A program made the position numbers and the translations under genes. This document shows, piece after piece, positions 1-47,957 of a stretch of DNA of 47,957 nucleotides. The notes below the pieces were generated by a model. That model was not told where the DNA came from and did not search any database. It saw only the letters and a program-made list of their open reading frames with translations. Numbering within the stretch: position 1 is the first letter of the stretch; each line of letters begins with the position of its first letter. Origin of the DNA: Gammaproteobacteria bacterium (GTDB lineage Bacteria > Pseudomonadota > Gammaproteobacteria > Steroidobacterales > Steroidobacteraceae); contig JAURLT010000154.1 in NCBI GenBank assembly GCA_030831085.1, positions 1 to 47,957 of the forward strand, read 5' to 3'.

Positions 1-1
1 G

Positions 2-82
2 GCCGCTCAGGCCAGCCAGCAGTGCTGCGATGCGACCAACGAGAAGATCGATCGCATGTTCCAGAAGTCGATGTCCAAGTAA
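2..82 (+). CDS. Lpp/OprI-like outer-membrane lipoprotein, 3' end only
   Basis: The last 26 codons of a gene that starts outside the window. The peptide is Ala/Gln-rich with a helical heptad look (Q-A-S-Q-Q, then N-E-K-I-D-R-M) and ends in a C-terminal lysine (S-M-S-K). This matches the tail of small alanine-zipper lipoproteins such as Lpp and OprI, whose terminal lysine can be joined to peptidoglycan. Two adjacent cysteines are unusual for the family. The convergent neighbour is an L,D-transpeptidase, the enzyme class that makes that bond. The signal peptide and lipobox are not in the window, so the assignment rests on the tail and context. Confidence 0.6.
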   Translation, partial: AAQASQQCCDATNEKIDRMFQKSMSK

Positions 83-101
83 TCGACCCGGAACCTTCGA
101 C

Positions 102-141
102 GAAGGGCCTCGCGGTGTTTACGCCGCGGGGCCTTTCTTTT
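102..141. terminator. Bidirectional hairpin terminator
   Basis: A GC-rich inverted repeat (AAGGGCCTCGCGG, short loop, CCGCGGGGCCTTT) is followed by T-rich sequence on the + strand. It lies 20 bases after the lipoprotein stop and overlaps the last codons of the convergent transpeptidase gene, so it probably ends both transcripts. Confidence 0.7.
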
Positions 142-1084
142 GGGCGTCAGCCTCGCGGGCAGTGAGCGCGCCGGACACGGTGACGGGAACCGGCATGCCA
201 CGCGCATCGAGGTAGGCCTGCTGAACTGCGGACCAGTCCACCGGCACCAGCGACTGGCGGGCAGCTTCCACGACCAACTTGGCCAGATCGGTCATGGTCG
301 GCGGTTCGACCACGTCTTCCTTCAGTGCAGGATGCACCTCCACCCAGAGTCGGCCATCACGCCAACCCACTTTGAAAGGCTGGTTGACAATGGTGACCGG
401 CGTATTGACCGGCGCCATGCCGAACAGCGCCTCGATGTCCTCCGGGTACAGGCGCATGCAGCCATGGGTGACCTGCATGCCGACGCCGGCCGGACGATTG
501 GTCCCATGAATGAGGTAGGCGCCTCCCGGTATCGCAAGTCGCATCGCATAGCGTCCGAGAGGATTATCCGGGCCCGCGGGCACCACCGCCGGCAGGATGT
601 CGCCCTTGGCAGCGTGCTCGCGACGCACCGACTCCGGCGGATACCACGGAGGATCCTTCACCTTGGAAACGATCCGGGTCGAGCCGAGCGGCGTGTTCCA
701 GTCCATCTTGCCGATGCTCACCGGATAGCTGTAGACCTCGTTGCCCTCAGGCGTGAAGAAATACAGCCGATGCTCAGGCAGGTTGATGACGATACCGCGA
801 CGCTCGGCCGCAGGCAGGATTCGCAGCTTCGCCAACTCGATCCGCACGCCGGCACCGGGCAACCATGGGTCCACGCCAGGATTGGCGTTGACGATTTCGT
901 CGTAGCCGAGCTTGTAGCGGCGCGCCAGGTCGATCAGGGTGTCTTCGTGACGGGCACTGGCCTGGCGCGGCTCGCCGATCAGGTCGCCGGCAGCAGGATC
1001 CAGCAGGTAGCGGTCGGCCAGCGCTGCGGGCGAGGCTAGCAGGAAGCAGAGCAGCAGCCGTGGCCGGCGGATGCGGTCGAACAT
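119..1084 (-). CDS. L,D-transpeptidase (ErfK/YbiS/YcfS/YnhG type)
   Basis: A periplasmic enzyme that forms L,D cross-links in peptidoglycan or attaches an outer-membrane lipoprotein to it. Residues 1-23 are a signal peptide (RIRRPRLLLCFLLASPAALA). Residues about 42-84 resemble LysM (HEDTLIDLARRYKLGYDEIV). The YkuD catalytic domain spans about 97-235, with His193 in IHGTNRP and the active-site motif THGCMRLYPEDI (His207, Cys209). Length (321 aa) is typical. The start lies one base after the fabH stop (TGAGATG), so the two are probably translationally coupled. The convergent lipoprotein gene with a C-terminal lysine is a plausible substrate, which is inference from context. Confidence 0.93.
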   Translation of the reverse strand: MFDRIRRPRLLLCFLLASPAALADRYLLDPAAGDLIGEPRQASARHEDTLIDLARRYKLGYDEIVNANPGVDPWLPGAGVRIELAKLRILPAAERRGIVINLPEHRLYFFTPEGNEVYSYPVSIGKMDWNTPLGSTRIVSKVKDPPWYPPESVRREHAAKGDILPAVVPAGPDNPLGRYAMRLAIPGGAYLIHGTNRPAGVGMQVTHGCMRLYPEDIEALFGMAPVNTPVTIVNQPFKVGWRDGRLWVEVHPALKEDVVEPPTMTDLAKLVVEAARQSLVPVDWSAVQQAYLDARGMPVPVTVSGALTAREADAQKKGPAA

Positions 1085-1085
1085 C

Positions 1086-2057
1086 TCAGTACCTGACCAG
1101 CGCGGAGCCCCAGGTAAAGCCGCCGCCGAAGGTTTCCATCAGCAGCAGCTGGCCGCGCCGGATCCGTCCATCACGGACCGCCGTGTCGAGCGCCAGGGGA
1201 ATGGAGGCAGCCGAAGTGTTGCCATGGTCCTGAACGGTGACGATCACCTTCTCCATCGGCATGTCCAGCTTGTCTGCGGCCGACTGGATGATGCGCAGAT
1301 TGGCCTGATGCGGCACCAGCCAGTCGATCTGGTCTTTGTTGATGCCGTTCTTGGCGAGGGTCTCGTCGACCAGGCGTGAGAGGGTGCGTACCGCGACCTT
1401 GAAGACCTCATTGCCCTGCATGGTGATCCCGGCCGGGACGCCCGCACGGAGCTGGTCGAAGCCCGACGACGGCCCAAAGGGAAACTTCAGGAGATCCTGA
1501 TACTTGCCATCCGAGTGCAGGTGCGTCGCGATGATGCCCGGCTCGGTGGAGGGCGTGAGCACCACGGCCCCGGCCCCGTCACCAAACAGGACGCAGGTGC
1601 CGCGATCGTTCCAGTCGACTATCCGGCTCAGGCATTCGGTGCCGACCACCAGCGCGCATTTCACCTCGCCGGCGCGCACGAACTTGTCGGCCACCGACAG
1701 GGCATAGATGAAACCACTGCAGGCGGTCTCCAGCGCGAAGGCAGGGCAGTTGTGTATGCCGAGTCGCTGCTGCAGGAGCGTGCCGGTGTTGGGAAACACC
1801 AGGTCCGGGGTAGTGGTGCCGACCACGATGAAGTCGACGTCCTCGACGGTCAGCCCCGCCGAGCGCAGGGCGCGACGGGCGGCGTGCTCAGCCAGCACCG
1901 AACTGGTCTCTTCGGGAGCCGCCAGATGGCGGCGCTCGATCCCGGTACGAGTGCGAATCCACTCGTCACTCGTCTCGACCATCTTCTCCAGGTCGGCGTT
2001 GGTCACCAGCCTCGACGGAAGGTAGCTACCGGTGCCGGCTATCCTGGAATGGGTCAT
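1086..2057 (-). CDS. fabH: Beta-ketoacyl-ACP synthase III
   Basis: Condenses acetyl-CoA with malonyl-ACP to start fatty-acid synthesis in the cytoplasm. The 323-aa protein shows the FabH triad: Cys113 in ETACSGF, His250 in VPHQAN and Asn280 in HGNTSAAS, plus the C-terminal FGGGFTWGS motif. It follows rpmF by 18 bp on the same strand. In many gammaproteobacteria plsX sits between these two genes and fabD-fabG-acpP follow; here plsX is absent and the next gene is an L,D-transpeptidase. Expression probably comes from the promoter in front of yceD. Confidence 0.97.
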   Translation of the reverse strand: MTHSRIAGTGSYLPSRLVTNADLEKMVETSDEWIRTRTGIERRHLAAPEETSSVLAEHAARRALRSAGLTVEDVDFIVVGTTTPDLVFPNTGTLLQQRLGIHNCPAFALETACSGFIYALSVADKFVRAGEVKCALVVGTECLSRIVDWNDRGTCVLFGDGAGAVVLTPSTEPGIIATHLHSDGKYQDLLKFPFGPSSGFDQLRAGVPAGITMQGNEVFKVAVRTLSRLVDETLAKNGINKDQIDWLVPHQANLRIIQSAADKLDMPMEKVIVTVQDHGNTSAASIPLALDTAVRDGRIRRGQLLLMETFGGGFTWGSALVRY

Positions 2058-2075
2058 GCAATCGACCCCGCGCCG

Positions 2076-2267
2076 CTAGCTCTCTTCGCCCTCGACCGGC
2101 ACCTCGATCACCCGCTTGCCACGGTAGTAGCCATCGCGGCTGATACGGTGACGCAGGTGCGTCTCGCCGGTGGTGGGATCCTTGGACAGCGCCGGCTTGG
2201 CCAGCTTGTCGTGTGCGCGACGCATGCCCCGGGTAGAGGGGGTGCGACGACTTTTCTGGACGGGCAT
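2076..2267 (-). CDS. rpmF: 50S ribosomal protein L32
   Basis: A 63-aa ribosomal protein starting [20 protein letters not shown], the conserved basic L32 N-terminus, followed by the [11 protein letters not shown] core. The reading frame is open upstream for 40 more codons, but the family start is the ATG at 2267. The Cys motifs of zinc-binding L32 forms are absent. It lies 23 bp after yceD in the usual yceD-rpmF pair. Confidence 0.97.
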
Positions 2268-2290
2268 CTTCGTTACTCCGCTGAATGAAC

Positions 2291-2812
2291 CTAAGACTTG
2301 AGCAAATCCTTCAACCCTGCAAACGGCCGCTGGCGAGGCTCTTCCTCCGCGGGAACGTCCGTCGCTACCTCGCGGCCGCCACCACAACCGTCGGCGCCCT
2401 GCTCGTGCCGCGCAACCAGAGGCACTGCCAGCAGGGACTCTTCCTCGATCAATTCCACGACCTCAAGCCATCCGGCCTGGACTGGATAGGCTTCTGCCTC
2501 GCCCGGCTCAGCGCCGGACTCCTCACTCCCCTCCTCCACGAACACCAGTCGACTGGACCCGGCCAGGACCTGTTCGTAGGGCCGCAGGCAACGCTGGCAC
2601 TGCAGGGTCAACGAGCCGGTAATTTCCAGGTCGCACCCAAACCGCCCATCACCCGCCGCGCTGAAACTGAGCACGGCATCGACCCATCCGGTCCCGTCCA
2701 GCCCGGCCTCGGCGAGCCTCGGCAGCTCCGACGCGGGATAATGGCGCCGGATGACCTGACCCTCGGCAGCCAACGCGTTCACGTCCAACCGCTCGTGCCC
2801 GGACCCATACAT
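2291..2812 (-). CDS. yceD: YceD/DUF177 family protein
   Basis: A 173-aa acidic protein with the family signature [12 protein letters not shown] around residue 72 and an E-rich C-terminal half ending [12 protein letters not shown]. YceD proteins are almost always encoded directly before rpmF and have been linked to 23S rRNA metabolism in bacteria and plants; the molecular activity is not settled. The ATG at 2812 lies only about 9 bases after the -10 box of a near-consensus promoter, so the transcript may be leaderless or nearly so. A GTG at codon 11 is an alternative start without a clear ribosome-binding site. Confidence 0.92.
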
Positions 2813-2821
2813 GGGCCGCGT

Positions 2822-2850
2822 ATAATAGGGTTGCGGGGCCCCTCTGTCAA
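2822..2850 (-). promoter_or_regulatory. Sigma-70 promoter for yceD-rpmF-fabH
   Basis: On the minus strand, TTGACA (2845-2850) is followed after exactly 17 bp by TATTAT (2822-2827). This is the best promoter match in the left part of the window and stands out against GC-rich surroundings. The expected transcription start falls at about 2813-2816, at or next to the yceD ATG. Confidence 0.75.
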
Positions 2851-2894
2851 AGAGAAACAGGCCTCAAATCCTTGTTTTTGAAGGTCGTTGAAAC

Positions 2895-3485
2895 GTGACC
2901 CACCCCCTTATCCTGGCCTCCGGTTCCGCTTATCGGCAAGCCCTGCTGGCCCGCCTTGGCCTGCCCTTCGAGGTGGTCGTGGCAGGGATCGATGAGTCGG
3001 GGCGCCCGGGAGAAGCGCCTGCCGAGCTGGTTCGGCGCCTGGCGCAGGACAAGGCCTCTGCGGTAGCGATGCAACGCCCGGAGGCCTGCATCATCGGCTC
3101 TGACCAACTGGCCGTCTGCGGCAAGCGCATCCTGGGCAAGCCGGGCAGCGAGGCGCGCTGCGTCGAGCAGTTGCTGTCCTGCAGCGAACGGGTGGTTGAA
3201 TTCCTGACCGCCGTGGTGCTGGTCTCGCCAGCAACCGGCGCGGCGGCTCTGCACATCGATGCCACCCAGGTGCACTTTCGCCGTCTGGGGCGAGCCGAGG
3301 TGGAGCGCTACGTTGCGCTCGAGCGACCCCTCGATTGCGCCGGCGGGTTCAAGTGCGAGGGCCTCGGTATCGTGCTGTTCGAGTCCATCCGCAGCCAGGA
3401 TCCGACGGCCCTTATCGGCCTGCCGATGATCTGGCTGGCTGGCGCGCTGCGCGAGGCCGGTTTCGACCCGCTCGCCACTCCCTAG
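2895..3485 (+). CDS. yceF: Maf/YceF-type nucleotide pyrophosphatase
   Basis: A house-cleaning pyrophosphatase; the YceF branch hydrolyses 7-methyl-GTP. The 196-aa product begins (GTG start) with PLILASGSAYRQALL, the Maf phosphate-binding loop, and contains IIGSDQLAV at about 66-74, where the Asp is catalytic, and DCAGGFKCEGLG at about 148-159. The position between yceD and rluC matches the E. coli yceF neighbourhood, which supports the YceF rather than the YhdE branch. Its stop codon overlaps that of rluC in the shared tetranucleotide CTAG. Confidence 0.92.
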   Translation: MTHPLILASGSAYRQALLARLGLPFEVVVAGIDESGRPGEAPAELVRRLAQDKASAVAMQRPEACIIGSDQLAVCGKRILGKPGSEARCVEQLLSCSERVVEFLTAVVLVSPATGAAALHIDATQVHFRRLGRAEVERYVALERPLDCAGGFKCEGLGIVLFESIRSQDPTALIGLPMIWLAGALREAGFDPLATP

Positions 3486-4429
3486 CGCAAGCGGGAAAGC
3501 ACGCCCTCGAGGTCCGCCGGCAGTGGAGAGGTCAACTCGCAGCGCCGGCCGGTATCGGGCCACTGGAACTCAAGCCGGGTGGCATGCAGGAACAGTCGCC
3601 GCAACCCGGCTTCCCGCAGGCGCTGGTTGAATTCACGCTCACCGTACTTGTCGTCACCGGCCACCGGATGCCCGGAATAGGCCGCATGCACGCGGATCTG
3701 GTGGGTCCGGCCGGTCTCGAGATCCACCTGCATGAGGGTGGCCAGGTCACCGAAACGCTCCAGAGGCTCGAACACACTGACCGACGGCTTGCCATCGACA
3801 TGGACCCTGACCACGCGTTCGCCACCCTGACGGTGACTGGTGGCCAGCGGCAGGTCCAGACGTTTGCGCCCGAGTCGCCAGCGCCCCTTGACCAGCGCAA
3901 GATAACGTTTGGCCACGGCGCCCTCGCGCAGCAGTGCGTGCAGGTGACGCAGGGCTACACCACCCTTGGCGACCAGGAGCAGGCCGCTGGTGTCCCGATC
4001 GAGCCGGTGAGCCAGTTCCAGGCGCACATCCGGGCGGCTCGCCCGCAAGGCTTCGATCACCCCGAAGGCGAGGCCCGAACCACCGTGCACCGCCAGCCCG
4101 CTGGGCTTGTCGACGACGATCAGACGATCGTCCTCGTAAACGACCCGCGCTTCAACGCCAGCCGCCATGCGTTCGCCCGGCTCGGACTGGCCAGAGGCGG
4201 ATTCCTCCTGCCTGACCGGCGGTATCCGAACCCGATCGCCAGCGGCGAGGCGAAGCTCCGGCTTGGCCCGCTTGCCGTTCACGCGCACTTCGCCACGCCT
4301 CAGCAGGCGATAGACATGACTGCGGGGCACCCCCTTCAACTCGCGCAGCAGCAGGTTGTCGAGTCGCTGACCAGCGTCGGAGGCGTCAACCTCGACCTGC
4401 CGCACCCCTCCAATTCGGTTCCCTAACAT
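3482..4429 (-). CDS. rluC: 23S rRNA pseudouridine synthase RluC
   Basis: Isomerises uridines in 23S rRNA (955, 2504 and 2580 in E. coli). The 315-aa protein has an N-terminal S4 RNA-binding domain (about 20-70, RLDNLLLRELKGVPRSHVYR) and an RsuA/RluA catalytic domain with HRLDRDTSG at 141-149; Asp144 is the catalytic residue, at the same number as in E. coli RluC. The RTHQIRVH motif is also present. It is divergent from rne, as in E. coli, and convergent with yceF, sharing the last four bases. Confidence 0.95.
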   Translation of the reverse strand: MLGNRIGGVRQVEVDASDAGQRLDNLLLRELKGVPRSHVYRLLRRGEVRVNGKRAKPELRLAAGDRVRIPPVRQEESASGQSEPGERMAAGVEARVVYEDDRLIVVDKPSGLAVHGGSGLAFGVIEALRASRPDVRLELAHRLDRDTSGLLLVAKGGVALRHLHALLREGAVAKRYLALVKGRWRLGRKRLDLPLATSHRQGGERVVRVHVDGKPSVSVFEPLERFGDLATLMQVDLETGRTHQIRVHAAYSGHPVAGDDKYGEREFNQRLREAGLRRLFLHATRLEFQWPDTGRRCELTSPLPADLEGVLSRLR

Positions 4430-4430
4430 A

Positions 4431-4460
4431 TTGATTTTCTGTAACGTATTCCGTTATGAT
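4431..4460 (+). promoter_or_regulatory. Promoter of rne
   Basis: TTGATT (4431-4436) and TATGAT (4455-4460) are separated by 18 bp, within a locally AT-rich stretch between the divergent rluC and rne genes. Transcription from here gives a leader of roughly 280 bases before the rne start. Confidence 0.6.
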
Positions 4461-4746
4461 CCACAGCGGTCGCAGGGCAAGCGATGACCGCAAGGTCTAA
4501 CCGCCCGGCCCCAGTCGATAGCGCGGCCCCCCGTGAGACCACTCCGGGCAGGCGCCGCATGTTAGTTGGTCCTGGTGAACCAGGCCATCGCCCGGCCGAA
4601 AGTCTGGACCCGCGCCCCGAGAGGCGAGGTCCGTGGAAGAGTACAGAGCTCCCAAGGCATGCAACTTCCCCCGTACATAGCCACCGGCGCAAGCCGGCAG
4701 GATAGAGGTCCAGACTCGCAGGCCCCCACGTCAACGGATGGGGACC
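4461..4746 (+). promoter_or_regulatory. Long structured 5' leader of rne
   Basis: No gene is seen between the promoter and rne. The stretch contains a perfect 10-nt inverted repeat, AGTCTGGACC (4601-4610) and GGTCCAGACT (4707-4716), that would close a large domain. Inside it is a hairpin CCGGC-GCAA-GCCGG (4684-4697) capped by a GNRA-type tetraloop, and just before it a hairpin CTGG-TGAA-CCAG (4572-4583). In E. coli the roughly 360-nt rne leader folds into hairpins that RNase E binds to control its own mRNA. This leader could do the same, but I cannot confirm primary-sequence homology to the rne5 RNA family. Confidence 0.55.
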
Positions 4747-7245
4747 ATGAAGAGAATGCTTGTCAACGCAACCCAGCAGGAGGAGTTGCGCGTAGCGCTG
4801 GTTGACGGCCAGCGGCTCTACGATCTTTCGATAGAAATCCCGTCACGCGAGCAGAAGAAGGCCAATATCTACAAGGCCCGCATCAGCCGCGTCGAGCCCA
4901 GCCTCGAGGCTGCTTTCGTCGATTATGGCTCGGGGCGCCAGGGCTTCCTGCCGCTCAAGGAAGTCGCTCGTGAGTATTTCCGCTACCAGCCGGCTCCCGG
5001 CGCACGCTTCAACATCAAGGATGTGCTGCAGGAAGGCCAGGAGCTGATCGTCCAGGTCGAAAAGGAGGAAAGGGGCACCAAGGGGGCCGCGCTCACCACC
5101 TTCATCAGCATGGCCGGCCGGTTTCTGGTGCTGATGCCCAACAACCCGAAGGCCGGCGGCGTCTCGCGTCGCATCGAAGGCGAGGATCGCGACGCCACCC
5201 GCGACGCGCTTAGCCATCTGGTCATTCCGGATGGCATGGGTGCCATCGTGCGCACCGCCGGGGTCGGTCGCGCTGCCGAGGAGCTGCAGTGGGACCTCGA
5301 CAACTTGCGCACCAACTGGGACGCCATCATCGACGCGGCCGGGCACCGTCCTGCCCCCTTCCTGATCTATCAGGAGGGCGACGCCGTCACTCGCGCCCTG
5401 CGCGACTACTACTCGGATGACATCGGCGAGGTGTTGATCGACGAGCCCGGCGCGCATCAGCGCGCGGCGGAGTACGTGCAGCGTTTCATGACGCCGGACG
5501 TGGTGCGCTCGATTAAGCTCTACACGGACGACGTGCCGCTGTTCACTCGCTACCAGATCGAGAGCCAGATCGAGTCGGCCTACTCTCACACCGTCAATCT
5601 GCCCTCGGGCGGCAGCGTGGTGATCGATTACACCGAGGCGCTGGTCTCCATCGACATCAACTCTGCGCGGGCAACCCGCGGTGGGGACATCGAAACCACA
5701 GCCTGCAACACCAACCTTGAAGCCGCCGACGAGATCGGCCGACAGCTGCGCCTGCGCGACCTCGGTGGCTTGATCGTCATCGACTTCATCGACATGGAGT
5801 CCAAGAAGAACCAGCAGGCCGTCGAGGACCGCCTGCGCGATGCCGTGCGCGCCGACAAGGCTCGCATCCAGATCGGCCGGATCTCACGCTTTGGATTGAT
5901 GGAGATGTCGCGTCAGCGGCTGCGCCCCTCGCTGGGCGAGGCGACCCATGCGGCCTGCCCGCGCTGTAGCGGCATGGGTAGCATCCGCAGCGTCGATTCG
6001 CTGGCGCTGGCCGTCCTGCGCCTGATCGGAGAGGAGGCCCGCAAGGAGCGCACGGCTCGCGTCATCGCCCAATTGCCAGTGGACGTCGCCACTTTCCTGA
6101 TCAACGAGAAACGCGAGGCACTGCGCCAGGTCGAGGCCCGTAGCGGCGTCGAGATCATCCTGGTGCCCAATCCCAACATCCAGACCCCCAACTACCTGAT
6201 CAAGCGAGTGCGGGACGATGAGGTCGGCCTGGCGGAAAACTCTGGAATCAGCTTCCGGCTCGCTGAGCAGGCGCCGGTGGAAATAGACTTCCAAAAGAGC
6301 GCGGAAAAAACCGCGGCGGCTCCTGCACCGGCCGTGCAAACCATCCTGCCCTCTACGGCGGCACCGACGCCAGTGGCACCACCGCCCGCACCGTCGGCTT
6401 TCATTGCCAATGGCGGGCTCTGGGGTTTGATCAAGGCCTGGCTGGGCATCGGCAGCAGCAGCGAATCGCGTCGGGAGCCACGTTCACCGGGGCGTTCGAG
6501 TCGGGAAGGCGGTCAGCGAGGCGACGGTCGTGGCGGTCGCGATGGTCGCGATGGCTCGCGCCGGCGGCGTGGCGAGGGCCGCGGAGACGGCCGCAGCGAG
6601 CCGCGTCACGAACGTGGCGAGAAGGACCGTGACCGGGGTCGTGACCGCGGACGTGAGGGCGACCGCGAACGGCAGCGTGCTGAACGTCCGCCTGGTCAGG
6701 GGGACGGCAGGCGTCAGCGGCAGGACGGCCGTGGCGAGCGTGACCGTAACCGGCAGCCTCGACAGGAACAGCAGAGGGAGCGCCCGCCGGTGCAGGAGAG
6801 CCAGCAGGCTCCCGCCGCGCCGGAGCAACCGGTTGAGGCCGGCGCTGCCGGGACCATGGGAGGAAGCCAGGAATTCGAACGCAAGAAGCGCAGGCGGCGT
6901 GGCCGCGGCCGTGGTCGGGGAGGCAGCCGTGAGGGCCGCGAACTCGGCCCACAGGCCGGGCCGATGCAAGTCGGGCAAGCAACGTCGGCGCCTGACCAAA
7001 TGTCCTTTCCCACCGTAGAGGAGGACCGACTGAGCATCACCCAGCCGCTGCCGATCCTGCAACTCGACACCGAGGCGGAGTCGTCGAGCGCGCCCTCGGT
7101 CGCCGGGCCCGCGCCAGAGGCGCCGGCCAGCCAGACGCCTGAGGGACCCGCGGAGGAGAAGCCGCGTTCCGCAGCCAGCCAACCTTACACGGTCTGGTCG
7201 TCGGGCCCCAGTTCAGGTCCGCAGAGCTTCGGACCCGGAGACTGA
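4747..7245 (+). CDS. rne: Ribonuclease E
   Basis: The main endoribonuclease of mRNA decay and rRNA/tRNA processing. The start is set at the ATG giving [20 protein letters not shown], as in E. coli; an in-frame ATG three codons upstream (4738) is less likely. The catalytic half aligns without indels at key points: Asp303 (SIDINS), Asp346 (IDFIDM) and the zinc-link cysteines 404 and 407 (CPRCSG) fall at the E. coli numbers. Around 556-570 the segment [14 protein letters not shown] is an amphipathic helix like the membrane-targeting segment A. The tail is Arg/Gly/Glu-rich with an [12 protein letters not shown] block, an RNA-binding type region. At 832 aa it is shorter than the 1061-aa E. coli enzyme. 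Confidence 0.97.
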
Positions 7246-7251
7246 TTGGCT

Positions 7252-7284
7252 TGAGGGCCGGGCCTGTGAAGGGCCCGGCGCCTC
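7252..7284. terminator. Strong hairpin between convergent rne and ptpA
   Basis: GAGG-GCCGGGCC, a 7-base loop, GGCCCGGC and CCTC form a long GC stem. It begins seven bases after the rne stop and runs into the ptpA stop codon. There is no clear T tract, so it may act as a bidirectional terminator or as a 3'-end stabiliser. Confidence 0.55.
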
Positions 7285-7753
7285 ACCGCTTGAGCTCGGC
7301 CAGAAGACCCCGTGAGGCAGCCTCGACCAGATCGAGGACCTGCTCGAACCCCGCAGCACCGCCGTAATAGGGATCTGGCACCTCCCGATGCCCCGACTGG
7401 GGAGCGTAGTCCATGAACAGGCGGACGCGCGCCGTGTGAACGGTGGGTGCCATGTTCTCCAGGTGCGTGAGGTTGGCTTCGTCCATGGCCACCAGCAGGT
7501 CGAAGGCATGAAAGTCCTCGACGCTCACCTGGCGCGCCCTGAGGTGTCCCATTTCCACGCCTCGCCGGCGAGCCGCCTCGATCGTGCGCCGATCCGGTGG
7601 GTCACCGATGTGATAGCCATGGGTGCCCGCTGAATCGACGTGCACCTGCAGGCCCCTGCCCTCCTCCTCCAGCACCCGACGGAACACCGCCTCGGCCGTG
7701 GGTGACCGGCAGATGTTGCCCATGCACACAAAAAGTATTTTAGATGAAGACAT
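7283..7753 (-). CDS. ptpA: Low-molecular-weight protein-tyrosine phosphatase with island-derived N-terminus
   Basis: A 156-aa cytoplasmic phosphatase. The P-loop VCMGNICRS gives Cys10 and Arg16, and the general acid is Asp127 in VPDPYYGG. The first codons (M-S-S-S-K-I-L-F-V) are AT-rich and unlike the GC-rich rest. A second copy of the gene start (M-R-I-L-F-V-C-M-G-N) lies at 27541-27588, joined by a 13-bp identity across the P-loop codons. I infer that a 19.8-kb island inserted here and supplied a replacement gene start, so the protein stays complete. Its promoter must now lie in island DNA. The ribosome-binding site before this ATG is poor. Confidence 0.93.
   Translation of the reverse strand: MSSSKILFVCMGNICRSPTAEAVFRRVLEEEGRGLQVHVDSAGTHGYHIGDPPDRRTIEAARRRGVEMGHLRARQVSVEDFHAFDLLVAMDEANLTHLENMAPTVHTARVRLFMDYAPQSGHREVPDPYYGGAAGFEQVLDLVEAASRGLLAELKR
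7714..7726. repeat. Left attachment site of the island (13-bp core)
   Basis: TGTTGCCCATGCA, identical to 27558-27570. On the minus strand it is TGCATGGGCAACA, the codons for Cys-Met-Gly-Asn of the phosphatase P-loop. Beyond the core the two copies keep coding for L-F-V with different codons, as expected when an element carries its own version of the target gene start. Confidence 0.85.
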
Positions 7754-7778
7754 TACACACCTAAGTCTCTGAAATCCC

Positions 7779-7853
7779 TATCTCCGACGGTATCTCCTGA
7801 TATCCCCTAAAATCCTCAAAGCGCAGGGTGTTGTATCCAGTCCTTGTATCCAG
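7779..7853 (+). repeat. Phased TATC-box repeats at left island end
   Basis: TATCTCC at 7779 and 7791 and TATCCCC at 7801 are followed by two exact copies of TTGTATCCAG at 7831-7840 and 7844-7853, so the boxes recur every 10 to 13 bases with one longer gap. Similar boxes occur at the right end (27502-27522). They resemble arm-type binding sites of tyrosine integrases. The function is inferred from repetition and position only. Confidence 0.5.
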
Positions 7854-7860
7854 AGGCCAT

Positions 7861-8958
7861 ATGTCGCTATCCGACGTTACCGTCAAGAGCCTCCGCCCCA
7901 AGGCTGGAGACTACTGGCGAGCCGATACCAACGCCAAGGGCGAAAACCCACACTCTTTGTACCTCCGAGTAAGGGCTACGGGCAAGAAGGTCTGGGTCCT
8001 ACGTCGCATGCGCGACGGCAAGCTGACCAACGTCACCCTTGGACGGTACCCGGCACTCACGCTCAACAAGGCCCGGAAGAAAGCACGCGACATCCTCGAG
8101 GGAACCGCCGATCCAAAGAGCCTAAAGGCCGTCGCAGACGAGTGGTTCACAATGAGAATCCGGGGCAAATATCGTCGCCCTCGTCAGGTGCTCCACTACC
8201 TTGACCACATTCCCGCAACGATAGGGGCAAAACTCATTCACGATGTTGACCGCCGCGAGATTCACCGTGAACTGGTCAACTACGCTCAGACTCGTGGACC
8301 CGTAGCAGCGGCGCGGTTTTTGGCAATTTATAAACAGATGTTCCAGTACGCAGCCGCTGCCGGATACCTCCCCGACTCTCCGCTCTCACAGATGACCGCG
8401 AGGGACATTGGCTATGTCGAGAGGCCCCGTGACCGAGTGTTAAGCGACAACGAGATCAGGGCGATCTGGATTACAGACAGCTCACATACGCCGTTACTTA
8501 GGTTCCTGCTGCTTACCGGCCAGCGAATCGGCGAAGCCCAGCGTATGACCTGGGGCCACGTTAACTTCGACCGCTGGGTGATCCCGAGGGAACACAGCAA
8601 GAACAAGAAGGCGCACTGGGTTGCACTGTCACCGAAAGCAATCGCCCTGCTTGAGTCGCTACCAAAGAAATCGAACCTGGTATTCGGCACCGTCAGTAAC
8701 ACGGCAGTCCAGGCATGGGTCCGCCGCTGGCAGAAAGACGCGCCGGACGCATGGACTCCTCACGACCTGCGGAGAACAATGGCGACACGCATGAATGATC
8801 TTGGCATCGGTCCGCACATCGTCGAGAAGATCCTGAATCATTCCCTGCAAGGCGTGATGGCGGTTTACAACCGCGCCGAATATGAGAAGGAGCGGATCGG
8901 AGCGATGCAGCGATGGGCCGATGAACTCGACCGCCTTCTAAAGGCTTGTCCCAAATGA
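7861..8958 (+). CDS. int: P4-type tyrosine integrase of the island
   Basis: Site-specific recombinase, 365 aa. The N-terminal DUF4102-like arm-binding domain (about 1-85) contains SLYLRVRATGKKVWVLRRMRDGK-type sequence and the LGRYPALTLNKAR motif. The catalytic domain shows Arg222 (TGQRIGEAQRM), His301 and Arg304 (HDLRRT), His327 (ILNHS) and Tyr336 (VYNRAEY). The ATG at 7861 is preferred over an in-frame GTG at 7828, which lies in the repeat boxes. The gene sits beside the left attachment site, the usual place for the integrase of such an island. Its stop overlaps the next start (ATGA). Confidence 0.95.
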   Translation: MSLSDVTVKSLRPKAGDYWRADTNAKGENPHSLYLRVRATGKKVWVLRRMRDGKLTNVTLGRYPALTLNKARKKARDILEGTADPKSLKAVADEWFTMRIRGKYRRPRQVLHYLDHIPATIGAKLIHDVDRREIHRELVNYAQTRGPVAAARFLAIYKQMFQYAAAAGYLPDSPLSQMTARDIGYVERPRDRVLSDNEIRAIWITDSSHTPLLRFLLLTGQRIGEAQRMTWGHVNFDRWVIPREHSKNKKAHWVALSPKAIALLESLPKKSNLVFGTVSNTAVQAWVRRWQKDAPDAWTPHDLRRTMATRMNDLGIGPHIVEKILNHSLQGVMAVYNRAEYEKERIGAMQRWADELDRLLKACPK

Positions 8959-9392
8959 CTACAGACAAGAAACCGAAGATCGTCTTGCCATTCTTCATGT
9001 TCGAACGATCTCGACGACGCCCGAATACGAAGTCCAGAGATGCGTTGATTGCTTTGGACTATTGGACCCGGGTCTGGAAGATGCCGGAACCACGGCGGTG
9101 GGGCTACTCGGGCAAATTCGAGTTAGCGGTCGCCTCGGCGTGGAAACCCCACAAGGTCACGCCGGAAACCGTAAGACGCTGCCGTCGGCAGTTTCATAAG
9201 GACTGCCAGCAGATGATGCACTACTTTGCGAATTTCCTCGAGGGACTCGCAAAGACTGGCGTTGAGATGACGGTAGAAGAATTTTTCAGCGCACTTGAGA
9301 AAGGCATCTCTCAGCGGCGACGTTACCTTGAAGGAACTCAGGGATTCTACATTCGTATCTACGATCCAGAGATGAAAAAGCGGTACGGGTGA
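8955..9392 (+). CDS. Unknown basic protein coupled to the integrase
   Basis: A 145-aa product with no family I recognise. It is rich in Arg and Lys near the N-terminus (FERSRRRPNTKSRD) and has aromatic clusters (DYWTRVWKMPEPRRWGY) and a predicted helical C-terminal half. There is no signal peptide or membrane segment. The start overlaps the integrase stop by four bases, so it is likely translated from the same mRNA and could have an accessory role in recombination; this is a guess from position. Confidence 0.75.
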   Translation: MTTDKKPKIVLPFFMFERSRRRPNTKSRDALIALDYWTRVWKMPEPRRWGYSGKFELAVASAWKPHKVTPETVRRCRRQFHKDCQQMMHYFANFLEGLAKTGVEMTVEEFFSALEKGISQRRRYLEGTQGFYIRIYDPEMKKRYG

Positions 9393-9465
9393 GAGTACCA
9401 CCGAAATTCTTTACCCCATTATTTCCATCTAACGCACGCGCAACGGGCTGTATTTCATTCGCCTG

Positions 9466-9496
9466 TTGAAAGGTTTGCCAATTTGATATCTATAGT
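9466..9496 (+). promoter_or_regulatory. Putative promoter of the excisionase-replication operon
   Basis: TTGAAA (9466-9471) and TATAGT (9491-9496) are 19 bp apart in an AT-rich gap after the integrase unit. The spacing is longer than optimal, so the call is tentative. Confidence 0.4.
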
Positions 9497-9498
9497 AC

Positions 9499-9532
9499 GA
9501 CCGGACACTGAAACCACTAGAGGAGTCCGGTC
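9499..9532 (+). promoter_or_regulatory. Inverted repeat enclosing the ribosome-binding site of the excisionase gene
   Basis: GACCGGAC (9499-9506) and GTCCGGTC (9525-9532) are perfect 8-nt complements separated by 18 bases. The right arm abuts the ATG at 9533, and the Shine-Dalgarno GAGGAG overlaps the loop and right arm. It may be a protein operator just downstream of the -10 box or an RNA hairpin that limits translation. Confidence 0.5.
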
Positions 9533-9742
9533 ATGTCATTCAAGCCCCTACGAGTTCCTGTTGAGGAGGGAGCCCGCCTACTAGGCATCTCACGCCCGAC
9601 TATATTCCGCCGCATCCAACGTGGCGAGATCTCAGCGATTCGCGATGGTCGGCGCACACTGATTGCTATGTCAGAGTTAGAGCGGTACGCCGCCCTAGTC
9701 TCGTTACCACCATCGAATCCTGGCAGCGGGCGGCTCCCATGA
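9533..9742 (+). CDS. Excisionase/AlpA-like helix-turn-helix protein
   Basis: A 69-aa MerR-type HTH_17 protein: VEEGARLLGISRPTIFRRIQ forms the helix-turn-helix and wing, followed by GEISAIRDGRRTLIAMSELERY, the usual shape of excisionase-family proteins. Such proteins bend DNA at the attachment site and favour excision, and often regulate transcription. It is the first gene of a four-gene run with ATGA overlaps and has a good ribosome-binding site (GAGGAG). Confidence 0.82.
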   Translation: MSFKPLRVPVEEGARLLGISRPTIFRRIQRGEISAIRDGRRTLIAMSELERYAALVSLPPSNPGSGRLP

Positions 9743-10047
9743 CTCCCGAAATCTGTCCCGCTCAGTCGAAGAGCAAGCCCAGTCTGCGGGCGGCAATCAA
9801 CGCCAAGTGCAAAGACTGCACCTACGATCCTCTGTCGGGCGGCGGCACCTGGCGCGAACAGGTTGCACAGTGTAGTTCCGTCAACTGTCCACTCTGGCCC
9901 GTCCGTCCGGCACCAATTTCAGGGCTGTTCGCCAACCCTTGCCGTGATCCCGAGGTTGTGCCCCAGGAATGGCTCAAGTTACCTGCTGGATTGGCCGTCT
10001 CGCCCCATCCATCGGATGAACACCCGCAGGGGAATAGCAGGGTATGA
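9739..10047 (+). CDS. Phage/island-type Cys-motif protein
   Basis: A 102-aa protein of unknown function with a conserved-looking core: INAKCKDCTYDP, then GTWREQVAQC, then VNCPLWPVRP. The two CxxC-like elements and two further cysteines suggest a small zinc-binding fold. Proteins with this core occur in phages and integrated elements of proteobacteria, usually near replication genes. The start overlaps the excisionase stop, and the end overlaps the next gene by four bases. Confidence 0.75.
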   Translation: MTPEICPAQSKSKPSLRAAINAKCKDCTYDPLSGGGTWREQVAQCSSVNCPLWPVRPAPISGLFANPCRDPEVVPQEWLKLPAGLAVSPHPSDEHPQGNSRV

Positions 10048-10685
10048 CCAAGGCTCCGTCTTTCGTGATGGCATGGAAGCGGGCCTTCCTTTCGCCGGCG
10101 GGACCCAGACCGCTGACGCGATTAGTTCTGGCGGCGATGGCGATGCGGATGAAGCCAGACGGTAGCGGATGTTTCATCGGCGCTCGCGGCCTAGCCAAGT
10201 TGACCGGCCTCGATAAGAGCACCACCGCCGAACATCGAATCTTGGCGGCTGATGGTGGCTGGGTGATCCCCCCACCCAACATGCACGCACCCAAAGCGGA
10301 ATGGCTTCCGGCAATACCTCCACACGCACAAGTGTCCGGCAAAGGTGGACAGTCGGACGAAAAACAGCTGTCCGGTTCCAGGGGCCCAGCTGTCCGTGAT
10401 GAGAGGCAGAACTGTCCGGTCTCAGCAGATGAACTGTCCCGCCAGGCCGGACATATCTCCTTCTTATCTCCTTCTAATCTCCTTAATAACTCTGGAAGCG
10501 CAAAAAGCGCTCTCGGAGTTGAGGAAAAGAAACGCCTCATCCGCGATTGGGTAAATCGGCCCGACACACGTAGAACTTACGATTGCGCAAACACGGCACT
10601 ACGGGTGCCAGAGAATTGGCGCTTTGCCGGATTCGAGAACTTCGTCAAAGAGGTTTGGCGAGAAATCGAGAGGACTCCGAAATGA
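10044..10685 (+). CDS. Putative replication initiator with winged-helix N-terminus
   Basis: A 213-aa protein. Residues about 20-75 (RLVLAAMAMRMKPDGSGCFIG, then ARGLAKLTGLDKSTTAEHRIL) look like the winged-helix domain of lambda-O-type replication proteins, which read 'few conditions, many genomes' style HTH motifs. A Ser/Gly/Gln-rich linker (about 95-150) follows and a C-terminal region with RDWVNRPDTRRTYDCANTAL. The DNA encoding the linker carries an iteron array and an AT-rich tract, the layout of lambda O, where the origin lies inside the initiator gene. The role is inferred from this layout; I do not recognise a specific family. Confidence 0.6.
   Translation: MTKAPSFVMAWKRAFLSPAGPRPLTRLVLAAMAMRMKPDGSGCFIGARGLAKLTGLDKSTTAEHRILAADGGWVIPPPNMHAPKAEWLPAIPPHAQVSGKGGQSDEKQLSGSRGPAVRDERQNCPVSADELSRQAGHISFLSPSNLLNNSGSAKSALGVEEKKRLIRDWVNRPDTRRTYDCANTALRVPENWRFAGFENFVKEVWREIERTPK
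10329..10491. other. Putative replication origin: 22-bp iterons plus AT-rich tract
   Basis: TGTCC boxes start at 10369, 10391, 10413 and 10435, exactly 22 bp apart, each in the context (C/G)A(G/A)CTGTCC. A further direct copy is at 10333, and inverted copies are at 10347-10353 (GGACAGT) and 10447-10453 (CCGGACA). Immediately after comes an AT-rich pyrimidine tract with ATCTCCTT at 10455, 10466 and 10477, exactly 11 bp apart. Iterons at two-turn spacing next to an AT-rich repeat tract are the hallmarks of an initiator-bound origin with an unwinding element. It lies wholly inside the putative initiator gene. Confidence 0.65.
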
Positions 10686-10906
10686 CGGAAAACTCAACTT
10701 CGGGCGATAAGCCCGAGTCTCCGAAGTACCACCCCAGCCGGACCCCTGAGCAGTGGCGGGCGTATCACCGGGCGTACTACCGGCAACATGCAGAACGCAG
10801 GAGACAGCAGGCCAGGAACTCCTACTGGGGAAAGGTACTGGGAGATCCCTCTGGAGAACGCAGTTTGCAGGGTCTGATTAACGCGTTTTTGAGAGGAAAG
10901 TTTTAG
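10682..10906 (+). CDS. Small basic protein at the end of the replication operon
   Basis: A 74-aa protein with a Tyr/Arg/His-rich middle (WRAYHRAYYRQHAERRRQQA), of a kind seen in small phage proteins with no assigned function. The start overlaps the previous stop (ATGA), so it belongs to the same operon. The charge suggests nucleic-acid binding, which is inference only. Confidence 0.65.
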   Translation: MTENSTSGDKPESPKYHPSRTPEQWRAYHRAYYRQHAERRRQQARNSYWGKVLGDPSGERSLQGLINAFLRGKF

Positions 10907-11201
10907 CTATAGGTAATATAAACAACATGTTATGAATGGATACAAAGGTTTTCTCTAGCTTAGTATTTGACCAGGAACGTTGGCCATTTGTTGCCAGATT
11001 GGGGACCCGAAGCCCGGCGCCGAGTGTCGTCGGCTCAAGCCAGCCCAAGACCCTGCCCCTGGGGTGCCTACGGATTACGCGTTACGCCTATCTAGTGGGG
11101 AAGTAGGCTTAGCCATGCTGGGGTCAGGGGTAGGCTGAGATACCCCGACGGATGGCCCGTGTCGTGGCATCCAGTAGCGTTGCCCTCATTCCTGCTGGTG
11201 G
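10907..11201. other. Intergenic stretch, no gene seen
   Basis: The first 80 bases are AT-rich (including the palindrome AACATGTT and an inverted copy of the TTGTATCC end box within GGATACAAAGG); the rest is GC-rich. Two converging transcription units end here. I see no convincing ORF or T-tract terminator. Confidence 0.4.
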
Positions 11202-11639
11202 TCAGCCATGTGTTTCTGGCTGGTTGGTAGCGAGTCGGTTGAGACGGCGAATCGCGGTCTTGCATACGGGAAGATAGAAGGGCGCCCAAGCGGGCACCGT
11301 GAAGATGATCTCGCAGGTACTGGCATCGACCGGGATGACGCGATGACCGGTGGCCGTTACGCGGGCGACCGTCCAGCCCCAGAACTGCTCGGGCTCCCAG
11401 TCAGTGATCTGAAAAGGCAGCCACAGGCCGACGGCCGTCTGGACTCTTCCTCGGGTATCGGGTCCGATGAGGCGCGCTGGGTAATCGACGGTCCGCACGC
11501 TTGGGCCCCAGTGTGGCCACTCGTTGGTATCTGTCAGCAAGCGCCAGACGACGGATGCGGGGGCTTGAATGGGACCGCGGGTTTCGAGCACGTCGGGATG
11601 GCTCCCAGGAGTCAGTTCTTGCCGATCGTGGGGAGGCAA
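11202..11639 (-). CDS. SRPBCC-family protein (polyketide cyclase/START-like)
   Basis: A 145-aa protein with the SRPBCC opening VLETRGPIQAPASVVWRLLT, then WPHWGPSVRTVDY and the central strand WLPFQITDWEPEQFWGW. The family forms a helix-grip barrel that binds hydrophobic ligands, and activities range from cyclases to lipid transfer. No catalytic residues can be assigned. It reads towards the replication operon and follows the secreted protein after a 270-bp gap. Confidence 0.75.
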   Translation of the reverse strand: MPPHDRQELTPGSHPDVLETRGPIQAPASVVWRLLTDTNEWPHWGPSVRTVDYPARLIGPDTRGRVQTAVGLWLPFQITDWEPEQFWGWTVARVTATGHRVIPVDASTCEIIFTVPAWAPFYLPVCKTAIRRLNRLATNQPETHG

Positions 11640-11913
11640 GCGGCAACGATCTTATGACTGAAGTCGTGGATGGTAGCGGTATCCAACAGGCCTGGAAGCC
11701 AGATCTCAGGCGACCAGGGAAGTGGTTCGCCGTGAGAGCCTGGGTCGGCAACAACATCCAGATCGAAAGACGTCTGCTAACGGCCAGATGCAGACGCCTT
11801 GTAAATCAAAAAAAGGGCCCTGCGATCAGCACGGCCTCTATTAAGAAGCACGTCGCACCCGAAGATTTCAGTTGGGTGATGTTCTGTGCGTCCAGGGGGG
11901 GGGCGCGTCGATC

Positions 11914-12585
11914 CTACTTCGACGTAGCGCCACATTTCTCGTAGTAGAAATGCCCAGATGCGTCATCGGGACCGTATGGAAAGTAGAGGCCTGCGATCAG
12001 CATGCCGCCACCAAGTATGTTGTACCCGGCCCGACTCTGGCACTGTTGATGCGATGACTCACCCGTCTCGTTGTCCTTCCACGAGTGCTGAATGAGCATC
12101 TGATCCTGCAAGCCCGGCTCCAAAAGTTCAGCCTCGAGAGTGAATGACGCCTCGAAAGACCAAGGCTGGATGTCCGTAGATCCGTATATCTCGATCCCGC
12201 CTGAATTGACACAGAAATCTGATGCCGGCTCCAGAAGCACCTGCACCCAGGCCTGGTTAGGCGTCACATGTATTGCGCCGCGGCCGACCATACATTCGAC
12301 ACGACGATAGCTATAGCTACCAGGATCACTGATGTCTTCTTCGGCCCACGCACGTGTTTCGACGTACTTTCCTGAGGGCGATCGGTACTGGGTAATAGCA
12401 AAGGATCGGCAGTGCCAGCTATTCTCGTTAGGACTGTAAGTGCAGACAGCGCCATCAGCAGCTGCCGTGACTTGCTGATCACGTATTGGAAGCAAGTCAA
12501 CCCTCGCCTCGAGCCCTGCAGCGAGCGAAATCGACACAGACAGGAACGCGCTGATTGTGGCCAGCGCCAAGTATTTCTGTCGCAT
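11914..12585 (-). CDS. Secreted protein of unknown function
   Basis: A 223-aa protein with a clear signal peptide (MRQKYLALATISAFLSVSIS, cleavage near LAAGLEA). The mature part is rich in Ser, Tyr and Trp and has about six cysteines (CTYSPNENSWHC, VECMVG, DFCVNSGG, QQCQS, EKCGA), suggesting disulfides in the periplasm or outside the cell. I recognise no family. A run of nine G bases lies 11 bases beyond the stop, and an A/T run preceded by a weak GGCC stem (about 11808-11836) could end the transcript. Confidence 0.7.
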   Translation of the reverse strand: MRQKYLALATISAFLSVSISLAAGLEARVDLLPIRDQQVTAAADGAVCTYSPNENSWHCRSFAITQYRSPSGKYVETRAWAEEDISDPGSYSYRRVECMVGRGAIHVTPNQAWVQVLLEPASDFCVNSGGIEIYGSTDIQPWSFEASFTLEAELLEPGLQDQMLIQHSWKDNETGESSHQQCQSRAGYNILGGGMLIAGLYFPYGPDDASGHFYYEKCGATSK

Positions 12586-13005
12586 AGAATTGCCCCTAAT
12601 TCATGAGGCTGGTCCCGCCAGGATGAGCGGGGCGTCGACCCCATGAGCGCCATGCTAGGCCCGGCCCTCATTTCCGCCATAAGGAATAGTGGAACTGTGT
12701 TGACCGGGGTACGGAGCCAGTCGCTGGCTATTGCCAGTCACTTCTAGATCAGCGCCGGTTAAGGTCGATAGCGGAACGTGGATTCAGTCCAACCTGGCCG
12801 TCTGACATATGACTGCAATGGGTCGTTAGCTGCCGGACTGCTGCGGCGCAGCAGGATGTCGCTTAAGGGTAGGGAACAGATATCGAAGCCCAAGTCTGTA
12901 TCGGATAGGAAGTAGTCTTGGGTGCCCAACCCCCACCGACTGGCTAGTCGAGTCTGCAATTCAACCTGACCCGAGCCTTCCTTCCGCTATCTTAGGAACG
13001 GCGCA
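12586..13005. other. Intergenic stretch, no supported gene
   Basis: About 420 bases between the secreted protein and the HNH nuclease. Short minus-strand frames exist (for example 12759-12959), but they show no family pattern and lack ribosome-binding sites. It may be decayed DNA. Confidence 0.4.
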
Positions 13006-13980
13006 TCAACGGCGAACCGATTCATCGATAGGTTCCCATGTCGAGAAACCTTCGTTCGTCGCCTGCTCGTACATGGTGCGAAGGTGGTTTGCGCAGGCCT
13101 CCGGCGTCGGCCATTCTGCAAGATCAGATCGAATTCTCGGCGGCAGCTTGTCTGCGACTCCGGCCCACCTGAAATTCCTGTCTATCAAGGTCTGCATGAA
13201 ACCGGCAGTTGGGAGCGAGTCGGACTTTCGACCGTTGCATGCCCGACAGCTCAGAACCAGATTCCATGCCCGATCCTCAAGAACATAGGCCCATGGAATA
13301 ACGTGGTCGATGGCCCACGGGCCCTGGGAGTTCCCGCAGTAGAAACAGGATGCGTTGGATGCCTGTTCCACAGGGCCCCTGTAAGCCGCCGTCTTCCGCC
13401 GTGGCTGTTCGTCCGAGATCTTCTCAAACAGGCGGGGTGCCGAACTGAACGCCTGAGTAAACCTCACCCAGCCGGCAACGGCCAGATACCGAAGCAAGTC
13501 GCGGTGTGCAGCAACGAATGCCACAGCCTCAGGGGAGAGGCTTATCCCGCTGGCGCTTTCACGAAACAATACGGGTGAAACACGGTTCCGCCGAACGGTG
13601 TGAAACCGTGGGATGACATCGCGGAAAGCAAATTTCGCCACCGTGTCCAACAAGTCCTCGTAGCACGCTCGATCCCGATGCTGCAGGTCCGTTGGCACAT
13701 CGCTACCCGTGATCACCCCTTCCGCCACTAGCTTACGCAGGTACCTCATCACCACCGGGTCTTTGGACGGGTCCGTCCCTTGCCGAACGCGGTACTTGAG
13801 CGTCAGGGGCCAGTAGTAATGAACAAAGCGATCGGCCAGCTCGGCACGGCTGATCTCTTGGGCATCCGTTCCCGTGGACCGCGCCCGATCCGCAATGGCT
13901 CTCAGCAAGGCAAACTTGTAGGAATTCGTCTTCTGACCACGGGTCAGCACCTGAAAAGTCGACCTGAGTAGCGCGTCCAT
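13006..13980 (-). CDS. HNH endonuclease-domain protein
   Basis: A 324-aa protein. Residues 1-160 are largely helical (TNSYKFALLRAIADRARSTG opens a domain typical of larger HNH proteins). The C-terminal HNH module has a zinc-binding Cys212/Cys215 pair (CFYC), the catalytic DHVIPW (Asp225-His226), Asn240, and Cys245/Cys248 (CRACNGRKSD). The start at 13980 (MDALLRSTFQVL) is chosen because the longer frame runs across the divergent recombinase gene. HNH proteins of this build act in restriction or phage defence or in mobile elements; which applies here is unknown. Confidence 0.85.
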   Translation of the reverse strand: MDALLRSTFQVLTRGQKTNSYKFALLRAIADRARSTGTDAQEISRAELADRFVHYYWPLTLKYRVRQGTDPSKDPVVMRYLRKLVAEGVITGSDVPTDLQHRDRACYEDLLDTVAKFAFRDVIPRFHTVRRNRVSPVLFRESASGISLSPEAVAFVAAHRDLLRYLAVAGWVRFTQAFSSAPRLFEKISDEQPRRKTAAYRGPVEQASNASCFYCGNSQGPWAIDHVIPWAYVLEDRAWNLVLSCRACNGRKSDSLPTAGFMQTLIDRNFRWAGVADKLPPRIRSDLAEWPTPEACANHLRTMYEQATNEGFSTWEPIDESVRR

Positions 13981-14035
13981 CGGCGTTTCCGACTCTGTAG
14001 GGCTGTCTTCTGCACCAAACTGCGCGAAACCGCAA

Positions 14036-14064
14036 GTGACCCAGACGAATACTTTCCCTATAAT
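14036..14064 (+). promoter_or_regulatory. Promoter of the short tyrosine recombinase with flanking inverted repeat
   Basis: A perfect -10 box TATAAT (14059-14064) lies 17 bp after GTGACC (14036-14041), a partial -35 match. TTTCCC (14053-14058) and GGGAAA (14075-14080) form an inverted repeat around the -10 box and start region, suggesting an operator. Confidence 0.6.
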
Positions 14065-14095
14065 ATCCCTTAACGGGAAAGAATAGAGGTGTGCC

Positions 14096-14731
14096 ATGGG
14101 ACAAGTCATTGATCTGCCACGTCGCCGCAAGCGGGCCCCAATCGCCGTAAATGGGAAAGTTCCTCCAAAGCGTCGGGCCAACCGCGAGGTCCGCTCCCGC
14201 GAGTACCTGACCCCGACCGAGGTCGAGCGGCTGGTTAAGGCGGTGGGGGCTATGGGAAGGCACCCTGGGCGGGACCAGACCCTGCTGACCCTCATGTACC
14301 GGCACGGCCTGCGGGTGACGGAGGCCGTCTCCCTGCGCTGGGACCAGGTGGACCTCAAGGCGGGCCTGCTGCACGTCAATCGGCTCAAGAACGGGGTGGC
14401 TTCGACCCATCCCCTCCGGGGACCTGAGTTACGCAAGCTCCGCCAGCTGCGCCGCGACTACCCCGACAGCCCCTATCTGTTCGTCTCCGAGCGCGGAGGC
14501 CCCATGACTGCCAGCAACGTCAGGAAGCTCGTCACCCGGGCTGGGGAAACCGCCAAGCTCAAGTTCCCGGTCCATCCCCATATGCTCCGGCACGCCTGCG
14601 GTTACAAGCTGGCCAACGATGGCCACGATACCCGGGCGCTACAGCACTACCTGGGGCACAAGAACATCAACCACACGGTCCGGTATACGGAGATGGCCCC
14701 GGATCGGTTTAAGGGGTTCTGGAAGGATTGA
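14096..14731 (+). CDS. Short tyrosine recombinase (FimB/XerD-like catalytic domain)
   Basis: A 211-aa recombinase lacking the usual N-terminal core-binding domain; a basic tail (RRRKRAPIAVNGKVPPKRR) precedes the catalytic domain. The active site is complete: Arg73 (RHGLRVTEA), Lys98, His162 and Arg165 (HPHMLRHACG), His188 (YLGHKN) and Tyr197 (TVRYTEM). The size is like FimB/FimE inversion recombinases. It has its own strong promoter and an AGAGG ribosome-binding site. It is divergent from the HNH gene and lies 320 bp before the first tRNA-Phe half repeat, so it may act on those repeats; this is inference. Confidence 0.88.
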   Translation: MGQVIDLPRRRKRAPIAVNGKVPPKRRANREVRSREYLTPTEVERLVKAVGAMGRHPGRDQTLLTLMYRHGLRVTEAVSLRWDQVDLKAGLLHVNRLKNGVASTHPLRGPELRKLRQLRRDYPDSPYLFVSERGGPMTASNVRKLVTRAGETAKLKFPVHPHMLRHACGYKLANDGHDTRALQHYLGHKNINHTVRYTEMAPDRFKGFWKD

Positions 14732-15054
14732 CGAGGACCTGACGCCGTAAACCTGTGAGCGGTTGAGTCGGTACCCCTGGCCTTGGTATGTCTTTGAGGA
14801 GATCAAGGCTCCTGGGATTTTCCGCGACCCTAGAAACGGCACGCCTGGGTCTCGACCGGTCATGCTGCGTTCTGAGCTAGTCAGAAACAGACCCCCACCC
14901 ACCCGGGCGGTACACCCTGAAATCACAGACCCCGGGGGGTGTGCAGGTACCATCTACCCCCGTTCAACCGCTGGTCGTAATCCTGGTGCCGGACGACGGC
15001 TCAACCAGTAAAGTGTCTCTGATCGGGCGGACACACAGTCGATGTCTGCTATCT
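14732..15054. other. Intergenic stretch before the first tRNA-half repeat
   Basis: No supported ORF, RNA gene or T-tract terminator seen. GC-rich with short G and C runs (around 14930-14940). Confidence 0.35.
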
Positions 15055-15185
15055 GCCAGGGTCGGAATCGAACCAACGACACGCGGATTTTCAGTACAGA
15101 AGAGAGTCGGGTCTGGGGCGACCAGGTCGAAGACCGTCACGGGGTCCCGTCCAAGTCGACCGAGCCGTCCGCGGGAGCCATGGCC
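15055..15185 (-). repeat. 131-bp direct repeat, copy 1, with tRNA-Phe 3' half
   Basis: Matches 26067-26197 without gaps at a constant offset of 11,012 bp, with 11 differences. The first 45 bp and last 47 bp are identical and all differences lie in the middle (15100-15138). On the minus strand, 15055-15094 reads as the 3' half of tRNA-Phe from the anticodon loop (CTGAAAA) through a good T-arm (GTTGG-TTCGATT-CCGAC). The acceptor end is cut after CCTGGC, so no CCA remains. Confidence 0.85.
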
Positions 15186-15233
15186 TCCTACCAACTCCGA
15201 TCGGCGAAACTGCCGAATGAGGCGCACGAATGG

Positions 15234-15728
15234 TCAGGTGCCGCCAGTGGGCACAACACCCATCACGCTGACAAGCACACCGTCCGGGTCAAACGTGATC
15301 ACCTCAAGAAGTTCAACGGCACGACTCGCTCCTTCTGCAGGTAGCCGGTAAATGCTTGGCTCCTTGAGCAGTTCGCAACACCCGTCGCGCAGTCTTGACA
15401 AGACTCCTGCAACATCCGCCGACTCAAATACCGCAGTCGCCTGACCGTAGGCGACGCGCTCCCGCGGCGGCGGCGCAAGTGAACTTATGGGTGGCATTGC
15501 ACCGCTCAACTCGTACAGCCCAATCCAGCCAACCGTCGAGCCCGGCGTACCTAGGTGGGCAATGCGCATCCGGCCGTCTTCGTATCCGACGAGCGACGCA
15601 ATGGCCGGGCCAGATAGATCCTTGCGCTCGAGGACCTGCAGGCCGATCACATCGCGATAGAACCACAGAGAACGCTCGATGTCCCGAACCCAGACGGTTA
15701 GACGCTTCAATGCGGGAATGCTCGACAT
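15234..15728 (-). CDS. VOC/glyoxalase-family protein
   Basis: A 164-aa protein with the vicinal-oxygen-chelate opening LKRLTVWVRDIERSLWFYRD, the RSLWFYRDVIGL motif and a C-terminal strand EVITFDPDGVLVSVMG. Members are metal-dependent dioxygenases, isomerases, lyases or binding proteins. Clear metal ligands are not evident: the usual first His (beginning of strand 1) is replaced in LTVWV, and a Glu (E-V-I-T) is possible near the end. It is last in the cluster's direction of transcription, 32 bp after the CopD-like gene. Confidence 0.8.
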   Translation of the reverse strand: MSSIPALKRLTVWVRDIERSLWFYRDVIGLQVLERKDLSGPAIASLVGYEDGRMRIAHLGTPGSTVGWIGLYELSGAMPPISSLAPPPRERVAYGQATAVFESADVAGVLSRLRDGCCELLKEPSIYRLPAEGASRAVELLEVITFDPDGVLVSVMGVVPTGGT

Positions 15729-15760
15729 GGGGTCTACTCGTTACTTTGAGGACAACATCT

Positions 15761-16429
15761 TCAGAACGGCCTCACGTGACCAAGGAAGGCGGCAGCTAGC
15801 AGCGAGAGGTGCAGCCCCGCCAGAACCCAGGTGCCACGCCTCATCGCCTGGCGAATTGCAGCTTCTCGTATTGGGGTCGAGCCATGTTGAACAATATCTG
15901 GCCACGTCAGCAGCAACGCCTGGATGTAGTAGCGAATGCCGATCCCTGCACCCACTACCAGCCCAAACAACACTACTTTGGCAGCCAGCCAGCCAGCGGC
16001 GATTGGAGTACCAAAGACCAAAGACCAGCCGCCCACGCCGACGGACACGGCGATGACGCCATAGCGTATCCGGACATCCCAGGCTCGCAGTGCAGCACCT
16101 GCTGCCGTGTGACCGCGCAGGTGAACGTACCACATGAACGAGAACCAAGCCCCTGACACGATCCACACCGAAACGAGACCGGGAGTTCCCAGCGGCACGA
16201 GGCCCAGCAGGCCGCCCAGCGTCAAGCCGAGCGGCAGCGAAAGTATCAAGGCATTCCGTGGGTGCTGGTCAACGTCGAGGAGGAAGTTCCAAAGACGATT
16301 ACGTTCCATCCCCTCCATTTTCTCGGCATGCGTCAAGTAGTGGGTCAACTGGTTCACGACCAGGTCTGAGCCGACCCAGTAACCCCAGACGACGATATGC
16401 GCCAGCTTGAACCATCCATACGCTTCCAC
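15761..16429 (-). CDS. CopD-like multi-pass membrane protein (copy 1)
   Basis: A 222-aa inner-membrane protein with about five or six hydrophobic segments. It begins (GTG, with GGGGA seven bases upstream) with KLAHIVVWGYWVGSDLVVNQ and contains DVDQHPRNALILSLPLGLTL. These elements recur in the protein at 23394-24059 (YWLGADWGVYVNSHY; DLLPRISFTLLLPVGLQL), so the two are paralogues. Conserved His and Arg in or near membrane segments recall CopD/DUF2269-type proteins, some of which bind haem or metal. The function is unknown. Confidence 0.72.
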   Translation of the reverse strand: MEAYGWFKLAHIVVWGYWVGSDLVVNQLTHYLTHAEKMEGMERNRLWNFLLDVDQHPRNALILSLPLGLTLGGLLGLVPLGTPGLVSVWIVSGAWFSFMWYVHLRGHTAAGAALRAWDVRIRYGVIAVSVGVGGWSLVFGTPIAAGWLAAKVVLFGLVVGAGIGIRYYIQALLLTWPDIVQHGSTPIREAAIRQAMRRGTWVLAGLHLSLLAAAFLGHVRPF

Positions 16430-16623
16430 GCTACATTCCCCACTTCCGCTAGTGCTGGTGTTTAGCAGCAGGTCCCGGACTCAGAAGACCTGATTGATAC
16501 TCTTGCATGTCGCGTGTCGCGTTGGCTGCTTTCGAATGACCCATACAGGCCGCTTGTAACCCGACAATTGAAAGCCGGTTTCCCACGAGCAGAACACCAC
16601 ACGCCAGTGCTACCTGAAAAGCC

Positions 16624-18066
16624 CTACCGCATTCCAGCTCCTTTCCACTTCCACTTACTGCGGGACGCAAGATAGGACTTGAGCCCGGTGCGCTCCAGCA
16701 CATGCCCTTGCGCCACTCGTGCTCCGTCGACGACGTCAGCCCGGTTCAGGTACTTGTGCACGCCGCTGGCAACGACCTGCTCGCCATCGATGTAGACATC
16801 CCGCACCGCACCTGGATCATTCGAGTACACGAGGTTGGAGATCACCGTATGAGCCGGCGCGAGTGACACCCTTTCCGTGTCGATCACGATGAAGTCAGCG
16901 CGCTTGCCTGGTTCCAGCGAGCCGATCTGGTCTTCCATGTGAAGCGCCATTGCCCCGCGGCGAGTCATCAGCTCCAGCGCCAGCTCGGCCGAGCCAAAAC
17001 TGGCATTACTCAGCCGTTCCTTCTGAAACAGCAGAGCCATCTTCATCGTCTCCCAGACGTTCTGGCCGTTGTTGGTCGATGCGCCATCGACACCAAGTCC
17101 GACCCGCACCCCGGCCTCGAGTAACTCGGCGAGGCGTGCGAATCCGGATGCATAGTAAGCATTCGCCACTGGGTTATGAGAGACCCCGGTCTGGTGTTCA
17201 GCGAGATGGTCGATCTCGGCGTCGTCGAGCCAGATCGCGTGTGCAATGAGGGTCTTCGGCCCGAGGACGCCCAGCCTCTTCATCTCGGCGACGCTGCCGT
17301 GGCCCAGGCGGCGATAGCTTTCCTCACGCTCTTCCTTGGAACTCGCGACATGCATGAGAAAGTGGCTGCCGGTCTCCACCGACACTTCATGCATCGCCTG
17401 GACCATTTCCGGCGTGCAACGCAATACACCCAGGGCCTCAGGTGCGACGCCAATTCGATCGGAGTTGAACGCTCTCTGTAAACGGCGAACCTCCTTCGCC
17501 GCGTCATCCGGCTTTTCACGGTACTGCCTTGGCACCGCCTGCGATGCGCTCGACTCGTCGGCGCTGTCGATCGTCATGCGCGAGACGATTGCCCGTATAC
17601 GTGACTGATGCACGGCCTCGAGGACGCCGTCAATCGTGTCTCCGTTCGGCGTTCCAAACTCGCCGCTCACACTGGTCGTTACGCCAATGGTCATCTGCTC
17701 GAGCAGCGCGAGTTCCGCACCAGCCTTGCCGGCCGGTCGCTCCATGGCTTCCATCACCGGCCACATCCCCTTGCTGAACCAGACTGCGAGCGGCATTTCG
17801 TCATAGATGCCCCGAAGGATGCCGTTGGAGAAATGCGAGTGGCAATTGATCAGTCCGGGCATGACTAGACAGCCCCTGGCGGACCGTACGTCGACTCCCG
17901 CGGGTACCTCACCGATTTCCGCGCTATCGCCCACGCGATAGATGGCGCCGTTCTTCACCCAGACGTAGCCGGACTCGTACACGTTCCGCTCGTCGTCCAT
18001 GGTGACGACCATGCTGTCCTTGAGGATCATCTCCGGGGCCGTGGATCCAGCGCTGCTAGAGGACAT
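16624..18066 (-). CDS. Atz/Trz-type metal-dependent amidohydrolase
   Basis: A 480-aa cytoplasmic hydrolase of the deaminase/chlorohydrolase branch. The metal and catalytic residues are in place: INCHSHF (HxH, about residue 76-78), HVASS (His about 239), IAHAIW (His about 276) and LGVDGAS (Asp about 327), plus the C-terminal LEPGKRADFIVID strand. Relatives deaminate or dechlorinate heterocycles (8-oxoguanine, S-adenosylhomocysteine, s-triazines). The start at 18066 is preferred because GGAG lies eight bases before it; another ATG two codons upstream is too close to that site. The substrate cannot be read from sequence. It follows the TonB receptor by 166 bp. Confidence 0.9.
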   Translation of the reverse strand: MSSSSAGSTAPEMILKDSMVVTMDDERNVYESGYVWVKNGAIYRVGDSAEIGEVPAGVDVRSARGCLVMPGLINCHSHFSNGILRGIYDEMPLAVWFSKGMWPVMEAMERPAGKAGAELALLEQMTIGVTTSVSGEFGTPNGDTIDGVLEAVHQSRIRAIVSRMTIDSADESSASQAVPRQYREKPDDAAKEVRRLQRAFNSDRIGVAPEALGVLRCTPEMVQAMHEVSVETGSHFLMHVASSKEEREESYRRLGHGSVAEMKRLGVLGPKTLIAHAIWLDDAEIDHLAEHQTGVSHNPVANAYYASGFARLAELLEAGVRVGLGVDGASTNNGQNVWETMKMALLFQKERLSNASFGSAELALELMTRRGAMALHMEDQIGSLEPGKRADFIVIDTERVSLAPAHTVISNLVYSNDPGAVRDVYIDGEQVVASGVHKYLNRADVVDGARVAQGHVLERTGLKSYLASRSKWKWKGAGMR

Positions 18067-18232
18067 GGTCATTACTCCGCCCCGCGCGCCGTGCTCCGGT
18101 CACGCCAGGGATCAATTTGGGCCGCCAGGGAAGTCAGACATTCCCATGACACATCGCGCAGTTGGCGCGAGTCCGCGACTTGCCCGGCGCACCTCTCGTC
18201 ACAAGGCGAGAGGGCACCGGACGCAGTGGGGT

Positions 18233-20533
18233 TCACTTGAAAGCGTACCTCAGCATGAGGCTCCATGTCTGGGGCGGGTTGATGTACACGGCATCGAACG
18301 CTAGCCCGGGAATGAAGAACTGGCCGATTGCATAGTTCTCGTCCGAGAGGTTGCGCAGGGCGCCGGCGACGAGCCAGCGGCCATCGTCCGATTCGTAAGA
18401 TAGCTGAGCATTGTAGAGGTCGTAGCCCGGAGACTTCGACGGCAGCGGATTGCACGAGCTGTGATAGAAGCTGTCCTTATGAGTCCAGTCTGCGCCGAAA
18501 TTGACTGCGCCGCTGAGGGCTGCCAGCGGAACCCGGTAGTTGAAGCCGAGGAACGACGACAACTTGGGCGCAAACTTCAGCTCGAGATCCTTGGTACCCG
18601 TTCCGACCGAACCGCAATCCGCGACCTGGTCGAAGTTGACCTTCGTGTACTCCGTGTCCAGGAGGCCGACGTTGGCGGTCACGGTCAGGTTAGCGACCGG
18701 TAGCGCAGTCAACTCAACTTCGACCCCCTTGGTCTCCACGTCTCCAACCGAGAATCGCGTGAACGCACCGGTGTCCTGGTCGGTTCCGGTGCCCTGCAGG
18801 TCCTGGAAGTCGTTCAGGAAGACAGCCATGTTCGCCTGCAGGCGGCGGTCGAGCCACTGCGTCTTCGCGCCGACTTCATAGGTCAGCACAGTCTCAGGCT
18901 TAATCGGCTGCAGGTTATACAGGGCGGTTCCGACCTCGCGGCCGTCGAAAGAGCCGGACTTGAATCCCTCAGCGACGGACGCGTAGAGCATCGCATGGTC
19001 CGACGCCTTGTGGTCCAGTACCACCCGTGGTGTGACACTCGACCAGGATTTTTCGATCTGCCGGTCCAGCGGCACCGTCAATGCCGCCGGCGGCGAGCCC
19101 GCTGCGCAAGGCCCGCTCGAGTACACCGTCCTCGTGACGGGATCGGCGCATATGAGGCGGGCGTTGCCGTTCGCCTCGAAGACGGCACTGGCAAAGTCCT
19201 TCGTGTCCTCGGTCCAGCGCGCACCGAGCGTGAGGTTCCAGCGGTCCGAGAGAGCCATCGTGGCCGAGCCGAACACGGCGATGCTGTCGGTATCCAGGCT
19301 GGTGTCTGAGTACGGGTTCTCACCGAACTGCGCGAGGATAATGTTTTCGGTGATCTGCCGGTTGCTCTCCTCGAAGTAGTACACGCCGGCGAGGTAGGTA
19401 AGGCTGCCGCCGCTGGAGCTGCCCTGCACCTGGAACTCCTGGCTGATTTGGTCCTGGGCCTGGTCCTGAAAAAGGTGGAGGCACGGCAAGGATAACCCGA
19501 AGCAGTTATCCTGGCCATCAGCATCCAGCAGGACTGTGTTCTCCATCTCACGCCAGGCCGTGATGGACTTGATCGTAAGGTCGTTGACCTGCCAAGTGAG
19601 GGTGAGGCTCGCTCCCTGTTGGTCAGTGTCGTTGATCGGGTCTAAAAGGTCGGAGATGAGGGTGTGGACATTGCTGTCGCCATCTATCTGGTCGCCAAGA
19701 TCGACGGCACCAAGTCCGTCAGACCCCTGCAGGACGACGCCCAGCGCATATCCGGGTGTCGATCGATCGCGGATTTTGTCGTAGGACAGCAGGGCCTCAA
19801 AACTGTCCGACGCCGCGTACCGCAAAGCCAGGCGACCCGCGACCACGTCCTGGTCATTCACTTTCGAGCCGTCGATGAGGTTGCGGTCATAGCCATCGCG
19901 CTGGCGCGAGAGAGCGGAAATTTCACCGGAGATCATCTCGCTGAGCGGACCGGAAAGGGATCCGCGCAGGTCTATCCTGCTGTAGTCGCCGACGGTGACT
20001 TCAGCGTTAGCGCGGAACTCGTCACCGGGCTTACGGCTCACGAGCTTGATGGCTCCCGCGGAGGTGTTACGGCCGTACAGCGTGCCCTGCGGGCCGCGCA
20101 GGACCTCGATGCGCTCAACATCGAACAGGTCAAACATCGCGCCCGTCTGGCGCGGAATGTAGACATCGTCGACATAGATGCCGACCGGCGTGTCAGATGT
20201 GAAGAAGCTCTCGTCCTCGCCGATGCCGCGCAAGGCAGCGCGCGATCCGTTCGACAGCCCCGTATTGGTTTCCATCCAGAGATTTGGCACCACCGACTGG
20301 ACGTCGCGGACTGTTCGGATCTCAAGACGATCGAGCGCCGTGCCACTAAAGGCAGAAACCGCGATCGGGACGTCCTGCAGGTTTTCTTCGCGTCGCTGCG
20401 CAGTGACGGTGATTTCTTCGAGCACAGCGGTTGAAACTGTCTCCTGCGCGAAGACGGGCACCGGAGTTGTGGCTACGGAACAGGCGGCACCGGCTAGCTG
20501 GAGCGCACGGCGCAGTGTAGGCTTCAATGACAT
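18233..20533 (-). CDS. TonB-dependent outer-membrane receptor
   Basis: A 766-aa beta-barrel receptor that takes up a ligand across the outer membrane with TonB energy. After a signal peptide ending PVFAQ comes a TonB box-like EEITVTAQRREENLQDVPIA, a plug domain with LRGIGEDESF, GIYVDDVYI and VERIEVLRGPQGTLYGRN, then the barrel to a C-terminal LRYAFK. The start at 20533 (MSLKPTLRR) follows GGAGG by eight bases. This type, opening 'VTAQRREENLQDVP', is common for organic ligands in sphingomonads and environmental gammaproteobacteria. The neighbours (MFS, amidohydrolase) suggest an organic small-molecule ligand rather than a siderophore. Confidence 0.95.
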   Translation of the reverse strand: MSLKPTLRRALQLAGAACSVATTPVPVFAQETVSTAVLEEITVTAQRREENLQDVPIAVSAFSGTALDRLEIRTVRDVQSVVPNLWMETNTGLSNGSRAALRGIGEDESFFTSDTPVGIYVDDVYIPRQTGAMFDLFDVERIEVLRGPQGTLYGRNTSAGAIKLVSRKPGDEFRANAEVTVGDYSRIDLRGSLSGPLSEMISGEISALSRQRDGYDRNLIDGSKVNDQDVVAGRLALRYAASDSFEALLSYDKIRDRSTPGYALGVVLQGSDGLGAVDLGDQIDGDSNVHTLISDLLDPINDTDQQGASLTLTWQVNDLTIKSITAWREMENTVLLDADGQDNCFGLSLPCLHLFQDQAQDQISQEFQVQGSSSGGSLTYLAGVYYFEESNRQITENIILAQFGENPYSDTSLDTDSIAVFGSATMALSDRWNLTLGARWTEDTKDFASAVFEANGNARLICADPVTRTVYSSGPCAAGSPPAALTVPLDRQIEKSWSSVTPRVVLDHKASDHAMLYASVAEGFKSGSFDGREVGTALYNLQPIKPETVLTYEVGAKTQWLDRRLQANMAVFLNDFQDLQGTGTDQDTGAFTRFSVGDVETKGVEVELTALPVANLTVTANVGLLDTEYTKVNFDQVADCGSVGTGTKDLELKFAPKLSSFLGFNYRVPLAALSGAVNFGADWTHKDSFYHSSCNPLPSKSPGYDLYNAQLSYESDDGRWLVAGALRNLSDENYAIGQFFIPGLAFDAVYINPPQTWSLMLRYAFK

Positions 20534-20691
20534 TCTGAGTTCCTCCACCTGTCTGTCTGATCAGGACAATCGTGTATCTCACACGTCTTGGGGTGATGGC
20601 GGGTCCATGGACCGGGGCCGGATACATCCAGCTCGCAGTCCTGTTGGCGCTGCCAGGACCTGTATCGACGGAGCAAGAGTAGCGATGGCGG

Positions 20692-20718
20692 AAGACAACT
20701 AGTTGTCTTTATAGACAA
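20692..20718. promoter_or_regulatory. Overlapping palindromic operator before the TonB receptor gene
   Basis: AAGACAACTAGTTGTCTT (20692-20709) is a perfect 18-bp palindrome. It overlaps a second inverted repeat, TTGTC-TTTATA-GACAA (20703-20718), so three GACAA half-sites are arrayed on alternate strands. On the minus strand the spacer reads TATAAA, a possible -10 box for the receptor gene 160 bp downstream. The symmetry suggests binding by a dimeric repressor; no TetR or GntR gene is in the window, so the regulator is unknown. Confidence 0.6.
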
Positions 20719-20780
20719 CCAGACGTTTCGAGTTAGCCAGCGTCAAACCCGCGTTCGCAGTGCCCGGGTTCGAGACGCAT

Positions 20781-22109
20781 TCAGGCCGCTTGTTCGAGTG
20801 AGGCAGCCGACATCAACTTCAGAAACGGCCTACGGCCGGCCGCGAGCAGCGTAACCGACAACAGGCTGCAGATCAGGAACGTCATCGACATGGCATAGGC
20901 CACATTGCCGAACCGCCCCGGCAGATGATCCGACAGAGTTCCCACAACCACTGGCCCAAGCCCTGCGCCGATCAGTCCTACCGTGGAGGTGTAGAGCGCG
21001 GTCATCTGCCCCCGCATCTCGTTCGGCGCGATCCGGTTCAGCACAGCCAGTGCGCCAACGCCTGGCCAGTTCGAAAAGAAGCCCGAAAGGGAGAACATCA
21101 CGAGGCTCAGAACAGCCGTAGGCATGAGCGGCGCGACAGTGCCAGGTAGCAGGCTGCCCGCCGCACCGATCCCGCAAACCAGCCAGTCGCTGTCGGCCAC
21201 GCCACGTTTCGCCAGGCGGGCCGCCAGCCAGCCGGCGGACACAGACCCAAGTCCCCCGGCGATGATGGCCACCACGCCGAAGACGGTCGCAAGTTGGGCA
21301 GGATTCCACCCGTAACTGCGGGAGAACATGACCGGCATAAAGGCCAGTTGGCCATAGGGCGCGAGAAAGCAGATGGCGATGCCAAAATTGAGCGACCAGA
21401 CCACGAACCAGTGCCGCCGCAGGAACTGCACCGTGACGTGGAGGTCCGGCTTGCCGGACTCAAGCCGTTCCTGACGCACCGGTTCGCGAATAAGCGCCAG
21501 CGCGACGGGCACCAGCAGGCCGATGGCTCCCAGGCTCAGGAACGCGCCCGACCAGCTACGCAGCCCCGAGGCACTGGCGACCCACTCGCCGACGCCGAGC
21601 GCCATCGCGCCAAGCCAGTAGGCCGCCGCAGTCCCGATTGCTGTGCCAGCCACGAACACACCGTAAGCCTTCGAGCGCATCTCCGCCCGGAAGCAGTCGG
21701 CGATCATCGATGCCGCGGCCGGCTGCAGCGCGGACTGCGACAGACCGGATCCGAAACGCAGAGTAGCCAGCGTCGCGAATGAGCCAGCGAAGCCGCAAGC
21801 GGCCGTCGTCGCAGCCCAGATCGTCGCGGCTGCCGCCAACAGCATCCGCCGGCTGAACGCATCGGCCAGCCAGCCCAGCACCGGGCCTCCAAGTGTGTAG
21901 GGCACCGCGAACAGTACGCCCATCAGCAGGCCAATGTCGGTGTCGTTGAGACCGAGGTCCGCCTGCATCGGCTCGACAAGCAGACTCATCCCGATGCGGT
22001 GCACAAAGGCGACCGCATAGGCGAAGGTCAGCACTGCCACGACCCGCCAAGCGGTCCTTGGGTCCGGCCATGGGCCTAACGGATCGTCAACGATGGTGAG
22101 TGGGGACAC
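20781..22109 (-). CDS. MFS transporter
   Basis: A 442-aa, roughly 12-segment major facilitator with the family features VHRIGMSLLVEPMQADLGLN, GGPVLGWLADAFSRRMLLA (loop 2-3 motif) and RFGSGLSQSALQPAAASMIAD-type sequence in segment 4-5. Resembles transporters of organic anions and aromatic acids. The start is set at the GTG 22109 (V-S-P-L-T-I-V-D-D), because the frame farther upstream runs inside the preceding MFS gene; that leaves a 23-base overlap. It is the last gene of a four-gene minus-strand operon. Confidence 0.88.
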   Translation of the reverse strand: MSPLTIVDDPLGPWPDPRTAWRVVAVLTFAYAVAFVHRIGMSLLVEPMQADLGLNDTDIGLLMGVLFAVPYTLGGPVLGWLADAFSRRMLLAAAATIWAATTAACGFAGSFATLATLRFGSGLSQSALQPAAASMIADCFRAEMRSKAYGVFVAGTAIGTAAAYWLGAMALGVGEWVASASGLRSWSGAFLSLGAIGLLVPVALALIREPVRQERLESGKPDLHVTVQFLRRHWFVVWSLNFGIAICFLAPYGQLAFMPVMFSRSYGWNPAQLATVFGVVAIIAGGLGSVSAGWLAARLAKRGVADSDWLVCGIGAAGSLLPGTVAPLMPTAVLSLVMFSLSGFFSNWPGVGALAVLNRIAPNEMRGQMTALYTSTVGLIGAGLGPVVVGTLSDHLPGRFGNVAYAMSMTFLICSLLSVTLLAAGRRPFLKLMSAASLEQAA

Positions 22110-23397
22110 GCGCAAGGAGAAGCAACCCGAGCAGGAGGAAAATAATCGAGACACCGAAGACGCCCGCCGTCTGGTCGTCGAGTAACGCCGTCGTTGTTGC
22201 CACCAGCAGCGGTGCCGCAAAACTCGAAGCGCGCCCGACCATAACGTAGAGCCCGAAGAACTCGCCCAGCCGATCCGGTGGCGATAGGCTAACCATCATG
22301 GTCCGGCTACTGGCAAGGATGATGCCCACGCAACCGCTGGCAATCACTGCCAACGCCAGAAACATCCGGTCGTGCACCGAGCCGAACAGCGCGGACGCCG
22401 CAGCGAGCGTCTCACCGGTCGGCATGATCAGCAACATCAACGAGGCGACGAACAGCATCAAGCCAATACCCACCGCCAGCACGCGCTTCGATCCGTAGCG
22501 TCGATCGAGCGAGCCGGCAACGAGCGCACTGCCGCTGCTCACCAGCAGGCCAAGCAGCCCGAAAATCGAGATCTCGGCTGCGCGCCACTGCAGCCTGGAG
22601 GACGCCAGGATGGCGATGAACGAGAACAGGCCCATCATGCCGTCCCAGTAAGCCATACGTGCGAGCAGGAAGCGGCCCACGCCCGGGATCCTGACGACGT
22701 CGCGTAGAGAGTTCCTCAGGCGCCGCCAGCTCTCGTGGGACGTCTCGAGCCATGAGCGAGCCTCGGCTGGATAGTCCGGACAGTAAAGCAGCAACGGCAG
22801 CATGAACACCACCAGCCAGAGGCCACAGAGCACTGAGGCAATGCGCTGGACCGTCGTCGAGACCTCGTCCGCGGAAACCCCGGTTCTCGCGGCTACTAGC
22901 ACGCCACCGAGGTAGATCAGGCTGGCCAAGAAACCGAGGCTCACAGACAGGCCGCTCAGGCGACCGACGCCCTCCTTGTTGGTGACCCGAAGTACCATAC
23001 TGTCGCTGAAGATCCGCGACAACTCGACGGCAAGCTGTGTCCCGGCGACCGAAGCCAGGACCCAGATAAAATGTCCCGGCTCAGACGTCGCCCACCACAG
23101 GCTAGTCATCCCTCCGGCCACGCCAGCCATGCTGGCCACGATCCACGGCTTGCGCCGGCCGGTGCTGTCGGCCGCCGCGCCGGCCAGCGGGCTCAGGAAC
23201 ACCAGGGCGGCGCTCGCGATCGAAATGCCGTAGCCCCACAGGACCGTGCCACGGATCGGGTCGGCTACAACGGCTGACACGAAAAACGGCGGAAAGATCA
23301 GGCTGAGGACAATCGAGAAGAATGGCTCGCGGGCCCAGTCGGCCAACGCCCACGACCACTGGGCTCGGGACGTCGCCCAAAGGCGTTGTCGAGTCAT
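22087..23397 (-). CDS. MFS transporter, UMF1/Atg22-like
   Basis: A 436-aa, roughly 12-segment transporter of a different MFS branch from its neighbour. It begins MTRQRLWATSRAQWSWALAD, with W-A-L-A-D-W-A-R-E-P-F-F as in the UMF1 family, and has AGAAADSTGRRKPWI in the loop after segment 2. The start at 23397 overlaps the stop of the CopD-like gene (ATGA). Two unrelated exporters or importers in one operon suggest substrate and product, or uptake and efflux, which is inference. Confidence 0.85.
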   Translation of the reverse strand: MTRQRLWATSRAQWSWALADWAREPFFSIVLSLIFPPFFVSAVVADPIRGTVLWGYGISIASAALVFLSPLAGAAADSTGRRKPWIVASMAGVAGGMTSLWWATSEPGHFIWVLASVAGTQLAVELSRIFSDSMVLRVTNKEGVGRLSGLSVSLGFLASLIYLGGVLVAARTGVSADEVSTTVQRIASVLCGLWLVVFMLPLLLYCPDYPAEARSWLETSHESWRRLRNSLRDVVRIPGVGRFLLARMAYWDGMMGLFSFIAILASSRLQWRAAEISIFGLLGLLVSSGSALVAGSLDRRYGSKRVLAVGIGLMLFVASLMLLIMPTGETLAAASALFGSVHDRMFLALAVIASGCVGIILASSRTMMVSLSPPDRLGEFFGLYVMVGRASSFAAPLLVATTTALLDDQTAGVFGVSIIFLLLGLLLLARVPTHHR

Positions 23398-24059
23398 ATG
23401 AACGCGGCGACACCCAGGACGGCCATGACTACTGAAAGCGACCACATGAAGTACGCCACATATTTGGCGCGTTGCAGGGTGCGCAGGAATGATGCATCCA
23501 CCTCAGGATCAGGACCGCCGCGTGCGAGCTTCGCAAAACCAACGACCCAGTCCTTCATCATCCTACGCAGTATGAGACCCACGACGATCATAATGCCGAA
23601 GACCGCGAGTTTCAGGGCGATGAAGAGCGGCGCTACCGGGCCACCGGTCACCGCCGAGTACAAGCCGACCAGGATCAGAAGCGGCGCCAGCGCCACGCGG
23701 ATCCACTTGTCCGCGTTGCTCATCCGGTTCCCCGTCGGGGTACCGGAGCGCCGGTAGCCGGTGACGTTGATGACGAGCCACGTGACTGCTGCAATCCACA
23801 CCACCGCCATGAAGGCCGGCGACCAGGGCACGCGGCCGTAGGCCGTGGCGAGCTGCAGGCCGACCGGCAGCAACAACGTAAACGAGATGCGCGGCAACAG
23901 GTCGATACGGAAGGCGGCCACCAGGAAGCGGCGGCGCTCGTCGAGTGACAGCTTAGGATCGGCGACGTAGTGGGAGTTGACATAGACGCCCCAGTCCGCG
24001 CCAAGCCAGTAAGCAAAGAGCAGGACGTGCGCCACGACGAGCAGTTGATAGGTAGTCAT
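23394..24059 (-). CDS. CopD-like multi-pass membrane protein (copy 2)
   Basis: A 221-aa inner-membrane protein with about six hydrophobic segments, paralogous to the protein at 15761-16429: VAHVLLFAYWLGADWGVYVN and DLLPRISFTLLLPVGLQLAT match in order and spacing. A cytoplasmic loop holds RRSGTPTGNRMSNADKW. It lies 12 bp after the unknown protein and overlaps the MFS gene by four bases, so it is firmly part of the operon. Confidence 0.75.
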   Translation of the reverse strand: MTTYQLLVVAHVLLFAYWLGADWGVYVNSHYVADPKLSLDERRRFLVAAFRIDLLPRISFTLLLPVGLQLATAYGRVPWSPAFMAVVWIAAVTWLVINVTGYRRSGTPTGNRMSNADKWIRVALAPLLILVGLYSAVTGGPVAPLFIALKLAVFGIMIVVGLILRRMMKDWVVGFAKLARGGPDPEVDASFLRTLQRAKYVAYFMWSLSVVMAVLGVAAFI

Positions 24060-24071
24060 CGGTCTCGCACC

Positions 24072-24770
24072 CTATCGGAACAGCTCCGAGAGCTGGTAAG
24101 TCGTTGCCATGTAGCCACCGACCCGGATCTGCACGATGATAAAATCATCGGGGACGCACCAGAGTTCCTCCGGTGGATGCGGCTGCGGCACGGTGCCCTC
24201 GAGGTGAAAGCGGTAGCGGTGGGTCTCAAACGTGCCGGCTGCCACGGTGATCCTCTCCGGCCCGATGAACTCGATTCCGAATCGCACCGGGTGCAGCATC
24301 GGCCCGGAGCACCCGTCGTGTTCCACGGAGCTTAGCGCGGAGTCGAGGAACTGCACCTTCTGCGGGGAGCCGTGTACGTATTGGGCGAGATGCCAGACGT
24401 CGCAAGCGAGCGGATGCGGCCCGAAACTCGGAAAGGAGTTGGGCCGGTTGATTCGCTGAGAGACGCGTCCAAGAACCTGGTTGACTCCCTCGAAATCAGC
24501 GCCCGCGCCGTCGAAGTTGAACCAACCGGAACCCACGAATTGCCCGTCCTTGATCAGGCGCACGAAAGCGTCGATCGGCCTGAAATCCTTGTCGACCGAA
24601 TAGACCACGTCTTTCGATACGCGCCGATCCATGATTTCGCATGTGGCATGCAGCGTCCGGCTGCCGTCCGGCGCCACGGCCACCGAGAACCGCTCGATTC
24701 CCCTCAGTCCAACCTCGTCGCCAATTGACACGACGGTGCCGGAGTAATGCTTACGGCCGATTTCGTTCAT
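24072..24770 (-). CDS. Unknown protein, first gene of the transport operon
   Basis: A 232-aa soluble protein without signal peptide. Alternating hydrophobic strands, e.g. RFSVAVAPDGSRTLHATCEI and ITVAAGTFETHRYRFHLEG, suggest a beta-barrel or sandwich. The 'AAGTFETHRYRF' strand recalls DUF3108-like folds, but I do not claim membership. The ribosome-binding site is good (AGGAAGG). It is the first gene after the LysR regulator and heads the operon with CopD-like and MFS genes. It could bind or convert the transported molecule; no catalytic motif is visible. Confidence 0.68.
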   Translation of the reverse strand: MNEIGRKHYSGTVVSIGDEVGLRGIERFSVAVAPDGSRTLHATCEIMDRRVSKDVVYSVDKDFRPIDAFVRLIKDGQFVGSGWFNFDGAGADFEGVNQVLGRVSQRINRPNSFPSFGPHPLACDVWHLAQYVHGSPQKVQFLDSALSSVEHDGCSGPMLHPVRFGIEFIGPERITVAAGTFETHRYRFHLEGTVPQPHPPEELWCVPDDFIIVQIRVGGYMATTYQLSELFR

Positions 24771-24934
24771 TCATTTCCTTCCTACCCGCACCTCAGGGCG
24801 CCGGGTCACCGACACAGGGGGAAGCTGGTTCGCCGTTACACGAGCCCTGGGCAGTATCCAAGCGGCTGTAGCGCTGGTGCTATCAACTTCTTGTATTTTT
24901 CGGCAACCATGAGTTACCAACGGCGGGTTCCACG

Positions 24935-25840
24935 CTATGGCGTTCCCGCCTCGACGATCCGCTTCAACTCGCGCAAGAACTGCAGTGAGTCTGGGGATCG
25001 AGTGCTGTTCTTACGAAAGAACACCACCGTCGGTCGTGTCCAGTCATCCGCATCGGTATCGATCGGAACGACGAGCCCTGCCGCCGTCTCACGGCGCAGG
25101 ATTTCCTGCGGCAGGATCAAGAGCGCATCGCTCTGCAGGAGGAGCCCCAGGGCGAAAGATACCGAGTTGGTCTTGAAGGTGGGCTCCGGCGGGTTGAGAT
25201 CAATCGCCCTGAAGCTCGCTGCCACCTCTGCTTCCACTTGGTCTTCATCGTCTCCCGCAATCCATGGGAACTCCAAAAGGCGCGCCAGCGGCACCTTCTC
25301 CAGCCCGGCAAGAGGGTGGCCAGCCCGCGTGTACGCGCGATACTTCTCAACCCGTAGCACTCGATGGTCGATAAGGCGATCGACGACATCGACGGTCATG
25401 ATGCTTACGACCACGTCAATCTTGCCCTGCAGTAGCCGAGGGATGAGGTCCTCGAAGGTTCCCTCGATGACGTCGACGGCGATATTAGAATTGTGCCGAC
25501 GTACCGCGAGTACGGCATCCGCAATGAGCTTCGTCGCGACCGCGGCACCAGCTCCGATTACCAGCTGGTTGGTGCCCGTGTCGAGTAGCGCATCAAGGGC
25601 TCGGCGTAAACTGCGCGCCTCGGCGTCGATGTTCCTCGCATAAGTAACGATCTGTTCAGCAAACAATGTCGGCCTGACTGACCGCGTATCACGATCAAAC
25701 AGCCGCACGCCGAGCGAGTCCTCGAAACGTCGGATACTCTTGCTGAGCGCCTGCGGCGTCAGCCCACACTCCTCCGCGGCACGCCAGTAACTCTTCGTCT
25801 CCATCAGTGCCAGGAAATGGCGTAGTTGCCTCATCTCCAT
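24935..25840 (-). CDS. LysR-family transcriptional regulator
   Basis: A 301-aa regulator with the N-terminal winged helix-turn-helix (MEMRQLRHFLALMETKSYWR, then LTPQALSKSIRRFEDSLGVRLFDRDTR) and a C-terminal substrate-binding domain (about 92-300). It has a GAGGAG ribosome-binding site seven bases before the ATG. It lies 164 bp upstream of the transport operon on the same strand, so it is a likely local regulator, activating in response to a small inducer. LysR genes are more often divergent from their targets. Confidence 0.93.
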   Translation of the reverse strand: MEMRQLRHFLALMETKSYWRAAEECGLTPQALSKSIRRFEDSLGVRLFDRDTRSVRPTLFAEQIVTYARNIDAEARSLRRALDALLDTGTNQLVIGAGAAVATKLIADAVLAVRRHNSNIAVDVIEGTFEDLIPRLLQGKIDVVVSIMTVDVVDRLIDHRVLRVEKYRAYTRAGHPLAGLEKVPLARLLEFPWIAGDDEDQVEAEVAASFRAIDLNPPEPTFKTNSVSFALGLLLQSDALLILPQEILRRETAAGLVVPIDTDADDWTRPTVVFFRKNSTRSPDSLQFLRELKRIVEAGTP

Positions 25841-26044
25841 TGCGATGCTCCTCTGACGTGACGGGGGAGAACTTGCACCGGATCCGCGCGCGTGGGCGAC
25901 AACGTCTCAATAAGGCCTAGGGTGTATTGACTGGATGTGAGATGGGACAACGATCCGCGCCGTTTGATGAGCATACTGCAAGTCGCCACCATCGACGCCC
26001 GATGGCCACCCTATCGCGTAGAAAGTAATATTAGAATCAATTGG

Positions 26045-26365
26045 TTAGGAAACATCGGAAGTGGTGGCCAGGGTCGGAATCGAACCAACGACACGCGGAT
26101 TTTCAGTACAGGAGAGAGTCGGGCTCGGTGCCAGGAGGCCGAAGACCGGGACGGGGTCCCGTCCAAGTCGACCGAGCCGTCCGCGGGAGCCATGGCCCTT
26201 CAGGATGGGGGTATCGATCAACAAATAGACGCCTACAGCTATGGGAAGTAGGACGATCAGCCACCATAGTTCTACGATGATGGCTAGGCCGAATATGAGG
26301 GCGAGAATCCCCCCAGCCAGGACCAGCACGGCAAGAACAATTCCGGGTGCGATATCAATCGCCAT
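26045..26365 (-). pseudogene. Small two-segment membrane protein running into the tRNA repeat
   Basis: The first 55 residues form two hydrophobic segments (GIVLAVLVLAGGILALIF; VELWWLIVLLPIAVGVYLLI). From about residue 57 the frame reads through the 131-bp repeat and tRNA half (ENPRVVGSIPTLA is the usual translation of such tRNA ends). The C-terminus is therefore probably a fusion created when the repeat arrived. No good ribosome-binding site is visible, so expression is doubtful. Confidence 0.4.
26062..26197 (-). repeat. 131-bp direct repeat, copy 2, with tRNA-Phe 3' half including CCA
   Basis: The partner of 15055-15185; here the tRNA half is more complete. On the minus strand, 26062-26106 runs from the anticodon loop CTGAAAA through the T-arm to the acceptor end CCTGGCCACCA, so the natural tRNA 3' terminus is at 26062. 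The 5' half (D-arm and 5' acceptor strand) is missing and the anticodon stem does not pair, so it is not a functional tRNA. The far 47 bp, identical in both copies, include the palindrome GACGGG-GT-CCCGTC. Confidence 0.85.
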
Positions 26366-26374
26366 AGTTAAAGG

Positions 26375-26809
26375 TTAGAGAAATGGGCATCGGCCAACGA
26401 CCATTGCGACGTCACCGGATGGCCTTTCATCCCCCTTAACTAGGAGCCAAGCGTCATCAAAGACCGCGTAGAACTCCAACTTGTCGAGGCGAAATACAAG
26501 CTCTGGTATTCCTTGGCACCAGAGGACGCCGCCTTTGTTGAAATTAGGACACGTTGATAGGGCTGCGTCTTCGCCCAATTCGACAACCGCGTAAACTTGG
26601 TAGGCGGCATCTGGCTGCATCGGGATATCTTGGCCATTCTTTATCGGGCGCATTACGAGCTTCTTCTCCGTCTCAAATATCGCCGGCACCCAATGCCCTG
26701 TTGTCTTGTTGAACGTGAATCCGGACATCCCATCCGAAACGCACAACCAACCATCCGCGCTTGCCGGAAGTGCGACTAACAGCCCAATTAGCAAGGCAAT
26801 GACGCGCAT
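26375..26809 (-). CDS. Small secreted protein of unknown function
   Basis: A 144-aa protein with a signal peptide (MRVIALLIGLLVALPASADG). The mature part has C-V-S-D-G-M-S-G-F near its N-terminus and cysteines at STCPNF, LWCQGI and GRCPF, so it is probably disulfide-bonded in the periplasm. The start at 26809 is preferred over the ATG two codons upstream because GGGAG lies six bases before it. No family recognised. It is outside the tRNA-repeat block but inside the island. Confidence 0.7.
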   Translation of the reverse strand: MRVIALLIGLLVALPASADGWLCVSDGMSGFTFNKTTGHWVPAIFETEKKLVMRPIKNGQDIPMQPDAAYQVYAVVELGEDAALSTCPNFNKGGVLWCQGIPELVFRLDKLEFYAVFDDAWLLVKGDERPSGDVAMVVGRCPFL

Positions 26810-27007
26810 AGCCATCTCCCTATGACGCAACCATCGTAAACGGTCACAGACTGGTTTCCAGCCCAATACGGGACATTCTCACGGCCCAGGGCGGGCGCTG
26901 GAGTGGCAGGCTGTGCGTGGCACCTCCCCGGTGCCGCTGGCCGTCCGCGTGTCGTCCTCTCTTTTGGTGGCTCACCGCATGGCCCTGGCTGGCGCTACGC
27001 TTTGGCC

Positions 27008-27253
27008 GTGGACGATCTCAGTACCATTGGCGGGCTACATAAATTCCGGCACAGGATCGGAGTCTATTGCCCGTCCTGCCGTCGCTGGGCCAGCCTAGAC
27101 TTGGGAGAAATGGTCCGGTCTGGTCGGGGAGCTATGGCAGTGACGCGATTGCGGCCACGGTGCAGGCGATGTGGCGGGCCGGGTGAGAAGCAGATACGGC
27201 CCCCGGTACCGGACTACTCCACGGGTCTGGGCCAGTGGCCCCCGATGGGGTGA
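27008..27253 (+). CDS. Zinc-ribbon-like protein of phage/island type
   Basis: An 81-aa protein (GTG start giving M-D-D-L-S-T-I-G-G-L) with CPSC and CRRCGGPG pairs separated by about 30 residues (VYCPSCRRWASLDLGEMV; RLRPRCRRCGG), fitting a small zinc-binding fold. Similar short proteins with this CxxC spacing occur in integrated elements of proteobacteria; the role is unknown. The frame is open back to a GTG at 26903, but the upstream part has no conserved look. Confidence 0.55.
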   Translation: MDDLSTIGGLHKFRHRIGVYCPSCRRWASLDLGEMVRSGRGAMAVTRLRPRCRRCGGPGEKQIRPPVPDYSTGLGQWPPMG

Positions 27254-27540
27254 TGCCGATGGCGGCTGCCTGGTGCCGACTTGCGGTCTGGACAACGGCA
27301 TTGGACCCAGGGCGAAGTCATGCAGTCAAGCAGGAACCCTACGGTGTCCCGCTGGGTGCTACTTGGCGCGGTCTTGCGGCGTGAGCGGGGCTTGGATATG
27401 GCCCCGATGATCGCCGGTCCTGGGCGCACTATAGGGGCGGGAATCTGGACTGTTCAGGCAGATATTCGGCCGGCACGAAGTCGCCAAATGTTGGCCTATT
27501 TTTGTATCCTGGCAGTATCCAGAATACCTAACTCATTGTT
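27254..27540. other. Right end of the island, no gene seen
   Basis: One ORF spans this stretch (27281-27616) but crosses the attachment site and has no recognisable pattern. The last 60 bases become AT-rich and carry repeat boxes similar to those at the left end. Confidence 0.4.
27501..27522 (+). repeat. TATCC-box pair at the right island end
   Basis: TTGTATCC (27502-27509) and GTATCCAG (27515-27522) are 11 to 13 bases apart, in the same orientation as the TTGTATCCAG pair near the integrase. They lie 36 bases from the attachment core, so they may be the right-arm binding sites. Confidence 0.45.
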
Positions 27541-27588
27541 TTATAAAAGTATCGAACTGTTGCCCATGCAGACGAACAGGATCCTCAT
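27541..27588 (-). pseudogene. ptpA: Displaced original start of ptpA
   Basis: Reads ATG then R-I-L-F-V-C-M-G-N, followed by five island-derived codons and TAA. The first ten residues equal the conserved N-terminus of low-molecular-weight phosphatases. The codons (AGG ATC CTG TTC GTC) are GC-rich like the chromosome, unlike the present gene start at 7753. A Shine-Dalgarno GGAG lies about eight bases upstream, inside the end of the SnoaL-like gene. It marks the ancestral gene start cut off by the island. Confidence 0.85.
27558..27570. repeat. Right attachment site of the island (13-bp core)
   Basis: TGTTGCCCATGCA, identical to 7714-7726, within the displaced P-loop codons of ptpA. It defines the right boundary of the 19.8-kb island. 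Confidence 0.85.
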
Positions 27589-27591
27589 GAC

Positions 27592-27978
27592 CTACTCCAC
27601 CGGACGCAATACGTAGCGACTCACCAGTTGGTCTCGCAACTCGAACCAGCCAAAAAACGGTATTTCACGCTCGGGGCCCTCGACCGCTGCCAGGAAAGCC
27701 CCCTGGCAGCCATCGCACACCAACTGCCTGATGCGGTGCCGAATGCCTGCCTCGGCCAGTCTCGCCACCCGCTCTGCCAGCAGGCCGTATACGGCCTGTC
27801 GACCTTTCAGCCGGGTAGGCTCGGCACGCCGGCGGTAGTCATGGTGCTCCCAGACCTGCACATGTGACCAGTCGATGTCAGGATGCAGCGCCAGCACGGC
27901 CGAGGTCATGTCACCACGATCAATCGAATCGTAATAGGTGGCCTGCAACAGGTGACGGGCAAGTTCGGTTGCGTTCAT
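27592..27978 (-). CDS. SnoaL/NTF2-like protein
   Basis: A 128-aa cone-fold protein: LARHLLQATYYDSIDRGDMT opens the usual NTF2-like helix, and VLALHPDIDWSHVQVWEHHD and the C-terminal strands follow. Members include small hydrolases, isomerases and ligand-binding proteins; no function can be assigned. The start at 27978 has GGAGG six bases upstream; an ATG at 27984 overlaps the dehydrogenase stop (ATGA) but lies against that site. Its stop is four bases from the displaced ptpA start, so the pair formed an operon before the island arrived. Confidence 0.8.
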   Translation of the reverse strand: MNATELARHLLQATYYDSIDRGDMTSAVLALHPDIDWSHVQVWEHHDYRRRAEPTRLKGRQAVYGLLAERVARLAEAGIRHRIRQLVCDGCQGAFLAAVEGPEREIPFFGWFELRDQLVSRYVLRPVE

Positions 27979-27980
27979 GG

Positions 27981-29027
27981 TCATCCTCCCGGGTTCCAGA
28001 CTAGCACCTGCGCGGGATTGACGAGGCCATGCTCGGACTTGCGGGCAGTGAGCCGGAAGGCTTCGGGCACCCGCTCCAGACCCGGCAATACGTGGGTCAC
28101 CATCGGCCGCACGTCGAGGCGCCCGTCACCGAGCCAGGCGAGCGTCCGCTGGAAAATGGCCTCGCTCATCAGGCTGGGAAACAGGTAACGAATGCCGCGA
28201 AAACGAAACAGCCGATAGGGCAGGAAGGTGCCTTCACCATGGAAGGCCACGCCGACCACCGTGCCCGCATCGCATACCATCCGCGCCGCCTGCTCCAGCG
28301 TGGTATCCCCGGCCAGGCCCTGCTCAGGCGGCCCACCGGCGGTCTCGAACACCACGTCAGCGCCAAGGCCGGTTGTGGCCTCTCGCACCGCTGCCACCGG
28401 ATCACACCGGCTGGCGTCGAAGCAGAGGTCGGCACCGAGTTGCCGAGCGAGCGACAGTGACTGCGCACGGCGGGCGATCGCGATGACCCGCGCGGATCCA
28501 GCGGCGCGCGCTGCCTGCAGGCAACTCAGACCCATCGCGCCCTGGCCGATGACCACCACTGAACGGCCAGCAAGGTCGCCCGCAGCATCAACGGCTGCTA
28601 CCGCGTCGGTCAGCGCCTGGACCACCGCACCCTCGCTGAAGGACACGCTGGCTGGCAAACGCCCGAGCAGCGTGGCAGGCACCTCGATGTACTCGGCAAA
28701 AGCGCCGGGCATGTCGAAGCCCACGATGCCTGCGGGGTGTGAACCACGCGCCGCCACCCGATCTCCCACCGCCAACCGGTCTACGCCCTCGCCGAGGGCG
28801 GTAACCACTCCGGAAAATTCATGACCAAACAGCGGCTGCGGACCCTGAGCCAGCAAGCTTGCTACCTGCTCGTGCAGGTAGGTCTTCGCGCCGTCGAACA
28901 GCAGTGTCTCGGTGATGCTCGGCTGCACTACGCAGACCCGCACCACCGCCCAGCCCGGTCGCGGACAAGGCTCGGGCAGCTGCTCGAGCCTCATGTCGCC
29001 GTAGCCATGAACGCGCCAGCCGAACAC
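27981..29027 (-). CDS. Medium-chain dehydrogenase/reductase without canonical zinc ligands
   Basis: A 348-aa MDR-family oxidoreductase with the GroES-like domain ([20 protein letters not shown], His69-Glu70) and a Rossmann fold ([20 protein letters not shown], 158-177). The zinc Cys of the usual CGxCGTD position is replaced ([10 protein letters not shown], Ser37), and the structural-zinc four-Cys loop is absent ([11 protein letters not shown]). It may use a different metal site or none, as in quinone-reductase-like members. Substrate unknown. It is first in an operon with the SnoaL-like gene and formerly ptpA. A palindrome TCGCCA-GACAA-TGGCGA (29038-29054) lies between it and the divergent yqhA-like gene. 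Confidence 0.88.
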
Positions 29028-29066
29028 CGATCAGCAGTCGCCAGACAATGGCGATACAATCAGCCG

Positions 29067-29567
29067 ATGGAAAGCTTCATCGAACGCCTGCTGTTCGCCT
29101 GCCGCTGGCTGCTGGCGCCGCTGTACCTGGGTTTGTCGCTGGCGCTGATGGCGCTGGGATTCAAGTTCTTCCAGGAGGCCTGGCACGTGCTCACCCACGC
29201 GCTGATCTCGACCGAGGCACAACTGGTGCTGACCGTGCTCGCCATGATCGACATCGTGCTGGTGGGCAGCCTGATCGTGATGGTGATGTTCTCGGGCTAC
29301 GAGAATTTCGTCTCGCGCATCGACGTCAAGAACGGCGAATCGCTCGGCTGGCTGGGCAAGCTCGATGCAGGCACCCTCAAGCTGAAGGTTGCAGCATCGA
29401 TTGTCGCCATTTCCAGTATCCACCTGCTGCGGGTGTTCATGGACGCGCAGCAGATCGCCAACGACAAGATCATGTGGTACGTGATCCTGCACATGACCTT
29501 CGTGCTGTCGGCGCTGCTGCTCGGCGTTCTGGACCGACTGTCCTTCGCAGCGCACCGGGAACACTGA
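29067..29567 (+). CDS. YqhA/UPF0114 membrane protein
   Basis: A 166-aa inner-membrane protein with three or four hydrophobic segments and the family core [20 protein letters not shown] followed by ENFVSRID and [20 protein letters not shown]. The family is widespread in proteobacteria and has no established function. The gene lies alone between the divergent dehydrogenase and the convergent kdsB. Confidence 0.9.
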
Positions 29568-29578
29568 GCCGCAGCTCA
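29565..29578. terminator. Compact hairpin joining the stops of yqhA-like and kdsB
   Basis: TGAGC-CGCA-GCTCA: each arm carries one of the two convergent stop codons. It is short and lacks a T tract, so a terminator role is only possible. Confidence 0.3.
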
Positions 29579-30313
29579 CCGGCTTCCGACCAACGACCTG
29601 ACCCGCTCAAGGTCCTCGGTCGTGTCCACCCCAGGGCCGGGCGCTGCCATGGCCTCCGCCACCGCAATCCCCATGCCGTGGTGCAAGGCCCGAAGTTGCT
29701 CCAGGCGCTCGCGAAGTTCCATTTCACAGGGCGGTAGGGAAGCCAGGCGCAACAGCGCTGCGACCCGGTACGCGTAGAGGCCAATGTGGCGCCAGGTATC
29801 CGTCAGGCCACGATCACCATCGCGGTCCAGGGGAACGGGCGCACGACTGAACAACAAGGCCCGACCATCAGCCCGGCGCACCACCTTGACCACTGCCGGG
29901 TTCCGGAACTCTTCCTGGGTGGTGATGGCCGTACACAAGGTAGCCAGGTCGGCGCCCGGATCTGCCGCCAGCAGCCCCGCTACCTGCCCGACCAGCACCG
30001 GGGGCAGCAGGGGTTCATCACCCTGCAGGTTGACCACCACTGTATTTCCAGCCCAACCGCGGCGCGCTGCCACTTCCGCGATGCGGTCCGAACCGGTGGA
30101 ATGTGCCGGCGAAGTCATCTCCACTTGTGCATCGAGGGCTACGCAAGCCTCGCGAATACGCTCGTCGTCTGTTGCGACTATCACCTCGCCAGCACCCGCC
30201 TCCAGCGCTCGCTGGTAGACGTGCAGGATCATCGGCCGCCCCATGATGTCCGCCAACGGCTTGCCGGGAAGGCGAGACGACGCATACCGAGCGGGGATGA
30301 CAACCTTGAACAC
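29576..30313 (-). CDS. kdsB: 3-deoxy-manno-octulosonate cytidylyltransferase
   Basis: Activates Kdo as CMP-Kdo for lipopolysaccharide core synthesis in the cytoplasm. The 245-aa protein opens with FKVVIPARYASSRLPGKPLA, the nucleotidyltransferase signature, and has VVVNLQGDEPLLPP at about 93-106 and a TWRHIGLYAYR motif. It lies three bases after ycaR, in the same operon as lpxK and msbA, which supply and move lipid A. Confidence 0.97.
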   Translation of the reverse strand: MFKVVIPARYASSRLPGKPLADIMGRPMILHVYQRALEAGAGEVIVATDDERIREACVALDAQVEMTSPAHSTGSDRIAEVAARRGWAGNTVVVNLQGDEPLLPPVLVGQVAGLLAADPGADLATLCTAITTQEEFRNPAVVKVVRRADGRALLFSRAPVPLDRDGDRGLTDTWRHIGLYAYRVAALLRLASLPPCEMELRERLEQLRALHHGMGIAVAEAMAAPGPGVDTTEDLERVRSLVGSR

Positions 30314-30316
30314 GCC

Positions 30317-30505
30317 TCAGCGCGCCAGCACCGGATCATCGGCGGACAGTTCGCTCGCCTCTTCCTGAAGCATCACGGGAATCCCCTCACGTACAGGATA
30401 AGCCAAGCGATCCGCTCGACAGACCAGGCGCTCGGGATCCGTCAGGTAGAGCAGCGGACCCTTGCAGATCGGGCACGCAAGGATATCCAACAGTTTCTTG
30501 TCCAA
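30317..30505 (-). CDS. ycaR: Trm112/YcaR-family zinc-ribbon protein
   Basis: A 62-aa protein. The TTG start at 30505 gives M-D-K-K-L-L-D-I-L-A-C-P-I-C-K, matching the E. coli YcaR start, with GGAGG four bases upstream; a GTG five codons earlier is less likely. It contains CPIC and a single later Cys (VCRADRLAYPVREGIPVML). Eukaryotic and archaeal Trm112 proteins stabilise methyltransferases; the bacterial role is unclear. The lpxK-ycaR-kdsB order is conserved in gammaproteobacteria. Confidence 0.93.
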   Translation of the reverse strand: MDKKLLDILACPICKGPLLYLTDPERLVCRADRLAYPVREGIPVMLQEEASELSADDPVLAR

Positions 30506-30506
30506 G

Positions 30507-31529
30507 TTACCTCCCGACACTCGCGTTCTCCATGACCCGGTTGACGACGCCCAGCAACTGCTCGGCGCCCTCGTGATCGATCACCGCCTGCACCTCAAGG
30601 TACCAGTGCCGTCCGTCGACTGGGTGGGGATATTTTACGGCATCTTTTTCCGTCATCAGGATCGGAAGTTGGTCATTGAAATTCACCTCGCCAGCCGTGG
30701 GCACGCCGTGGTCCGGCAGGGGCAGCGGAATAACCTCCACACCCAGTGAGCGCAGGTGCTCGAAGAAACGCTCCGGGTGGCCTATACCCGCCAGCACGTG
30801 GGCCGGCCGGCCGGCCATCGCCTCCGGGGCCAGTGGTTCACCCCCGGCCAGCGGCACCCAGCGCAGCGACTGCAGTGACATCAGGATTCCGCCCCCAGCG
30901 GACGGCAGGGCGCCAGTGCAAACCAGGGCATCCACCTCTGCCAGCCGTTCCGGCGGTTCACGCAGGGGCCCCGCCGGTAGCAGATGCGCGTTGCCCAGGC
31001 CCCGACGACCATCCATCACCACGATCTCTGCATCACGATGCAGTCCGTAATGCTGCAGTCCGTCATCAGCAAGGATCAGGTCACAGTCGCCCTCGACCAG
31101 GCGGGCCGCGTCGATCCGCCGCTCGCCCACTGCCACTGGCACTCCCGTCCTGCGGGCCACGAGCAGGGGCTCATCCCCTACCGTCTCGGCAGTGTCCTCA
31201 GGGCCCAGGCGCCTGGCCCCCGTGACCCTGCGACCATAACCGCGGCTGATCACTGCGGGCTGCAGCCCGCGCTGCTGCAACTGCTGAGCCAGCCATATCA
31301 CCAGCGGCGTCTTGCCAGAGCCGCCGACTGTCAGGTTGCCGATCACGATCACGGGCCGCACGCTTCGCTGCATCCTGACCAAACCAGCCTGGAAAGCAAG
31401 GCGACGCAGCCGCACCACCACCCCGAACAGCCAGGACGCCGGCAACAGCCAGGCTGACGGTCGGCCTGCCTCGTACCAGCGACGAACCAGTCGCTCAGAC
31501 GCTGAATTGCATGCGGTGGAGTGCCGCAT
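30507..31529 (-). CDS. lpxK: Tetraacyldisaccharide 4'-kinase
   Basis: Phosphorylates the lipid A disaccharide precursor at the inner membrane. The 340-aa product has an N-terminal hydrophobic helix (WLLPASWLFGVVVRLRRLAF), the Walker A loop GNLTVGGSGKTPLV, the SRGYGRR motif and DCDLILADDGLQHY. The start is uncertain: the ATG at 31529 overlaps the msbA end by 35 bases, an ATG further upstream (31568) is in the same frame, and no strong ribosome-binding site is visible for any. Confidence 0.95.
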   Translation of the reverse strand: MRHSTACNSASERLVRRWYEAGRPSAWLLPASWLFGVVVRLRRLAFQAGLVRMQRSVRPVIVIGNLTVGGSGKTPLVIWLAQQLQQRGLQPAVISRGYGRRVTGARRLGPEDTAETVGDEPLLVARRTGVPVAVGERRIDAARLVEGDCDLILADDGLQHYGLHRDAEIVVMDGRRGLGNAHLLPAGPLREPPERLAEVDALVCTGALPSAGGGILMSLQSLRWVPLAGGEPLAPEAMAGRPAHVLAGIGHPERFFEHLRSLGVEVIPLPLPDHGVPTAGEVNFNDQLPILMTEKDAVKYPHPVDGRHWYLEVQAVIDHEGAEQLLGVVNRVMENASVGR

Positions 31530-33264
31530 AAACACCGCCCTGCTGGAGCAGCTGTGCATGGGTGCCACGCTCGACCACCCCTCCCTCGTCCATCACCAGG
31601 ATCAGGTCAGCCCTTTCGATGGTCGACAGGCGGTGGGCGATCACCAGCGTGGTCCGGTCGCGGACCAGATCGTCCAACGCGGACTGGATGACACGCTCCG
31701 ATTCAGAATCGAGCGCCGAGGTCGCCTCATCCAGGATCAGGACCGGCGCATCCTTGAGCAAGGCCCGGGCGATCGCCACGCGCTGGCGCTGCCCCCCAGA
31801 AAGCAGCGAGCCGCGCTCGCCCACGCGCGTATCGAGGCCCTGTGGCAACGCATTGGCGAACTCCAGCACGTGTGCCATGCGCGCAGCCCGCTCGACTTGT
31901 TCCGGGGTAGCTGCGGGAGCGCTGTAGGCAATGTTATTGCGGATGGAGTCGTCAACCAGCGCTACCTCCTGGCTGACCAGGCTGACCTGCGCGCGCAGGT
32001 CGGCCAACGCGTAGTCACGCACATCCACGCCGTCCAGCAATACCTCGCCGCCGGTCACGTCGTAGAACCTCGGAAGCATGCCAACGAGGGTCGACTTGCC
32101 GCTCCCGGAGCGCCCGACGATGGCCACCACCTGACCTGGACTGGCCGAGAAACTCACGCCATCGAGTGCACCGTCGCTGGCTTCTGTATACCGAAAGGAC
32201 ACCTCGCGAAACTCGACCCGACCTTCGGCCCGCGTCAGCCTGCGTTCCCCACCCACGGGTTCGCGTGGCGCGTCGAGGATCTCGAACACGCTCTGACCCG
32301 CCGCAATTCCCTGCTGCAGCGGGCCCACCACGCTGACCAGTCGCCTGAGGGGTGCAGTCAATAGCAGCAAGGCCGCCAGGAAGGAACTGAACTCGCCGAT
32401 GGAAAGCTGGCCGGCCAGCACCTGTCTGATGGCCGCGTACAGCACCGCAGCCAGACCCAGGGCCGCGATCATCTGGACCACCGGATTGGAGACCGCTTTT
32501 ACCGTCACCAGGCGCATGTGGCTATGGCGATTGTGCTCGTTCACGGCCTCGAACAGGCGCGCCTCACGCGCCTGGGCGTTGAAGACCTTCACCATGCGCT
32601 GGCCTTCCAGGGCCTCCTTGGCTACCCGCGTGACGTCGCCCATGGAGGCCTGGATGCGGTGACTGTAGCGGCGGAACAGGCGACTGGTGGTACGGATCAG
32701 CCCGACGATGAACGGCGCGACCGCCAGCGCGAACACCGACAGCCGCCAGTTCATGTAGAGCAGCCAGCCGAGCAGCCCGATGATGGTAAGGCTGTCACGG
32801 ATCATGGTGGTGACCGCGTTGGTTGCTGCCTCTGAGACCAACTCGACGTTATAGGTCAGGCGCGAAAGCAGCGGCGCCACGCCGTGGGCGTCGTAGTAGG
32901 CAGCCGGCAGGTGCAGGTAGGCGGCGAAAATTTCCCCACGCAGGCGCTTGATGACCTGGCGGCCCACCCAGCCGGGCGCGTAAACGGCCAGGTAGTCGCC
33001 CACCCCACGGACCAGGAACAACACCAGGATGCCAACGGGGACCAGCGACAACACCGCCGGATCACGCTCGACGAAGGCGCCGTCGAGGAATTCCTTGACC
33101 AGCCACGCAAAGCCGGTGTCGACCGCCGCGAACATCGCCATGCCGAGCACGCCCACCGAGAACACCCCGAGGTGCGGACGCGCATAGCCGAGCAAACGGC
33201 GATAGATAGCCAGCCCGTCCAGGTTGAGGGGCGGCAGGTTCGGATCCCGCTTATTCTTTTTCAC
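31495..33264 (-). CDS. msbA: Lipid A flippase, ABC transporter
   Basis: A 589-aa half-transporter that flips lipid A-core across the inner membrane. Six membrane segments occupy about 1-310. The ATPase domain has Walker A GRSGSGKST (384-392), the Q-loop SQE, the signature LLSGGQRQRVAIARALL and Walker B VLILDEATSALD followed by the switch His in IAHRLST. Context (lpxK directly downstream, exbD upstream with a 14-base overlap) supports MsbA over other exporters. Confidence 0.95.
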   Translation of the reverse strand: MKKNKRDPNLPPLNLDGLAIYRRLLGYARPHLGVFSVGVLGMAMFAAVDTGFAWLVKEFLDGAFVERDPAVLSLVPVGILVLFLVRGVGDYLAVYAPGWVGRQVIKRLRGEIFAAYLHLPAAYYDAHGVAPLLSRLTYNVELVSEAATNAVTTMIRDSLTIIGLLGWLLYMNWRLSVFALAVAPFIVGLIRTTSRLFRRYSHRIQASMGDVTRVAKEALEGQRMVKVFNAQAREARLFEAVNEHNRHSHMRLVTVKAVSNPVVQMIAALGLAAVLYAAIRQVLAGQLSIGEFSSFLAALLLLTAPLRRLVSVVGPLQQGIAAGQSVFEILDAPREPVGGERRLTRAEGRVEFREVSFRYTEASDGALDGVSFSASPGQVVAIVGRSGSGKSTLVGMLPRFYDVTGGEVLLDGVDVRDYALADLRAQVSLVSQEVALVDDSIRNNIAYSAPAATPEQVERAARMAHVLEFANALPQGLDTRVGERGSLLSGGQRQRVAIARALLKDAPVLILDEATSALDSESERVIQSALDDLVRDRTTLVIAHRLSTIERADLILVMDEGGVVERGTHAQLLQQGGVYAALHRMQFSV

Positions 33265-33667
33265 TGACCGTCGCTATGTTGACCCGATTGAAGCCGGTTC
33301 TCGCGACCGCGTCCATGGCCGTGACCACCGCTTGATGCGAGGCACGGCCATCCGCGCGGATGACGACCGGCTGATCCCGAGTGCCCTGGCCTACTTTCTC
33401 AAGGGCACGCTCCAAGGTCTGAGGCAGTGCATCCACCAGCGGTTGTTCGTTGACCCGGTAGGCGCCCTCGGCGGTCACGGTGACCACCACCGGCTCCTCA
33501 GCGGCAGCCAGCGGGCGCTGGCTGGCACTGGGCAGCTCCACCCGCAGGCGCGACTCATCAACGAAAGTGGTCGAGACCATGAAAAAAATGACCAGCAAAA
33601 GGACGACGTCAATCAGCGGCGTCAGGTTCAGGTCCGGCGACTCACGCCGCCGGGGGTCCAGCTTCAT
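33251..33667 (-). CDS. exbD: ExbD/TolR-family protein
   Basis: A 138-aa protein with one N-terminal membrane segment (LTPLIDVVLLLVIFFMVSTT) carrying the essential Asp of the family, followed by a periplasmic domain (VVVTVTAEGAYRVN; VVIRADGRASHQAVV). It works with the ExbB-like protein as a proton-driven motor, usually for TonB or Tol. The start overlaps the exbB stop by four bases and its end overlaps msbA. Confidence 0.93.
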   Translation of the reverse strand: MKLDPRRRESPDLNLTPLIDVVLLLVIFFMVSTTFVDESRLRVELPSASQRPLAAAEEPVVVTVTAEGAYRVNEQPLVDALPQTLERALEKVGQGTRDQPVVIRADGRASHQAVVTAMDAVARTGFNRVNIATVSEKE

Positions 33668-34290
33668 GGCTTGCCGGCCCCACTCGCCTGCAGCCGATCA
33701 TAGGCCTGTACCAGTTTCATGGCCTCCTTTTCCATGTCGATGACCAGCCGGTCCACCCTGCCACGCAGGTAACGATGGGCGATCAGGGCGGGAATGGCCA
33801 CGATCAGCCCGGTCGCCGTCGTAATCAGTGCCTCGCCAATTCCCCCGGACAACACCTGCGGATCACCCACGCCCTCGACCGTGATGGCCTCGAAGGCCGA
33901 GATCATGCCGGTGACCGTCCCGAGCAGTCCGAGCAGCGGCGTGACGGCTGCAATGGTGCCCAGTGCGTCGAGGAAACGTTCCAGCTCGTGAACGACGTGG
34001 CGCCCGGTGTCCTCAATGACTTCCTTCATGATGTCGCGGCCGCGATCGCGATTGGCCAGCCCGGAGGCGAGCACCCGCCCCAGCGGCGAGTTCTGCTCCA
34101 GCGCCTCGACATGGCGATCGGTGAGAGTGCGGGTCTGGACCAGCTTCCAGATCTTGTCAGTGAGCTCGGCCGGGTTGACCCGCCGCGGACTGAGGGTCCA
34201 CAGGCGCTCGACCACGATTGCCACGGCTACCACCGAACAGAGCAGGATGGGCCACATGAGTGGGCCGCCGGCCCGAATGATCTCCCACAT
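33664..34290 (-). CDS. exbB: ExbB/TolQ/MotA proton-channel protein
   Basis: A 208-aa inner-membrane protein with three segments: MWPILLCSVVAVAIVVERLW, then FLDALGTIAAVTPLLGLLGTVTGMI and GEALITTATGLIVAIPALIA. The GLLGTVTGMI and EALITTATGL motifs are family hallmarks. It forms the stator with ExbD. No tonB is adjacent, as is common for this comEC-linked pair in pseudomonads and relatives. Confidence 0.93.
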   Translation of the reverse strand: MWEIIRAGGPLMWPILLCSVVAVAIVVERLWTLSPRRVNPAELTDKIWKLVQTRTLTDRHVEALEQNSPLGRVLASGLANRDRGRDIMKEVIEDTGRHVVHELERFLDALGTIAAVTPLLGLLGTVTGMISAFEAITVEGVGDPQVLSGGIGEALITTATGLIVAIPALIAHRYLRGRVDRLVIDMEKEAMKLVQAYDRLQASGAGKP

Positions 34291-34326
34291 GGAGCAGGAT
34301 GATAACCGCTGGCGGAGTCGCGTACA

Positions 34327-36558
34327 TCATTGCCGGTTCCACCAGCGTCCGCCTGCCACGCGCCAGCCGCGGGGGCCGGCACCGCAGCGTCCCCGCCGCG
34401 CTTCGAACAGCAGCGCCCCGTCGCGGCCCGTATCGAGCACCTCGGCGCCCGCGGCCCGCCAGCGTGCCACGACCTCCGGCTTCGGCAGCCCCCAGCGGTC
34501 ATCGAAACCACTGGAAACAAGCGCCCAGCGCGCTCCCACCGCAGCCACCAGGGCTGCGCCCGATGAGGTCGCGCTACCGTGGTGGGGCACCAGCACCAGG
34601 TCGGCCCGCGGAAGCTGTCGCAGCAGGGCCGCCTCCCCTCGACGCTCGGGATCGGCCAGCAGCAGGACGCTGCATCCGGCGCTTGTCACTCTTATGGCAC
34701 AGGAGGCGTCGTTGCCGTCCAGGGCAGCGTCGGCCGCCGGATGTAACACCTCGAATTCCACACCCGACCAGTGCCAGCGCCGGCCGGCCACGCAGGCTTC
34801 GTCGACCCCGACCTCCTCGGGACCGAGAATCCAGCCAACGGCCAGGCTGCGCACCAGGTCGTCGAGCCCCCCTGCATGATCGCGGTCGGCATGGCTGATG
34901 ACGGCCAGATCAAGGCGTCGTATGCCCTGGCTACGCAGGTAGGGAATCAGCGAATAGGCGGCTGCAGATCCTCCCTCCCATGCAGGTCCCACGTCGAACA
35001 CCATGACCCGTCGGGAAGTTTCAAGAACCGCGGCCAGTCCATGTCCGACATCGAGCACCCGCAGCCGGAATTCCCCCTGCCCCGGCCGCACCGGCGTCTG
35101 CAGCAGCACGGTCATGAGCAGCGCCAGGGCCAGCCAGCGAGTGGCCGGCAGGGGCACCACGACGGCCATCAGCACGCCAAGCATCGACAAGCCGGCCAGC
35201 CACGGCGGCGGTGCCGCCAGCCAGCTCATCGCCAGCGGATGCGCAGCAATGGCCGACAACGGACCCCACGCCGGCTCCAGCCATCGGCCGAGCATCGCCC
35301 AGAGAGCTTGGGCCGCTGCGGGCCACACGGGCATCAGCGCGAGCGCCAGCAGCAGCAGCGGCAACAGCAGGAAGGAAAACACCGGGATGGCCGCCAGGTT
35401 GACCAGTGGCCCGACCCGCGAATAGCCGCCGAATACGGCCATCGAGACCGGAATGAGGGCGAGCGAGAGGCTCGCCTGCAGCTTGAGGAATCCCCACAGC
35501 CCGGCACTCGACCAGGCAAACACCAGGATCAGTACTGCGACAAACGACAACCAGAAGGCGGCGGAGCCCATCTCCAGCGGTGCAGGCAGGATGATAGCCA
35601 GTGCGCAGGCCCCCACCAGGTCAGCGGCCGAGACCTGCCGACGGCCGAGGTAAACGAGCGCCACCATACTGACCGCGATGGCGGTCCTGAGCGTGGGCAG
35701 GGAGGCGCCTGCAAGCAGCGAATAAGCCCAGGTCGCCATCACCACCAGCACGGTCCGGCAAGCCGGCCAGGCCGAAGCCCAGCGCGCGGAACCGACGGCA
35801 CGGAAGGCCAACTTGAGTGACCATGCGACCACCACGGCAAAGGCCGTGACATGCAGGCCGGAAATGGCGATCAGGTGAGCCACTCCCGTCTTGATGAAGG
35901 CCTCCCGCAGGTCGCGCGGAATGTCGCCCCGCAGGCCGACCGCCAAGCCCTGCAACACGGCGGCTGAGTCTGGTGCCTCCACGGCCTCGGTGATGGCGGC
36001 ACCGACCACCTCACGCATCCGCTGGATCGGCCAGCCATCGGCGGCGGCCTCCCGGCGGGGCTGTCCGTCGCGGGGCGCCACATAGGCCGTGGCCGCGTAG
36101 CCGCGGCGCAGCAGGTCGAGCTCCCGGTCGAACACCCCCGGATTGAGGTGCGCCCGGCGGCAGCGCAGGCGCAGCGGTAGTCGCCAGCGCTCGCCAACCG
36201 CTGGCGCCTCGCTTGCCTCGTACCAGGCCACCCGCAGCTTGAGTGAGGGTCCGCTCCCGAGGGTCTGGAAATCGAAGTCCAACTTGCCCGGGCGCTGCTC
36301 CGGGACGGAAACGATCCTGCCGCTGGTCTCCAGTCGCTGCCGTTGTTCAGTGCAGGGCGGTTCGCCGTCTAGCGCAAAGTGGCCGTGCAGGCAGGCCAGC
36401 AGGAAGCCAAGTATCGCGCTGCCGACCAAACGCCAGCGAACCGTCAGGGACAGCACGGACAGCCCTGCCAGCAGCGCGAGCAAGCCGACCCCGGGCAGGG
36501 CACGCAGCCAGTAACTGGCGGAAATTCCGACCAGCAGGGCAAGGACAGGCCATCTCAC
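34327..36558 (-). CDS. comEC: ComEC/Rec2 DNA uptake channel
   Basis: A 743-aa inner-membrane protein for uptake of single-stranded DNA. N-terminal segments and an OB-like region precede the Competence domain (GVAHLIAISGLHVTAFAVVV at about 230, LAGASLPTLRTAIAV at about 280), followed by more segments. The C-terminal metallo-beta-lactamase-like domain carries HADRDHAGG (His556, Asp558, Asp560, His561). The start is GTG. The length is typical. It suggests the host is, or was, naturally competent if pilus genes exist elsewhere. Confidence 0.94.
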   Translation of the reverse strand: MRWPVLALLVGISASYWLRALPGVGLLALLAGLSVLSLTVRWRLVGSAILGFLLACLHGHFALDGEPPCTEQRQRLETSGRIVSVPEQRPGKLDFDFQTLGSGPSLKLRVAWYEASEAPAVGERWRLPLRLRCRRAHLNPGVFDRELDLLRRGYAATAYVAPRDGQPRREAAADGWPIQRMREVVGAAITEAVEAPDSAAVLQGLAVGLRGDIPRDLREAFIKTGVAHLIAISGLHVTAFAVVVAWSLKLAFRAVGSARWASAWPACRTVLVVMATWAYSLLAGASLPTLRTAIAVSMVALVYLGRRQVSAADLVGACALAIILPAPLEMGSAAFWLSFVAVLILVFAWSSAGLWGFLKLQASLSLALIPVSMAVFGGYSRVGPLVNLAAIPVFSFLLLPLLLLALALMPVWPAAAQALWAMLGRWLEPAWGPLSAIAAHPLAMSWLAAPPPWLAGLSMLGVLMAVVVPLPATRWLALALLMTVLLQTPVRPGQGEFRLRVLDVGHGLAAVLETSRRVMVFDVGPAWEGGSAAAYSLIPYLRSQGIRRLDLAVISHADRDHAGGLDDLVRSLAVGWILGPEEVGVDEACVAGRRWHWSGVEFEVLHPAADAALDGNDASCAIRVTSAGCSVLLLADPERRGEAALLRQLPRADLVLVPHHGSATSSGAALVAAVGARWALVSSGFDDRWGLPKPEVVARWRAAGAEVLDTGRDGALLFEARRGRCGAGPRGWRVAGGRWWNRQ

Positions 36559-36598
36559 CCACTGATCGTGACCCGCGCCGCTGGACGGTGGGAGCCGT

Positions 36599-37309
36599 TC
36601 AGCCGCTCAGTTCGCGCAGTTTTCCGTCCTCGAGGACCAGCCGGCGCTGCAAACGCTCGGCCAGCACCCCGTCATGGGTGACGATGACCAGGCTCGAGCC
36701 CCACTCGCGGTTAAGTTCCAGCATCAGCTCCAGCACCTGATTCGCGTTGGCCGAATCGAGGTTACCGGTGGGCTCGTCGGCCAGCACCAGCGGCGGGCGC
36801 GTGACCAGCGCCCGAGCCACCGCAGCCCGCTGCCGCTCACCTCCCGACAGTTCCGAGGGTCGATGCCCAAGGCGTGCCCCGAGGCCCACCCTGTCGAGCA
36901 CTGCGCGGGCCGACTCGAAGGCTGCCCGGCGATCCTCGTGGCGTATGAGCAGCGGCATGGCTACGTTCTCGAGTGCCGTGAACTCCGGTAACAGGTGATG
37001 AAACTGATACACGAAGCCGAGTTGGCGATTGCGCAGCCAGCCGCGCGCCGCCTCGCCGAGCAGCGCCGGATTCTCGCCGCCGATCAGGACCTCGCCGGTG
37101 GTCGGCACGTCCAGCGCCCCCATCAACTGAAGAAGGGTAGTCTTGCCGGAACCGGAGGCGCCCAAGATGGCCACGGTTTCACCGGCCTGCACCGAAAGCT
37201 GCAGTCCCGCCAGCACGGTCAGGGTCACCGGCCCCTGTCGGAACGACTTGCCGAGATCGGTGCACGCCAGCACGGGAAGGTCTTTCAAGGTAGCCTCGTA
37301 CTCAGACAT
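36599..37309 (-). CDS. lolD: Lipoprotein-releasing ABC transporter ATPase
   Basis: A 236-aa ATPase that powers release of outer-membrane lipoproteins from the inner membrane. Walker A is GASGSGKTT (50-58), the signature is [16 protein letters not shown], and Walker B is [16 protein letters not shown]. The frame is open upstream, but the ATG at 37309 ([10 protein letters not shown]) is chosen because it fits family length and overlaps the permease stop by only eight bases. Confidence 0.95.
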
Positions 37310-38561
37310 CGTGACGCAGGACCTCTGCCGGTTCCGTGCGGGCTGCCCGCCAGGCGGGATAGAGGGTAGAGAGCATACCGAGCGCCACTGCGATGAGCGA
37401 CACCAAGCCCACGTCTGCGGCGCGCACATCGACCGGCAGGCGGTCGATGAAATAGATGGTCTCGTCCACTAACCGGGTATCCAGCAGGGTCTCCAGTGCG
37501 CCGACCAGAACAGTCAGGTTGAGGCTCAGCAGCAACCCGCCCGCTACGCCCAGCAGCGTCCCGAGCAGCCCGATCACCGTGCCCTGCGCGAAAAACACCG
37601 AAAGGATGGTGCCCGGGGTCGCCCCGAGGGTGCGCAGGATGGCGATCTCGCCTTGCTTGTCGTGCACGACCATAACCAAGGTTGCCACAATGTTGAAGGC
37701 AGCGACCGCCACGACCAGCAGCAGCACCACCAGCATGATCGAGCGCGTTACCTGGATGGAGCGAAAAAAATTCGCCTGCCGTCGGGTCCAGTCGGTGATG
37801 TAAAAACCGCCTCCCTCATTGAGAGCCAGCGTGCGGACGGTCTCGGCCGCGGCAAAGGGCTCGCTGAACAGGAAGCGCAGACCGGTCACCGTATCGCCCA
37901 TCCGCAGGAACCTTTGCGCATCCTCCACGTGAACCAGGGCAAGGGTACTGTCGAATTCGTACATGCCCGCATCGAAGGTGCCTGCCACCTCGAAGCGCCG
38001 CATGCGTGGCACCACGCCAGCCGGGGTAACCACGCCATCCGGCACCACCAGCAGGACCCGATCACCCAGCGCAACACCCAGCTGACGGGTCAACTCGATG
38101 CCCAGCAGGACCCGATACCGTCCGGGTTCCAGGGCCTGCAACGAACCCTCCACGAACAGGCCCGCCAGCGAGGAGACGCCCGACTCCGAGGCGGGTAATA
38201 CGCCACGCAACTCTGCAGCCCTCGCCGTCTCGCCGCGCACCAGCATGGCGCGCCCCTCGACAAAGGGCGTCGAGGCCAGCACCCGCTCATCGGTACCGGT
38301 CGACTCCGCAAGGGACTGCCAGTCGGCCAGTCGTCCGTCCAGCGCCTCGAGGGTCGCATGCGCCGTCACGTCGAGGATGCGCTCGCGCACCTCCTGCTCG
38401 AAGCCGTTCATCACGGACAGCACGGTGATCAGCACCGCCACACCCACCGCGATGCCAGCCGTGGCGATCAGCGACACCACCCCGGTAAAGCGCTCGCCTG
38501 AGCGCAAGCGCAGGTAGCGACGGCCGATCCACACTGGCAACGGCGACTGCGGCCTAGTCAT
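37302..38561 (-). CDS. lolC/E: Lipoprotein-releasing permease LolC/LolE (second copy)
   Basis: A 419-aa permease with a first membrane segment ([20 protein letters not shown]), the [21 protein letters not shown] motif, a periplasmic domain (about 50-270) and three C-terminal segments in an FtsX-like domain ([28 protein letters not shown]). The start at 38561 ([20 protein letters not shown]) overlaps the preceding paralogue by eight bases. The two paralogues plus LolD form a LolCDE complex; I do not assign which is C and which is E. Confidence 0.94.
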
Positions 38562-39744
38562 GGCGCAGGGCTTCCGCAGGTTCGACGGCGGCCGCCCGCC
38601 GCGCCGGATACCAGGTTGCCAGCGAGGTCGCGACCAACGCACCGATGGCAATCAGGAGCACGTCGCCGAGCTCCAGCCGGGAGGGAATGCGGGTGATGTA
38701 GTAGACCTCGGCATCGAAAACCTGGAAGCCGAACAGCACCTCCAGCCACGCGGCCAGGTCGGGCAGCACCTGAGCGAGAATCACTCCCACCAGCACGCCC
38801 AGTCCCGTGCCAAGCCAGCCTATGATCAGGCCCTGAAAGGCAAACACACCCACCACGCCACCCGGGGTCATGCCGAGCGTGCGCAGGATGGCGATGTCGC
38901 CACGCTTCTCGCCCACCACCATTACCAGGCTGGCGACGATGTTGAAGGCCGCTACGGCGACGATCAGCCCGAGGATCAGGCCCATCATGAGCTTCTCGAG
39001 ATGCACCGCGCGAAAATAGGCGCTGTGCTCCCGTGTCCAGTCCGAGACCTCCCAGGTCGCACCCAATCCGTCCCGCAAGCGGACCGCCAGCGCTGGTGCG
39101 GCCATCGGGTCGTCGAGGGTCAGCGACACGCCTGATGCGGCGCCCCCACCCGCGAGGGCGGCCACATCCTCGAGCGTGGCCAGGGCCAGGCTGGAGTCGA
39201 GTTCTGCCAGACCCACCTCAAAATTTCCACGCAACTCGAATGCACCGACCGCGGGCAGCAGACTGCCCGAGAGATCTGTGCGTGGAAACAGCAGGGTCAG
39301 CTCGTCGCCCGGCACGGCACCGAGACGATTCGCCAGCACCTGGCCGGTCAGCATACCCCGCTCACCAGGGGCGAGCTCGGCGGACTCCACCCCCCTCACC
39401 AGCACCGGTGCCAGCTGACCCCGATGCGATACCAGCCCCTGCAACTCGATGAACGGCTCGGCCCTCTGGATCTGCGGGTCGATGGTCCGCAGGCGGGCAG
39501 CGATCTCGACCAGTTGATCAGGTGAGGCGCCCGCTGCCCGAACACTGACATGGGCGGAGATAGACAACAATCGGCTGCGGAGTTCGGCCTCGAAACCGTT
39601 CATCACCGAGAGGACGGCAATCAAGGCCGCCACCCCCACGCACACACCGCCCACCGACACGACGGTGATGAAGGACGCGAGGGTGGAACGCCGCCCGCGG
39701 CGCGCGTAGCGCAGGCCGATTGCCGCAGGAAGGGAACGAAACAT
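38554..39744 (-). CDS. lolC/E: Lipoprotein-releasing permease LolC/LolE (first copy)
   Basis: A 396-aa permease, first gene of the lol operon. Family marks are [40 protein letters not shown] and the FtsX-like FNIVASLVMVVGEKRGDIAI with LRTLGMTPGGVVGVF. The ATG at 39744 fits the family start (MFRSLPAAIGLRYAR); a GTG six codons upstream is possible and neither has a good ribosome-binding site. The paralogue follows with an eight-base overlap. Confidence 0.94.
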   Translation of the reverse strand: MFRSLPAAIGLRYARRGRRSTLASFITVVSVGGVCVGVAALIAVLSVMNGFEAELRSRLLSISAHVSVRAAGASPDQLVEIAARLRTIDPQIQRAEPFIELQGLVSHRGQLAPVLVRGVESAELAPGERGMLTGQVLANRLGAVPGDELTLLFPRTDLSGSLLPAVGAFELRGNFEVGLAELDSSLALATLEDVAALAGGGAASGVSLTLDDPMAAPALAVRLRDGLGATWEVSDWTREHSAYFRAVHLEKLMMGLILGLIVAVAAFNIVASLVMVVGEKRGDIAILRTLGMTPGGVVGVFAFQGLIIGWLGTGLGVLVGVILAQVLPDLAAWLEVLFGFQVFDAEVYYITRIPSRLELGDVLLIAIGALVATSLATWYPARRAAAVEPAEALRHD

Positions 39745-39818
39745 GGTGGGATATTGAAACACAGGACCGGCATGAACCCGACATAGATCACTTTTTTCAT
39801 GTACTTATGCCAGAATCC

Positions 39819-39849
39819 TCGACAGTGTCCCGCTGCCGGGTGTTAAGAT
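39819..39849 (+). promoter_or_regulatory. Possible promoter of the small secreted protein and mfd
   Basis: TCGACA (39819-39824) and TAAGAT (39844-39849) with a 19-bp spacer, just before a GAGGAGG ribosome-binding site. Both boxes deviate from consensus, so this is tentative. Confidence 0.3.
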
Positions 39850-39868
39850 CCGTCGAGGAGGTACAGCG

Positions 39869-40150
39869 ATGCGTCGATCCATTCCGTTGCTGACAGCCCT
39901 GGTTTTGGCAGCCCCGCTGGCCTTGGGCCAGAACCTCGACGTGCCGGCAAGCTCGGCCGCGCGCGCCATACAGGCGGTACCCTTGCCGGGATCGAGCATG
40001 GCTGCGACAGAGGCCTCCCTCGGCGCACCCACCAACCGGCACGGCCCGGTCGGCGACCCGCCGATCACCCGCTGGGACTACCCGGGCCTGGCAGTCTTCT
40101 TCGAGTACGATAAGGTTCTGCACAGCGTCGTGATCCAGGGCGGCCGCTGA
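39869..40150 (+). CDS. Small periplasmic protein of unknown function
   Basis: A 93-aa protein with a signal peptide (RRSIPLLTALVLAAPLALGQ). The mature part has GAPTNRHGPVGDPPITRWDY and a final strand LAVFFEYDKVLHSVVIQ, a pattern like small BamE-type two-strand proteins. The GAGGAGG ribosome-binding site is strong. A stable hairpin separates it from mfd. Confidence 0.75.
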   Translation: MRRSIPLLTALVLAAPLALGQNLDVPASSAARAIQAVPLPGSSMAATEASLGAPTNRHGPVGDPPITRWDYPGLAVFFEYDKVLHSVVIQGGR

Positions 40151-40155
40151 GCTCG

Positions 40156-40179
40156 GCTGGCACCCGCTGAGGTGCCAGC
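40156..40179 (+). terminator. Hairpin between the small periplasmic gene and mfd
   Basis: GCTGGCACC-CGCTGA-GGTGCCAGC, a perfect 9-bp stem six bases after the stop. No T tract follows, so it may attenuate rather than fully terminate transcription into mfd. Confidence 0.5.
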
Positions 40180-40205
40180 GACCCTTCCAGTCCGATGAGG
40201 AACGA

Positions 40206-43200
40206 ATGACCGCAGATCGACTGCTGGGCGTGCCCCTGCCCGCTCCGGCCGAAACCCTGTCATGGGGTGAGTTATATGGCTCGGCTCGCGCACTCGCCAT
40301 CGTGGAACTGGCCCTCGCGGCCCAAGGACCGGTGCTGGTGGTGGCTGAGACCAACCGGCAGGCGGTCTCGCTGCAGGGCGAGCTGACTTTTTTTGCGGGC
40401 GCCGACTTACCGGTCCGCGCCCTGCCCGGTCATGAGACGCTTCCCTACGACCCCTTCTCTCCACACCCGGACGTCGTGTCCGAGCGGCTGGAGACGCTGG
40501 CGAACCTGCCTCACCTGCGCCGCGGGGTGGTCATCATCAGCGCGGACACCCTCACCCAGCGCCTGCCGCCGCGGCAGCACGTTGAGGCCCACAGCTTCGA
40601 CCTGGTGCGCGGTACCCGTCTCGACCTGACCGCCTTTCGCAGCCGCCTGAGCGCCGCCGGGTACGCAGCCGTAGGGCAGGTCATGGCCCACGGCGAGTAC
40701 GCCATCCGCGGGTCGGTCATCGACCTGTTCCCGATGGGCGCCGATGAACCCTTGCGGCTGGATCTCTTTGACGACGAAATCGAAACGATTCGTCACTTCG
40801 ACCCCCAATCCCAGCGCTCCACCGGGGCACTGGATACGCTGCGCTTGCTCCCGGCACGTGAGTTCCCCACCACTCACGAGGCGGTCACCGCGTTCAGACA
40901 GCGCTGGAGGGCGGTCTTCGAGGGTGACCCTACACGCAGCCCTGTCTATCGCGCCGTGAGCGATGGACTCGCACCCGCTGGAATCGAGTCCTGGCTGCCA
41001 CTCTTTTTTGAGTCCGTGGCCTCGGTGTTCGACTACTTGCCCGGCGATACCACCGTCGTACTGGCCGGCGAGGTCCGGCACGGTATCGGGACCTTCCTCG
41101 AATCCGTTGAGGAGCGCTATGAGCAACGCCGGCACGACCTGGAAAGACCGCTCCTCCCACCCGCGAGGCTTTACCTCGCGACCGAAGAGATCGAGGACCG
41201 GCTCGGCCAGTTCGCCTGCGTGGTCGCCGAGTCAGCCAAGCTGGATTCGCTAAGTGTAAAGGGCCGTTGGCACAACGCTGGCAGCAGCGTGCCGCCCGCC
41301 TTGCGCATCGATCCTCGATCGGAGGATCCCGCCGGCGCCCTGCGGCAGTTCCTCTCCGGTTTTGCCGGCCCCGTCCTGCTGGTGGCCGACAGCGCAGGTC
41401 GGCGCGAGACCATCCTTGAGTTGTTGCGCGGGCAGCATCTCGATCCCCGGCCGGTCCAGGGCTGGTCTGAGTTCCTGACGATCAGGGTACCGCTGGCAGT
41501 TTGCACTGGTGCCGGCGTCGGCAGCCTGGTCCTGCCAGGAGCCGGACTGGCGCTCATTGCCGAGGATCAGCTGTTTGGTGAGCGGGCTCGCCAGGAGCGG
41601 CGACGACGGCGTGCTGACCGCGATCCTGGGGTCATCCTGCAGGAGCTCACCGACCTGTCGCCCGGAGCCCCGGTGGTGCACGAGGCGTACGGCGTCGGGC
41701 GCTACCTCGGCCTGCGGGTCATGGACGTCGAGGGACATCCGGGTGAATTCCTGGTCATCGAATACGCTGCCGGGGATCGCATTTACGTGCCGGTGCAGGG
41801 TCTCGACCAGGTCAGTCGATACACGGGCGCATCGCCGGACAGCGCACCCCTGCACAAGCTGGGCAGCGACCAGTGGGCACGGGCACGCCGCAAGGCCGCC
41901 GAGCGCATTCGCGATGTCGCCGCTGAACTGCTGGATCTGTATGCACGCCGTGCCGCCCGGCAGGGCCAGTCCGTGGCGCTGCGCGAAGCGGAGTACCAGG
42001 CTTTCGTTGCCGCCTTTCCCTTTGAGGAAACCCCTGACCAGGCCGAAGCCATCCGTCAGGTGCTGGCCGACCTCGCCTCCGGCCAGCCGATGGATCGGGT
42101 GGTCTGTGGTGATGTCGGTTTCGGCAAGACCGAGGTAGCCCTGCGCGCCGCCTTCAGCGTGGCGATGGCCGGCCGGCAGGTGGCGGTGCTGGTCCCGACC
42201 ACACTACTGGCCCAGCAGCATGCAAGGAATTTTGCCGACCGCTTCGCCGACTGGCCCATCCGGGTGGAGGACCTGTCGCGCTTCCGCACTGCCGCCGAAC
42301 AAAAGCGGGTGATCGCGGGCCTTAAAGAAGGCTCGGTGGACGTGGTCATCGGTACCCAGCGCCTGCTGCAGAGGGACGTGGCCTTCAAGGCGCTGGGCCT
42401 GGTGATCATCGACGAGGAGCACCGTTTCGGGGTGCGGGATAAGGAAAGGCTGCGCCAGCTACGCGCCGATGTGGACACCCTGACGCTGACGGCCACTCCC
42501 ATCCCCCGCACGCTCAACATGGCGCTCGGCGGCTTGCGTGACCTGAGCCTGATCACTACGGCCCCAGCGGAGCGGATGTCGATCGAGACCTTCATCTGCG
42601 AGTGGAACGAAGGCCTGGTAAGGGAAGCCCTGCTCCGCGAGATCCGCCGCGGGGGCCAGGCCTACTTCGTGCACAACGCAGTAGAAACCATCGAGCAAAC
42701 CACTGACCGCCTGGCCGAACTGGTCCCGGAGGCCGTCGTGCGCTTCGCCCACGGACAGATGCGCGAGTCCGAGCTGGAGCGCCTGATGCTCGACTTCTTT
42801 CACCAGCGATTCAACGTACTGGTCTGCACCACCATCATCGAGTCGGGCATCGACATCCCGACGGCCAACACCATCCTCATTGATCGCGCCGACAAGCTGG
42901 GGCTGGCCCAACTCCACCAGTTGCGCGGTCGAGTCGGGCGCTCCCACCACCGCGCCTTTGCCTACCTGATCGCTCCCAACCGCAAAGCCCTGAGCGTGGA
43001 CGCGGCCCGCCGCCTGGAGGCCATTGAGTCGCTGGAAGACCTCGGGGCCGGCTTCACCCTGGCCACCCATGACATGGAGATCCGCGGCGCGGGCGAGCTG
43101 CTCGGCGAGGGCCAGAGCGGACAGATCCAGGAGGTAGGGTTCAGTCTCTATATGGAAATGCTTGAGCGAGCGGTCGAGGCCATGCGGGCCGGCCGCGAAC

Positions 43201-43664
43201 CGGAACTGGAACGGCCGCTGCACTCCGGTCCAGAGGTGGAGCTGCAGGTGCCCGCGCTGCTGCCCGAGGACTACGTGGCCGACGTGAGCCTGCGCCTCAG
43301 GCTCTACAAGCGCATCTCGAGCGCCGGTGGCAACGAGGCACTGTCGGGCCTGCGCGAGGAACTCATTGATCGCTTCGGCCCGCTGCCAGAGGCCGCCCTG
43401 ACGCTCTTCAGGGTGGCGGCCCTGCGCACGAGGGCGGCACGCCTGGGGCTCGCGCGAGTGGAATTCGGTGCTGCCGGTGGGCTGGTGGTCTTTGGCGCCG
43501 GGCACAGCGTCGACCCGCTCAAGGTGATCAAGCTCATACAGGGTCAGCCGGACCGCTATCGCATGGACGGGCCGGAGCGGCTGCGGGTGCGCATGGACCT
43601 CGCCGATCCCGACCTGCGCATCAGGATGGCCGAGCGCCTGGTGAGCGGACTCGAGCCCGGCTGA
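40206..43664 (+). CDS. mfd: Transcription-repair coupling factor
   Basis: An 1152-aa DNA translocase that removes stalled RNA polymerase and recruits UvrA. Domains in order: UvrB-like N-terminus (LPGHETLPYDPFSPHPDVVS), the RNA-polymerase-interacting domain (about 480-545, EFLVIEYAAGDRIYVPVQGL), the RecG-like helicase with Walker A GDVGFGKTE (about 635) and DEEHRFG (about 735), motif VI QLRGRVGRS, and the C-terminal TRCF domain. Full length. Confidence 0.98.
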   Translation: MTADRLLGVPLPAPAETLSWGELYGSARALAIVELALAAQGPVLVVAETNRQAVSLQGELTFFAGADLPVRALPGHETLPYDPFSPHPDVVSERLETLANLPHLRRGVVIISADTLTQRLPPRQHVEAHSFDLVRGTRLDLTAFRSRLSAAGYAAVGQVMAHGEYAIRGSVIDLFPMGADEPLRLDLFDDEIETIRHFDPQSQRSTGALDTLRLLPAREFPTTHEAVTAFRQRWRAVFEGDPTRSPVYRAVSDGLAPAGIESWLPLFFESVASVFDYLPGDTTVVLAGEVRHGIGTFLESVEERYEQRRHDLERPLLPPARLYLATEEIEDRLGQFACVVAESAKLDSLSVKGRWHNAGSSVPPALRIDPRSEDPAGALRQFLSGFAGPVLLVADSAGRRETILELLRGQHLDPRPVQGWSEFLTIRVPLAVCTGAGVGSLVLPGAGLALIAEDQLFGERARQERRRRRADRDPGVILQELTDLSPGAPVVHEAYGVGRYLGLRVMDVEGHPGEFLVIEYAAGDRIYVPVQGLDQVSRYTGASPDSAPLHKLGSDQWARARRKAAERIRDVAAELLDLYARRAARQGQSVALREAEYQAFVAAFPFEETPDQAEAIRQVLADLASGQPMDRVVCGDVGFGKTEVALRAAFSVAMAGRQVAVLVPTTLLAQQHARNFADRFADWPIRVEDLSRFRTAAEQKRVIAGLKEGSVDVVIGTQRLLQRDVAFKALGLVIIDEEHRFGVRDKERLRQLRADVDTLTLTATPIPRTLNMALGGLRDLSLITTAPAERMSIETFICEWNEGLVREALLREIRRGGQAYFVHNAVETIEQTTDRLAELVPEAVVRFAHGQMRESELERLMLDFFHQRFNVLVCTTIIESGIDIPTANTILIDRADKLGLAQLHQLRGRVGRSHHRAFAYLIAPNRKALSVDAARRLEAIESLEDLGAGFTLATHDMEIRGAGELLGEGQSGQIQEVGFSLYMEMLERAVEAMRAGREPELERPLHSGPEVELQVPALLPEDYVADVSLRLRLYKRISSAGGNEALSGLREELIDRFGPLPEAALTLFRVAALRTRAARLGLARVEFGAAGGLVVFGAGHSVDPLKVIKLIQGQPDRYRMDGPERLRVRMDLADPDLRIRMAERLVSGLEPG

Positions 43665-44699
43665 TCAGGGCTCCAGTCGCAGCGGAGGCGCGTCGAAGCA
43701 GTGGCTGGCCGTCGCACAGGCCCGTTCCCAGCGAACCGGGTCGACAGCATCCGCCGGCGCGCGCCCGTGCAGGCGCGACAGGCGCAATTGGCTGACTGGC
43801 GCAGGCTGCATTTCGAGCGAGTCAAGAACCTGCTCGACGGCGGCTCGGTCGTTGCAGACAGGCAGCATGTCGCAGCCGGCGGCGAGCGCAAGCCGCGCCC
43901 GCTCGACTATGGAGCCGAAACTGGCAGCACCCTGCATGCAGAGGTCATCAGTGAACACGGCCCCACGAAAATCCAGGCGCCCGCGCAGCTCGTCCTCTAT
44001 CCAGCGTCGTGACAGGCTCGGGGGCAGGGCGTCCACCTCCGGAAACAACACATGTGCGGCCATGACCGAGCGCAGGCCGTTGGCGATCAGGCGTCGGTAG
44101 GTGCCGAGCTCCTCGTCAAGATCCGCGAGAGCTCGTCGGTCGATCGGCAATTCGTGGTGCGAATCCGGCTTGACGGCGCCATGACCCGGGTAGTGCTTGG
44201 CCGTCCCGGACATCCCGGCCTCGGCCATGCCACGCAGGTAGCTGATGGCGAGTTCGGCGACGGCCACTGGATTGCGGTGAAAAGCCCGGTCACCGATCAC
44301 GCCACTCACGCCGAAATCAAGGTCGATGCAGGGCGCAAAGGACAGATCGATGCCGCAGGCCACCAATTCGGTGGCCATCAGCCAGCCGAGGTCGCGGGCC
44401 ATGGCCAGCCCCGTCAGTCGATCGAGGTCGTACTGGCGCCCCAGGGCACGCAGCGGCGGCAGACGCTGGAAGCCCTCGCGGAAGCGCTGCACCCGCCCGC
44501 CCTCCTGGTCTACCGCGACCAGCAGACCCGGGGATCGCGCCGACTTGATCTCGGCCACCAGGCGGCACAGTTGCTCCCGATGCTCGAAATTACGCGCGAA
44601 CAGGATGACCCCACCCACCAGGGGATGGGCCAGCAGGTCCCGCTCCGCCGGCTCCACGGCGACACCACCCAGATCGACCATGATAGGACCGAGGGCCAT
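43665..44699 (-). CDS. nagZ: Beta-N-acetylglucosaminidase
   Basis: A glycoside hydrolase family 3 enzyme that removes GlcNAc from muropeptides in cytoplasmic peptidoglycan recycling. The 344-aa protein has VAVDQEGGRVQRF (62-74), the KHYPGHG motif (168-174), with its His-dependent acid/base, and the nucleophile Asp251 in FTDDLCM. The stop abuts that of mfd (TGATCA). Products feed anhydro-MurNAc recycling and, in some species, AmpC induction. Confidence 0.96.
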   Translation of the reverse strand: MALGPIMVDLGGVAVEPAERDLLAHPLVGGVILFARNFEHREQLCRLVAEIKSARSPGLLVAVDQEGGRVQRFREGFQRLPPLRALGRQYDLDRLTGLAMARDLGWLMATELVACGIDLSFAPCIDLDFGVSGVIGDRAFHRNPVAVAELAISYLRGMAEAGMSGTAKHYPGHGAVKPDSHHELPIDRRALADLDEELGTYRRLIANGLRSVMAAHVLFPEVDALPPSLSRRWIEDELRGRLDFRGAVFTDDLCMQGAASFGSIVERARLALAAGCDMLPVCNDRAAVEQVLDSLEMQPAPVSQLRLSRLHGRAPADAVDPVRWERACATASHCFDAPPLRLEP

Positions 44700-44724
44700 G
44701 TCTCAGGATAGCAGCAGTCGGGCT

Positions 44725-46023
44725 TCAGCGAGGTTCGAAGGTGGCCACGGATTCCACGTGTGAGGTGTGGGGGAACATGTCCATCACGCCGGCCGCGACC
44801 AGCGCATAGCCCTGCTGGTGGACCAGCAGCCCGGCATCGCGTGCCAGGCTGGCAGGATGGCAGGAGACGTAGACGATACGGCGCGGCCGCAGTCGACCCA
44901 GCATCGGCAGCAGGGCCTCGGCGCCAGCCCGGGGCGGGTCCAGCAGCACGAGGTCACAGGGTTGCTTGGCCCAGGTCGCCGAAACGGGGTCCACAGCAAG
45001 GTCCGCGTGCAGGAAAGAGGCATTGCTCACACCATTCAGGCCCGCATTCGCAGCCGCGCGATCCACCAAGGCCGGCTCGCCCTCCACCCCAAGCACACTG
45101 CCAGCACGCCTGGCGAGCGGCAGCGTAAAGTTACCCACCCCGCAGAACAGGTCGAGCACCCGATCTTCGGGATCGGGATCGAGCAGATCCACGGCCAGCG
45201 CGACAGCCTTGCGGTTAACCTCCGCGTTAACCTGCACGAAGCCCACTGGGCTGTACTCGATCCGCAGATCGCCGGGCAGGGTGTAGAACGGCAGCGTGCC
45301 GTCGCCGTCCAGCGGGACGATGGAATCGAGTCCGGCCGGCTGCAGCCATATGCGCAGATCGTGCTCGGCCGCAAATCCACGCAACAGCGACTTGTCCGCC
45401 TCTTGCAGGGACTCCAGGATCCTGAACACGAGGACGGTACCCGCCTCCGCCACCGACACCTCGATCTGCGGCAGCCGATTGCGTATCGACAAGCCAGCCA
45501 CCAGCTCGCCAAGCGGACCGAGCAGCTCATCCACCGGTGCGGCGAGGATGGGACAGGCGGCCATGTCGGTGATGTAGGGCTTGGCGCGCTCCCTGAAGCC
45601 GACCAGCACCCGCTGCTTGCGCTCCACCCACTTCACACCGAGGCGGGCGCGCCGACGATAGCGCCAGGCCGGACCCCTCACCGGCTCGAGCCACCTCCCC
45701 GGCGCAACCTTGCCGAGCCTGGCTAATTGCTCCCCCAGGTCAGCCTGCTTGGCTGCCAACTGGCCTTCAGGTGACAAGTGCTGCAGGCTGCAACCCCCGC
45801 AGGTGCCGAAGCTGGGACAGCCCGGCTCGACCCGCGCCGGGCTGGGGCGCAGCACTTCTACCAGCCTGGCATGGCTGAACTTGCGCGCTTCATGCAAGCG
45901 ATCGATGCGCACCTGCTCACCCGGCAGGGCGCCCTCGATGAACACCGCCTTGCCATCGAGTCGCCCCACGCCCCGCCCATCATGAGCCAGGCCGTCGACC
46001 TCGACGATCAGTTCGGTTCCCAT
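44725..46023 (-). CDS. rlmD: 23S rRNA (uracil-C5)-methyltransferase RlmD
   Basis: Methylates U1939 of 23S rRNA with S-adenosylmethionine. The 432-aa protein has an N-terminal TRAM domain ([20 protein letters not shown]), a 4Fe-4S motif (CPSFGTCGGCSLQH with a later Cys in AACPIL), the SAM motif VLDLFCGVGNFTLPLA, and the nucleophile in YVSCHPASLARD. E. coli has Asn where this protein has His after that Cys. The start at 46023 (MGTELIVEV) overlaps the exonuclease end by 16 bases. Confidence 0.95.
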   Translation of the reverse strand: MGTELIVEVDGLAHDGRGVGRLDGKAVFIEGALPGEQVRIDRLHEARKFSHARLVEVLRPSPARVEPGCPSFGTCGGCSLQHLSPEGQLAAKQADLGEQLARLGKVAPGRWLEPVRGPAWRYRRRARLGVKWVERKQRVLVGFRERAKPYITDMAACPILAAPVDELLGPLGELVAGLSIRNRLPQIEVSVAEAGTVLVFRILESLQEADKSLLRGFAAEHDLRIWLQPAGLDSIVPLDGDGTLPFYTLPGDLRIEYSPVGFVQVNAEVNRKAVALAVDLLDPDPEDRVLDLFCGVGNFTLPLARRAGSVLGVEGEPALVDRAAANAGLNGVSNASFLHADLAVDPVSATWAKQPCDLVLLDPPRAGAEALLPMLGRLRPRRIVYVSCHPASLARDAGLLVHQQGYALVAAGVMDMFPHTSHVESVATFEPR

Positions 46024-46784
46024 GCTGCCGCGAACTGCTGCCAGTGGGGCTCCTGGCGCTCCTCCAGCCACTCGAAGACCCGGGCCAGTTCTTCCTCGTA
46101 CAATGCCTCGTCGAGCCGCCCGCGAATCAATTCGAACCGAAGATAAACCAGGTAGGTGTTCATCACGTCGGTCTCGCAGTAGGCACGCACCTCACTGATG
46201 CGACCTCCCTGCACCGCGTCCCAGACCTTGTCGCCACTCATGCCGAGCTTCCCCGGCAGACCCAGCAGCAGGGCCACGTTTTCCAGGCTGGCCCGGCCGC
46301 GCCCCTGAAAGCCGGAGAGCACGTCCATCAGGTCGATATGCCGCCAATGGAACCGTGACAGATAATTGTTGTAACGGTAACTGGAATCCCCCTCGCCCAC
46401 CTCCCAGTAACGTGGTGAGGCGACCCCGTGCTTGAGCATCCGGTAGTGCAGCACCGGCAGATCGAAGCCACTGCCGTTCCAGGACACCAGCGTGGGCTGG
46501 GTTTTTTCCAGGCCGGCGAAGAACCGTTGCAGCAATTCCACCTCGGGCGAATCGACCTGGCCCAGGCTCCACACGGCCAGATTGTTGTGCGCCCGGTAAA
46601 CGGCTGCGATTGAGGCAATCCGGTGTTGCTCAAAGGGCAGGAAATCAGAACCGGTCTCCTCGCGGCGACGGGCGAACATGGCCTCCGCTACGTCGGCGTC
46701 ACTGGCATCCTGCATACCCAGCTGGCGCCGGCCGAGCTCGACGTCTGGAATGGTCTCAATGTCGAACACCAGGCAATTGATCAT
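46008..46784 (-). CDS. Predicted DEDD 3'-5' exonuclease (PolB-like, Pfam DNA_pol_B_exo2)
   Basis: A 258-aa protein opening [20 protein letters not shown], with the ExoI motif FDIET, an ExoII-like [14 protein letters not shown] and an ExoIII region ([18 protein letters not shown]). This is the predicted PolB-like exonuclease family often found near pdxJ or in repair contexts; activity on DNA is inferred. The start at 46784 overlaps the pdxJ stop (ATGA), so the gene is coupled to pdxJ. The frame is open upstream, but that part has no family match. Confidence 0.9.
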
Positions 46785-47524
46785 CCAGGGTTCCTCGCTG
46801 CGACCATCAGGCGCTTCATCTCGGCGATCGCCACGTTCCAACCGGAAAATACGGCCCTTGCCACGATCGAGTGGCCGATGTTGAGTTCGTGCAGGTCAGC
46901 CAGTGCGGCAACCGGCTGGACGTTGTGATAATCCAGGCCGTGACCCGCGTTGACGATCAGTCCTGCCTCACGGGCCACTCGGGCCGCCAGCGCCAATCGC
47001 TCGAGTTCCTCGCGCCTGGCTGGCCCCCTTGCATGGGCATAGCTGCCGGTATGCAATTCGACGATGGCGGCTCCGGCGCTGGCAGCTGCCTCCACCTGCA
47101 ACGGGTCTGGATCGATGAATAGCGAGACCACGATGCCCTCCGCGGCCAACAGCGAACATTGGCCCGCCAGCTGGGGACCCTTGCCGATGACATCCAGTCC
47201 ACCCTCCGTGGTGACCTCCTCGCGTCGCTCGGGTACCAGGCAGACCTCGTCCGGCCGGATTTCGCGGGCTATGTCCAACATCTCGACCGTCGCCGCCAGC
47301 TCCAGGTTCATCCGCGTCTTCAGCAGGTCACGCAGGCGCCAGACATCGTGATCCTGGATATGTCGCCGGTCCTCCCGCAGGTGCAGCGTAATGCAGTCCG
47401 CCCCGGCCTGCTCGGCCATCAACGCCGCCAGGACCGGATCAGGGTCTTTGCCGCGCCGGGCCTGGCGCAGCGTGGCCACGTGGTCGACGTTTACGCCAAG
47501 GCCAATCAACTGAGGGGTCTTCAA
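46781..47524 (-). CDS. pdxJ: Pyridoxine 5'-phosphate synthase
   Basis: Condenses 1-deoxyxylulose 5-phosphate with 3-amino-1-hydroxyacetone 1-phosphate in vitamin B6 synthesis. The 247-aa TIM barrel starts [20 protein letters not shown] from a TTG that overlaps the recO stop (TTGA), and has [32 protein letters not shown] and [11 protein letters not shown]. The recO-pdxJ order is conserved. Confidence 0.96.
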
Positions 47525-47957
47525 GCGTCTTTCTCCAGCTTGCGCAATTCCAGCATGACCTCCCGACTGCGCAAGCCGCGACCGTCGAGACAGTGCTCCA
47601 GCGCTTCGCGAGCCAGCCGCTTGGCCGCGCGCAACGCCGAGGGCGACTCCAGCCGGTTCTCGGCGATGTCCGCCAGGTCGGCACCACATAGGCCGGCGCC
47701 AGCGTCCGACTTGCGACGGAAGCCAAGGCCAGGACGATAATCGTAAAAACCCTCCGGCTCGAGTCCGCTGAAGTCAGGGGCATAGCCTAGCTCGCCCAGC
47801 AGGGCGAACTCAAAGCGCCGCAGGACGATCTCCTCCGCGGCCGACTCCGCGAGGCCACTCACCGCGAGCAGATAGGCGCCGAAAATGCCCTCGGAGGGTT
47901 CTGCCTCGGGCAGCAGCTTGAGCAGGAGTTCATTGAGGTAGAAGCCCGATAGCAGCC
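47521..47957 (-). CDS. recO: DNA repair protein RecO, C-terminal part
   Basis: Mediates RecA loading with RecR. The 145 residues visible begin inside the protein with [14 protein letters not shown], a conserved RecO helix, and continue [15 protein letters not shown] to a C-terminus [18 protein letters not shown]. The 5' end lies outside the window. The stop overlaps the TTG start of pdxJ. Confidence 0.93.

Follow-up and report, generated by a model that had tools for sequence, protein, structure and literature searches.

Positions 10333-10492 probably constitute a replication origin of the lambda O/ori kind, located inside the gene of its own initiator (10044-10685) and carried on an integrative island of 19.8 kb. 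The window, i.e., the complete 47,957-nt stretch of DNA that was analysed, is part of contig C122 in a genome of 2.52 Mb and 181 contigs. Judging from its gene and repeat content, the island can probably copy itself once it is out of the chromosome.

Repeat array and AT-rich tract within the initiator-like gene

The pentamer TGTCC occurs on the plus strand at 10333, 10369, 10391, 10413 and 10435 and on the minus strand at 10347 and 10449. Four copies of the longer CTGTCC, at 10368, 10390, 10412 and 10434, are spaced by exactly 22 bp and fall in frames 0, 1, 2 and 0, and three copies of ATCTCCTT, at 10455, 10466 and 10477, are spaced by exactly 11 bp and fall in frames 0, 2 and 1. The earlier note had reported boxes at an exact 22-bp spacing with further direct and inverted copies around them, followed at once by 11-bp-spaced repeats in an AT-rich tract, and all of these positions were confirmed, the boxes on both strands. 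The features of the gene and its immediate surroundings are as follows.

10044-10685, plus strand: replication initiator-like gene, 213 aa, frame open (models, homologues)
10333-10351, no strand: outer iteron, a 19-bp dyad TGTCC-N9-GGACA (dyad search)
10368-10417, plus strand: CTGTCC iteron boxes at 10368, 10390 and 10412, in 22-bp register
10434-10453, no strand: fourth CTGTCC (10434), which opens the second 19-bp dyad, 10435-10453
10453-10492, no strand: putative unwinding element, AT-rich, with the three 11-bp repeats ATCTCCTT (sequence and AT profile)
10497-10511, no strand: small perfect inverted repeat AGCGC-AAAAA-GCGCT to the right of the AT-rich element, seen by eye in the sequence
10682-10906, plus strand: small ORF (74 aa) that begins within the last bases of the initiator gene, with no Pfam or PHROG family

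Only two exact TGTCC-N9-GGACA dyads exist in the window, both made by the outer boxes (10333-10351 and 10435-10453), and the middle three boxes are half-sites without a full dyad. At 67.5% AT, the 40 bp of 10453-10492 form the gene's AT peak; values as high occur in 5 of 602 segments in the gene and in 108 of 19,804 in the island. Since neither 22 nor 11 is a multiple of three, the copies fall in different frames and encode different peptides, and the cycling of both repeats through all three frames indicates that selection acts on the DNA and not on the protein.

A chance origin of the repeats was ruled out by synonymous-codon and dinucleotide shuffles of the gene. Four collinear 6-mers with a period of 15-30 bp appeared in 0/2000 shuffles of either kind; four collinear 5-mers were reached in 1/2000 synonymous-codon and 0/2000 dinucleotide shuffles, and the same counts were obtained for three collinear 8-mers with a period of 9-14 bp. 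A cruder measure, the copies of one 7-mer within 170 bp, was weaker, with 11 of 200 shuffles matching the window. Throughout the window's own genome (2.52 Mb, 181 contigs), three TGTCC at 22-bp spacing are unique to this array (two overlapping matches, against none for the backwards control). The presence of two TGTCC-N9-GGACA dyads in the window was reached by 0/100 shuffles; the genome holds one besides these two, and the backwards control also gives one. The looser GTCC-N9-GGAC is not unusual in the window, two being reached in 36/100 shuffles. Whole-gene counting of 7-5-7 dyads, in which 22/500 shuffles equal the window and 80/500 equal lambda, is a weak test and was not used as proof.

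The initiator-like protein

The predicted layout of the 213-aa protein comprises a winged helix (about aa 1-95), a disordered linker (about 89-155) and a helical C-domain (about 156-210). Modelled from three sequences, the N-domain takes the form of a winged helix, with a helix-turn-helix plus wing; its best mean pLDDT is 87.6, two of the five models being confident and the remaining three reaching 45-47. The idea that the N-terminus looks like a winged helix is thus borne out by this domain model. The whole-protein model is poor (pLDDT 50.8) and was kept out of the fold search; residues 89-155 lie below 50 in it, and the helical C-domain is folded at 156-210. Taken together with the sequence, it places the repeats in the DNA that encodes the disordered linker, in agreement with the previous proposal that all of them lie in one gene and encode such a linker.

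Matches of the window protein to known families are weak: HTH_36 gives E 0.0032, under the Pfam cut-off, and the PHROG replication initiation family phrog_6643 gives E 0.037. Fold matches in the PDB are generic winged helices (best E 0.012, Z 7-9), plasmid initiator domains among them, and this fold is not specific and is found in many repressors as well. Among viral fold matches, most are phage HTH or unnamed proteins, and one, at rank 32, is an annotated phage replication protein O (TM 0.68, E 0.0038). A sequence search of solved structures likewise yielded weak matches, mainly generic HTH regulators, with a best E of 0.012. The window protein has no tblastn match in phages or plasmids at E 0.01 and none in viral contigs by pattern plus tblastn, and no helicase or loader gene was recognised in the initiator cassette by Pfam and PHROG scans.

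Homologues and persistence of the DNA layout

Counting the window's own genome in each search, the protein search matched 2/98 relatives and 2/369 class genomes, and the profile searches matched 9/396 and 12/396 order genomes and 2/369 class genomes. The locus L004/L025, whose record is titled Salinisphaera japonica, matches the window domain at 38% over residues 6-90 (3e-15), and an ORF named from its sequence as a DnaB-like helicase lies downstream of its initiator. L004 in turn matches 48 phage records; of the 20 that were listed, 6 are hypothetical proteins and the other 14 carry a replication, O or primosomal annotation. It aligns with phage Itty13 over residues 29-248 (9e-8) and with KS9 gp46 over residues 8-99 (1e-5), and its lowest phage E-values (1e-9) cover residues 159-227 only, outside the shared domain. 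Through these alignments, L004 would tie the window domain to phage O indirectly. In a domain tree of 16 rows, the window groups with L026 and L025 (support 96/98), and neither in-gene nor after-gene origins come out as the earlier state.

Periodicity was scored against 200 shuffles in 13 initiator genes, each with 200 bp downstream; L016, where the contig ends before the array, and L022, a weak match (E 8e-4), stand outside this count. It lies above all 200 shuffles in 7 of the 13 (window, L004, L017, L021, L049, L050 and L052), with periods of 22 in the window, L017, L049 and L050, 23 in L004, 21 in L052 and 13 in L021. Marginal values were obtained for L048 and L019 (6/200 shuffles as high in each), L020 (3/200) and L051 (11/200), and L003a and L003b, the two genes of L003/L026, are unremarkable (51/200 and 104/200). 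Among control genes, to which no downstream stretch was added, 2/29 reached 2/200 shuffles or fewer. For copies of 7-mers, no shuffle in 200 was as high in L004, L019, L020, L050, L051 and L052; the number as high was 4 in L021, 6 in L017, 11 in the window, 37 in L049, 199 in L048 and all 200 for both L003 genes. L026 has three GTCC-N9-GGAC dyads, a count reached by 0/200 shuffles. The repeat sequences vary from locus to locus, and the spacing is often 21-23 bp.

In all 13 initiator genes, the 30-bp stretch with the highest AT content is found no more than about 70 bp beyond the array, L004 having a tie with another place; for this test, array ends were set by hand from the repeat layouts, and the region was the gene plus 200 bp. 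Between L019 and L020, which are 93% identical, differences occur at 0/75 box and 16/90 spacer positions (hypergeometric 3e-5), with boxes defined on L019 after the repeat lists of both had been seen. The linker is poorly conserved among homologues. In the short initiator genes of L017, L021 and L048, a stop codon (TGA, TGA and TAG, respectively) lies inside the first repeat, and in L051 the stop TGA shares two bases with the first repeat, GACCAAG. In all four, the array layout continues past the gene, outside coding DNA, which is a strong argument against a protein reason for the repeats. The check proposed in the earlier note, whether the DNA pattern is kept while the amino acids drift, thus had a favourable outcome, with the layout kept in homologues and the AT peak in place in 13/13; the exception is the pair of L003/L026 copies, whose periodicity does not stand out.

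Next to an intact tRNA-Phe and an integrase, L026 also carries, at 2712-4609, a tandem pair of AlpA-initiator cassettes; the first initiator copy is without most of the helix-turn-helix, and the two copies carry different repeat sequences.

Comparison with phage lambda and viral contigs

The lambda origin maps inside O and consists of 19-bp inverted repeats with an adjoining 40-bp AT-rich region, as described in a passage of PMC5043065. An excerpt of PMC7466680, which deals with Stx-phage iterons, likewise places the iterons and the AT-rich tract mid-O and reports that plasmids with altered iterons and an unchanged O protein gave <10 transformants in the tabulated strains. The lambda sequence was fetched as a control; its CDS 38686-39585, mislabelled in the record, was taken as O from the annotated ori iterons. 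It contains four 18-bp iterons over nt 348-433 (starts 348, 368, 392 and 415), followed by an AT-rich stretch; in the window gene, the boxes span nt 289-409 and the AT-rich tract spans nt 409-449. The putative origin of the window and that of lambda lie at a similar position in the initiator gene, between the DNA-binding and C-terminal parts, with several iterons at 20-24 bp and then the AT-rich tract; for 18-19-bp dyad sites the likeness is partial, the window having two exact 19-bp dyads. The proposal of an in-gene iteron array beside an AT-rich element, as in lambda O, is supported. The two systems differ in other respects: the window iterons are unrelated in sequence to those of lambda, three of the five boxes are half-sites, direct comparison gives no significant similarity in sequence, a P-like gene was not recognised, and the array lies on an integrase-AlpA island instead of in a phage early operon.

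A search of 2.9 million viral contigs for three CTGTCC at 22-bp spacing returned 54 loci, compared with 14 at a 25-bp control spacing, three being common to both. An ORF of at least 80 aa covers the array in 44 of the 54, in 29 clusters. When one representative per cluster was scanned, 9 of the 29 clusters, holding 22 of the 54 loci, gave PHROG matches of initiator-, O-, DnaD-like or replisome organizer type (E <=0.001). The recovery of initiator genes by a motif search indicates that in-gene arrays in winged-helix initiators are an established phage design. The viral-contig initiators have in-gene arrays like that of the window, yet their proteins are not clear relatives, with L102 being the sole viral-contig array protein to match the A3 profile (E 2e-4). 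The architecture is thus not new, as it is already known from lambdoid phages; the present case is a new example, on an island.

Island boundaries, gene content and cargo

The ends of the island and the genes preceding the initiator are as follows.

7714-7726, no strand: attL core TGTTGCCCATGCA, within the 5' coding region of the gene for an LMW protein tyrosine phosphatase (7283-7753, minus strand)
7828-8958, plus strand: tyrosine integrase (Arm-DNA-bind_3 and Phage_integrase; Pfam 4.7e-21, PHROG integrase 4e-64)
8946-9392, plus strand: ORF of 148 aa with no significant family (Pfam, PHROG)
9499-9532, no strand: GACCGGAC and GTCCGGTC as an inverted pair whose right end is at the start codon of AlpA, with the iteron core TGTCCGGT inside it; possible operator
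9533-9742, plus strand: AlpA/MerR-type HTH_17 protein of excisionase/activator type (Pfam HTH_17 3.3e-10; PHROG excisionase and transcriptional regulator 0.0011)
9739-10047, plus strand: small Cys-rich CKDC protein, with relatives in 9 viral loci (45-64% identity)
27558-27570, no strand: attR core, the same 13 bp, with the displaced original start MRILFVCMGN still readable beside it

The 13-bp core TGTTGCCCATGCA occurs in the window only at 7714-7726 and 27558-27570, and host sequence flanks the island to the left of the first core and to the right of the second. The phosphatase gene is present in five of the six genomes of the genus, the window's own included. An empty site is found in the same-genus L039, where this gene runs straight into DNA matching window 27558-31496 at 82%; in L036 and L038, another gene follows the phosphatase and similarity to the window sets in again at 29601, and in L037 no match to the window follows the phosphatase gene. 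Together, the empty site and the att cores delimit an island of roughly 19.8 kb, whose insertion point falls among the codons for the CMGN motif. The left island end brings a new start (MSSSKILFV-CMGN), leaving the old start MRILFV stranded at the right end, and this replacement keeps the phosphatase frame open. The chromosomal island suspected in the initial reading is therefore real, with both ends located by the empty site in L039 and the 13-bp cores. No paper that brings together an integrase, a protein tyrosine phosphatase, attB and a genomic island came out of a literature search.

The CKDC protein is also encoded in L005, L016, L017 and L021, where its gene adjoins AlpA and in most cases precedes the initiator. 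The right part of the island carries, by Pfam, genes for a TonB-dependent receptor, an amidohydrolase, two MFS transporters, a glyoxalase-like protein and LysR. A 131-bp direct repeat (15055-15185 and 26067-26197, 92% identical) resembles part of a tRNA-Phe gene, and its two copies enclose a catabolic segment of 11 kb within the island; a recombinase gene lies at 14096-14731. This repeat may mark a second, nested element. Further searches returned no tRNA and no DnaA box TTATNCACA in the window and, for 7000-28500, no Rfam family that reaches the gathering score. The excised attP junction is absent from the window's own assembly at up to one mismatch, and the left island end has no exact match in viral contigs, where records near the window's genome may be excluded.

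Over the 8,273 bases compared, the L024 record (JAUREI010000049.1), titled Prosthecobacter sp., agrees with the window at every base and in its coordinates. The flanking genes, named from their ORFs as fabH, rpmF, yceD, maf, rluC and rne, are in a gammaproteobacterial order, and L024 is probably a misnamed or mixed MAG.

Upstream of AlpA, GTCCGGTC is found at 9499 (minus) and 9525 (plus), and the iteron core TGTCCGGT occurs three times in the window, at 9500 (minus), 10369 (plus) and 10413 (plus), the last two lying in iterons. The inverted pair would fit autoregulation by the initiator and is offered as a lead. A similar pair is not clear upstream of AlpA in L026, L025, L017, L021, L048 or L019 and is clear in the window only; among these six relatives inspected, L026 alone has a possibly related GGACGTCC motif at that place.

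Comparison with satellite islands

Gram-negative PICIs, as outlined in parts of PMC6092414, carry an integrase, AlpA, a Pri-Rep and, immediately downstream of rep, an iteron origin. With the PICIs portrayed in those parts, such as EcCICFT073, the window island shares an integrase, AlpA, a predicted initiator and a putative iteron/AT-rich origin on the island, with genes in one direction; like them, it combines integrase and AlpA with a specific att site. In place of a Pri-Rep with an origin immediately 3' of rep, it has a 213-aa winged-helix protein with an in-gene array. Two iteron sets flank the AT-rich tract in the PICI origin as the cited parts describe it, whereas the window has one set on one side, and in contrast to PICIs, no packaging genes were seen among 18 ORFs of the window island scanned with Pfam. 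The island thus resembles PICIs in plan but not in initiator type or origin position. The Vibrio PLE, in the portions of PMC8263062 drawn on here, is also a satellite island with its own initiator, RepA, and semi-palindromic iterons; its origin is described there as intergenic, with three iterons of about 30 bp, unlike the putative in-gene origin of the window. Relaxase, packaging and primase genes were not seen among the 18 island ORFs scanned with Pfam, a set that leaves aside, among others, 23394-24059 and 26375-26866. The suggested likeness to phage satellites was not established, as the cargo, without packaging or primase genes among the 18 scanned ORFs, looks catabolic.

Proposed mechanism and alternative explanations

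From the arrangement of genes and repeats, we infer the following course. AlpA and the integrase would excise the island as a circle, and the winged helix of the initiator would bind the TGTCC half-sites and 19-bp dyads in a 22-bp, i.e., roughly two-turn, register. The bound complex would then open the adjacent AT-rich 11-bp repeats, and the C-domain could recruit a host helicase, so that the circle may replicate. The linker would be free to follow the origin DNA because it only tethers two domains.

That the repeats are a mere by-product of a low-complexity protein linker has a negligible probability. A linker predicted to be unstructured is indeed encoded here, but copies whose spacing is not a multiple of three encode different peptides, the pattern is lost in synonymous shuffles, the linker is poorly conserved in homologues, and the layout runs on past the gene in L017, L021, L048 and L051; frame cycling and synonymous shuffles together contradict protein low complexity as the cause. 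A role of the boxes as regulatory operators, or as a copy-control or partition array bound by the winged-helix protein or AlpA with no origin function, is improbable, though less so. Such a role would agree with the recurrence of TGTCCGGT in the inverted pair at the AlpA start and with a fold that many repressors share. However, operators do not need an AT-rich neighbour, yet the AT peak directly follows the array in 13/13 genes, and no promoter-like site was found within the array. Iteron initiators, moreover, commonly use one site for both regulation and origin, which counts against a purely operator function.

A decayed replicon is compatible with an origin in the gene and has an appreciable chance of being correct, although below even: the island would once have replicated and would now be a fixed resident, its initiator gene and array being recent relics. 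The lack of an excised junction in the window's own assembly and of the left end in viral contigs is in line with this possibility, as are the catabolic cargo with the internal 131-bp repeat and the loss of the helix-turn-helix from the first of the two L026 initiator copies. On the other side, the initiator, integrase and AlpA-like frames of the window are open, the two att cores do not differ from each other and the cores of the repeats are exact. An origin of the lambda O/ori kind, placed inside its initiator gene, remains the preferred explanation of 10333-10492.

Implications for a possible replicon family

In this case, a probable lambda-like in-gene origin is placed on a non-phage island with catabolic cargo. 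A broader scheme can be put forward tentatively, and it is rather doubtful at present: a family of chromosomal replicons, composed of an integrase, AlpA, often CKDC and a winged-helix initiator, may possess a portable lambda-like origin whose place is fixed by the winged-helix domain instead of the reading frame. The gene would stop inside the first iteron in some members, and in others, such as the window, the frame would run through the origin into the C-domain. The array and its initiator might diverge together, so that every island would have an origin private to it, which here could amplify a catabolic island after excision. With homologues whose array is either within the gene or directly behind it, the long-standing question of how an origin enters a gene becomes testable, and because the repeat sequence differs from island to island, these loci offer defined pairs for testing initiator-origin specificity.
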